In this document: in pieces, positions 1-64,000 of the stretch
Numbering within the stretch: position 1 is the stretch's first letter
How the letters are laid out: each line of letters begins with the position of its first letter
From: Apostichopus japonicus
Lineage: Eukaryota > Echinodermata > Holothuroidea > Aspidochirotida > Stichopodidae
NCBI RefSeq assembly: GCF_037975245.1
Contig: NC_092579.1
Location: forward strand, 21,024,666 to 21,088,665
Direction of reading: 5' to 3'
Length of the DNA: 64,000 nucleotides
The notes under the pieces: generated by a model
The model's database searches: none
What the model was told of the DNA's origin: nothing
Seen by the model: only the letters and a program-made list of their open reading frames with translations
Program-made: the position numbers and the translations under genes

Positions 1-33
1 AAAAACAATTCTGTTGTTTTTTCTTATTTACAG

Positions 34-3000
34 TCTGGAATTTTTCTACGGGAAAGTGTATCCGGACATTCAAGCATGCCAGACAGATCAATAGTGTGGC
101 CATCCACGAAGACACTGTGGTCAGCGGATGTGAGGGTGGAAGGGTCAAAGTATGGAGCGTCGAGAAAGCCTGCCTGATCAAGGTTGGTAGCAGACGGTCA
201 AAAACTTGAGTCCAGGGAGGTTAGATTTTGAATTAGATGTTTGGAATTAGAAGTAACATTCTCCCAAATGTGAGGGTGGGAAGCTTGACCTTGTTGAGAA
301 GATCTGAAATAAAACGCTTTTGAAATTCCACGAAACGAATAACCATGTTTTAAGAAAAATAGCCTAGTCTGAATTCAGAAGCTCTCTACAGTTGACACTG
401 ATTTTTGATCAACTGCACAGTTTGGGACTTGGGAGAGGGATTGAGAAAGGCGAAGGGTAAAAATAGCCTTGGTAAATCTTGCAGGTTGCTATGGCAACTG
501 CCCTCCATGTTGCTGTTAGCATTCTGCCATGCAGTAGAACTTTCATTAATATGCTAAAATTCTTTGCAGATGTTATACAAGTCACCAAGACAGAAGAACC
601 AATATGGCATAAGTGATCCTCACACCCATGCTGGTCCCATCACCTGTGTTAAGGTGGACAGCTTTCACATCGCCTCAGGGAGTGCTGATGGCTATGCCCT
701 GATCTGGAGCGCACTAGGAGATGTCACTAAATGCATTAAGGCCCTTAGACATCCAAAGTAAGTGAAACTTAACTGATAGTTCTACTTATAATATACTTCA
801 TTAACATTCTTAGAGACAACAATGAACTTGGGGAACAATGGAAAATGATGAGGTTGGGTGAGGGTGTTGGAAGTGGAGAGGAAAGGAGAAGAGAGGAAAA
901 TAGGTGGAAGGTGAGCAAATCTTAGAGAACAATGGACGTGGGGAACAATGGATAAGGATGAGGTTGGGTGAGGGTGTGGGAAGTGAAGAGGAGAGGCGAA
1001 GAAAATAGGTAGAAGGTGAGCAGATCTAAGAGAACAATGGACGTGGGGAACAATGGATAAGGATGAGGTTGGGTGAGGGTGTGGGAAGTGAAGAGGAGAG
1101 GAGAAGAAAATAGGTGGAAGGTGAGCAGATCTAAGAGAACAATTGACTTGGGGAACAATAGACAATGATGAGGTTGGGTGAGAGTGTGGGAAGAGGAGAG
1201 GAGAGGAAAATAGGTGGAAGGTGAGCAAATATTAAAGAACAATGGATGTGGGGAACAATGGAAAATGATGAGGTTGGGAGAGGGTGTGGGAAGTGGAGAG
1301 GAGAGGAGAGGAAAATAGGTGGAAGGTGAGCAAATATTAAAGAACAATGGATATGGGGAACAATGGACAATGATCAGGTTGGGTGAGGGTGTGGGAAGAG
1401 GAGAGTAGAGGAAAATAGGTGGGAGGTGAGCAGACCTAGTGGAAAGAGTACTAGTGTTATAAAATGTTAGTAACTAAAAGAAAAGTTCCAGCTTCTATAA
1501 CACATATTAATCTAAATTTGTATCATCAGAGAAGTGCTTTGTCTGGAGATGAATTACCTGAGGCTGGTGACCGGCTGTGAAGATGGAAAACTCAGGATTT
1601 GGAACATGCTGACCGGGGACTGTCTGAGGGTCATGAGAGGCAACAGTAGGTCAGATCCAATCCTCACGATACATCCCTGCGGTAACAGGTGAGATTTTTA
1701 TCCCACTTACTGTCATTTGCTTTCGTCAAGAATAGATTTTGATTGACAGGTGGCAAGGAACTTCTAAAGCTGTTCTTATGTTGACTCTGGATGATTATGG
1801 TAATGGTGATGATGGACAATTGTATTTATATATTACTTGAGATGAAAGGAATAATCTCAATTCTCAAAGCAGGGAGACCAAAAAGTGACCTGTTGCAGTA
1901 ATCTAAAGTAAACACAGGCAACCGGACATATAACGGCATATGACATATAACTCAAACGTGATAGAGTATGATACCCTGCAGGGGTGGTTTGTGCTAGTTG
2001 ATTGCACCCTTTAGGGTGAGAAGAAGTACTCGTTAGTAAATAATCACTAATCATTTAAGTCCGAGTCAAGTCATTACTGTTAATTTATCCTGACTGGAGT
2101 CTGCTATACAGTGTCGATGTGGAACAACTTGACAGACTTGTTCAAGTCACTTCACACTTTTGAAGTTTAGAGACTCACAACTTATTGCAATTTAATAAAA
2201 GGAATGAAATACAACCGGCTAGATTTAAAATGGCATTTTGTGCTGATCCTTGCTTGCGGGAGCTTTAGCAACATCTCTGATATTCTTCGATAAAAATGGA
2301 AGAGATATAAATATATAAATTATATAAGTTATATAAGTATATAAGTTATAAATATAAACTGGATTGTTAGAAGATCGCTGCATGAAGCAAGTCTTTGGAT
2401 TCCTCATAAAATATTTTTCTCAATAGAAAATTGGAGAAGACAGGTGCATGAAACAAAGTTTTGATGGAAATTCAGTTGCAAAAGAAGCTCATTTAAAGCA
2501 ATTTACATTCAGTAGCTTGCTTATTTTTTGTTAAAATTGATACTTTTTTTCTTACAGATTAGCGTTGAACACCATCAACAATCTTCTCATTCTCAACTTT
2601 GAGGAGATCGATTGGGACTACGGCTCCGACGAGAAGATCGAGCTGCTCCGTTACAAAAACAATTTCCAGGAGGCTTCCCTCAGACGTCAACCCTACGCCT
2701 TGGTGAGAGCAAACCGAAGTGAACGTGCCGCCTCGGCCAATCCAAAGCTAGTATCTCACAGAACTGTCTCGTTGACCAATGCAAGCAGTACGATGGAAGT
2801 CAGCCAGCTCTCCCACAGCAGTCGCTCCTTGAGCCCCAAGAAGTTGGAGCACGCCGAACAGGTGCAACGGTGTGTTCAAAATATTAAACTGACCGACAGT
2901 CTGAAAGGGAGCGTTTACAGCAACATGACCGACCTTCGTTCAAAATCCACGTCCCATTTGAACGGAGCCCCCAAGACCCACATGCCGTTTACAAGGCTAA

Positions 3001-4244
3001 GAACCGGTGGCTCCCGAGTCCCTCAAAAATCCCATTCTTGCTGCAGTTTTAGACCGACGTCTAGCGTCTCTTCCAGATATAGCAGCAAGTCGAGAATAAA
3101 TTCAGCCAAACAACTTTCAGTCCGATCGGACGATCTCACCCGTGGACTTGATTTTAAGAGAAGCGACCAATTCTGGGAGGTTGGGGGAGCGTCCAGTCAA
3201 AGAGCACTATCTGAGAGTGGATTTAGTTCGTTGTCAAGGCCAACCACAGCGAAATCTTCCACCAACGTCAGTACGAAGCGGTCTGGACTACGGATGCCCA
3301 TAAGAGGCAAAAGTGCTCCAGTCAGTGGTAGGCAGCAAACTCTATCGGATAAGACAAGTCTCTCTGAAATCAAATCTCTTAAGAATTCCCAAATAAGGAT
3401 CGACAAGAAACCGATCCAACGTGACAAACTGTTGTTGGAAGTTGGTGTGATTGAATCTGGAAAGCAGTACGATAATCCCGTTGTGTACAACACGGCAGCA
3501 AATACTGTTGCAATAGAAACAGGGAGAATAACTTCGCAGGAATCTGATTATTCAAGTATTAGTGACGAAGAATCGGAGGGTGAGGAGGAGGAGGTAGTTG
3601 TCGACAGAGATTACATCGTGGCCGAAACGATTATCACGCCAATTGAAACATTTCCACTACATGTTCAGCCTCATCAGAGCATCCATCCAAAACGTATCGC
3701 TTCTACAATCCCCAAAGGTGGACAGAGTCGGCCAAAAACTGCTCATTCAAGAGTGTCCTCAAGGTCACACGTCAAAGTTCAAAGTCCAAGAAGGTGTAAA
3801 AGTGCAATTTCCAGCCGAACACAACCTTTGAATCATTTAAATGTTTCTTCACCTCTAAGGAAAGAGAGATCTCACGGTTGGACCACCTCCTGTACCGAGA
3901 CGATGTCAACTCCGCCGATGCTCATGCACGGCAAGGGACGAGTGGAACCAAATTTTGAAAGCAAAAAAGCAGACGGTAAAATAATTTCAAAGCAGACAGT
4001 CACCCCTACTACACCAGAGGTGAAAAATCCATTCGAAAGTCATGGGGAATTTCATCTCCGTTCTCGACGACAGCTGGAGGCTTACTTGCAATCTGTTGGT
4101 GAAATACAGACGTCACACGAAGCAAGAACAGAAAAGGCATCAGAAAGAATTCGACAAGTAGTATGGAAAGCAAAAGCAACGGGTAAGACGCATCAAGATT
4201 TCAGCGCTGCTCCGAAGAGGATCGCCCCAGAAATAAGGGAATAA
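34..4244 (+). CDS. FBXW10: FBXW10-like F-box/WD40 protein, C-terminal part (four exons, 5' end outside window)
   Basis: Exons 34-182, 570-757, 1530-1688 and 2558-4244 join in frame through GT-AG introns and give 726 residues plus a TAA stop. The first three encode WD40 blades; visible strand motifs include VVSGCEGGRVKVWS, IASGSADGYALIWS and LVTGCEDGKLRIWN. The order and spacing (RHPK-EVL, then GNSRSDPIL, then the final LNTINNLLILNFEEIDWDY) match what I remember of vertebrate FBXW10, an F-box protein expected to act as an SCF ubiquitin-ligase substrate receptor. The F-box itself would lie upstream and is not seen. The last exon adds a ~530-residue tail rich in Ser, Arg and Lys with an acidic run near 3559-3600; it looks disordered. 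Repeated RPxTA/KSA-type motifs occur in it. The substrate is unknown. A different WD40 family member is possible, but the tail and blade order favour FBXW10. Confidence 0.8.
820..1440. repeat. Intronic minisatellite, ~105-bp unit, about 6 copies
   Basis: The phrase GGGGAACAATGGA recurs about every 100-107 bases (near 831, 940, 1047, 1152, 1251 and 1357), followed each time by GATGAGGTTGGGTGAGGGTG and GAAAATAGGTGGAAGGTGAG. It lies in the intron between the second and third visible exons of the FBXW10-like gene. The + strand, which is the sense strand, is almost wholly purine. The long open frames on the opposite strand are a by-product of the repeat and are not genes. Confidence 0.9.
1689..2557. 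other. Last intron of the FBXW10-like gene; no gene seen
   Basis: It begins with GTGAGA and ends with a pyrimidine tract and TTACAG. The content is AT-rich, with a short TATA-type stretch near 2310-2360 (ATATAAGTTATATAAGTATATAAG). No coding exon or recognised element was found. Confidence 0.6.
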
Positions 4245-4801
4245 ATGGGTAAAAGATTCCGTTGCTATTCGATGCTAAAATTCTATAGCAATACAGTTAA
4301 TTATTTTCATTAGGTAATCTTGATTTTAACTGTGGAAGAAAAACGTTAACAAGTTTGAGAAGGTCATTTTGATATTTGCAAGTCAAACAAAAGAGCTCCT
4401 GAGTGAGAAAATTTTTTAGGAAAGGAAATTTGGAAAATACTTTCAAAAAGTTAATCTGGGAAAGGAATAGTTTGTGCAATGACTTATGTGGTTGTTCCTT
4501 TTGTCCTCAAACATAACAACAGTTCCGACTTACTATGCTAGTGAATTCAAATATTTTTCAGTTACTAATTTTCAATGTTTAACACCTCTTTTTCTGTTAC
4601 TATTTTGAAAATATTCAGGTCATTCAAGTGATTATTTATTTTATATATCATTTTCTACCTAAAACATAATACTCTGCATGAGCAAAACCTTTGGACAAAG
4701 TTTTTTAATATTTCATATTTGCTTCGTAAGTTATTTTTTATCACTGTCCACAAGACAATGTGTGTCTTATTATTCAGTTGCATCTGAGGGATTAACTGTG
4801 G

Positions 4802-4807
4802 AATAAA
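4802..4807 (+). terminator. Candidate poly(A) signal of the FBXW10-like gene
   Basis: AATAAA lies 558 bases after the stop codon in AT-rich sequence. It is a plausible polyadenylation signal. Other AT-rich hexamers nearby could serve equally, so the true 3' end is not fixed by sequence alone. Confidence 0.4.
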
Positions 4808-6470
4808 TTTAAATATTTTCTTGTTTAATTAATTTTTATTTTCATAATTTAATTAATTGTTATTTTTATATTTTCATTTCTTTATAATAAAAATTTACTT
4901 TGATCTGCAGCTGTAAACAGGCGTGGTAAAAGGTGGAACATTTTTTTAACGTAACAAGGTAACGACTAAGATTCTCATTACCTGAGCAAATTCTAATGAA
5001 TTTACAATTTTTCAGGTTTCATCTTAAACCAAAGCAATGAGTTAACTTCCTCAGTTCTAAGATGATATATGTTTATTGTAAATCCATTTTCTCTATATTT
5101 TGGTACTTTTTAATATAATTTTCATTTTGTGCTATATATTTTTTATACAATTTTTGTAAGGTTTGTTTTAATACTTTTCTTTTGTATTTTGATGTGCTTC
5201 GTTTGTGTGCCAGTATCAATTCATATTTGCATAAAAGCTAGCAGAGGCTGACTATGGTATTATTTATCTAAATTATAACATTAAAGTGTGCTATGTAATA
5301 TTCACTATTGTGCACATATATTGTGTACTATAAGCAGCACATGTTGATGCTGATATGTATGTGCCTTTCAAAATGTTAACTTCTTCATGTAAATTTTGTT
5401 GACAATTTGTTCCATTATCTTTCATGAGATATTTTGATTAATTGATAAACACATAAACATTTCCAAAGCATACTGTTATGCAGAGTCAAATGTTGCAATT
5501 TAGTCATTCCATTCAATACATGGCTGAAATTCAAACCTTTAAAATTAATTTGTTAGTGTATTAAAAAGAGGAATGCACTCATTTCATTAGTGTCAAAGAG
5601 AAGAATGTGAAATTGCATTATTTCTCTACTTCTGTTACATTCTTCATTACCACTAGTTTTCCATACTGCCATGTGAAGACTAGATATCTTGATATAACTT
5701 CAATATAGGGCTGGGAGTAATTTGAAACATTGATATAGAATGTAATACACATCCAAGTTTGGACACATTTCATACATTTGTAGGGGAGGGAAACGTTTAA
5801 AATGATTTTCATTTTCTGACTAAAGAAGGCTTAAAAGCAGAGAGTATCTGAGTGTCTAAAAGTGGAGCATAGACTATCAAATTATTTGGCAGCAATGACA
5901 TCTGCCAGGGAGGCGGACAGGAGGGGGGGGGGGGGGCATGGGATGAGAGTGAGTTATGAACCTGCAAAGAATACATCTCTTTCAAGTACAATGTAAACTG
6001 TGTGCTGGTGTCGCTTATCATCTATAAGATGTTAAGTATCGTGTAATTTTTATGTGCACATAAATGTGTTGTCACATGTTGTAGGGCTGTGGTTTACCAA
6101 TAAGACATTGCTGGCGTTAAAGACTATGTAGCAGGCTTATTCAGTGTGTGATTCAACAGAGCAAGCTCATGAACTATTGCAAAAATAGATATTTGTGGTG
6201 AAAATTGACAAAATCTGCTCTTATTTTATTTTCGATCTCAGCAGTTTTGTATTCTACCTTGTATTGTACTTGCTTCTTACATAATCATGCATACTGTACA
6301 GTACTACCAACAAAATTGCACCATTTTAAGAGTTTATGCTGCTATAAATTCAAGAAATAACACAAAATGTCACATTAAAACTGTCGGCTGTATCTGAGAG
6401 AACATGGAAAGAAACCTGTTGCTCTAACGTGTTGTTATTGCTGTTGGTATAGCTGAGATACAAATTACTG

Positions 6471-6700
6471 AACCAGAGAGCCAACAGGCTTGAGTGATTC
6501 CTGACCAAGTTGAAGCATATAATATATCTGTATAATATATGGTAGATGAAAAATGGTTATCACCAGATGGTAGCAAAAGCACTAAACCAGAGAGCCAACA
6601 GGCTTGATTGATTCTTGGCCAAGTTAAAAGCATATCTGTTTAATCAGTATAACATTACAGTAGATGAGAATAGAATCACCAGATGGTAGCAAACACTACA
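6471..6700 (+). repeat. Two-copy tandem duplication, ~117-bp unit
   Basis: ACCAGAGAGCCAACAGGCTT occurs at about 6471 and again at about 6588. Each copy is followed by GATT, CAAGTT, GCATAT, a TAGATGA block and CACCAGATGGTAGCAAA. The copies differ by scattered substitutions, so the duplication is not recent. Confidence 0.85.
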
Positions 6701-7670
6701 ACCCAAATTGCAGCATTATAAAGGTGGTATTTGCAAAACTGGAATAGAGATGGGAATTTCTGGTGGTTTGGCTGCTCCACTACAACTTCATATTAATTTA
6801 TGAGGACCGCTAAATATTAACCGATCACTAAATACAGTATTAACACATCACCACCACCACAGGGAGCAGTCTTTTTCAAGCTGTGTCATAGAACTGCAAT
6901 GACAAGCATAACTACAAACAGCAAACTGGCTTTTTTAAAAGACATTTAGACCTATTTTGAAGGCTGACCATGTGGTCCCAGAGCTTGAAATAACCAAGTG
7001 AAACTTCTACTATTGTACCCTTGTTATACCCTTGTTGGACCCTTGTTGTACTAATGTACCCTTGTTGCTATACTATTTTTTATCCATCCCTTTCCTTGCC
7101 ACCCTCTTTCACTAACCTTGGTCATTTTGCTACTTTCTGCTTGGCATTTTGGATAGTAGGGGGGAAAAAATGCACACACACACACTGGAGATCACAACAG
7201 CTCCCCTTTTTTCAAGTTTTTTTCAAGTCTACTCAAATTCAAGTTCCAGCTTACATGCTTGCTAATACCTTCCATTGTTATCTACTTTAAAACTTGGATT
7301 CAGATTACTCTTTATTTGTGGTAACACTTTGATCCCACTTCTGACACCAATGGACTATTTAAGTTTGCAGGTTCGAGTCAGTTGACAGAGGCTTAAAGGG
7401 TGCTAACAACCACTATAACTTCCATTCAGTCTCAAAATGCAAACATGGCATCAAGTCCTGCATCACCCCATCGAAATTGGCACAAGTGGTAATAAGTAGA
7501 ACCACTGATAGATAAAGAAATAACAAATTGCAGTATTAAATTAAATCAATTTACACCCCAAGAGTTATTGTTGAAAAATAGTCTATACAGCTTTATAGTT
7601 AAATTCAGAGTTAGGCACGTCAAGTAACTTTTCTTACTAAGTTTCAATTATGTTCTCAAAATATTTAACT

Positions 7671-7745
7671 GGTATAGAGAGTTCAATCCGTTTTTTGTAC
7701 ACAAAATGAATATTCCTTGACAAGACATTATGTATTTTTTGTTAT
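7671..7745 (+). repeat. Dispersed ~80-bp repeat, copy 1
   Basis: GGTATAGAGAGTTCAATCC, then TTTGTACACAAAATGAATATTC, TTGACAAG and ATTATGTATTTTTTGTTA, is repeated at 9417-9497 in the same orientation. The two copies are about 90 percent identical by eye. The family is unknown. Confidence 0.85.
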
Positions 7746-9416
7746 AAAGTGGATGTCATTTTTTATACACCCGGTACAAATGCTTGCTTTCACTGTAAAT
7801 CAAGTTACACAAGGGGAGACATTTTAATTGTCTAGTTTAACAACCCCCAAGTGAAATTACATGATCAGAGACTTCTGATAACTTTTATCAAATTCATGGG
7901 TACTAAAAATTTGGGGCCAATAATGAAGACCTTTTAAGCCTGTTGGCAAATAAAGCATTTTCTCTTATTGCAGTTCTTTTAATCATAATAATTAATTCCT
8001 ACAACTGTTTACTCCTGCAGCTAGTTTCTATTCCCTTCAGTTTCAATGCAAGTGAAACTAAAGTACTAAAGCACAACCAGGATGTAGCAAAATATTATTA
8101 AAATATAACAAAAAACTTGTGTCGATGACAAATTAAGGCTATTTTAAGAAACTTGTATAACCTTTGTTGCATCATAAAATATCATTTCCAAGTACACTGT
8201 TTATTTTTCAAGTGAGCACTAATAGAACACCAGAGGTCAACATGCAAGTTTTGGCAAATATTTTTCATATTGCCAAAGTATTTTACAAATAAAAGAATAA
8301 CTGTGATATATTATGCAAATTTGTTTCAAGTCAAATTACATCAATTTATTTTACATTTTCATACTAATAAGACGGACCCAAACACAAATAAAAAGGAGAA
8401 AAAAAGAAGAAAAAAACCACATACAACAAACAAAGAAATGGACAAATTAGTTGAAATGCAATTAGTTACAACCTTGATTACACTTTAGGACACAAGGTAA
8501 TAATCACTTTATTTTATCATCAAGTTGTCAACAGCTGTTTTTTTTTCTTTGTTTCCGTCTCTCTTTGCAAATAATGATGGCAAGATTTTGTCTTATTACA
8601 TACCCAAGCAATCAGAGCACAATACATGGTAATATTTTACTATTAAAACATGTACATCAATGGAATTATTGCATGAAAAATGTACAGTAACTAACTACGG
8701 TATGATATTACACTAAAAGATCATAAAGTTCCTTCAATAACTTGCTATATTTGTTCATATTTCCATAAAAATATGGCCAATAGGAAGAAGAAAAAAAGAG
8801 AGACAAAAAAAGCATTTTGTTTTGCATATTCATTCATTTCTGTTGAAAAAGAAAAGAAAATAGTGGCAAGCAAGAGAGAGAGATAAAAATGCTGAAACAT
8901 TGCTCATTCAGTTCTTTTGAAGGATTTTAAATGTGGTTACTCAGCAAAACTGTTTCCGTAATTTTTACCTCACGAAAGTACAAAGCAATTGTTTATATAG
9001 TTATGGCACATAAAAAGTTTGTATTTCATAATACAGAAATTGAAAGATATTTTTTAAAGGAAAAATTTTTCATTATAAGCACATTATAATTTATTTTGAA
9101 TGGTTAAGAAAGAACAGAAAGACAAACTACTCTGAAACCAAAAAAAGCAGCAACTGGAATGTAAAACAAAGAGATGAAAATAAGAAAATATGAAAATAAT
9201 GAATACAATAAAAAGAGCCAAAAAAAGAACAGGGAAGGGCAAACAAATGATGGCTAAAATCCCCTCCAAATTAATTTCAGGAAATGAGTCATCCAGCATA
9301 GTGCTTTTCGATTCACAAAGGGAAAGGAAAAGGCAAAAAGTTCATTGTTTCATTATTAAGTTTTAAAAATATACAACTTGTAAAATTGAACCTGACTTAA
9401 TGCAAAATATAGAGCT

Positions 9417-9497
9417 GGTATAGAGAGTTCAATCCTTCTTATTTTTGTACACAAAATGAATATTCATTGACAAGAAATTATGTATTTTTTGTTAAAT
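9417..9497 (+). repeat. Dispersed ~80-bp repeat, copy 2
   Basis: Second copy of the segment at 7671-7745, in the same orientation, with a few substitutions and a short insertion after TTCAATCC. The origin is unknown; a degenerate short interspersed element is possible. Confidence 0.85.
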
Positions 9498-10665
9498 TTG
9501 TCAATTCATGTAAACAGGTCAAATGTAAACACCTGATCAGTACAATTATTCAGTGTTGTAACAAGCCTAACAGAGAAGTTACTATTAACTAAAGGATTCG
9601 AGCAAGTTAATAATTTCCTATGGATGTAATATAGTAATATAGAGTCCATGATGGCCAAACTTAAGTTTTAGCAAATACATCATCACAGCACAGAGTATTT
9701 TGATTAAAGAAAAAAAAAAGGTTAGGACAAAGGAAAAGTTCATTTTTTTAATGATTATGTTTTTGAACTATAGACATTTTAAGATAAATTTAAAACTTAC
9801 AATTTGTCATTTCATGTAAATACGGCAAATTTGAATGAATACATTATCTTTTATTTTATTACAAAAATATTATACAAAAATATTTATTATAAAAAATATT
9901 TTAACAATTTCTTATTTGAGTCACTAGAACATTGAGTTGGAGTTATTCAATTTCATAGTCAAGTGCCACAAACAAGTTTGTTTAATGTTTTCCCCAAAGA
10001 TAAAAATATAGTGACTCGAGTAAAACGGTTCGCTCTGGTCACGAAATTCAAAAGCAGTCACTAGACCCGATCTTAAAATAATGTGACTGGTCACAAATAC
10101 AGTATCTGATATAAAAAGATGTTATTAAAACTTTCAACAGCTGTGACATGTTAACATTGGGAAAGCTTTACTGATACTGAGTATTCAGTTCAATCTCCAA
10201 TGATTATAGGAATTAGATTCTTTAGGTTGAGACACTGTTGTTTAGCGGTTAGTCCCAAAAGATATAGAATAATAGTCAAAAAACTTGTCACTTGTAGTTT
10301 ATTCGATATCGTTCATAATTATTGAAGAAGAGATCTCTTGAAACATAATCTCGAAGTTTCAAGCCGATTTAATCATTTTTGAGCATCTTAACTTGTGTTT
10401 CTAACCTAAGTTTTTTTTCATCAGCCAAGCATCTTGGTTTGATTGTGGTAAATCATTCCAATATTATTGGTAACTGGATTCTCAGAGAATTGCATGTCAT
10501 TATTTTTACTAGAGTTTTTTCATCTCTTAAAAGAAACTGGAAAATGACAAAGACATTTTTGGGGGCCTGGAATGGGATTGGAAACCATGGTTACAAGCCA
10601 AACACTCTACAACTTCGCGATTTAATCGTTGCCTGCTCTGAATACCAATATGAGCAAGAAATTTT

Positions 10666-10671
10666 TTTATT
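10666..10671 (-). terminator. Candidate poly(A) signal of the TMEM130-like gene
   Basis: TTTATT on the + strand reads AATAAA on the minus strand, about 580 bases beyond the stop of the minus-strand TMEM130-like gene. It is the nearest hexamer I noticed, but others exist further out in this AT-rich DNA. Confidence 0.3.
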
Positions 10672-11249
10672 GAACAGAAACAAATCGTTAAAACCAACTA
10701 ATAATTAACGACCATCTGTTGCAAAACTCCTTACAGGATGATTGTCTTATTTTGTTCGCCTTCAATCTTTAATTCAAATAAGTTTGGTTAAACTTTAAAA
10801 CAGCTGCTTGAAAAAGACACGTAAAAATAGCACCATGGAATAAATTTGATGAGTCACACATTAACGATTTCAATATTTCTACAAACAGAATCCTTAGTTT
10901 AACCAGCGAACAGCTCCTAGTGTCACATATAAAGCACCTGTCAGCTTACTAATCTCAGTCTTTACCAAGGAATATTAAAATAATTTACTTTCATATCGTC
11001 TTTTCCACCTTCCATATCAGAATCGTTGGCCAAGGGTTCCAACAAACCCACCTGTGGCCTAGAAATAACCTGAACAAGACACCAGTAACTAGTCACTATT
11101 AACTTGTCACATTTTACACTTTAAATCCGCCAATATGAATACTCTCAATAATATCTACATACATAAATTTTGAAATTTCCTTCGATTTTCTCATCTTTTT
11201 CACACCAGCACAGAATAGTTCAACTACTAATAAACATATTTTTCTTCAA

Positions 11250-14200
11250 TCATATCGTGACTGTTTCTTGGCCTTTGACCCACCTCACTTCCAACGATGG
11301 TTTATTCCCCAGGAGAGGGGTCCTTTCATTCTGCACGTTCGCTGCATCGTTCAATCGTCTGGCATGTTCGCGAATGGGGTCGTGCATAGGGAAGGAATTG
11401 AAGTTAAAGTTGGCCACCTCCACATTCCTCTTGCGAGAGTTCCGTATTTGTTGAATGACGACCGCCATGCATATGCACGTCAATGTTAATCCGAATAAAA
11501 CACCGACCACGACGCCCGCTACACTGGGTTTCGAAACATCTTAGATACAATAAAGAAAGAAGAAGTAAAAAATCCAGTTTTTTTAGGACTAGAGAGTTCT
11601 GATATTATTATTATTATTATTATCCCCACTTTTAATTTGCATTTGTCATGGTTAATACTAACCTGTCTTCACTGTATTCATGCACTATAGTTATCCATAT
11701 TCGTGACCGCTACTTATAGTTGTTAATATTTATTTTAATCACCAGATCAGATCAGATCAGTAGATTGTTCAGATTGTCCAGAATGACCGTCTGGAACTGA
11801 TTTTAAATATATGCTTAATTCAACAATTGAATTTTTGGATGTGTAAAACTGTCGAAAACAAATCTGTAGGAGATTTACAGAGGGCATATAGGCTATGATG
11901 CATAGTATATAACATAGCAGAAATGTGAGTTTGCCAAATGGTTACAGTACATACTACAAACTCAAAATATTGTGCTACTCCAAATTGTGGCCCCAAAATC
12001 AGTATTTCCTGGCTATCGCTCTAAGAAATGATGAAAACCAACATACCTGGAGGAGCCTTGGGATCAACCCTGACAGCGAGGGCCTCGAAGCTGACATCGT
12101 TGGAAGCCCTCACGCTCAGAACGTACCCGCAAGAACTGTTAAACTGATGGTCGATCTGTAATCTGCACTGATCCACCCAGTAACTCTGCAGACAAGATTC
12201 GGCCACAGGAAGACCGGAAGTGGTATTGTCTTCATAGATAGACCAACAGAAGGCAATCGGCGGACTGCAAACAAACAAGAGGAATCGTTTAACTTGTGGA
12301 CGTTCAGTATTTCTTCGTGAAAACCACTGAACAATAATGCATTGAGGTTTCGATGACTGCATTATACTAAACTTCTGCTTGTTCAACCAGAAATAGCTCT
12401 TATAATATAAATAATGTCCTGAACTACTATTTTGCTGTACAATGTCACCGAAGATGAGGATTCGAACAGATAACAAAATCCGGACAATAAAATCCTTCTA
12501 AGCACTTGGGGAGCTACAATGCATAGAAGGGTTTATTGACCAGAAGTGAGTGGTCACTGAGGGCATACATGTGTTCAAAAACAGGTCACCAGTTCACTCC
12601 ATGCACTGAAGTGTGAGGAGGGTGTTGAGGACAATGATAAGACAAGCAAGTCAGGAAAGAGAAGTAAATTCTGGAGGCTGATTCTATCCTCCCTATTAAC
12701 AATTGCAAATTCAATACTCCCATCACCCGAACCCAGTTTTTTGTTGTGGCAATGTACAAAATCTCTCGCCACTCTCAAAAGAAATAGTTTCAACCATGCA
12801 AGAACCAGCACCATAATAGCAACTTCTTGACGGTATTTAAATGGCATCAGTGGACCGACGTATGGTATGCATAGAAGACTATATATAGACAAACCTTCCA
12901 TAACAGGATATATTTATCTGCCGCTCCTCCCCAACGATGACACCATCGACTCCATCAGCCGTCAGATTCTGGATGGCATCTAGTGAAAAAGAAGCAAATC
13001 GGAATAAGATTGACAAGAAGTGGAACAGAGATGTTTCTGAGTTGAAAATTTTGTTTTTCACATTTCTGTATGCAAAAGTAATCCAGAATGAATGTAGATG
13101 TTGATTAATGAAGAGTGATGATGATCACCACCCCCTTGTCCTTCCCAAACTCCCAACAGCTGTTTCCTCCCATCCCATCCCCCCTCCTCCCCTTATTCCC
13201 AGTCCTAGATCAAAGTAAAGAGTTCAAGATGCATTGTGACAGACATGGCCACATACAAATAAAAGTTTGAGAGTCATGGCTAGAACGCAGATAAACAAAC
13301 TGTAAATTCTGCCTTCATGGAATTGTCCTTAGCTCATTAAACGGTAGAATGAGAATGAAGAGGGCGGTAGACCACTTTTACTAGATAACTAGATAAATGA
13401 AGTGCCTGTATGTCAAGCACTGTTGAACAGAGATGCAGACATAGGGACACTTACAACAAAGAAATCAGAGGAAACTGTCACGTCAGTGTAAAAGGAAAGA
13501 CGTAAAAAAAGTCAAGAAAACGAAGAGAAATTTCATGATGTTTATGCCAAATTTAGCTAGACGGGTACCATGCAACTTACCCAGCGTAGTAACAGTGAGA
13601 GTTGACATTCCACTTCTCGTCCTTCCCGACTTCATGATTGCCGTAAGACTCACGGATACACTGAATGTGCCAATGGTACTGTAAATGTGGGACACAGAAA
13701 TCTACACAAAATGCCAAAAAAAAAAATAAAGGAAATACATGACTCATCAGCAGTTGGGTGTGACAAATTATGAACTTTCAATACAAAGGTAGTGACAATA
13801 GGACATTTGACATAAATATAAAAAGGTGGAATGCGAGTGTCAGAACAAAATAAACAATACGTATGTTTTCAATCGCTGCATAATACCGTCATCTTATCTG
13901 CAAGTCAAGTCACAGTGCATATCTTATCAGGTCGAGTCACAAGTCATGTACCTCAAAGTCAAGTCAAGTCACGTGTCACAGAAATGTGACTCGATCCAGT
14001 CCAAGTCATTGACACTAGTCAATAACACTGAGAGTACAGTCTAAGGTTGGGTGTCACTGTTTATTTTCAACTTTAACTTGCTTCCATAAGACTTCACTCT
14101 TTTGATATGACATTATAATTCAACGAAGCTAACAATTCACACTGCATTCTTTCAGCGTATTTCAATGGCGAGATAAACTTTGATGCGGACACGACACACC

Positions 14201-17200
14201 GTTTCTAAAGGTGGCACTAAACATAATAGACACAGAGAAAGGAATTAACCTGATAAGTATAGTAAATACTTTAGTACAATATCTATTGCTACATTTGTCT
14301 GTGATACCGATGATATTTCATCGGTACTGTCTCTCCTTGGAAACAGCAAAGTAAATACAAAACTCACTGATGTAGTCTTCAGAGATTGGTTTCCGTCTCC
14401 AAAATCCCAATCAAGCAAAAAGATGCTACCCTGGAAGAAGTCGCTAGGATCGTGAATGCTGGCGATGAGTCGTAGGGTCTTGTTGGTGGCAGCATAGCAG
14501 TCCTGATGGCAGACTGTTTCGTTCTGGCTCATTAAGACTTGAATATTTATGTCCTCTGGATCGAAGAAAAATGAGAAAAAGCAGCCTAAAATCAGAAAAT
14601 GTTATTACAGTTTAGAGATGTATTGATGGGAAGTTCAGTGTGCTATGGGTGTGTGGAGAAAGGTAAGTAAAGAATGCTGTACAGTTGATGATGAGTTAAC
14701 AGCATTTAGGGAGGTGGGGGAGACTGGGGAAGGAAGAACAGATATGGTTAATAGAAGCTGATGCCAGCACAGAGTCCTTTTGACATATAAATTCACAACT
14801 TTATTTGAAGTTTTTGTCTAATTGACTAATCAAATTTCATGTCATAAAGACAAAACAAAGTGGCAACATTTGAAAATTTATGAAATGAGCATTCTGCATG
14901 AGGGTTAGGATGTTGGATCTGTTTTATGAATTTGTATCATGAGTACTATTTGATAGCATTTAGTGCAACTTGCTAATTTGGATGTCAAAGAGCACATATA
15001 TATACGATATCATTCCATACTTGACATTCTTTCAAATATCTTGAAAATAAAGAAGATATGTCAAATTATATGTCAATTAAATTTGTAAATGACCCGAGGA
15101 AATTTAAAACAAAAGTCGGAATTGGTGCACACTGAAGTTTTATGAGGGAGTGCATATATATTGTCATATAATTTGATAGGATAATGTAAATTAAACACAT
15201 ATATACTGTATAAATGTAAAAACCTACACATACATTCATGTTCATGTACAGATGGATCCAGCATGATAAATACATCGTCACTGAATGTTGGTCAATGAAA
15301 TTGGAACATTTCTTAACAACTCTGTGTGAGTTTATTAAAATTTCACATTCTGACTCAAGAGTGTACACGTTTGGAGATTTAGCTACAGACGGCAGGAGAA
15401 ACCGTGTGAAAGTCTGATGTAGGAAGCTAAGAAGAAATGGAAAGCAAATGTACAGGATATGCAACAAGGAAATTGTGGTACAACTTATGTAATATTACAC
15501 CTTGAGTTAACCCTATGAAGGTGAACTTGGATGCTCTTAATAAACTTGCAATATACAATAGCACCATTTTATAATCGAAACTTCGAAACTTACAATCTCA
15601 GTGCCAGTAATGAACACATTTCTAACAGTAACACTTAAATGGGTGTTTCCGTTCATACCATTGCTCACCTCATGGCACACTGCAAACACAGGCGTGACTC
15701 CGCCTGAATGTTTACATGTTTTCATCATTCTCACCCAGCAGTTATTATGAAAGAATTTTACACTGTTACCAAAGAAAGTAAACTTGTAACTTGTTGACGC
15801 TAGTAGATTGATGTAGTTTACAGTGAGCAACCAATCGCTACCTGATACTGGTCACACCACCTGTAACCTAGGAGAATGAGCTCTGCTTAGTTACCATGGA
15901 AACTATACATGCACATATGGCGCAAGATACTATCTGATTTACGACATGAAGCCTCAAAAAATAGGTGCGATGTGACTGTACCTGACAGGAAAAATACTTT
16001 TTACTGCCAAGAATATTTACAGAACATACCTATACAGTAAATCCACTTTTAGTATCCGAGAACTCGCGAAGAAGCCATCATTGGCTTATCAAAGTCACAA
16101 GCTGACCGAAGTCAGTCTCTTAGATTCATATTATAACCTCCATGATTATGAATTGTCAATTGTCAACAACTCTGTAACTGGATGACATACATTAATCTTG
16201 GAGTGACTCGAACTCGAGACCTTATGATTGAAAGGCACCGGCGTTAACCATTGAGCTAACACTCCTAGGGGGAGTGAACTAACACTCATGTGGGGGGAGG
16301 GAGAGTGGATGGGGAAGGAGAAGTAGTGTGCTGGGGAAAAGGGGGGGCAAGGCACAGGTGATGGGAAGGTGAATTGAAGAAGAAGCAGTTAGGTTCTAAG
16401 GTGGGAGTAAACAATGGTATCTAAATGTATGCATTAATTAGTTCAGTCCATGATATCAAAGTTTGAGTGCAGTCACAGGTTTGGGAAAAAATACTACAAT
16501 ATAAATATAACCTTGTTCTCACCTACCAAAAAAAAGGCACTATTTTATAAACTACTATAACGGTGAGAGTATAGATGCCAAAGGAAAGTTATGAGGTGGA
16601 TTCAGAGTATAAAGGAAACCTGTATTGATTCACAGGGGATATGTTTTGCTGACTATTGGTGCATCTTTCACAAGTGCTTCCTGCATAGACCACTCATTAC
16701 CGGTTGACCCTCTGTTACATCACGTCAACGACTTCGTGGAATACCGTACACTGTGTAACACAATACTACTACATACTACTTAACTTGCAATTTATGTTAA
16801 ACTTCCAGCCTGACTTGAAATACAATCCAAGGCAAGGCTGCAGAAGGACAGGTATTTGCAAATTAGCACAATTATTCAAACTGAGGTTAATGTATTAACT
16901 GTTGAAAAAATTGGTGGAAATTGTACCAATGAAATGTGGTGAGAAAGAGTTTTGAGGGAAAAGTACACTTGTTCAGGTTAGGCTTGTTATTGGTCTTCTT
17001 AGGTTTGTAATAAATTTAGAGATGCCGGCAAGCAACCCTGCTCTAAGCAGTTGATGTGATATAGGAAAATGCAAGTACCTTCAGGTGATAATTACAGTAT
17101 GATAAAGTATAGCTGTTGCTAAGGGTGTTACAATGCTAATACCACAAACCATTAAACCTTGCAACCTTCATACTGTGTAGAGTGAGGCCAGCCATCCGCT

Positions 17201-18663
17201 GCACACTGCACAAAACTTATCACGACCAGACTCTACTCTTCCCCCCTGATCTAGTTATTAAAGGGTGTGAAGATACACGGCCTTATGGTACAACTGACCA
17301 CCAGACACTGACCGGCTGATCAGCCCACACAACGCCTGTGTTCTCTTAGCGAATTGTGCTCAGTTAGGTCACATGCAATTTTATTAGCCTGTGGTTGGTC
17401 ACATTTGTTAAGACTGCCGACTGTCAGACAGGGAAAAATGCTACAGGTTCAGTTTCTCCTGACTGAAGCCGACGTGACGGTAAAAGAGGCAAACCCCCTC
17501 TTTGATGATTCGTAATCCACACTGCCAACGATCCACGAGGGTCGTGTTGAGTCCGGAGGTGATCAGTTGAGCAGTGTACTGTGGGCCTTACACTTTTATA
17601 GTTTACAGTTGACGTGCAAATGCTACTTTCAGAAAGTATATTTTATGAATCCAAAACGTCACCCAAAAATATCACAAATTGAGTTCAGACTGAGATACTA
17701 TTTTACAAGGGCTTCTCAAATTGTTCTTGGCATAAATGCTCACTAACTATCTCTTAGTTTAAAAATTGTAATTGTGCAGAAGCAGATGTGGGCAGGTTTA
17801 AGTGTTTGATGTGAACAGATTGTTGGGTGACGGAACTTTGAAAGTTTGACATGACTTTAAAATCAACTTCTCTCGGCAAGAGCTGTGTAGACAACAACTA
17901 TTAGTAAACCTTACTTTTGTGTCATTTGGAAATAATTTTATCATTGAATATTTAACTTCTTCACTAACCTGTCACATTGTATGAAGTCTGCCCTCTGGCA
18001 ACTAAAGTAGCAAAGTATTTTACTTCCACGATCATGGTATGTGCTCCAATATCATTTTTCATCAAATACGTCTCTTCATGGGTACTATTTTGTCCACCTT
18101 CTTCTATCTTCAAACGTGGAACAAGATACTTTTGGGATGAATCCCAGTACAAATAAGTATACTCTCTGCTGCTTGGCCTGCTGTTATTAAGCTTCCAGGA
18201 GTACAAAGACGCTAGGCATGATGTTGTCCCTCCCAGAGTAGTGGGGCCATCACAAGTTACTGTGACATTGAAGGGGAGAGCTGCAATTGAAAATTGGGAA
18301 AAATTTGTTGGTAAGAATATACATAACTAGAACATATTGTAGATTAACAGAACAATGTAAACATTTACATTATGTGATTAACATAACAGAAAGTACTTTT
18401 AAATAACATATACCATACATGTATGGATAAAGCACAACAAACGAAATCAAAACATGATTGTTTCTATTCAGTTTACTTGAGAATATGGAGAATATCGAGA
18501 ACGTTGCATTAAGCCCTTATCCTAATATTAGATTTCATGAACAAAAAATATGAATGTTACCTGAATGTGACGAGGCACCAATAGGTTGCAGCTGCGATAC
18601 ATCGTCTGAGGTGGACGACAGGAAACTTCCAAAAAATACAGGAATCAAAATGATGACCCTCAT
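11250..18663 (-). CDS. TMEM130: TMEM130-like type I membrane protein with PKD domain (8 exons, complete)
   Basis: Minus-strand exons 18663-18561, 18280-17969, 15679-15594, 14553-14368, 13701-13581, 12979-12895, 12264-12047 and 11539-11250 total 1401 nt, exactly 467 codons, with phases agreeing at all seven introns. The 466-aa product starts with a signal peptide (MRVIILIPVFFGSFLSS). An N-glycosylation-rich ectodomain follows, then a PKD domain (HDPSDFFQGSIFLLDWDFGDG around residues 201-221, then SHIYSTIGTFSVSVSL), a cysteine-bearing Ig-like segment (PPIAFCWSI), one membrane span (about 377-399) and a cytoplasmic tail. The tail has VEVANFNF just inside the membrane and an acidic dileucine motif ERTPLL (442-447). 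Order and motifs fit vertebrate TMEM130, a relative of PMEL/GPNMB. Its function is poorly known; the dileucine suggests endolysosomal sorting (inference). Confidence 0.85.
11600..11625. repeat. Short ATT microsatellite in the last TMEM130-like intron
   Basis: A run of ATT units lies in the intron between exons 7 and 8 of the minus-strand gene. A short GATCA repeat follows near 11744-11760. Confidence 0.85.
16200..16265 (-). repeat. tRNA-derived SINE head (degenerate), minus strand
   Basis: On the minus strand the segment begins GGAGTGTTAGCTCAATGG, a box A-like sequence. It continues through GTTAACGCCGG and ends with box B-like GAGTTCGAGTC and a terminal CACTCC that pairs with the initial GGAGTG. 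At 66 nt it is short for a tRNA and the T-stem does not pair, so it is a tRNA-like remnant rather than a working gene. It lies in intron 2 of the TMEM130-like gene and shares GTTAACGCCGG with the SINE at 47364. Confidence 0.65.
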
Positions 18664-20713
18664 ACTCTTCTACAGGATTCTACAAAAGAAATAGAGAAGA
18701 GAAGACCTGTACTCTTTAAGAATAACAAGTCACCCAAGATCAAGGCTGGGCATAGAAACCAAACAACTTGATCCGCTCTCAACCTCAGTCTCTTTTCATC
18801 GAGAATGTAACCATGTGATCATGATGGTGTGACATCAACTGTGATACAGTATCACATATAAGTCCTGCTTTCCAAAAGGGAATAGATACAGCAGATTATC
18901 TCAGTTAAAGGCTCTGAAAAAGTTAACTTTCCGTTGTTTGCAAATGACGTTTTCTTCTTGTCGTTACAAAATGCAGAGAGTAATGAAACGTGATACCTTG
19001 TTATCTTTTATCTAGACCCGAGATCTCCACGCTGCTATGTACACTGTGTTGTGGGTATTGACTGTAGCTGTGTGTGTATTGACTGTACACTAGTGTCTAA
19101 TTACCGACGGTAGCAAGCTGTGCATGAGACGTTTCTTTGTGCGCGAGTCTTCACACCCTTTAAAGGGTGGTGAGAGATACTGTATACTTGCATATCTGAA
19201 AAGCACAAAACTATACTACACATGATCTCAGCCTAATGGCCCCAAAATGGCCGATTAATAGAAATCTGACAGACCAGACTCATTTGTGATCAATATAGCT
19301 GTGTACATACTGAATTATGTCTTATCCTCCTTGTCCTGTACTATATTATACTTATTATTATTATTTTGTTTACTGAATTTCTTTTATCGCAAGAAATTGC
19401 TCTTTCGGGATATTAATAAGTTGAACTTGAACGGCAGTATATATATATGTATATATATGTAACTGCAGCCAGGCTATCGTAGGTACATGTTTCATATAAT
19501 ACACACAATATCCGTATTGCTACAAATCACGTTGTTAACAATATTTACATGATTGTTGCTACAAATCATGAGTTTGTTAACGATACTCAAATGGTTGTTG
19601 CTACAAATCAGGATGTTAACAAATTTTGCTTTTACGCAGGACGTTGTTCACTAATTTTGCCCTTTACTCTTTCAACAGATGTTCGAATAGTAGCCGGGAT
19701 TCAAGCAGATCAAGCTTTTTATGAGACGTAAGGTGTATCTCAACGTTATCATACAAACCTAACCAATTATTCTCAAATTTACTGTAAATGCGTGATAGTG
19801 GCGTTTCATTTTCTACAAAACACTTATCTCTACTATCTTACAAAGGGTTAAATACTGTAGAAGCACCTGGGAGCATGTTACATGACTCTCCATGGTCGGT
19901 ACAGTTTCTTACTGTGGAATGATGAGTCATGTTTAATTCGATGATACAACCAATACAAAGGTTAAAACACCCCTCTCTTACAAGTGGAATATGCTGACCG
20001 GGTATGGTCGGGACTTGATCCTAACTTTCTCCTATGTAATATCACTTTGTATCCACTTGAAATTATTAGCATATCAAAAATACATCAGATTAATATAGGC
20101 TAAGCCAAAGTTATAGGCCTAGGTCTATAGGAATATGCTAGCCTAACTTATTACTATTTAGGCAAACTCATGTATCTTGCACTAAATTATCTTTAATAAC
20201 TTACCGACTATGAGTATAACTCAGTAGTTAAACCCAATCGAAGCGTCAACCACATGATGCATTGCGTTCAACATTCGTCGTTATTAAAATAATGCGATGA
20301 TATTGCTCTCACCAAGAGGCGTTTTAGTGTGCAGCTTCTGCTTTCGTTTCTATCATGTGCTCCGCTACGAAGTACCAACTTACACTAGCAGAAAAAAATC
20401 TGTTTCAATGGCCAACTTGGATATTTCTGGCACACAGCTATATTTTGTTACTTATTATAAAAGAAGTAGAAAACATTTGAGATTTTGAACATTTATTTTA
20501 CTGCTTTGGCATTTGCAAGCACTGATAGCAGTGCGACACTTAAAAACAACTTAATATCAAAGTCTAACTAAGTCAGTCAATAGTTGCTATTCATTTCAAA
20601 AGAATCAAAGGTCACTAACATTTGTATCGCCAAGGGAAATGAAATCCTGAGTAAGATATAGCATAAACTGTTCATCATGATGATGGCCAGATGAATAAGT
20701 TTCTTCAGTCACA
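18664..20713. other. Upstream flank of the TMEM130-like gene; no gene seen
   Basis: About 2 kb between the TMEM130-like start codon and the giant element. It should hold the TMEM130-like promoter and 5' UTR, but I see no decisive core promoter motif. It includes a short (TA)n run near 19437-19460 and a three-copy minisatellite at 19518-19625. No coding exon is supported. Confidence 0.55.
19518..19625 (+). repeat. Three-copy minisatellite, ~40-50-bp unit
   Basis: TTGCTACAAATCA occurs three times, each followed shortly by GTTAAC (GTTGTTAACAA, GTTTGTTAACGA, GATGTTAACAA). The open frame across it is incidental. Confidence 0.8.
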
Positions 20714-20724
20714 TGTTTTGTCGC

Positions 20725-20770
20725 CTCATTGAAGGTAGCAGCCACTAAGAGCAGACACTAACAGCAGCCA
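20725..20770 (+). repeat. Left terminal inverted repeat of the giant element
   Basis: 20735-20770, beginning GTAGCAGCCACTAAGAGCAG, matches the reverse complement of 39918-39953 with one mismatch. The 10 bases outside it (CTCATTGAAG) match the other end at about 7 of 10 and abut the 11-bp direct repeat. It is internally repetitive, with GCAGCCACTAA-type units, which weakens the match somewhat as evidence. Confidence 0.7.
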
Positions 20771-20889
20771 CTAAGAAAAAAAGGACAGTAAGACATGACA
20801 CACAGTACTACAACTGCGGTCGTGTGTGTTTGTTATAACCAGTGTTACCAGCGACAGTTGACGAAAAAACGCTAGATTGGCGAAAATAA

Positions 20890-23800
20890 AACCCCAAACG
20901 CGCTGTATATACTTAATGTGTAATGATCAGAAAAATGATTTTTTTCAAAATCGATTAACTTTAGTTATGGAGCCTACTAGGATGTCCGGTTAGCACCATA
21001 TTAAAGTAGACAGGTTCATCTTTCACGTGGTATACCTCTACTATCGGTAACAAAAATGATTTCTTGACCAAAAGTGGCCTTAAAGTTTAAACCCCGATAC
21101 GGACATCACTAAACGCGCTGTATCTAAGGTGTAATGATCTAAAAAAATGATTTTTTTTCCCTTCAAAATCGATTAACTTTAGTTATGGAGCCTACTAGGA
21201 TGTCCGGTTAGCACCACATTAAAGTAGAAAGGTTCCTCTTTTACGTGGTATACCTCCACTATCGGTAACAAAAATGATTTCTTGACCGAAAATGGCCTTA
21301 AAGTTTTAACCCCGATCCGGACATCTCTAAACGCGCTGTATATACGTTATGTGTAATGATCAGAAAAATGGTTAATTTTTATTTTTTTCAAAATCGATTA
21401 ACTTTAGTTATGGAGCCTACTACGATGTCCGGTTAGCACCACATTAAAGTAGAAAGGTTCCTCTTTCACGTGGTATACCTCTACTATCGGTAACAAAAAT
21501 GATTTCGTGACCAAAAGTGACCTTGAAGTTTTAACCCCGATACAGACCCTTCTCTAAACGCGCTGTATATACGTTATGTGTAATGATCAGAAAAATGGTT
21601 AATTTTTATTTTTTTTCAAAATCGATTTACTTTAGTTATGGAGCCTACTAGGATGTCCGGTTAGCACCACATTAAAGTAGACAGGTTCCTCTTTCACGTG
21701 GTATACCTCTACTATCGGTAACAAAAATGATTTCTTGACCAAAAGTGACCTTGAAGTTTTAACCCCGATACAGACCCTTCTCTAAACGCGCTGTATATAC
21801 GTTATGTGTAATGATCAGAAAAATGGTTAATTTTTATTTTTTTCAAAATCGATTTACTTTAGTTATGGAGCCTACTAGGATGTCCGGTTAGCACTACATT
21901 AAAGTAGACAGGTTCCTCTTTCACGTGGTATACCTCTACTATCGGTAACAAAAATGATTTCTTGACCAAAAGTGACCTTGAAGTTTTAACCCCGATACAG
22001 ACCCTTCTCTAAACGCGCTGTATATACGTTATGTGTAATGATCAGAAAAATGGTTAATTTTATTTTTTTCAAAATCGATTAACTTTAGTTATGGAGCCTA
22101 CTAGGATGTCCGGTTAGCACCACATTAAAGTAGACAGGTTCATCTTTTACGTGGTATTCCTCTACTATCGGTAACAAAAATGATTTCTTGACCAAAAATG
22201 GCCTTAAAGTTTTAACCCCGATCCGGACATCTCTAAACGCGATGTATATACGTAATGTGTAATGATCAGAAAAATGGTTAATTTTATTTTTTTCAAAATC
22301 GATTAACTTTAGTTATGGAGCCTACTAGGATGTCCGGTTAGCACCACATTAAAGTAGACAGGTTCCTCTTTCACGTGGTATACCTCTACTATCGGTAACA
22401 AAAATGATTTCTTGACCAAAAATGGCCTTAAAGTTTTAACCCCGATCCGGACATCTCTAAACGCGCTGTATATACGTTATGTGTAATGATCAGAAAAATT
22501 TATGATTTTTATTTTTTTCAAAATCGATTAACTTTAGTTATGGAGCCTACTAGGATGCCCGGTTAGCACCACATTAAAGTAGACAGATTCATCTTTCACG
22601 TGATATACCTCTACTATCGGTAACAAAAATGATTTCTTGACCAAAAGTGGCCTTAAAGTTTTAACCCCGCTACGGACATCTCTAAACGCGCTGTATATAC
22701 GTAATGTGTAATGATCAGAAAAATGGTTAATTTTTATTTTTTTCAAAATCGATTTACTTTAGTTATGGAGCCTACTGGCATGTCCGGTTAGCACCACATT
22801 AAAGTAGACAGGTTCCTCTTTTACGTGGTATACCTCTACTATCGGTAACAAAAATGATTTCTTGACCAAAAGTGACCTTGAATTTTTAACCCCGATACAG
22901 ACCCTTCTCTAAACGCGCTGTATATACGTTATGTGTAATGATCAGAAAAATGGTTAATTTTTATTTTTTTCAAAATCGATTAACTTTAGTTATGGAGCCT
23001 ACTAGGATGTCCGGTTAGCACCACATTAAAGTAGACAGGTTCCTCTTTTACGTGGTATACCTCTACTATCGGTAACAAAAATGATTTCTTGACCAAAAGT
23101 GACCTTGAATTTTTAACCCCGATACAGACCCTTCTCTAAACGCGCTGTATATACGTTATGTGTAATGATCAGAAAAATGGTTAATTTTTATTTTTTTCAA
23201 AATCGATTAACTTTAGTTATGGAGCCTACTACGATGTCCGGTTAGCACCACATTAAAGTAGACAGGTTCCTCTTTCACGTGGTATACCTCTACTATCGGT
23301 AACAAAAATGATTTCTTGACCAAAAGTGACCTTGAAGTTTTAACCCCGATACAGACCCTTCTCTAAACGCGCTGTATATACGTTATGTGTAATGATCAGA
23401 GAAATGGTTAATTTTATTTTTTTCAAAATCGATTAACTTTAGTTATGGAGCCTACTAGGATGTCCGGTTAGCACCACATTAAAGTAGACAGGTTCATCTT
23501 TTACGTGGTATACCTCTACTATCGGTAACAAAAATGATTTCTTGACCAAAAATGGCCTTAAAGTTTTAACCCCGATCCGGACATCTCTAAACGCGCTGTA
23601 TATACGTTATGTGTAATGATCAGAAAAATGGTTAATTTTATTTTTTTTCAAAATCGATTAACTTTAGTTATGGAGCCTACTAGGATGTCCGGTTAGCACC
23701 ACATTAAAGTAGACAGGTTCATCTTTTACGTGGTATTCCTCTGCTATCGGTAACAAAAATGATTTCTTGACGAAAAATGGCCTTAAAGTTTTAACCCCGA

Positions 23801-26800
23801 TCCGGACATCTCTAAACGCGCTGTATATACGTAATGTGTAATGATCAGAAAAATGGTTAATTTTTATTTTTTTCAAAATCGATTTACTTTAGTTATGGAG
23901 CCTACTAGGATGTCCGGTAAGCACCACATTAAAGTAGAAAGGTTCCTCTTTTACGTGGTATACCTCTACTATCGGTAACAAAAATGATTTCTTGACCAAA
24001 AGTGACCTTGAAGTTTTAACCCCGATACAGACCCTTCTCTAAACGCGCTGTATATACGTAATGTGTAATGATCAGAAAAATGGTTAATTTTTATTTTTTT
24101 CAAAATCGATTTACTTTAGTTATGGAGCCTACTAGGATGTCCGGTTAGCACCACATTAAAGTAGAAAGGTTCCTCTTTCACGTGGTATACCTCTACTATC
24201 GGTAACAAAAATGATTTCTTGACCAAAAATGGCCTTAAAGTTTTAACCCCGATCCGGACATCTCTAAACGCGCTGTATATACGTTATGTGTAATGATCAG
24301 AAAAATGGTTAATTTTATTTTTTTCAAAATCGATTAACTTTAGTTATGGAGCCTACTAGGATGTCCGGTTAGCACCACATTAAAGTAGACAGGTTCATCT
24401 TTTACGTGGTATTCCTCTACTATCGGTAACAAAAATGATTTCTTGACCAAAAATGGCCTTAAAGTTTTAACCCCGATCCGGACATCTCTAAACGCGCTGT
24501 ATATACGTAATGTGTAATGATCAGAAAAATGGTTAATTTTTATTTTTTTCAAAATCGATTTACTTTAGTTATGGAGCCTACTAGGATGTCCGGTTAGCAC
24601 CACATTAAAGTAGACAGGTTCATCTTTTACGTGGTATTCCTCTACTATCGGTAACAAAAATGATTTCTTGACCAAAAGTGACCTTGAAGTTTTAACCCCG
24701 ATACAGACCCTTCTCTAAACGCGCTGTATATACGTAATGTGTAATGATCAGAAAAATGGTTAATTTTTATTTTTTGCAAAATCGATTTACTTTAGTTATG
24801 GAGCCTACTAGGATGTCCGGTTAGCACCACATTAAAGTAGAAAGGTTCCTCTTTCACGTGGTATACCTCTACTATCGGTAACAAAAATGATTTCTTGACC
24901 AAAAATGGCCTTAAAGTTTTAACCCCGATCCGGACATCTCTAAACGCGCTGTATATACGTTATGTGTAATGATCAGAAAAATGGTTAATTTTATTTTTTT
25001 CAAAATCGATTAACTTTAGTTATGGAGCCTACTAGGATGTCCGGTTAGCACCACATTAAAGTAGACAGGTTCATCTTTTACGTGGTATTCCTCTACTATC
25101 GGTAACAAAAATGATTTCTTGACCAAAAATGGCCTTAAAGTTTTAACCCCGATCCGGACATCTCTAAACGCGCTGTATATACGTAATGTGTAATGATCAG
25201 AAAAATGGTTAATTTTTATTTTTTTCAAAATCGATTTACTTTAGTTATGGAGCCTACTAGGATGTCCGGTTAGCACCACATTAAAGTAGACAGGTTCATC
25301 TTTTACGTGGTATTCCTCTACTATCGGTAACAAAAATGATTTCTTGACCAAAAGTGACCTTGAAGTTTTAACCCCGATACAGACCCTTCTCTAAACGCGC
25401 TGTATATACGTAATGTGTAATGATCAGAAAAATGGTTAATTTTTATTTTTTGCAAAATCGATTTACTTTAGTTATGGAGCCTACTAGGATGTCCGGTTAG
25501 CACCACATTAAAGTAGAAAGGTTCCTCTTTTACGTGGTATACCTCTACTATCGGTAACAAAAATGATTTCTTGACCAAAAGTGACCTTGAAGTTTTAACC
25601 CCGATACAGACCCTTCTCTAAACGCGCTGTATATACGTTATGTGTAATGATCAGAAAAATGGTTAATTTTTATTTTTTTCAAAATCGATTTACTTTAGTT
25701 ATGGAGCCTACTAGGATGTCCGGTTAGCACCACATTAAAGTAGACAGGTTCCTCTTTTACGTGGTATACCTCTACTATCGGTAACAAAAATGATTTCTTG
25801 ACCAAAAGTGACCTTGAATTTTTAACCCCGATACGGACCCTTCTCTAAACGCGCTGTATATACGTTATGTGTAATGATCAGAAAAATGGTTAATTTTATT
25901 TTTTTCAAAATCGATTAACTTTAGTTATGGAGCCTACTTGGATGTCCGGTTAGCACCACATTAAAGTAGACAGGTTCATCTTTCACGTGGTATACCTCTA
26001 CTATCGGTAACAAAAATGATTTCTTGACCAAAAGTGACCTTGAATTTTAACCCCGATACAGACCCTTCTCTAAACACGCTGTATATGCGTAATGTGTAAT
26101 GATCAGAAAAATGGTTAATTTTATTTTTTTTTAAAATCGATTAACTTTAGTTATGGAGCCTACTAGGATGTCCGGTTAGCACCACATTAAAGTAGAAAGG
26201 TTCCTCTCTCACGTGGTATACCTCTACTATCGGTAACAAAAATGATTTCTTGACCAAAAATGACCTTAAAGTTTTAACTCCGATACGGACCACTCTCTAA
26301 ACGCGCTGTATATATACGTTATGTGTAATGATCAGAATTTCTTTTTTTTCTTCAAAATCGTTTAACTTTAGTTATGGAGCCTACTAGGATGTCCGAATAG
26401 GACCACATTAAAGTAGAAAGGTTCCTCTCTCACATGGTATACCTCTTCTATCGGTAACAAAAATGATTTCTTGACCAAAAATGACCTTAAAGTTTTAACT
26501 CCGATACGGACCACTCTCTAAACGCGCTGTATATACGTTATGTGTAATGATCAGAATTTCCTTTTTTTTATTCAAAATCGTTTAACTTTAGTTATGGAGC
26601 CTACTAGGATGTCCGAATAGGACCACATTAAAGTAGAAAGGTTCCTCTCTCACATGGTATACCTCTCCTATCGGTAACAAAAATGATTTCTTGACCAAAA
26701 ATGACCTTAAAGTTTTAACTCCGATACGGACCACTCTCTAAACGCGCTGTATATATACGTTATGTGTAATGATCAGAATTTCTTTTTTTTCTTCAAAATC

Positions 26801-27225
26801 GTTTAACTTTAGTTATGGAGCCTACTAGGATGTCCGAATAGGACCACATTAAAGTAGAAAGGTTCCTCTCTCACATGGTATACCTCTTCTATCGGTAACA
26901 AAAATGATTTCTTGACCAAAAATGACCTTAAAGTTTTAACTCCGATACGGACCACTCTCTAAACGCGCTGTATATACGTTATGTGTAATGATCAGAATTT
27001 CTTTTTTTTCTTCAAAATCGTTTAACTTTAGTTATGGAGCCTACTAGGATGTCCGAATAGGACCACATTAAAGTGGAAAGGTTCCTCTTTCACGTGGTAT
27101 TCCTCTACTATCGGTAACAAAAATGATTTCTTGACCAAAAGTGGCCTTAAAGTTTTAACCCTGATACGGACATCTCTAAACGCGCTGTATATACGTTATG
27201 TGTAATGATCCAAAAAATGATTAAT
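20890..27225 (-). repeat. Left satellite array, ~225-bp unit, about 28 tandem copies
   Basis: Each unit carries GATTAACTTTAGTTATGGAG, CCTACTAGGATGTCCGGTTA, CACGTGGTATACCTCTACTA, TCGGTAACAAAAATGATTTC, TTGACCAAAA, ACCCCGAT and AACGCGCTGTATATACGT. Spacing is close to 225. A three-unit higher-order repeat of 676 bp is evident: identical stretches start at about 23664, 24340 and 25016. The four units nearest the centre (about 26330-27070) form a subfamily with CCGAATAGGACCACATT in place of CCGGTTAGCACCACATT. The 70-residue frame in many units begins at TTG rather than ATG and is not treated as a gene. Confidence 0.97.
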
Positions 27226-27850
27226 TCCTGTGTGGGCAATTGGGCCTTTGAGGTTGCTGCATGGGTCCCGTTACAGTTAAAATATGAAGTCGTTGGTATT
27301 TTTGGATACCGCAATGTCCAATAGGGCCAACACCTCTAAACGAATTATCCTGCTTTTTGTTAACATAATCAAATCACGTGTGGGCCATGGGCCCTTTAGG
27401 CCATGGTAAAGGATAAATTTGTAGTCATAGGTTTTTCTTTTTTTAATACCCGACAACCTTATGGTCCAGCGCCAATAAAAAGAAATCATACTGCTCTCTT
27501 TTCACATGATTAAATCATGTGTGGGCCACGGGCCCTTTCTGGCTGCTGTATGGGTCCTGGTACATCATAAAGTTGTTGTTATTAGTATTTTTGGATACCC
27601 CAATTTCCAAAGGGTCCAATGCCACTTTAAGAATCACCCTGCTCTCATTTCACATAAATGAATCATATGTGGGCCACAGGCCTTTTTTGGTTGCTGCCTG
27701 CATGGGCCCATGTACATCATAAAGTTGCTGTAATTAGTATTTTGGGACACCCCAATGTTTAACTGGTGTACCGCAAAATGAATTATCCTTGTCTCTTTTC
27801 GCATGATTAATACCATTTTGATGGGCCCTTCTGCAGGGCCCGTCACAAGG
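27226..27850 (+). repeat. ~145-bp tandem repeat, left arm of the core palindrome
   Basis: GTGTGGGC or a close variant recurs at about 27230, 27378, 27519 and 27667, followed by GGGCCC, TGCTG, TGGGTCC and a segment with TTGGATACC. A degenerate fifth copy ends near 27850. The first two units are the inverted counterpart of 28410-28575: for example CCAATAGGGCCAACACCTCT on this side and its reverse complement around 28470-28490. Confidence 0.85.
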
Positions 27851-28240
27851 TACAATTACTTTCATTGCTATGGTTCTAAAAGTATCTTACTTTGAGTTTT
27901 ATCCAGCGCTTTTGCCTTGCGTCTTTCACATGATTAAATCAACATTTGAGCCCCCTATTTTAATTGAAGGCACATTTAGACTACATACACGCACATTGTG
28001 TGGCACGGCAGCAACACATAACCTTGAATCCTGGTCATAAACGGACATAAGCTGCCCATTAAACCCTCTGTCTCTTTTCAAATCTTCTGGGTTCCCGGTC
28101 CAGTTGAGTATCGAATCGATGCAGACTGGGTTGAAAGTAAACGCGGGCCAAGTGCAGTGCAATGCAATAAACTAGGCTCACATCACTGCAAGATGCGAGC
28201 CATCATAATGACGTCACAGGTCGATTTACTGCAAATTTAT
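27851..28240. other. Unique centre of the giant inverted repeat
   Basis: About 390 bases that do not belong to either tandem family. A 78-codon ATG frame on the minus strand (28162-27926) lies here; I do not recognise its product and it has no visible domain. It may be chance or a remnant of element coding sequence. Confidence 0.5.
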
Positions 28241-28612
28241 CCTCTACCATGGCCCAGACAACCTCAAGGGCCCATGGCCCACGCGTGATTTGATCATGTG
28301 CAAAGACACAAGGATTATTATAGTTGCATTGGACCCTTTATACATTGGAGAAACCAAAAAATACCATCTACGACTTTTATCTGTACCGGGCCCCAGGCAA
28401 CAGCCATAAAGTGCCCATGGCCCACACATGATTTGATTATGTTAACAAAATCAGGATAATTCTTTTAGAGGTGTTGGCCCTATTGGACATTGCGGTATCT
28501 AAAAATACCAACGACTTCATTTTAACTGTAACGGGGCCCATGCAGCAACCTCAAAGGCCCAATTGCCCACACAGGAATTAATCATTTTTTGGATCATTAC
28601 ACATAACGTATA
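28241..28612 (-). repeat. ~145-bp tandem repeat, right arm of the core palindrome
   Basis: Two to three units in inverted orientation (GCCCATGGCCCACRC-type motifs at about 28268 and 28413, and GGCCCAATTGCCCACACAGG near 28553). They run into the start of a satellite unit (ATCATTTTTTGGATCATTAC, then ACATAACGTATATA), mirroring the left junction at 27190-27240. The satellite unit is cut off at about 28612. Confidence 0.85.
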
Positions 28613-28802
28613 TATATGTTGAATTTGACATGTTGATAGACGTAATGACATATTGGTATTTTGTCTCGATATGTTCATATGGAATTGTAACATGTTGATA
28701 TCGAATTGGACATATATATTAACTTGGACACTCCACTTTCTTTTTCGACATTTATGGAACGTTTGGCTCTCCGTACTCTTCGACTGTCTTTGTGTTATGT
28801 TT

Positions 28803-29144
28803 TCACTTAGTTTTGTATGATCTGATCATCTGATCACTGTATCGTCTCTGTATTCCAATCAAGTCTTGGTAATAAACAGAAAGTAATTCATCAATTCTTT
28901 TCATGTTGCGATCACTCAGCTGATTAGATTTAAGAACTTTCATTCTCGATTCAGCATGACCAATTGTTCGTGGTACCGAAACTTTACGAACGTTTCTGGT
29001 AATACTATTTATATCTACATCTATATTAATATGTCGGTTCAAGTCACCGAGAAGTAACCCAGACCAAAAAGCAGATGACGGTAATAAAACAGTCTCCAAT
29101 TCTTTCATAAGTACTGGAGAGTAAAATAGATTGGGATCATACAT
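28803..29144 (-). pseudogene. Transposase-like ORF fragment (113 codons)
   Basis: A minus-strand frame starts MYDPNLFYSPVLMKELETVL and continues with SAFWSGLLLGDLNRHIN and a basic, helical-looking C-terminus. The pattern of NPxxFYSP, xxxPxxxLWSG and LGDL resembles the C-terminal part of transposon-encoded proteins seen in many invertebrate genomes, but I cannot name the family. Once the nested element is discounted, the frame continues upstream only about a dozen codons past the insertion point before an in-frame stop (TAG). It is therefore a remnant, or one exon of a larger gene. It has no link to the flanking host genes. Confidence 0.45.
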
Positions 29145-29157
29145 TTGTTCTTGTATT

Positions 29158-30163
29158 CACTGGCGGATCCAAGGGGGGGGGGGCCAAGGGGGGCCATGCC
29201 CCCCCCAAAGGTGAGCAAAAAAGTGTTTCCGAACATCCGCTAAATCGTATGATTGGAAATTTAAAAAATCGAGAGGAATAGCAGTGGTAGACTAGTCTAA
29301 ACCTTTTTGTTTTCTGGTTTAAAATTAAATGCAGAGCTCCCAACTGACCCGCGATTCGCGGGAATTAGACCCGCAGTCTAACACCCAAACCCGCTGACCC
29401 GCACAAGCGTGCGAAAAAACCGCATTGTAATTGTCAAGTATACATAAAAAAATTTGCATCGAATTTTGACTTAGCAACCATCATTTCTTTAGCATTTAGC
29501 ATAATAGAGTATAAAACCTCCTTTACAGCATCATTTGAACCTTTGAATTGGGGCGAGCAGCGAACATTTTCATGCCACGGGAAAGAATGAATTATCACCT
29601 ACTATTCAATTTATTGATGTTACACAAAAAAAAATGCATATTTCTCAGAAAATTTTGGGTGACAAAAGCCTTTCTAAGTGCCACCATTTTACATGTAGGC
29701 ATCACCAGGATTCCAAAAAAATTCAATAGGGGAGGGGGACACCCCCTCCCCTTATACCCCTCCCCCAGGACGGCGATTCGTGGCATGGACCAGCATTTGC
29801 CTTCTCAAGAGTTGGGAGCTATGTAAATGTATGAGCATGAGGATTTACAGTTTAACACCATTTTGCAGTTACAGGCTGGTTGTAAGAAATTTATAACCTA
29901 TGAGAAATAAAATTTCTTGAGAAAGATGATCCCAACTTTCTTTTATAAATATTTTAGAAAATTACACCTGGGAAACATTTTTTTTAGAAGTAAATTAACA
30001 TCACCATTGTACACTTTTGTCGCACCAAATTGCATCTGAGGGCATTCAGCAATAGAAAATTTTCCAAAGGGGAGGGGGGCACCCCATCCCCTTAGACCCC
30101 TCCCCCATATCACTCTAATGCCACTTTGGCCCCTCCCAAACAGAGGCCCTGGATCCGCCAGTG
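29158..30163. mobile_element. Nested hAT-type non-autonomous element, 1006 bp
   Basis: The ends are inverted repeats: CACTGGCGGATCCA at the left and its exact reverse complement at the right. They are flanked by a perfect 8-bp direct repeat CTTGTATT (29150-29157 and 30164-30171), the target length typical of the hAT superfamily. There is no transposase frame. The interior has G/C-homopolymer-rich ends and two copies of a GGGGAGGGGGxCACCCC...CCCCTCCCCC block about 340 bp apart (about 29729 and 30069). It is inserted just upstream of the transposase-like fragment. Confidence 0.88.
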
Positions 30164-30704
30164 CTTGTATTTGATATGCTACTGGATGTAACTAAGTGTG
30201 AATATAGGGTTTGTCATGTCTCATAGAGAGTCTGTTTAACTTATAAGACGTTTTATTGTTTTGATAATATTACAAATTATACTTTTACAAAGAGGTAATG
30301 AGAAGAGAGATTAATATCGTCAGTCATTCTTTAGAACCTCAAGATCATACTGCAGGATGATTCGTACTAGTTAACAAAAGTATCCGATCGTGTGTTAAAT
30401 GTACAATGTATTCCACACAGACTTCATGTTGGTTATATGTGGTCTTATGGTACGATGTGAAGATTTTCTTGTCATGCCTCAAAAAGGTAAATGACTAACT
30501 TCTTTTGAAAGAGAATACAGTACGACAAAAAGTTATCAATTTTATTTGATTACATATTTTGTCTATATAGTCTGATATTTCGGTACAGGTGGAGCACAGA
30601 AGTAGATTTGATACAAACAGTAGCTATGGAGCACAAATATTCAGTTTGTTCCGACAAGAAGGACAAAATTGAATCATAATTAAATCTAATCAAGAAATCA
30701 GTTT

Positions 30705-33700
30705 TGTTATAGGGGTCTGTATCGGGGTTAAAACTTTAAGGCCATTTTTGGTCAAGAAATCATTTTTGTTACCGATAGAAGAGGTATACCACGTGAAAGA
30801 GGAACCTTTCTACTTTAATGTGGTGCTAACCGGACATCCTAGTAGGCTCCATAACTAAAGTTAATCGATTTTGAAAAAAAAAAAATTAACCATTTTTCTG
30901 ATCATTACACATTAGGTATATACAGCGCGTTTAGAGAAGGGTCCGGATCGGGGTTAAAACTTTAAGGCCATTTTTGGTCAAGAAATCATTTTTGTTACCG
31001 ATAGTAGAGGAATACCACGTAAAAGAGGAACCTTTCTACTTTAATATGGTGGTAACCGGACATCCTAGTAGGCTCCATAACTAAAGTAAATCGATTTTGA
31101 AAAAAAAAAAAATCATAAATTTTTCTGATCATTACACATAACGTATATACAGCGCGTTTAGAGATGTCCGTATCGGGGTTAAAACTTCAAGGTCACTTTT
31201 GGTCAAGAAATCATTTTTGTTACCGATAGTAGAGGTATACCACGTAAAAGAGGAACCTTTCTACTTTAATATGGTGCTAACCGGACATCCTAGTAGGCTC
31301 CATAACTAAAGTTAATCGATTTTGAAAAAAAAAAAATTAACCATTTTTCTGATCATTACACATTACGTATATACAGCGCGTTTAGAGAAGGGTCCGGATC
31401 GGGGTTAAAACTTTAAGGCCATTTTTGGTCAAGAAATCATTTTTGTTACCGATAGTAGAGGAATACCACGTAAAAGAGGAACCTTTCTACTTTAATATGG
31501 TGGTAACCGGACATCCTAGTAGGCTCCATAACTAAAGTAAATCGATTTTGAAAAAAAAAAAATCATAAATTTTTCTGATCATTACACATAACGTATATAC
31601 AGCGCGTTTAGAGATGTCCGTATCGGGGTTAAAACTTCAAGGTCACTTTTGGTCAAGAAATCATTTTTGTTACCGATAGTAGAGGTATACCACGTAAAAG
31701 AGGAACCTTTCTACTTTAATATGGTGCTAACCGGACATCCTAGTAGGCTCCATAACTAAAGTTAATCGATTTTGAAAAAAATAAAATTAACCATTTTTCT
31801 GATCATTACACATAACGTATATACAGCGCGTTTAGAGAAGGGTCTGTTTCCGGGTTAAAATTTCAAGGTCACTTTTGGTCAAGAAATCATTTTTGTTACC
31901 GATAGTAGAGGTATACCACATAAAAGAGGAACCTTTCTACTTTAATGTGGTGCTAACTGGGCATCCTAGTAGGCTCCATAACTAAAGTTAATCGATTTTG
32001 AAAAAAATAAAAATTAACCATTTTTCTGATCATTACACATTACGTATATACAGCGCGTTTAGAGATGTCCGTATCGGGGTTAAAACTTTAAGGCCACTTT
32101 TGGTCAAGAAATCATTTTTGTTACCGATAGTAGAGGTATATCACGTGAAAGATGAACCTTTCTACTTCAGTGTGGTGCTAACCGGACAAACTAGTAGGCT
32201 CCATAACTAAAGTTAATCGATTTTGAAAAAAATAAAAATCATAAATTTTTCTGATCATTACACATAACGTATATACTGCGCGTTTAGAGAAGGGTCTGTA
32301 TCGGGGTTAAAACTTTAAGGCCATTTTTGGTCAAGAAACCATTTTTGTTACCGATAGTAGAGGTATACCACGTGAAAGATGAACCTGTCTACTTTAATGT
32401 GGTGCTAACCGGACATGCCAGTAGGCTCCATAACTAAAGTTAATCGATTTTGAAAAAATAAAAATTAACCATTTTCTGATCATTACACATTACGTATATA
32501 CAGCGCGTTTAGAGATGTCCGTATCGGGGTTAAAACTTTAAGGGAATTTTTGGTCAAGAAATCATTTTTGTTACCGATAGTAGAGGCATACCACGTAAAA
32601 GATGAACCTTTCTACTTTAATGTGGTGCTAACCGGACATCCTAGTAGGCTCCATAACTAAAGTTAATCGATTTTGAAAAAAATAAAATTAACCATTTTTC
32701 TGATCATTACACATAACGTATATACAGCGCGTTTAGAGAAGGGTCTGTATCGGGGTTAAAACTTCAAGGTCACTTTTGGTCAAGAAATCATTTTTGTTAC
32801 CGATAGTAGAGGTATACCACGTAAAAGATGAACCTGTCTACTTTAATGTGGTGCTAACCGGGCATCCTAGTAGGCTCCATAACTAAAGTTAATCGATTTT
32901 GAAAAAATAAAAATTAACCATTTTTCTGATCATTACACATAACGTATATACAGCACGTTTAGAGATGTCCGTATCGGGGTTAAAACTTTAAGGCCATTTT
33001 TGGTCAAGAAATCATTTTTGTTACCGATAGTAGAGGTATACCACGTGAAAGATGAACCTGTCTACTTTAATGTGGTGCTAACCGGACATGCCAGTAGGCT
33101 CCATAACTAAAGTTAATCGATTTTGAAAAAAATAAAAATCATAAATTTATCTGATCATTACACATAACGTATATACAGCGCGTTAAGAGATGTCCGTATC
33201 GGGGTTAAAACTTTAAGGCCATTTTTGGTCAAGAAACCATTTTTGTTACCGATAGTAGAGGTATACCACGTGAAAGATGAACCTGTCTACTTTAATGTGG
33301 TGCTATAACCGGACATGCCAGTAGGCTCCATAACTAAAGTTAATCGATTTTGAAAAAATAAAAATTAACCATTTTTCTGATCATTACACATTACGTATAT
33401 ACAGCGCGTTTAGAGATGTCCGTATCGGGGTTAAAACTTTAAGGCCATTTTTGGTCAAGAAATCATTTTTGTTACCGATAGTAGAGGTATACCACGTGAA
33501 AGATGAACCTGTCTACTTTAATGTGGTGCTAACCGGACATGTCAGTAGGCTCCATAACTAAAGTTAATCGATTTTGAAAAAAATTAAAATTAACCATTTT
33601 TCTGATCATTACACACTACGTATATACAGCGCGTTTAGAGATGTCCGTATCGGGGTTAAAACTTTAAGGCCATTTTTGGTCAAGAAATCATTTTTGTTAC

Positions 33701-36700
33701 CGATAATAGAGGTCTATCACGTGAAAGATGAACCTGTCTACTTTAATGTGGTGCTAACCGGACATGCCAGTAGGCTCCATAACTAAAGTTAATCGATTTT
33801 GAAAAAAATTAAAATTAACCATTTTTCTGATCATTACACACTACGTATATACAGCGCGTTTAGAGATGTCCGTATCGGGGTTAAAACTTTAAGGCCATTT
33901 TTGGTCAAGAAATCATTTTTGTTACCGATAATAGAGGTCTATCACGTGAAAGATGAACCTGTCTACTTTAATGTGGTGCTAACCGGACATGCCAGTAGGC
34001 TCCTTAACTAAAGTTAATCGATTTTGAAAAAATAAAAATTAACCATTTTTCTGATCATTACACATAACGTATATACAGCACGTTTAGAGATGTCGGTATC
34101 GGGGTTAAAACTTTAAGGCCACTTTTGGTCAAGAAATCATTTTTGTTACCGATAGTAGAGGTATACCACGTGAAAGATGAACCTGTCTACTTTAATGTGG
34201 TGCTAACCGGACATGCCAGTAGGCTCCATAACTAAAGTTAATCGATTTTGAAAAAAATAAAAATCATAAATTTATCTGATCATTACACATAACGTATATA
34301 CAGCGCGTTTAGAGATGTCCGTATCGGGGTTAAAACTTTAAGGCCATTTTTGGTCAAGAAACCATTTTTGTTACCGATAGTAGAGGTATACCACGTGAAA
34401 GATGAACCTGTCTACTTTAATGTGGTGCTAACCGGACATGCCAGTAGGCTCCATAACTAAAGTTAATCGATTTTGAAAAAATAAAAATTAACCATTTTCT
34501 GATCATTACACATTACGTATATACAGCGCGTTTAGAGATGTCCGTATCGGGGTTAAAACTTTAAGGCCATTTTTGGTCAAGAAATCATTTTTGTTACCGA
34601 TAGTAGAGGTATACCACGTGAAAGATGAACCTGTCTACTTTAATGTGGTGCTAACCGGACATGTCAGTAGGCTCCATAACTAAAGTTAATCGATTTTGAA
34701 AAAAATTAAAATTAACCATTTTTCTGATCATTACACACTACGTATATACAGCGCGTTTAGAGATGTCCGTATCGGGGTTAAAACTTTAAGGCCATTTTTG
34801 GTCAAGAAATCATTTTTGTTACCGATAGTAGAGGTATACCACGTAAAAGAGGAACCTTTCTACTTTAATGTGGTGCTAACCGGACATCCTAGTAGGCTCC
34901 ATAACTAAAGTTAATCGATTTTGAAAAAAATAAAATTAACCATTTTTCTGATCATTACACATAACGTATATACAGCGCGTTTAGAGAAGGGTCTGTATCG
35001 GGGTTAAAACTTCAAGGTCACTTTTGGTCAAGAAATCATTTTTGTTACCGATAGTAGAGGAATACCACGTAAAAGAGGAACCTTTCTACTTTAATGTGGT
35101 GCTAACCGGGCATCCTAGTAGGCTCCATAACTAAAGTTAATCGATTTTGAAAAAATAAAAATTAACCATTTTTCTGATCATTACACATAACGTATATACA
35201 GCACGTTTAGAGATGTCCGTATCGGGGTTAAAACTTTAAGGCCACTTTTGGTCAAGAAATCATTTTTGTTACCGATAGTAGAGTTATATCACGTGAAAGA
35301 TGAACCTGTCTACTTTAATGTGGTGCTAACCGGACATCCTAGTAGGCTCCATAACTAAAGTTAATCGATTTTGAAAAAAATAAAAATCATAAATTTTTCT
35401 GATCATTACACATAACGTATATACAGCGCGTTTAGAGATGTCCGTATCGAGGTTAAAACTTCAAGGTCACTTTTGGTCAAAAAATCAGTTTTGTTACCGA
35501 TAGTAGAGGTATACCAGGTGAAAGATGAACCTGTCTACTTTAATGTGATGCTAACCGGACATGCCAGTAGGCTCCATAACTAAAGTTAATCGATTTTGAA
35601 AAAATAAAAATTAACCATTTTTCTGATCATTACACATTACGTATATACAGCGCGTTTAGAGATGTCCGTATCGGGGTTAAAACTTTAAGGCCATTTTTGG
35701 TCAAGAAATCATTTTTGTTACCGATAGTAGAGGAATACCACGTGAAAGATGAACCTGTCTACTTTAATGTGGTGCTAACCGGACATGCCAGTAGGCTCCA
35801 TAACTAAAGTTAATCGATTTTGAAAAAAATAAAAATCATAAATTTATCTGATCATTACACATAACGTATATACAGCGCGTTTAGAGATGTCCGTATCGGG
35901 GTTAAAACTTTAAGGCCATTTTTGGTCAAGAAACCATTTTGTTACCGATAGTAGAGGTATACCACGTGAAAGATGAACCTGTCTACTTTAATGTGGTGCT
36001 AACCGGACATGTCAGTAGGCTCCATAACTAAAGTTAATCGATTTTGAAAAAAATTAAAATTAACCATTTTTCTGATCATTACACACTACGTATATACAGC
36101 GCGTTTAGAGATGTCCGTATCGGGGTTAAAACTTTAAGGCCATTTTTGGTCAAGAAATCATTTTTGTTACCGATAGTAGAGGTCTATCACGTGAAAGATG
36201 AACCTGTCTACTTTAATGTGGTGCTAACCGGACATGTCAGTAGGCTCCATAACTAAAGTTAATCGATTTTGAAACAAATTAAAATTAACCATTTTTCTGA
36301 TCATTACACACTACGTATATACAGCGCGTTTAGAGATGTCCGGATCGGGGTTAAAACTTTAAGGCCATTTTTGGTCAAGAAATCATTTTTGTTACCGATA
36401 GTAGAGGTATACCACGTGAAAGAGGAACCTGTCTACTTTAATGTGGTGCTAACCGGACATCCTAGTAGGCTCCATAACTAAAGTTAATCGATTTTGAAAA
36501 AAATAAAATTAACCATTTTTCTGATCATTACACACTACGTATATACAGCGCGTTTAGAGATGTCCGTATCGGGGTTAAAACTTTAAGGCCATTTTTGGTC
36601 AAGAAATCATTTTTGTTACCGATAGTAGAGGTCTATCACGTGAAAGATGAACCTGTCTACTTTAATGTGGTGCTAACCGGACATGCCAGTAGGCTCCATA

Positions 36701-39370
36701 ACTAAAGTTAATCGATTTTGAAAAAAATAAAAATTAACCATTTTTCTGATCATTACACACTACGTATATACAGCGCGTTTAGAGATGTCCGTATCGGGGT
36801 TAAAACTTTAAGGCCATTTTTGGTCAAGAAATCATTTTTGTTACCGATAATAGAGGTCTATCACGTGAAAGATGAACCTGTCTACTTTTATGTGGTGCTA
36901 ACCGGACATGCCAGTAGGCTCCATAACTAAAGTTAATCGATTTTGAAGGGGAAAAAAATTTGGGATCATTACATGTTACGTATATACAGCGCGTTTAGAG
37001 ATGTCCGTATCGGGGTTAAAACTTTAAGGCCATTTTTGGTCAAGAAATCATTTTTGTTACCGATAGTAAATGTATACCACGTGAAAGAGGAACCATTCTA
37101 CTTTAATGTGGTGCTAACCGGACATGCCAGTAGGCTCCATAACTAAAGTTAATCGATTTTGAAGAGAAAAAATCATTTTTTGGATCATTACACATTAGAT
37201 ATACAACGCGTTTAGAGATGTCCGTATCGGGGTTAAAACTTTAAGGCCATTTTTGGTCAAGAAATCATTTTTGTTACCGATAGTAGAGGTATATCACGTG
37301 AAAGATGAACCTGTCTACTTTAATGTGGTGCTAACCAGACATGTCAGTAGGCTCCATAACTAAAGTTAATCGATTTTGAAGGGGAAAAAAATTTGGGATC
37401 ATTACATGTTACGTATATACAGCGCGTTTAGAGATGTCCGTATCGGGTTTAAAACTTTGAGGCCATTTTTGGTCAAGAAATCATTTTTGTTACCGACAGT
37501 AGATGTATACCACGTGAAAGAGGAACCATTCTACTTGAATGTGGTGCTAACCGGACATGCCAGTAGGCTCCATAACTAAAGTTAATCGATTTTGAAGAAA
37601 AAAAAATCATTTTTTGGATCATTACACATTAGATATACAACGCGTTTAGAGATGTCCGTATCGGGGTTAAAACTTTAAGGCCACTTTTGGTCAAGAAATC
37701 ATTTTTGTTACCGATAGTAGAGGTACATCACGTGAAACATGAACCTTTCTACATTAATGTGGTCCTATTCGGACATCCTAGTAGGCTCCATAACTAAAGT
37801 TAATCGATTTTGAAAAAATAAAAATTAACCATTTTTCTTATCATTACACATTACGTATATACAGCCCGTTTAGAGATGTCCGTATCGGGGTTAAAACTTT
37901 AAGGCCACTTTTGGTCAAGAAATTATTTTTGTTACCGATAGTAGAGGTATATCACGTGAAAGATGAACCTGTCTACTTTAATGTGGTGCTAACCGGACAT
38001 GCCAGTAGGCTCCATAACTAAAGTTAATCGATTTTGAAAAAATAAAAATTAACCATTTCTCTGATCATTACACACTTCGTATATACAGCGCGTTTAGAGA
38101 TGTCCGTATCGGGGTTAAAACTTTAAGGGAATTTTTGGTCAAGAAATCATTTTTGTTACCGATAGTAGAGGTATACCACGTGAAAGAGGAACCTTTTTAC
38201 TTTAATTTGGTCTTTTTCGGACATCCTAGTAGGCTCCATAACTAAAGTTAATCGATTTTGAAAAAAAACAATCATTTTTTGGATCATTACACATTAGATA
38301 TACAGCGCGTTTAGAGATGTCCGTATCGGGGTTAAAACTTTAAGGCCACTTTTGGTCAAGAAATCATTTTTGTTACCGATAGTAGAGGTATACCACGTGA
38401 AAGAGGAACCTTTCTACTTTAGTGTGGTGCTAACCGGACATGCCAGTAGGCTCCATAACTAAAGTTAATCGATTTTGAAAAAAATAAAAATTAACCATTT
38501 TTCTGATCATTACACATTACGTATATACAGCGCGTTTAGAGATGTCCGTATCGGGGTTAAAACTTTAAGGCCATTTTTGGTCAAGAAACCATTTTTGTTA
38601 CCGATAGTAGAGGTATACCACGTGAAAGATGAACCTGTCTACTTTAATGTGGTGCTAACCGGACATGCCAGTAGGCTCCATAACTAAAGTTAATCGATTT
38701 TGAAAAAATAAAAATTAACCATTTTCTGATCATTACACATTACGTATATACAGCGCGTTTAGAGATGTCCGTATCGGGGTTAAAACTTTAAGGGAATTTT
38801 TGGTCAAGAAATCATTTTTGTTACCGATAGTAGAGGTATACCACGTGAAAGAGGAACCTTTTTACTTTAATTTGGTCTTTTTCGGACATCCTAGTAGGCT
38901 CCATAACTAAAGTTAATCGATTTTGAAAAAAAACAATCATTTTTTGGATCATTACACATTAGATATACAGCGCGTTTAGAGATGTCCGTATCGGGGTTAA
39001 AACTTTAAGGCCACTTTTGGTCAAGAAATCATTTTTGTTACCGATAGTAGAGGTATACCACGTGAAAGAGGAACCTTTCTACTTTAGTGTGGTGCTAACC
39101 AGACATGCCAGTATAGGCTCCATAACTAAAATTAATCGATTTTGAAGAAGAAGAAAAAAATATCAATATTTTAAAACGTTTAGGCCACTTTTGGTCAAAA
39201 AAATCGGTTTTGTTACCCATAGTAGGTATTACACGTGAAAGAAGAAATTGTTTTCTTTGATTTGATGCTAACCGGACCTCCTAACTAGGTCGATAACTCA
39301 AATTAACCGATTTTGAAATAATAATACGTTTGGATCATAACACATTACCGCGCGTTTCGAGCTAATTTTC
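30705..39370 (+). repeat. Right satellite array, ~225-bp unit, about 38 tandem copies, inverted relative to the left array
   Basis: Units are the reverse complement of the left array (for example ATAACTAAAGTTAATCGATT and CACGTGAAAGA). Local higher-order repeats are visible: a two-unit period of ~451 bp at about 30930-31830; a block at 33137 recurring at about 34258 and 35826; a two-unit period of ~433 bp around 36945-37620; a three-unit period around 38090-38960. The last copy (about 39150-39370) is strongly decayed, as expected at an array edge. The 70-residue frames again start at TTG. Confidence 0.97.
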
Positions 39371-39917
39371 CCATTTGCATCGCACTCCTGTTATGATCGA
39401 ACGGTTTGTAGCCATCGAATTTCAATAAATCAAAGTGTTACTGGCTGTTTTTTCATACCACTTGTAAGAGGAATAACTTAACATCGTCATTGTACCCCTC
39501 TTGACTGTTGCATATTCTCATAAATTAATTGTTTAGACATTTGAAAAAAAAAGAAAAAAAATGGTATAAAAATTGCCGCCATTTACGCCTTTCTCCACAA
39601 GATTTGGTAGGATCACAAGTTTCAGTTCAATATGGATGCAGATTTCGTCCACCATTAAATTCCAAAATTATATTACATGAAAGAGCAACAACTCATCTCT
39701 CATATGGTGCAATTATTGGCATTTTACAGTATTCATAGCGTTAATTATTATCACTTTAAAACAGGTACGAAAAAGTAGCAGTCTTGTTATTGTCCGCTAA
39801 TTTAGGCTGCCCTTAGTGGCTGCTGGGGATCAACTTTCCCGCCACAGCGTACCCAGCGCTCGTCACAGTGTACAAACATCAGTGGCCAACGGCGTGTAAC
39901 GTTGATGTATACACTAT
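39371..39917. other. Non-repetitive right shoulder inside the giant element
   Basis: About 550 bases between the satellite edge and the right terminal repeat. A 69-codon frame (39529-39738) lies here but starts at a non-ATG codon and has no recognised similarity. GGCTGC-CTTAGTGGCTGCTG near 39805 is a degenerate copy of the terminal-repeat motif. No gene is supported. Confidence 0.5.
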
Positions 39918-39965
39918 TGGCTGCTGTTAGTGGCTGCTCTTAGTGGCTGCTACGTTCAAACAGGT
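39918..39965 (-). repeat. Right terminal inverted repeat of the giant element
   Basis: Reverse-complement partner of 20735-20770 (35 of 36 positions over 39918-39953), extended weakly by GTTCAAACAG. It is followed at once by the 11-bp direct repeat at 39966-39976. It contains tandem TTAGTGGCTGCT-type units. Confidence 0.7.
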
Positions 39966-39976
39966 TGTTTTGTCGC

Positions 39977-40143
39977 ATTGGTAAACAAAACCTTGCACAT
40001 GCGCATTGTCCAAAATTCCTGCCAATCGCTTTTGGTTGCCTTGGAGTTATGATCAGCGAACTAACTAGTTCAGTCGCGGATTTTGATAATATCATATTCA
40101 AACAGATTAAAAAAGTGTGTGACTTAGAGTACAAGAGTTAAAC
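39977..40143 (+). promoter_or_regulatory. Candidate promoter of TTC30/IFT70
   Basis: Only about 167 bases separate the giant element from the TTC30 start codon. Visible motifs: TGCACATGCGCA at 39994-40005 (one mismatch from an NRF1 palindrome), GCCAAT at 40021-40026 plus an inverted CCAAT at about 39977, and GTTGCCTTGGAGTT from 40035 (a full GTTGCC RFX half-site with a poor second half). RFX X-boxes are known to drive ciliary genes. There is no TATA box. Function is inferred; some promoter may also lie downstream or inside the element. Confidence 0.45.
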
Positions 40144-41404
40144 ATGGCAAACTTTGATATAAAAGATGGGGAATATACCTCGACAATCTACACAATGGTA
40201 TTTTCAGTTTCAACTCTAGCCTAATTATTTCATGCTTATTCTATTGTATCCTAACGTAAGACAACCATTGAATATGTTGGCCTAGCCTAAGTTAGTATCT
40301 CGATGCATTTGGTTCTACCAAGGAGCAGTTACACTAATTTCTTTTCTGTAAAATTGCTCAGCAAAATCATGTACACGTCATGATCATAAACAAAGAAATT
40401 TGCAACCTGAACCATAACAACTGCAACCAGTTGTCAAATGCCTAACTTTGGATGTTGAATGATCATGAGTAGGCCTAGGCCAGTAATAAAGTAATATTAA
40501 GTTGGATCTAGCCTAGTTCAAAACCAAAAAGGTGTTGGTCTAGGTCCTATAGCCTGGTAACCACCAACGATTGCACAATGTTATTTTCCTGGCTTTGACT
40601 CGCACACGTGATCCAACAATGATATCACATATCTATTTAAATCAGAGCAAAAGTAGAGATATCGTGGCTATGGCTGTCCTTTAAATTAAAGCCTTTCAAT
40701 GTATTGCATGATAAACGCAAACATACCGGTGTCTAACTATAAGCAATGTTTTTATACTATTGTATAGTTATAATCACACACTCATTACACTGTTATCTTT
40801 TGCCAAAATTTTGGCCAACCTGCAGAGACCAAGCAAATTAAAACCACCAATAATAATAAACTGAAAAAAAGGAATACAGGTTATACAGTGAACACTTATA
40901 ACTGGACTTAATACAATGAAGAACTAACGACTCAAAGGTACTTTGTTAAATTTGAACTGCAAACCATGTGCTCTTAAACAGGAATGTTATTTCTGTATGG
41001 GACAGATCCAGACATTATGTACTGCCATCTGTTATGGTGTTAGGTATACATTAGTGTAGACCAGGCCAAATGTACAGTCATGAACTGAAAGGTTGAAACA
41101 CCTGCCAGCGCATGATTTCAAGTGATGGTTAAGATGAACCAAAGCAATGTTATTGTTATTGTCTGAATTATTTATTCCCTCGCAATCTGCAAATGGGCCA
41201 CAATTCTGGTTAAAAAAAAGAGTTCTTTGTCATGATTGTGTGTACTGCACAATAGTATTAAGCAAAATGGTACTTACATAGATGGTCAAGATTGAATGCA
41301 AAAATAGGCTTTAAAAGAACATTTGTGCTCTTTGCAAATGTTGCAAAGTTATATACTATCCTAATTGTTCTTGGCTACTGTAGCTGAACAACCTATCATA
41401 TATA

Positions 41405-41439
<35 letters not shown>

Positions 41440-44400
41440 TTGTTGTTTGGTCTACTTGTTCATATGGGTTTTCATCACTTTTTTCATGATTTGTTTCAGA
41501 TTAAAGAGAGTAGATATCCTGATGCCGTACAAATTCTTTCTCAGCAATTACAAAATCATCCAAAGGTAAAGTATTTTAGAAGTTCTTCTACATTAATACC
41601 TGAATGTAACTATCATTATGTGTGTGTGATGATAAAGATCTTTAATCTTAACTGAATATTTGAAGCGAAACAGACAAATTGTCTTTCTTCATCGACAAAT
41701 CTCTCCCTGGGACAAATCAGAAAGTACCGTGTGTAAAACACATTAAAAAACTGCAATTTTACAAAGGTGTTTCATTCAACCTCAAAAATTTCCTGATCGA
41801 CCACTTGAATTTGACGAACTGCTAGGGCAAATTGAAAAAAGTAAATCAACTTTTATTTGAGCCCATTTATTACTATTAGGACAAAAATGTTTTGCTAGCA
41901 TGAGAAAAGTCAATTTTGTTGAAATAAAGCCTTATAACTGTTCACACATATTCAAGTAAACGTTTGTTTTTGTCTTCCAGTCAAGGGGAGCTCTCTCTCT
42001 GCTTGGGTATTGTTATTTCCATATCCAAGATTACATAAATGCTTCGGACTGCTATGAACAACTGGTACAACTTCATCCAGAGGAGGAAGATTACAAGCTT
42101 TATTATGCTCAATCCCTCTACCACGCTTGTATGTACCCAGAGGCTATGAAAGCTACCTTTCAAATTGAAAATCCAGAGTACCAGCCCAAGGTGAGTATTA
42201 TTGTCATTTCCAAGGAATTACAAGAAGAATTAAGTTCCAAATTTCTTTGTAGATATATGAAGTGGTTTTGTCCCTTTGCAGAGGAAATTATATGTGTATG
42301 TATAAAGTTTTCTGTGTTGAAGCAATGTGGCAGATATTTTAGTTTGATGACAAATGCTAATTTTTCATTTCCTTCAAACCAAACGGTAGCAGCTGGAACC
42401 AGTTGTCAATTAGCTAAAATACATTTTGCCAAGTTTTCACTCAGTTGGGATGTTCGATGTTGATCATGGGTAAACCCAAGCAATTGTGAAGGCCTAACTC
42501 CTTCTTTAATAATCAAATGAAATCTTCATCTGTAATTCGGTCTTGATTCAGACGTGTAAGTTTATTAAATTGGTCTTTATTCAGATGATTGGTTCCCTCT
42601 ATTTTTATTGTTTTTTTCTGGGAAGCTCTACACTGGTTAAATGTTTATATTTTAGGGTATTATTGATACTGTCAGTGCAAGAATTGATCTTTAACTGTAC
42701 TCTCTGGTTCTGTATGCTAATTACAGAAGGCATCATTTTGTTGGTTTTTGTTCACTTTTCAGATCACTAAATTACAAGCTGCTGTTAAATATGGTGAAGA
42801 AGACTTGCCAGCTGCTAAGGTATGTAAAACCATGAAGGAAAAGCAAAAAAATAAATTATGGAATTTTGAAAATTGATTACCATATAGATGGTTGTTTTTG
42901 CATTTTGCAACCCACTTTGTCACTAACCATGATGAACTATGATATTGCATAACTATCACACAGGCTATAAACTACATAAATCTTTTTAGTCTTTAAAGTC
43001 TTTACAATGTGAGTCCTGAATTTCTGAAATAAAGTTTTATACTTTATTTACAGGAATAATCCAGTGGCAGATAATCACTGTTCACTGAAAAACCTCATCT
43101 CAATATCTTGTTCCTAACAGGAGTTATGGTTGATTGCTTGTGACCTATTTTGACCCTATTAAACCCTCAATTATTCCAGGGAGTTGATCACAGTGATGTC
43201 ATTATGAAAAAATGCTGTTCTAAAGCTTTACCTTCCTATTGTAATCTTCTTGATGATTATCCAGGGAGTTGTTATGGAATACTTCCTGATTTATCCTAGA
43301 AATATGGCAAATTTGGAGTGTGTTTGAATAGCTGCCAATGATCTCTGTATTTGGAAGTTCATCAATATGCAACTTTTTTTCGTTAAAATATGATTTTACT
43401 TTGTGAGTGAGTGAGTGAGTGAGTGAGTGAGTGAGTGAGTGAGAGTGAGTGAGTGAGTGAGTGAGTCAGTGAGTGAGTGAGAGAGAGAAAGAGAGTGAGT
43501 GAGTGAGTGAGTGAGTGAGTGAGTGAGAGTGAGTGAGTGAGTGAGTGAGTGAGAGGGAGAGAGTGAGTGAGTGAGTGAGAGTGAGTGAGTGAGTGAGTCA
43601 GTGAGTGAGTGAGTGAGAGAGAGAAAGAGAGTGAGTGAGTGAGTGAGTGAGAGTGAGTGAGTGAGTGAGTGAGTGAGTGAGTGAGTGAGTGAGAGTGAGT
43701 GAGTGAGTGAGTGAGTGAGTGAGTGAGTGAGAGGGAGAGAGTGAGTGAGTGAGTGAGTGAGTGAGTGAGTGAGTGAGTGAGTGAGTGAGTGAGTGAGAGT
43801 GAGTGAGTGAGTCAGTGAGTGAGTGAGAGAGAGAAAGAGAGTGAGTGAGTGAGTGAGTGAGTGAGTGAGTGAGTGAGTGAGTGAGTGAGTGAGTGAGTGA
43901 GTGAGTGAGTGAGTGAGTGAGTGAGTGAGTGAGTGAGTGAGTGAGTGAGTGAGTGAGAGTGAGTGAGTGAGTGAGTGAGTCAGTGAGTGAGTGAGAGAGA
44001 GAAAGAGAGTGAGTGAGTGAGTCAGTGAGTGAGTGAGTCAGTCAGTGAGTCAGTCAGTGAGTCAGTCAGTGAGTCAGTCAGTGAGAGAGTGAGTCAGTGA
44101 GTCAGTCACCCAGTTAAAACTGATAACGAAAAACAAGAAACATCAGTTCAAGTGATGTGTTGACATCATTCAGTCTGCTGTTGCCAAATGCATTAATAAC
44201 AAAATACCATTTAATCTGAAAATCCATATCTTTGCAAATACAACATCCTATGAGGGTGTGGTTTTGACCTGCAGATACAGACATTTTCCAGCCAGTTTTA
44301 TTTAGCAATCATCCTCAGGTACTGGAATATTCCCTCTTTAACCCTTTATGTTCTCTTTTAAAATATACAAACAGAGCTTAGTGGAACAATGCCCCTCTGA

Positions 44401-47400
44401 AGACCCCGACACAGAGGTCAATCTTGGTTGTCTGCTGTTCAAAGAAGGTCATTTTCAACAGGCCTGCCAGAAGTTCCAAAGTGCTATGCAGATTCTGGGC
44501 TACAGACCAGGTGATATTCGATTTATAATGTTTGCCACTGTCAATTAATCGTTAGATTATCCAATTGTTTATATAATTGAACTCAAGGGTATGCAAGGTC
44601 ACTCAATGGATATTAAGTTATCCTATCCGTGCCGTGATTGTGGACCACACCGTTGACTCATGAATATGAAGTAGCACTGTCCACCGTGTTCTGAAAATTT
44701 TCCCTTTCATAAATATTTTTTTAATATTTTTTTTTTTTCATAATATTTTTTGGGTCTTTCCATCTTACAGATTTGTCTTACAACATTGCCCTGTGTTACT
44801 ACAGCTTAAAGCAGTATGCTCCAGCATTAAAACACATTGCTGACATCATTGAGAGAGGCATTAGAGAACATCCAGGTAAAACAAATTCTGCTCTCTCTAT
44901 AATTTGTTTTTTTCATGAGTAAGACTACTTTGTTCAAAATTGTTTAATATTCTGCAACATTTGAAGTAACTTATCTTCTAGAGTTTGGCCACCAATTTTC
45001 CCCACAAACTATCAGCAATTTTAGTTTGTTATGAAAATATTTTAGCAACCCTCCAAACTATTTTGGTGACCCTAAAAGGGTTGTGACCCCCAGTTTGAAT
45101 AAACATGTGGACTTGATCGATATTTTCTACTTATCGATAATTTAATATTGACCATATAATTCAAAGATTTCTTACTTTTCATTAAGTTCCGCGATAAAAC
45201 GCAACTCTGAAAATTGACATCTATTTTGCAGAACTGAGTGTCGGCATGACAACTGAAGGCATTGATGTACGTAGTGTGGGTAACACCCTGATCCTTCACG
45301 AAACTGCCCTGATTGAGGCATTCAATTTGAAGGCTGCCATTGAGTATCAACTGAAAAACAGTAAGTCGTAGGATAAATGGTATACGTATCCCTTCGTTAA
45401 GGAAAATTCACTACAAGTTTATTTTCATGAAAAATGTTTGGAAGCAAAAAGATGCATCTAGAACTGAAATAGTCATATTAAGTGTTTTAAGAAAATTAAT
45501 AAAAAGACAAACAGACAGCAAACAAAATGATGATAATCATTGAGATATCATGAAAAGTTTCTAAAAGATTACATGAAACAATTAAACTCTGACGCCAATT
45601 AAAATAGTTTGCATGGATAAACTTGTCTAGTCAACCTAATCATCTAAAAAAGGCCTTTCGTCTGACAGCCCTCGTAAATTAATCCTGTGTAAAAATTAGA
45701 AAACAGAAAGCTTTTTCGAATGTCTGTCTCCAGAAAGATTACTGATGAACTCTCCAAGATGTTGAAGAATTGGGAAACTAAGTCCTACATGAGGTCATAG
45801 TATGATAGCTCACCAAATGTTTTCTACAGTTTCTAGCCCAATTCAGATAAACGTTCTTCATTACCCAATTTTTAGATAGATGTTAACAATTAAATTGAGT
45901 TTCTATAGCGTTTGTATTTGCCTGTGCAAATTGTTTCCATGGACTCCTTCTCTTTTCAAGATTTTAGTTTATAAATTGGGATTATCTTCTAAAGATTTTT
46001 CTCCTGTCATTTTGTCTCTACTGCAGCTGAAGCATCTCAGGAGGCATTAACTGACATGCCCCCCAGAGCTGAAGAGGTTTGTGAAAGGTTTTACTTTGCC
46101 AGTCGCACCTGTTTAGTGTCACTTTCTATCATGATAAGCATTTACATATTCCTTTGTATTATTCACCTGGAAAAGGTTTTCTCTATATAGATAAGGCATT
46201 ATCATGCTGTATCATAACTATTATTATTCATATTTTCTTGTTAGACATATATCTGGCTAACTTTACTAACGCACACTTCAAAATAAATTCTCTTTTACAT
46301 ATGCCTCTGTTGGTGTGGGATAAATACCAAAATGGGAAAGACTGGAAAATTTTGGTGTAAAATTACTAAGTCAATAATTGCATTTAATCTATCAACTGTG
46401 ATAGATTACAGGATATAAGATAAATTGTATGTATTCTTAAATAATTTGTAATTAAACCTTGGGGCCCGATTCAATGGTGGGGGCCCAGGGGGGGGGGAGG
46501 GAATGATGTGTTCTCATTTTTATAACATATTGTAAGGAAATATGAAAATTTACATTAAGGTCCCCAGTGCCCTTCATGCCCCGGGCCTATGGGTCCAAGA
46601 AATAGAAGGTTAAATGTACTGGAAAAAATGTTAAGAGTTTGTTCACTATGTGTTTACTGAAAAGTTAGACAAAGTACATTTGCCTTTACCATTAGTTGTT
46701 TCCTGTATTTTTTTGTCTTGTTTGATTGGTCAGGAGTTGGACCCTGTCACCTTGCACAACCAAGCTTTGATGAATATGGAAGAACAACCGACCCAGGGTT
46801 TTGAGAAACTTCAATTCCTCCTACAACAGAATCCATTTCCTCCAGTGACGTTTGGCAATTTGTTGATTCTTTACATCAAGTTTGAGGTAAGTTCAGATCG
46901 GATAGAGATACAGCAAATATTTGTTTGAATACTTTAGTATAATCTTACAAAGTTGGTTTACTACAATCCTTTCTGGCCGGGAAATAGGGATGAGGTGATC
47001 AGGTTGAAGGCAGGAATGAGAAATTTACTTCAATACCATATAATCTGTGACCAAGTAGCCAGCCTATAACGATGCAGTGTCATCATTTAATTCCTCCAGA
47101 AGAAAAATTAAGGAGGGGTGGGGGAGGGGATTAGTCAAGACTTCAACCGGTGGTCAGTTATATCCACAATCAACAATAACTTTGTGATACAGAAGCCGAA
47201 TTCCAAAAAAATAGCAGTGACAGAAAAATAACATTTTGTGGGTTTCTATTTTAGAAATTTGCAAGACATGGTAAATGCACACCATGTTTCTAACTTGTGA
47301 TTTTGTAGGTCCCTAAAAGTGGCAAAATCCTGCCATTTGGTTGACTGTTAAAGTTATGTTATAGGCGGAGTGTATAGCCTAGTGTTTAACGCCGGCGTCT

Positions 47401-50400
47401 CCCAGTCATGAGATCCCCGGTTCGATTCCCTGCCGACAGCAATGTGTGTCGTCTGGCAAGGGTGTTGTTCAATAACAATCACGACATGGACGTTAAATGG
47501 ATGTGTGCTGAGAGATTGGCTTCGGTCAGCTTGCGAGTCTACAAGCCTCCATGGCTTCTTTCGCGAGTTCCTGCTGGCGGGAAGATCACATATACATACA
47601 TGTCATCAGTCAAAATAGCTGTAACAGATCTGTAGAAGTTGGCAATTTGAAGTAAATTAACCAAAAAATAAATTTTCAAGACAAATTTACTGCCAAGTGT
47701 GTATTTATCATACAAATACTTATTCTTAACTTCATTCAAACTGATTTATTAATCAATCTTTGAACTTTTTTTTCCTTCTTCATTTTATCTTCTCTTTATT
47801 CCTCCAGTATTACGATCTCGCAGCGGATGTTTTGGCGGAAAACGCTCACCTGACCTTCAAATTTCTCAGTCCTTACCTGTTTCAATTCTTGGACGCTGTG
47901 ATCACGATGCAGACGTCCAGAGAAGAGGCCTACAGGAAGCTAGACGAAATCGCCACCCAACATACGGAGATGCTACGGAAGCTGACCAAAGAGGTGCAAG
48001 AGGCGAGGCTTCACCACGACGACGAGTCAGTGAAGAAGGCCGTCAACGAATATGACGAGGCCTTAGAAAGGTACTCATCTTTAATGGATATTATGATGAT
48101 AATGGTCTTTGTTTACCTTGTGCGTGTGGCATATCACTGTGCTACTATGAAGTTAACTGATATATCTCTTTGCTGCCATCTTTAACAAAAAATAAGTGTT
48201 GTTTCATTTATTTGACTTTATACATCACCAGTGCATTTACCTCAAGCATGGGTCTTCTCTCTGCTCTCTACAAACAGTTGCTTTTAATTACTTTTTGTTG
48301 CTGTAACACTAAAAATGTAGCTAAATAAAGGTATTTTATTATTAGCTCAATATATTTGCTGTAGGAGGGAGATATTAACTTTAGACAAACATGACCTGCT
48401 ACTTGTAACAAATTAACAGGATGAAATTTTTCATTAACTTTTTTTTTCCATGAATTAAAGATTTTGTTATTGACATTTGCTACAATGTTTTAAAATTTAT
48501 GGTTTAATCTAGATACATATTTAACATAGATACATAATTTATGGTTTGTCAATTAAAATATCCTTTCGAACACGAAAGTTATGTAAAAGAGAGGGAGAAA
48601 ATATATGCAGGTATAATTATTAATTTACAACTATTGAGTTTCAGATGACATGATACTATGGTATAAACGTGCAAGACCAATTAAAAACAAAAGAGCCATA
48701 TTTGACTGATTTTGAAGAGTCTCGTAAATCTATTTTGAGGGCAAGAGAGATTTTCAATGTTGTTAATTTCGCTGTTCTGTTCAGATACCGATGCATTACA
48801 CTATGTATTGTATCATAAATTTCCCTGGGTTTTTAATATTTCATTTTTTATTTTATTTATGATAGTTAATTTTAATGGTCTATACCCTCACATTTAGAAT
48901 CCTACAAGATGGATAACTTTGATGTTATAAGTGGGTGTCACCGACTTTGACTGCCAATATAAATAAAGGAATCCAGATTTCGTCCGTAAATTTTCATTTT
49001 AATTGACTGCAGTAGATGATTTGCATTTTTTGTGTGGGTATAGTTTTCTCTCTAACCAGATTTCATATTCAGGATTTTTTTTTTATAGGTAAAACCATGA
49101 ACAGGCCTCATAAAATGGGAAGGTGTGTTTGGTACATAAATCATCGGCATAACATCTGTGCAATAATGCAGTACTTCATAGAATCGTACATATATCATAA
49201 CACAGCAGACACTCAGAAATGTGTCTGAAAACAAAAAGGATATAATGAGTGATTTACTTTTGTTTTGGCATCATTGTCAAAACAAATGTTTCATATCTCG
49301 ATAAAATCTGTAAGACAATCATGTCCCACAAGTTGAAAACTTTTCACTGTTGGGTGTAAAATGATGATGTTGGTGTGAAGCTCATTATTTGTATTTGGTA
49401 CACAAAACACTTTCCTAGGACCACTTTGACCTACCTCATTGTCAAGCAGCCTAACCTTATCAAATTGAGATTCAATTGAAAATAGTGCCACAAGCATTGC
49501 AAATGATAAAAAGTTGGTGGGTGAGGGGTGTGAGGGGACCCAGACTCTATCGTGAAGAATGCCTTTCTACTCTAGGAAAAGTTGATCAAGATATAAAAGT
49601 TAGTCTAAGAGGGCCTGATGTTTCGGCCCTAGCAGGGACCTTTTCAGCTGTCAGACTGACTTGAAGAGAGAGGATTATAATTCAACAGACTTATGGCATT
49701 GACATGTTGATTGGAATCACTTCAAAATGAATATAATTAATAATTAATTCAATATCACATGTAGCAAAATACCATGCATAAGAATGGGCCAATTGCTATA
49801 CAAGTGACAGTATCTATAGATCTGCAGGTTTTTCTTTTGTACTCAAGAACCATAGGAGACTGTACACAAAATTTAAACTACTAAATTAAATCCCGGGAAA
49901 ATAGTGTAAGAGTAATTCAGAAATGTTCTTGATTCTTCCAACCAGATATATTCCAGTGCTGATGCAACAAGCCAAGATTTACTGGGACATGGAGAACTAC
50001 AGCCAAGTGGAGAAAATCTTCAGAAAGTCGGTGGAATTCTGCAACGAGCACGACGTCTGGAAACTGAACGTAGCCCACGTACTGTTCATGCAAGAGAATA
50101 AGTACAAAGAAGCCATAGGATTCTACGAACCGATCGTGAAGAAAAATTATGACAATGTAAGAAAAATCTGCCAAAACAATTCACACAATTATTTTTGTTT
50201 CAAATGGGTTTTGGTTTCAAGACAAAATTGTGTCCTTGTGTTAGTCTAAGTTAAAACAATTTTTTTTTAAAGTGTAGCCCTTTTGAATATCAGCTTTCTT
50301 TTATAACATTTTGTTTTCAAAAGCTTCAACAATTTTATCTCAGTCAAAAATGACTGATCATTTTCTTCCTTAGGATTAGTCAGCTTAATTCGTTAACCGT

Positions 50401-53400
50401 GTTTTGTTGTTTCAGAAGGTGTCTTCTTCATATAACAAATCCTTCTTTACTTTTTCCGTTTTATTTTTTGTCACCTGTCATTTCCCTTTTATATTTTAAT
50501 GTCATTTAAACATTGTGTTGTTTTTCAAGTCTCTCTGTTTGTGGTGTGGGGGGGGGGAGGCAGGGGAGGAAGGGAGGGAGGGGAGGAGGAGAAAGAGACT
50601 GTTTGCTGAATGGGGCATAGATTGATGTCAGTAATTTTGCAATGATATCTTTAAGTAGTTATATCTGCGATCGAGACAGAATGTCTTATCTGTATTATTT
50701 CAACTAGGTTATGCAGGTCGCATGAACAGTGCATATGATGTATTACTATAGTCACAGAAGTATTGTTTATGCACACTATTCAGTTGCATGTTTTATGTGA
50801 ATGAACTATGATAAATAGCAGGCATGCAATGTTGATACTATATTTTTGTACTACAAAACATCTTTTTTAATGATCATTATTATTATTATAACTTTTTTAA
50901 TTAGTATTTTTGTTTACCCTTCTTAACTTCCATTGTTCCTTCAGAGTAAGGTACATCATCTGGAATGGGTGTATCATTCTAGCCTTTGTTTTTAAAACTA
51001 CAAATGCAAAGTTAGAAGTATGCCAGTCTGATTGATTTAATAAGTTTAGAGAGATTTTAAATTATCATTTTAAATTATTTGATTTTATCTTACAGACAAA
51101 TGTGTAAGAATTCATTTTAATTGGTTGCAATTTTTGCAAATTTTCTCAAAGTTGACAAAATGAGAACAAATATTACATTTGTTTTGTTAAGTTTCTGTGT
51201 AATACCTGTTGATTGACTCTTGCATATAGTATACACCTCTTATATCCACTTTTCACTATGGGATTTGTTTTGTGTGGAGCATTACAACAGCCTGCATTGC
51301 TTCTATCACTTCTGGATATTTAAACCCAAATATATGTCGCTGTTCCTTTAATCAGATTCAGTCTCTCAAAGTATGATGGTAGGAAACCTTTCGCTTGGTG
51401 AAACCCACACTGCCATTAATAGAGTCCAGGAATAGCTTATGTTTTCTATTTTAACTGTTTTCTGCAAATATCACCACTCCCATACTAGTTTCATATACCC
51501 ATATAATTCAGTGGAATTCAGTGGCTGTGACTGATAGATTGAATTGAATTGATAGCAACTGAACTTTCTGTTCTGAATAGTCTTAGATTGAGGGTGTAAT
51601 AGAAAAAGAATTTGATATCTTGGGTACATTGATAATATATAATCCAACACCAGGGACTGGCAACTGGCTTCTCCCACCCCAGAAAAACTGCATTGTCAGG
51701 CAATGCAATTAATGCAGTTTACAAATCCATTTTGATTTATACTGTAGACTAGTTAGTTCATATCACCTGCTGCTTAATGGTTATATTTTAAAACTTTAAA
51801 CCAAACAGATAATAGGATGATGTAACAGCAAATCATAAAATTCAAATTATATTCATATCACATTTTGTATTACTGTAATTGCTTTATGTAACTTCCAAAA
51901 AAGTCTTCTTAATTGACTTCAGAATATTGTTATTACTATGATTATATTTTTTTTCTTACATCTTTTCTGATATATAGTGACCCTTATATCGGTATGTTCT
52001 TTGATATGTTTTGGCAAATGTTATTCATTGCCAGGTAACTTTTCTTTGCATTTTTTGTTTTGTTTCAGATATTAAGTGTTAGTGCCATAGTCTTGGCTAA
52101 TCTATGCGTATCCTACATCATGACCAGTCAGAACGAGGAGGTGAGCAAAATTTCAATATTCAATCTATCCTGCATCCTAACTAATGTCACCTCATCATTT
52201 CTGAGTCTTGAATTTTTATTCAAGATTTATTCCACCATTTGCTTGTTGCTGTAAGCATTGACATATATATTTCATTTTTACTGTACATGTTTAAGGATTT
52301 TTGCCGGTTTCCTTAACTGAAATATAACTAACTAAATTGGTAACAAAATTGTCAGTGTGCATTTCTCATTACTCTGAATAACTATCTAAAACACTTTATT
52401 TTTCCCATTTTGAGTTGAAAAGCTAATTTCTTTTCCATCTCGACTACTGTGCATCATAACAGTGACTGTTTCAAAACGTAATCTGAAAGTACCAGATCGA
52501 AATTAAGTGTTTGTACTCAGTGCACAAAGTATGGATACTTGGACAGTCGGAACTCAATAATTCAAAACAAAGAGTGCTTAATTACTTAATTCAAGGATAG
52601 AAGTACAGAGTTCATGCCATATCTAGTACAATTTTTACCCATTCTGTTTTATCAAGGCGGAGGAGTTGATGCGTAAAATCGAGAAGGAAGAGGAGCAGGT
52701 GTCGTACGACGAACCAGATAAGAAGATTTACCATCTGTGCATAGTCAACCTGGTCATAGGGACCCTCTATTGTGCCAAGGGCAACTATGAATTTGGTATC
52801 TCCAGGGTCATCAAGAGCCTGGAACCATACAAGCAAAAGGTTAAATGAGCTTTGAATTGAATATTGTGGTTGTTATCTTACTAGGTCATTAGTCATATTA
52901 CCACCAGAAATATGCCAGCGATACAAGAATTGTACATTCCCAACCCCCCCCCCCCCCCAATGTTGATACTATATGTTTGTACTACAAACAAGTTTTTTTA
53001 AATTGGTATTATTTATACTTTTTAAGCAGTTGTTTTTTTTATCCATCTTAACTTCCGTCTACAAGAATTGTACATTCCCCACCCCCCCCCCCCACTGTTC
53101 CCCTTCTCCTTCTTTTGCTTTTAACAGTCAAGGCACAGTTGCTGCAACTTTAATTTATCATCAAATTGTTCCTTTTTACATCTCATATCCAATGTGGAGT
53201 TTCATTTGATACAAGGTGTTTACTAACAATCATGTGATTATTTCTTCTGTGTGTCGTTACAGCTCGGTACGGATACTTTCTTCTACGCTAAGAGATGCTT
53301 TCTCTCTCTGCTGGAGAATATGGCCAAACATATGATAATGCTCAGAGACAGTGTTGTGCATGATTGCATTCATTTCTTGGAACAGTGTGAAGGTAAATCT

Positions 53401-54172
53401 GTGCAGTTGTTGTTTTATGCAAAGTGAGACTAGCGGTCAAATCAGAGACCAGGGGAGAGATATTTCTTTGTTGACTAACTCAGAACCGCCTTAAATATTG
53501 TGTCAGGACTCACAAGCTCAATTAGAATGGTGAGGGGGGAGAGGAGGGAGGGATGATTATATTTATAAAACCATTATGTGGGCACCAATTTGGATAATAT
53601 TCTATCGCAAGTTTGTGCTATATTTCAGTAAATTGTTTGACAGTAAGAATAAAGGCAAAAGCAAATTTCTTTGCTTTTAATAAATATGTTTATGATAATC
53701 CAGTTTTCCTTTTGCTTATATATTAATAACTATTACTTATTAATTATTGGTGATATGACTTAATGGGTTATACTGAATGAACCAGACTAGTGATCCCTTG
53801 TTACATGGTATGCAAGGTACGCCAGTTTCTGGTCGGTTTCTAAACCACTGTCCTTGTAAAATCCTGAGGTAACTGGTTCCAATCCTATTCTAGCCAGAAA
53901 TATCTTGCTCTCTTTGAGATTTTTTTATATAAATATAACCAGTCAATTTTCTGTTGTTCTTGGACTGAAATATTTTGAGCTTGTCCTTTCATTTGTGCAA
54001 ATTGAATCATGTTTCTTTTTTTTTCTTATTTTTTTCCACACCCTCAGCTTACGGAAGGGATGTGAAGGCAATAGTGGAGCAACCCCTGGAGGAAGAACCT
54101 TTACACGAAGGAAAGAACACCGTATCGTTCCAATCCAGAATACTGAAGAGTCTCTTCCGAGAACTGATTTGA
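40144..54172 (+). CDS. TTC30: Intraflagellar transport protein 70 (TTC30/IFT70/DYF-1), complete, 15 exons
   Basis: Exons 40144-40197, 41500-41565, 41981-42190, 42763-42819, 44375-44510, 44771-44875, 45232-45360, 46027-46076, 46734-46886, 47808-48070, 49946-50156, 52069-52140, 52657-52839, 53263-53392 and 54048-54172 total 1944 nt (647 aa plus TGA); all phases agree. The product matches TTC30 over its length: TPR repeats such as SLLGYCYFHIQDYINASDCY, the hallmark MTTEGIDVRSVGNTLILHE, EKLQFLLQQNPFPPVTFGNL, EKIFRKSVEFCNEHDVWKLN and VNLVIGTLYCAKGNYEFGIS. Human TTC30A/B are about 665 aa. IFT70 is a TPR superhelix of the IFT-B core, needed for anterograde transport and for axonemal tubulin polyglutamylation (zebrafish fleer, worm DYF-1). 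The start is the first ATG (MANFDIKDGEYTSTIYTM), matching the family N-terminus. Confidence 0.97.
41404..41437. repeat. (TA)n microsatellite in TTC30 intron 1
   Basis: About 34 bases of alternating TA, some 60 bases upstream of the exon 2 acceptor. Intron 1 otherwise shows nothing recognisable. Confidence 0.95.
43403..44107 (+). repeat. ~700-bp GTGA/GAGT tetranucleotide array in TTC30 intron 4
   Basis: Nearly pure GTGAGTGAGTGAG with a few CAGT variants. An interruption GAGAGAGAAAGAGAG recurs at about 43480, 43617, 43827 and 43993, showing that larger blocks were duplicated. The 3' end (44020-44107) becomes a CAGTCAGTGAGT mixture. In the sense direction of TTC30 nearly every unit contains GTGAGT, a strong 5' splice-site hexamer. 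Confidence 0.97.
47364..47640 (+). repeat. tRNA-derived SINE in TTC30 intron 9
   Basis: The head begins GGCGGAGTGTATAGCCTAGTG (box A-like TAGCCTAGTG), continues TTTAACGCCGGCGTCTCCCA and has a perfect RNA polymerase III box B, GGTTCGATTCC, at 47419-47429. Its last bases TGCCG pair with the start. A body of about 200 bases follows (CAATGTGTGTCGTCTGGCAA onward), ending near 47640. It is sense with respect to TTC30. It is related to the minus-strand head at 16200-16265 through GTTTAACGCCGG. Confidence 0.75.
48071..49945. other. TTC30 intron 10; no element recognised
   Basis: AT-rich intron from GTACTC to AACCAG. Short frames within it lack similarity, and no exon between 48070 and 49946 is needed because the phases join directly. 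Confidence 0.6.
50157..52068. other. TTC30 intron 11; one dispersed repeat copy
   Basis: A G-rich purine stretch lies at about 50548-50600. The segment at 50828-50940 (AATGTTGATACTATATTTTT to CTTAACTTCC) is also found at 52959-53055. Nothing coding is visible. Confidence 0.6.
52921..53101 (+). repeat. Duplicated segment with poly-C tracts in TTC30 intron 13
   Basis: TACAAGAATTGTACATTCCC occurs at about 52922 and 53060, each followed by a long C run (about 16 and 13). Between them lies a second copy of the ~100-bp segment at 50828-50940 (AATGTTGATACTATAT onward). This suggests a dispersed element whose boundary is the C-rich segment. Confidence 0.75.
53828..53898 (+). repeat. tRNA-like SINE remnant in TTC30 intron 14
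   Basis: 71 bases from TCTGGTCGG to TAGCCAGA, whose ends pair (TCTGG with CCAGA), with box B-like GGTTCCAATCC at 53875-53885. A C replaces the conserved purine of the T-loop, so this is more likely a decayed tRNA-derived repeat than a functional tRNA gene. Confidence 0.4.
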
Positions 54173-54256
54173 AATAGAGATTAATTGCAGACAAATTGAG
54201 AGGGCACTGGATAAGGGCAGAATGGGGGGAGGGAAGAGCTATATTTCAGGGCATGA

Positions 54257-54262
54257 AATAAA
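54257..54262 (+). terminator. Candidate poly(A) signal of TTC30
   Basis: AATAAA 84 bases after the TGA. A second AATAAA at 54706-54711 follows G-rich sequence. Either or both may be used. Confidence 0.45.
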
Positions 54263-55599
54263 AGCTTCAAAAGGGCAACTTAAATATAGCCCTTCTTAAG
54301 GGAAGTGGGGGTGTCAATTCTGTCAAGGCACAGTACACTTTTGTCTTTGAGGAGTGAAAGGGGGGAGGGAGTGGGCATGGGGTATGGCAAACATGAAGTT
54401 AAATTTGTTATGTGATTTAAATTTATTGCTTGATATAAAATGTTGAGGTGACTTTTAAAAAGTAGAGACGAACATGCATATGCTTACAAGTTTATTGTCA
54501 ATGGTGTTAGCTTACATCATTTCTTGGAAGCCATGAGGAAAGGGGGTAGGGCGGGGAGGGCTGGTGTTGGCTCTGTTTCTTGTTTGGTGGGAGCAGAGGT
54601 TGCAATACCAGTAACTGCACTTTATCTCTATAGAAATAATGGTTAAACTCTATACAGAATGCAAATATGTATTTTTGCTATTGGAAGATTTATTGCCTGA
54701 AGGGAAATAAAACTGTATCAAAGATTTGAATCAAATATGTGCTTTGCAATTGTGTTGTAAGTTGCTCCTTAGCCAATATCATCTGCTGACTTCATCCCCT
54801 GATGCTCCATTTGTCCATTAGGGATGTCAGAGCCAGGTCAGGGACCTTGGCATAATTATGTCACTCGTCCCATCCGTCAGTTTTTCTGAAGCATATATTA
54901 TGTAAGTGTATATAAATCATTGATACAGGCACTGCAATCCCAGACAACCCCCATCCCCTCCCTGCTCATGAGGTCTGCTGCACCCCATAAAGCTGTTCCC
55001 TGATATCTGTTTGTCATTCCTTTTGGAATTATGACCTCTTGCTTAACACTCCAGATGCCAAAGCTTAGATATCACTTGTGTAAATTTCGTAGAACAGTTT
55101 CTTCAACATATGCATGAAGTTATTCTTTTAAAGTTTTGTATAATGTTAACATTTAGAATATTTTTTTTCAATATATATGTGTCACAGAGTTATCAGTGTT
55201 GACATGAAGCATTAGCCTTACAAAAAGTTGTTTAATAAAGATGAAACAATCATAATCTATAAATAAATTTGAGTTCAAAGAGATATGTCTTAGTTTGTCT
55301 TTGTCTAATACAACTATATTAAATTTGCAAACCTTCCAGCCTCCACTGGGATATGGAAATTTAACCTGACCCCCCCCCCTCTCTCTCTCTGTATAGTGAC
55401 ACCCTTATGCTAAAGTGGTGTTAAACCTATTGATGCAGTACCAAGGAAGGTTGCAAAGTCACTGTAGAGAGTACCACATATTTTCGCAACATCATTTTCG
55501 TTTGGGGAAGTAATTCCCCAATGCCCCAGACAATCAGTTATGCATATATAAATACATCTCTACATATATATATGAATGCATCTCTGTATGTTTGACAGC
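54263..55599. other. Convergent 3' flanks of TTC30 and the MFSD6-like gene
   Basis: Contains the TTC30 3' UTR with several G-rich runs (54220-54580) and a pyrimidine run near 55370-55395. I see no gene or tRNA here. Confidence 0.6.
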
Positions 55600-58500
55600 T
55601 TATTTCTTATGTTCTTTACGATCTTCCTTAAGCAACAATGGCTTTATTTCTCTGTCTTCTCCCAACTTCGATCCACCGTCTCTCTTGCCGCCACTTCCAC
55701 CACCAAGCAGCAGCCAATCGATCATGTAAAGTATTAACACAAACAATGCTGCCCCAGCGGCCTGGCGAAATAAAGCCCGGGCCCCGTAGACTTTGTAGAG
55801 AAGGCCCCCAAGAGCAACACCGAGAATTTCACCTAAAGTGAAAAACACGACAAAACAGAATGGAATATGACAGCGAGAAAAGTTTTGTAAAAACTAATTA
55901 ATTTATAGCCTAAAGATACCTCAGGATGCCCCATGTCATATCTAAGAATTTTTTTCTCTGGGGTAGGACCCCACACTGCCATGGTAGTCGGTTCACCATG
56001 ACAATACCCTCCTTTGTTTGAAGTTCTTGATCTACCCTGAATATGACAAGTTTCCCCAAGACCCACATTAAGAGCTTTACAAAGAAGATAGTTTTTAATT
56101 TCAGAGATTTGTAACGCCCCGCCACAGTTTTTACTTTATCATGACATGGGCACCTCTTCTGAAACTTTGCCCGAAATAATCATGACTATAATAAAATTGG
56201 ATATGGTCTTATTGTACCCCCCCCCCCCAAAAAAAAAAAAATCTGTTGCGGATTTTCCAATAGGCATTTAAGGCAAACTTATGCAGAAATTTGGAAATGA
56301 TACACACAAAATATGAACACTAAATTATTACATGGGGACCACAAAGTTCAAATGCCTTCCCATGGTCAAGGGCCGTCCCATGGTCAAGGGTCGTCCCCAG
56401 GTTAAGGGGTTCAAGCTAAGTCGACAGACACCCTGAATACTTCCAGGTATTCAGGTATCTTACTTTCTATTTTACCAGTGGGTTGTACCTAATTAAACTT
56501 GACTAAGGGGATGGCCGCAGAGAGGGGGTGGGGGAAAACCATACGATGCATTAGTGCCCCAGAGCATATTCATCGAATTTGTCCCCATCTATGTCAGTTG
56601 TCCCGAATGCTTTGTCCAGGGGCCTCGAAATGCTTCAAAGTGTTAACTCGAAAGGTTGCTTATAGTTTTCAAAAGTTTCGAGTATATAGCAGTGGCGGCG
56701 GAACCGGGGGGGGCTTGGGGGGCTCAGCCCCCCCAATGAAAAATTTGAGGGGGCATATGCATGATAAGCCCCCCCCCCCCCAATATTTACCAAGGCTCCG
56801 AAACGTGCATCTGCCCATTTTTCAATGCATACTTGTCGATCTGTCCGATGCACACGTATATAGGTGTAATAATTTTAGTAAATGCTGTGGGGACCCTCGG
56901 CCCGTCCCCTGGCTATAGACCACATTGTCACCCCAACCGCGTCTTCACGTCCCGTGAAAAGTGGAAGCAGTGAGTGTGAGTACCGGTAAGCGCAACACAA
57001 CTTCGTCTTAGGCCAATGACTTGCCTCATTTTACACTACGAGTACACGCAAGGCGTTGAACATGGCTCTATGTTTAAACGCAATCAATTATTAAACGAAC
57101 AAAAACACAGTATTAGCATTTTACCTGTACTGTATAGGGTACATACATTCGTGACAGTGCTTGGTTCATAGAAATTTGTTGGCAACTGCACATGGTTTTG
57201 GAATTACCCATTTGTTGACATTAAGAAATGCTTTCTGTTTTTTCTTATGACATTTATTTAATTATTGCATTTAATTGCAAGTAGTAATTTACTACACTCA
57301 AAAACGTCTTTGCGAGTACACTACGAGTAATAGCTACTCTCTTAAAACACCATCGAATATACAAATTACAATGTTTTGACAGATTTTTACGTGCAATCTG
57401 AGAAATTGCAGGCTGGAAACCCATATTTTAGGGCTAGGTATTCGCAGCATAAAACACTCGGGAAGTGCCGTTTCCGGCCATCTGGGGGTTTGAAAAACCC
57501 AAAATTTTCTTGTACGCTCCGCGCCAACCGATGGTGGCGCTCCGCTTAGATAGTCTCCACACATTAGCCCCCCCAATAATTTTCCCGTTCCGCCGCGCCT
57601 GGTATATAGTAATTCCTAATCCCGTTAGTCACCTTATGAAATAAGATGTTTCAGAAAGAAAAATGATTTATCTAAATTTATTTATCATAATGGCCGTCAA
57701 ATATTTGTTAAAATTGGCACATAAACAGCCATTATATATAAGACATTCTAATACACTGATGTGTTAACACCCTCTGGAGCTTTCACCCCTACGCCTCCCC
57801 TCCATCTCGCCCCTATTAAGTTTGACAATGGAAAGCTGGTATGTCTTTAGCCCCCTTTACCCTGGTACCTTGACCTAGGTAATTGCCTTATTTGCCTATT
57901 GGATAATGTGGCGTTATTCAAAGTTCTAATACCCGGACGACTCTGCATGACCATCTTTATCCTTAATGATCAATAGCTTTTCGACGTAATTTGTAATTTA
58001 GACAACTCACCTACTCCTGCTTTAGCTGCATGTGTTAAGGATTGGAGAGTGGCTGACATGCCTTCCGGTGCAATATGATTTGCATATTCAGTGCAACTCG
58101 GCCACAGTAGGCCATAACAAACACCATGTAGCATCTCAATGGGTAACACGTACAGTGGATCTACCAATATTGAGTAACAAAATAACCTCACTGCATATGC
58201 GAAGAGACCAAGGCAGAAAACTGCCTCGTAACCGAGTTTATCGATTATTCGTCCCGAATATATCAAAAATGGCGTTTCAATAGAGCACGTGACTACGAGA
58301 GAGAGACTCATGAGTAATTTTGTGGCATCGAGTTCATCTAGAAATATAAATACAAATGCTCCCACGATTCCCTTACACGCTCCTGCAACTATGAATACAA
58401 GAAAGCTCAAAATGACATGAAGATCCCGGAAAATGAGGAATAATTCACGAGAAAATGACGAAGGCGATCCAAGACTATGTACATCCTCCAGTTTTAAAAC

Positions 58501-59163
58501 TGGTATAACAGAAATAAAGATCAAACCCGAAAATAAAACAAACGACGGAAGATATGTGGACTGAAGGAAGTAAAAATCACCGAGTGTAATACCGCTAACT
58601 TCAAACCAGTCGGTCAGTAGACCAATAATCGGCGAGAGTGCAATCACCGCGAATGCACCTGTCCATCGTTGACCACCGTACGTGGCTTTTGGATACCGGC
58701 TGACCAACTGCATAGTGTGTGCATCTAACAATGGAAGAAATCCTGCGACAAAGAAATCATCAAGGAAAGATAACACGGCCATCATCCAAAATGTCAATTG
58801 AGAAATGGTGGGAAAAAGTTCCTTATTCTGCTCACTTGAAATTGAAGGTATATCGTCTACCTCAGATGAACGATTACCGTCTGCTCCGGTGAAACTTGTA
58901 TTCAAATGATTTGGCGCGCATTCTATGGAAGCAAATAATGTCACCGGTGGAACGAATAATTGAAGGGGTAAGAATATAGCGGAACCAATGACGCAGACGA
59001 CCAAGAGAATTTTGCTGATCTGGTATTTATCAGCGATTGAACCCCAGATGGGACTGCAAACCAAAATGGCCAAGGGCTCTAGAGATTTGAGACATCCAAC
59101 TTGAAAAGGATTCATTCCGAGTTCGTACATAAACAATGCAAGATATGGACGAATTACTGTCAT
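55600..59163 (-). CDS. MFSD6-like major facilitator transporter (two 3' exons; 5' end not located)
   Basis: Minus-strand exons 59163-58011 and 55832-55600 join with matching phase (GTAG/GTGAGT donor, CTTTAG acceptor) into 461 residues plus TAA. The large exon shows the MFS loop motif GSIADKYQISK (residues 41-51) and its second-half echo GRIIDKLGYEAV. Also visible are the MFSD6-type segments LLDAHTMQLVSRYP and YGGQRWTGAFAV, ACKGIVGAFVFIFLDEL, and HGVCYGLLWPSCTEYANHIAP, then the final GVGEILGVALGGLLYKVYGA. The loop after the third helix carries N-glycosylation sites (NTS, NRS). The cytoplasmic tail is charged (KPLLLKEDRKEHKK). The first residues match the end of TM1 in this family and an acceptor (CACTCAG) sits just before the ATG, so an upstream exon is probably missing from this model. 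The substrate is unknown. Confidence 0.85.
56359..56409 (+). repeat. Short ~18-bp tandem repeat in the MFSD6-like intron
   Basis: CCCATGGTCAAGGGCCGT is followed by CCCATGGTCAAGGGTCGT and a diverged third copy, CCCCAGGTTAAGGGG. Confidence 0.85.
56690..57601. mobile_element. hAT-type non-autonomous element, 912 bp
   Basis: The left end CAGTGGCGGCGGAAC and the reverse complement of the right end, CAGGCGCGGCGGAAC, match at 13 of 15. A perfect 8-bp direct repeat GTATATAG flanks it (56682-56689 and 57602-57609). The CAGNG-like ends and 8-bp duplication fit the hAT superfamily. There is no transposase; the ends contain G or C runs (GGGGGGGCTTGGGGGGCTCA and CCCCCCC). It lies in the intron of the MFSD6-like gene. 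Confidence 0.88.
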
Positions 59164-60329
59164 GGCTGAGTGAAAATAAATGAAAAGGATTGTTGAAGAA
59201 AGAAAACAATAAACATATTAGTGATTGCATTCTGACGTTTATGATTAGGTCAGGTATAGGTCTATCGAATATTCACGGAGACTTGACAATAGATTTCGTC
59301 TATAATTACTGAACAACTTAGCATGCATGCAACTTAGTATGCACGAACTAAATAATGTAGAAAAACAAAAATTGTATAGTTGTAACAGCTGTTATAAAGA
59401 TTAATGTACTACTTACATGCAATATATGTAAAGTATATCAATTTCAGAGAGACCAGACTCATGTTGATGCAAGGAAACGTCACCATCTTTTCAATTTGTT
59501 TTATGTGAAGAACCTAAACGAGTGATAAAAAAAGGTTTCATGCACGGCTATAAGTTAGACACAATTACCACATCTATTCATAAGTCAATCCCATTTACAG
59601 TGAAATAGATCAAGGTTATAGAGGCTGAGCTGTCAGTCTCTTTTTCATTTCTCCTTTATTATTTGTCGACAAGAAATTCTTCAAATCACTAAAACATTCA
59701 CTTAATGTACGTTCCCGATGCGTTTTCCCTGACAAAACCGATCTACTCAATCTGATCCCCTACACAGTATATCTGACAGTTCTTTGCAATAGCCGACAAT
59801 GACATGCGTGCAACTATAGGTTTCTATAGTATACGTTTGCTGTGCAGTGTGTGCTCCTTTAACATATAGTTTGTTTTATTAGTCATTGTTCCATTGATGC
59901 GTACACAATTAATTTGACAATTCCCAATCTCACGGTAGCATATATAACTGGCATATCCTATACCCACTACATGATAGATGATAGCTTGGTCTAGCAAGCA
60001 TATGCTACTAATGCAAATTTCCACATAATGACCGTTATACAATGTTGAGGTATAGAGGAGCATAGCTTAGAATATAGTAAAACACAAACCGTAAGTTACG
60101 GCTGACAGCTGGAAAATAAATTGTTACCTCTTGCCTCATCATTATGCTATTGTTATATATGACATTCATTTACATATTCATCAAGTATTGTTTGTACTTG
60201 CAGGTGATGATTTTTACGGAAGAAAAGGTTTCAAAATTGAAATTGAAATTGAAATTATCTACCTATACATTGAATGTCCAGATGCTCGAAATCGAAATCG
60301 TAATTCCATTGTAGAGGCATTTGTCTGTA

Positions 60330-60655
<326 letters not shown>

Positions 60656-62094
60656 ATTAAGCCGGGATTATCCAAGATAAAATATGATTTCTAAGTTATC
60701 ATTAAAACCATGGACTATTAAGAATTTCATTCGGCTTGCCATATAAATGTGCTACCAATCTTCAGTACCAGAAACGATAATTTCTGTTGTTTGGAACATT
60801 TTTTTTTCTGCAAGCGTGCTCTGCCTCGCTACTTTTTTTATTCATTTTGTTTTCTCTGATGGGAGCGACTTAATTGCATGAGGGAGTATGGTTCGAATAA
60901 ATTAGAAATGTCTTACCTTGGAGAAGTATACTATTAAGCCAAAGTGACCCCTGCTAGAACGTCGATGAGACTTCAGGGCAAATTCGTCAACTTGCAATAT
61001 TGAAAAATAGCCGTAGGCTAGCACAAAACTCCAGTAGTTGGGTATAACGTGTTCCTTGTGTCCAGATACACTATACAACATCCCTGATACAACATAACTT
61101 ACCCTGCTTACCTGTTGATTCAATGCGGTAATATCTAATCATGCGCGGTTATCATGCATGATCAATACCATTGCATAATTTGCGCATGCTTGTGGCCTAA
61201 CAATTGTGAAGGTATACCGTAAACCTGTATAACACTAACTTTACTTTACACACAATGCAACACTGTACTGGAGAATTTGAACAATTCACAATTCAATCAA
61301 CTATGATTTCGTTTTGCCGGACGGAACCACGAAGTTACAATAAATGACACTATCGGAGTTAAGTTCATCACGCCTATAAATGTAACCGTTTCCAGAGAAA
61401 GTAACTGAAAGAACATCATTCTTTCCATATTTTTGGTTGTTCTTTTTTTTTTGCAGTTTGCATCTTTATCTTTAACCTTGGATGTTGAAGGATAAAATAA
61501 AATTAATATGAGGGCATTCCACAGAGTTGCATATCTCATCGCCAGCTGGGAACACTGATTTCAAATGAACAAATTTATTATTAAATATGCAATCTGGCAA
61601 TACCGTTCTTGCAAATAACATGATTACATTTTTGTGAACCTTACACTGAAAAAAACTAGGCTGAGAGTCCAGAATCATACTTTTAAAGTGATAAAATTAT
61701 TGTGACGCAGGATATAGACTACCTATAGGCTAAGCATCTTGGCTATACACCCCGGATGCGAAGTGAACACAAACTACGACTTTTTCAATTTCCATTTTGA
61801 ACGCGCTATCCGTTGCGTCTCGCGTTACCGCCGTTCTAACCCTGTGTGGCACGTAGACATTTTTGGAAATTCCAAAGCCCGTCAATTAAGCCAAGTTTTC
61901 ACACATAACTGGACCAGGCCAGGCACAACATTGGACTTTGTAGCCTAGTTGAAAATAATGATTTGCCTAGGCTTAATCGAGCTATATCTAGGTGTATGCT
62001 CCTAGGCATGTTACTATATGGACTGGGTACCGGTATAAAATATACATTTCATATTTAACAATGTGACCGTTGACCTCGGTTTCTATGGCAACCA

Positions 62095-62095
62095 C

Positions 62096-62175
<80 letters not shown>
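62095..62175. repeat. (TA)n tract
   Basis: About 80 bases of alternating TA with one TTTA interruption near the start. Confidence 0.95.
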
Positions 62176-62179
<4 letters not shown>

Positions 62180-62449
62180 GAGTATTCGACATTGCCGTGA
62201 TATCTCTGAAGGTTATACATGTCAACTCATCATGGAGTTATAGAATAACCTCGATTTGCACTAAATTTGAACTTTGATCGCTGACATTTAATTCAAGGGG
62301 CCTGTGAGTCACAAAGGGATCACCCTGGTGTACCTTCCCACCAAATATTTAAAAAAAAAAAAAAATCCTTTTAGGAGTTTGTGACACAAAATTGAGCTAG
62401 CAATAGGCCTATACATTTGACCTTAATTTGTATATATATCTTCCCGTGG

Positions 62450-63012
62450 TTTTCATTGATCACATTTTCCTTGATGGCACTTCTAATATTTGTAAATAAC
62501 TCATTTATCGCTGGATTCGTGCCCTTACTCGACGCCAATACTATCCAGTTATGCAAGAAATACCCGGGAATTCTTATGGTGGCCAAAGATGGCTAGGGTC
62601 ATTTGCAGTTATTATATTTTCCCCGACAGCTGGTAGACTCTTACGCTTCTATCGAAGCGAGCATTGATTAATATTCATTATAGGCTACTTCTTACATAAC
62701 CATTACTTGCTATCGTTTACAATTTTTACCATTCTATAGGATTACTATCAATTATCCCTCTTTTAAAGATGGAAATGATATCAAAATCTTCACTGGAGTC
62801 ATTTTCCAATGAAGTGAGAGAAATATTTATATCTCCTGACGTCATAATGACGTTTTTTTTCTTGTACTGATCGTAGGTTCATGTAAAGGAATTGTAGGGG
62901 CTTTCTTATTTATTTTTCTGAGAGACTTGGGCGCATCAAAATTACTGATGGGAACGACCCTTATCGTGACTTGCTTAGCTGAAGTTCCATGTTTGGTTTG
63001 GTCGATTGCACA
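62450..63012 (+). pseudogene. Decayed MFSD6-like gene fragment
   Basis: Translated in shifting frames, this segment follows residues of the neighbouring minus-strand MFSD6-like protein in order: FVNNSFIAGFVPLLDANTIQ, then after a 1-base loss SYGGQRWLGSFAVIIFSP, then HYLLSFTIF, then GLLSIIPLLKMEMI and SFSNEVREIFISPDV, then after a likely 1-base loss in a run of eight T, SCKGIVGAFLFIFLRDLGAS and LIVTCLAEVPCL. At least three frame changes and internal stops make it a pseudogene, although the T-run shift could be an assembly error. It ends at CA/GTAAGA, a possible old splice donor. No N- or C-terminal parts were found. Confidence 0.8.
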
Positions 63013-63519
63013 GTAAGATCATTTTACAATTATATATATAAAAAAAAAATTATAAAAAAAATACTTTTAGAAATTCTCAATGTTCCAATTCCCTACATGA
63101 GACTAAATTGCCAGTGAACAAATTTGGAAACGCGTAATGATATGCATCGCTAGACTAATCAGAGAAACGAGGGTTATAGCAAAGGATATACTGGTATAAT
63201 AATGAACGGCGCATATATATACTGTAATAAGATTAATGTATAACCTTGTACGAAGCTTGCAACGGCCGGCATACACAAGTGATGTAATCTGCAGATATAA
63301 AGCATACATTTAATTGAAACAAAATTCAACTGGTTGCAAACTATACCTTACGGGGAAGGTGTTTTACATATCAACGCGTAACATCTGCATTCAACGACAG
63401 TTCTTTGTGATGTTCTTCATTAAGCATAAGTGTATAACAGCCGCATCGGGGAATTCGTTGATTTGAGTCTTAATTCACTTGATAGTCGATTCGAAAGACG
63501 ACATTTCTAGAACACCACA
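63013..63519. other. Spacer and presumed promoter/5' UTR of the right-edge gene
   Basis: AT-rich. No TATA box at a convincing position and no further exon is seen. Confidence 0.4.
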
Positions 63520-63850
63520 ATGGATGAAAAAACTCAGATTTTGTTAGGTAAGAGATTCATTTTGTCTGTTTTTATTGTAGTTGTTATTGCGTAATTACTG
63601 CGTTTTTTGTTTTGTAATGTACTGTCATGATGCCGGTTCACTTCTAAAAATATCCTCATCTATAAATGAGGCTCAGCCTGTATGAAATAAGAGAATCTAG
63701 CCATCACTTGTATTTATCTTTTATATTATTCGATACATGTGACGAATCCTCCTCCCTCAAAATATTGTAAAAAAAAACAATCAACCCAGAAAAAGGGGAC
63801 TAACTTCATACTGTATTCATGTTCCTTCAAGGTTACAATAGTATATATAA

Positions 63851-63922
<72 letters not shown>

Positions 63923-64000
63923 TTCGATTGTTGTATTGGAACAGAACATCAAGAAGACGGAGACCAGAGAAGATGGTATTCGGTGGACAGGACATTTCTA
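63520..64000 (+). CDS. MFSD6-like transporter, first two exons (truncated by window end)
   Basis: Exon 63520-63547 (MDEKTQILL plus one base, donor GTAAGA) joins in phase to the exon starting at 63945 after TTGGAACAG, giving EHQEDGDQRRWYSVDRTFL before the window ends. An acidic cytoplasmic start followed by W-[YS]-[VI]-[DN]-[RK]-x-[FL]-L just before TM1 is what I recall for MFSD6-family proteins. The adjacent MFSD6-like gene and pseudogene support this. The call rests on 28 residues, so it is moderate. The intron has a (TA)n run ending ~20 bases before the acceptor. Confidence 0.6.
63841..63922. repeat. (TA)n tract just upstream of a splice acceptor
   Basis: About 80 bases of alternating TA with GTA and TTTA interruptions, in intron 1 of the right-edge gene. 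It ends about 22 bases before the acceptor AG at 63943-63944. Confidence 0.95.

Follow-up and report, generated by a model that had tools for sequence, protein, structure and literature searches.

The interval 20725-39965 (19,241 bp) of the DNA studied here, a stretch of 64,000 nucleotides referred to below as the window, is best read as a non-autonomous DNA transposon of the foldback type, inserted as one copy, with arms that would have grown largely separately and probably mostly after insertion. Judged from the sequence, this reading was given a probability of about two in three (0.68). It is carried by the inverted termini, the exact 11-bp direct repeat that adjoins them, the mirror arms and the inner junction that these arms share, which together point to a single TIR-bounded insertion. 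The direct repeats lie just outside the inserted interval, at 20714-20724 and 39966-39976. The features are, from left to right:

20714-20724, plus strand: left 11-bp direct repeat TGTTTTGTCGC, a putative target-site duplication (exact-match scan, chance estimates)
20725-20773, plus strand: left terminus (inverted repeat of 13-bp units at 20729-20773, 42/45)
20774-20895, plus strand: left subterminal stretch, 122 bp (alignment to its right counterpart no better than shuffles; no masked-BLAST match)
20896-27226, plus strand: left satellite array, unit of about 225 bp, 28 copies (tandem-repeat finding, self-alignment)
27227-27575, plus strand: left inner inverted repeat, degenerate tandem units of about 140-150 bp (the inverted match starts at 27188, within the satellite)
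27576-28231, plus strand: central loop of 656 bp, enclosed by the two halves of the best inner alignment
28232-28575, minus strand: right inner inverted repeat (inverted alignment)
28576-28614, minus strand: satellite stub, 39 bp, oriented as the right arm (satellite comparison)
28615-30689, no strand: right-arm interruption made up of unassigned DNA (about 1 kb) and a nested element, without a protein relative
29158-30163, no strand: presumed hAT-like non-autonomous nested element, 1,006 bp (14-bp inverted ends and 8-bp direct repeat)
30690-39357, minus strand: right satellite array (TRF 30715-39146, 37.7 copies)
39358-39914, minus strand: right subterminal stretch, about 557 bp, with an extra terminus motif at 39805-39824
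39915-39965, minus strand: right terminus (45-bp inverted repeat at 39915-39959)
39966-39976, plus strand: right 11-bp direct repeat (exact-match scan)

An earlier, sequence-only reading of this DNA had noticed an 11-bp direct repeat bracketing the termini. This was borne out, as TGTTTTGTCGC is present exactly at both coordinates and zero further exact copies were found in the window. When one mismatch was allowed, one more copy appeared within the window (55847-55857), and at least three matches with at most one mismatch were also obtained in 5 of 100 shuffles. Two 20-bp flanks had at least 11 bases in common in 70 of 1,000,000 random non-repetitive window pairs, and a Markov simulation of 11-base sharing between 20-bp flanks gave 19 of 400,000 pairs. 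A cruder run, in which overlapping and low-complexity flank pairs were counted as well, gave 99 of 200,000. The chance of such a repeat had previously been put at the order of 1 in a few thousand; its rarity is upheld, and the estimate was cautious, since the measured frequency is about 7 in 100,000. An alternative boundary was considered, in which both ends of the element start with CCT and the 11-bp duplication carries one mismatch; it is indistinguishable from an exact duplication followed by unlike outermost bases.

Judged on the length of the duplication alone, the superfamily is most likely Mutator-like: Mutator-like elements have been accepted with 8-11-bp duplications (PMC3903597), and the 11 bp found here fall in this range and differ from the 7 bp of the Galileo-type P superfamily. 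The element could instead be a foldback of another superfamily, for example of the P superfamily like Galileo, because foldback structure arises in unrelated superfamilies according to the excerpted accounts of PMC4079207 and PMC3573991. However, the duplications of Galileo are described there as 7 bp (PMC3573991) against 11 bp here, and such an affiliation is considered unlikely.

The two termini are identical at 42 of 45 positions (20729-20773 versus 39959-39915, BLAST E 1.4e-11) and are composed of a 13-bp unit, present in about three copies in the left terminus and 2.6 copies in the right one. At the extreme ends, over the outermost 10-12 bases, the two sides show little agreement. The 36-bp inverted termini (35/36) of the sequence-only reading were recovered as a core nested within this 45-bp inverted repeat, set back 10 bp from the direct repeat on the left and 12 bp from that on the right. 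A 20-base terminus motif (at most 3 mismatches) matched five times in the window and 0 times in each of 100 shuffles; four of the matches fall within the 45-bp termini, and the fifth, at 39805-39824, lies some 140 bp inward of the right end. A looser 12-base motif gave eight matches, two of them elsewhere (27535 and 49205), these strays being near shuffle level. Homology between the arms was not found to continue from the terminus inward. A loose alignment of the subterminal stretches (122 versus about 557 bp; the compared pieces also held about 45-57 bp of satellite) looked suggestive and was rejected, since 74 of 1000 shuffles scored at least as high, and masked BLAST returned no match between the two. 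In the satellite unit no terminus-like sequence was detected, the comparison giving only short weak matches of the subterminal stretch (best E 0.007).

Between these stretches lie two satellite arrays with a unit of about 225 bp in opposite orientation, as had been claimed (20896-27226 with 28.0 copies versus 30715-39146 with 37.7 copies). The right array is edged by a 20-bp satellite fragment at 30690-30709 and by degenerate outer units that extend to about 39348-39357. The arms measure about 6.9 kb on the left and 11.7 kb on the right. The outer ends of the arrays lie at nearby unit phases, 1 and 18 of 224, a weak agreement that is expected in about 15% of cases by chance. Elsewhere in the window the satellite was not found, save for a 19-bp low-complexity match. 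Towards the centre the satellite passes into a second tandem repeat, which is degenerate and has a unit of about 140-150 bp. That this second repeat is also inverted, another claim of the earlier reading, is seen in the match of 27188-27575 to 28614-28232, which is unbroken across the satellite junction; its first 60 bases are identical, and in its better part 202 of 211 columns are. The presence of the same satellite/inner-repeat junction on both sides is as expected if the arms represent one duplicated unit. The small centre proposed together with it is not simply small, as 28615-30689 interrupts the right arm and holds a nested element. The inverted arms contain tandem repeats, and the element is flanked by a putative target-site duplication in the form of the exact 11-bp direct repeat, in the one copy seen. 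The element is built like a foldback and probably works like one, although the non-aligning subterminal stretches make it a probable rather than a certain member of that group.

The unlike stretches that separate the termini from the arrays, the satellite unit without terminus-like sequence and the absence of the satellite from the remaining window (the 19-bp match aside) would also suit a different history, namely that an ordinary short-TIR DNA transposon landed here and that an inverted satellite block was inserted or captured later as cargo, never having served as arms. This is doubtful, however, for the arrays mirror each other around one centre, with the same inner junction and a nearby outer phase. 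It is very improbable that there is no mobile unit at all, and that an inverted satellite array happens to be enclosed by two short inverted repeats together with a direct repeat of 11 bp. This view could draw on the single copy observed and on the differences in the outermost bases of the termini, but a coincidence would be needed of a terminus match with E 1.4e-11 and a well-placed 11-bp repeat (70/1,000,000).

The history of the arms was studied in 65 of the 67 monomers, the statistics leaving out the last left unit, which is truncated, and a 380-bp degenerate piece that is outermost on the right. Mean identity between monomers was 93.5% for pairs in the left arm, 93.0% for pairs in the right arm and 92.5% for pairs from different arms. 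For 54 of the 65 the best match was situated in the same arm, where about half would be expected (0 of 2000 label permutations reached as high a value). On the monomer tree the arm label changed 10 times, whereas 1000 shuffles averaged 21.4 changes and never gave fewer than 14. Gaps aside, 11 pairs of identical monomers were found, every pair within one arm and its members non-adjacent. Several clades of the tree contain units of both arms. Sliding the left arm 13-15 units inward on the right one gave an identity of 94.1-94.3%, versus 92.0% unshifted; the order of the monomers as a mirrored record of history was set aside, the gain being ascribed to the degeneration of the outer right-arm units. 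It is hardly credible that a chimeric or misjoined read created the mirror structure during assembly: long near-identical arrays do assemble badly, the unit numbers are uncertain and the identical non-adjacent monomers could be assembly duplicates, but a chimera of the foldback kind would be expected to mirror itself almost perfectly and to take in the flanks, whereas here the arms differ in length and sequence (about 89-94% identity in 61 of 747 inverted alignments listed) and the flanks beyond the termini are without inverted similarity in a masked search.

The monomer patterns suggest that the arms of the foldback element lengthened largely independently, either starting from variants that they had in common or with a degree of exchange between them. 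The clades that mix both arms imply that the arms did not expand in full isolation, or that the expansion did not entirely postdate their origin, and the within-arm similarity, the identical non-adjacent monomers and the unequal unit numbers fit growth in place. Much of this growth probably followed the insertion, and the ancestor that moved may have been much less than 19 kb long. According to a review, DNA transposition is inefficient above a cargo of about 6 kb, yet far larger cargoes have been moved (PMC6431247). The sequence-only reading had proposed, on condition that this is one mobile unit, an unusually large element in which the satellite expanded within the arms. A TIR-bounded insertion with a duplication and foldback-like arms agrees with this proposal; mobility at the present size does not follow, as the monomer patterns fit growth in place. 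A foldback family of an echinoderm-like genome that moves as units of about 20 kb with whole satellite arrays as arms, in which exchange keeps the arms alike and which disperses the satellite into gene-rich DNA, is conceivable but improbable.

The events could have taken the following course. A transposase made elsewhere would bind the repeated 13-bp motifs and excise the element, at that stage a smaller ancestor whose arms held few satellite units. This ancestor would land at the present site, where joining at a staggered cut would give rise to the 11-bp duplication. Unequal exchange and gene conversion would then lengthen each arm largely on its own, and the right arm would later be interrupted and receive the nested, presumably hAT-like, element. 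Should the arms of other copies consist of one to a few units, this would show that foldback arms seed satellites repeatedly in evolution, and the expansion would become datable relative to the insertion.

The nested element of 1,006 bp (29158-30163) has 14-bp inverted ends, CACTGGCGGATCCA, and is flanked by the 8-bp direct repeat CTTGTATT at 29150-29157 and 30164-30171; on these grounds we take it to be hAT-like. The rest of the interruption (28615-29157 and 30164-30689) amounts to about 1 kb. It holds, on the minus strand at 28806-29156, an open frame of 117 aa, the longest in the whole foldback element, for which zero relatives were found at E 0.001 or better. None of the six stop-to-stop frames of at least 80 aa within the element (0 of 6) had a Pfam match at the curated cut-off. 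One match below the cut-off (RgpF, E 0.037) was taken as chance. Among the same 6 of 6 frames no MULE or other transposase was recognized, which implies that the element is non-autonomous as it stands. Rfam gave no match in the window at gathering score, and ARAGORN no tRNA. Viral contigs and prokaryote genome contigs contained 0 exact matches to a satellite string of 23 bases, and the same result was obtained in viral and prokaryote collections for terminus strings of 25 and 26 bases. For an animal sequence such an empty result is expected, and it is silent on dispersal in animal genomes.

To the left of the element minus-strand frames are present, one with a sub-threshold PKD match, and to the right plus-strand frames with sub-threshold TPR matches, which are presumably part of a TTC30/IFT70 gene. 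Amid the latter a 4-bp GTGA array of 178.5 copies extends over 704 bp (43403-44106). Further to the right a frame for an MFS transporter (57973-59217) is 56% identical to a protein of Holothuria leucospilota and 50% to one of Apostichopus japonicus, two unnamed proteins being closer. As judged from this one protein, whose nearest named relatives are thus from sea cucumbers, the host is probably an echinoderm; a second search gave four hits, all unnamed. Other repeats in the window are a dispersed inverted pair, 16060-16265 and 47367-47570, with 72% identity over 212 columns, perhaps a SINE despite the absence of an ARAGORN tRNA from the window, and a tandem array of 6 copies of a 105-bp unit at 808-1432, for which higher periods of 205 and 310 bp score equally.

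Among foldback elements the TU elements of the sea urchin are built of subunits about 15 bp long and make duplications of 8 bp; they resemble the present element in their echinoderm host, which is the probable host group here too, but differ from it in these short subunits and in the length of the duplication. Galileo, a member of the P superfamily in Drosophila, is described in the excerpted account as having long arms, in group F with tandem units of about 210 bp, the number of which differs between the two arms of one copy (PMC3573991). It differs from the present element in that its units, as described there, number at most three, its arms extend to about 1.26 kb, its duplications are 7 bp and its transposase is known (PMC3573991). 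In Tm1, a Mutator/Foldback element of root-knot nematodes, the termini contain tandem units of 13-15 bp, unlike short motifs lie outside the inverted part of both ends, and one described copy carries a nested foreign element (PMC3169594). These features resemble the present ones. Its duplications, however, usually measure 9 bp (45 of 53 within 8-10 bp), and satellite arms with a unit of about 225 bp are not described for Tm1 in the portion of that paper available (PMC3169594).

The sequence-only reading had held that known foldbacks are much smaller in both subunit and total size. For the subunits this does not hold, given the units of about 220 bp in Tetris (PMC4079207) and of about 210 bp in Galileo F (PMC3573991), but the total size found here does exceed those given in these excerpted descriptions. 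Among the literature titles and starts of abstracts listed, in some cases the best 12-15 of 34-169 papers and a scope that lay outside most subscription journals, no satellite-armed foldback near 20 kb, and none from a sea cucumber, was encountered; the sea urchin is named among foldback hosts in the available part of PMC4079207. The same part describes Tetris of Drosophila virilis as a non-autonomous foldback whose outer arm domain consists of tandem units of about 220 bp. These units have grown into satellite arrays that reach 66 copies, and on DNA fibres a long array was observed between two flanking domains (PMC4079207). Compared by description, Tetris and the present element are alike in being non-autonomous, in the arm units of about 220 bp, in the unequal unit numbers and in the growth of the arrays (PMC4079207). 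They differ in that the arms of Tetris, as described there, measure at most 1,735 bp and its duplications 8-10 bp, whereas the arms here measure about 6.9 and 11.7 kb and the duplication 11 bp, and in that Tetris has an outer flanking domain as long as 866 bp where the present element has a terminus of 45 bp. The kind of element is thus already known, with Tetris as a close precedent, and size and probably host group are what is new here. The element would then represent a snapshot of a satellite growing within the arms of a DNA transposon beside genes, in a group far from Drosophila.
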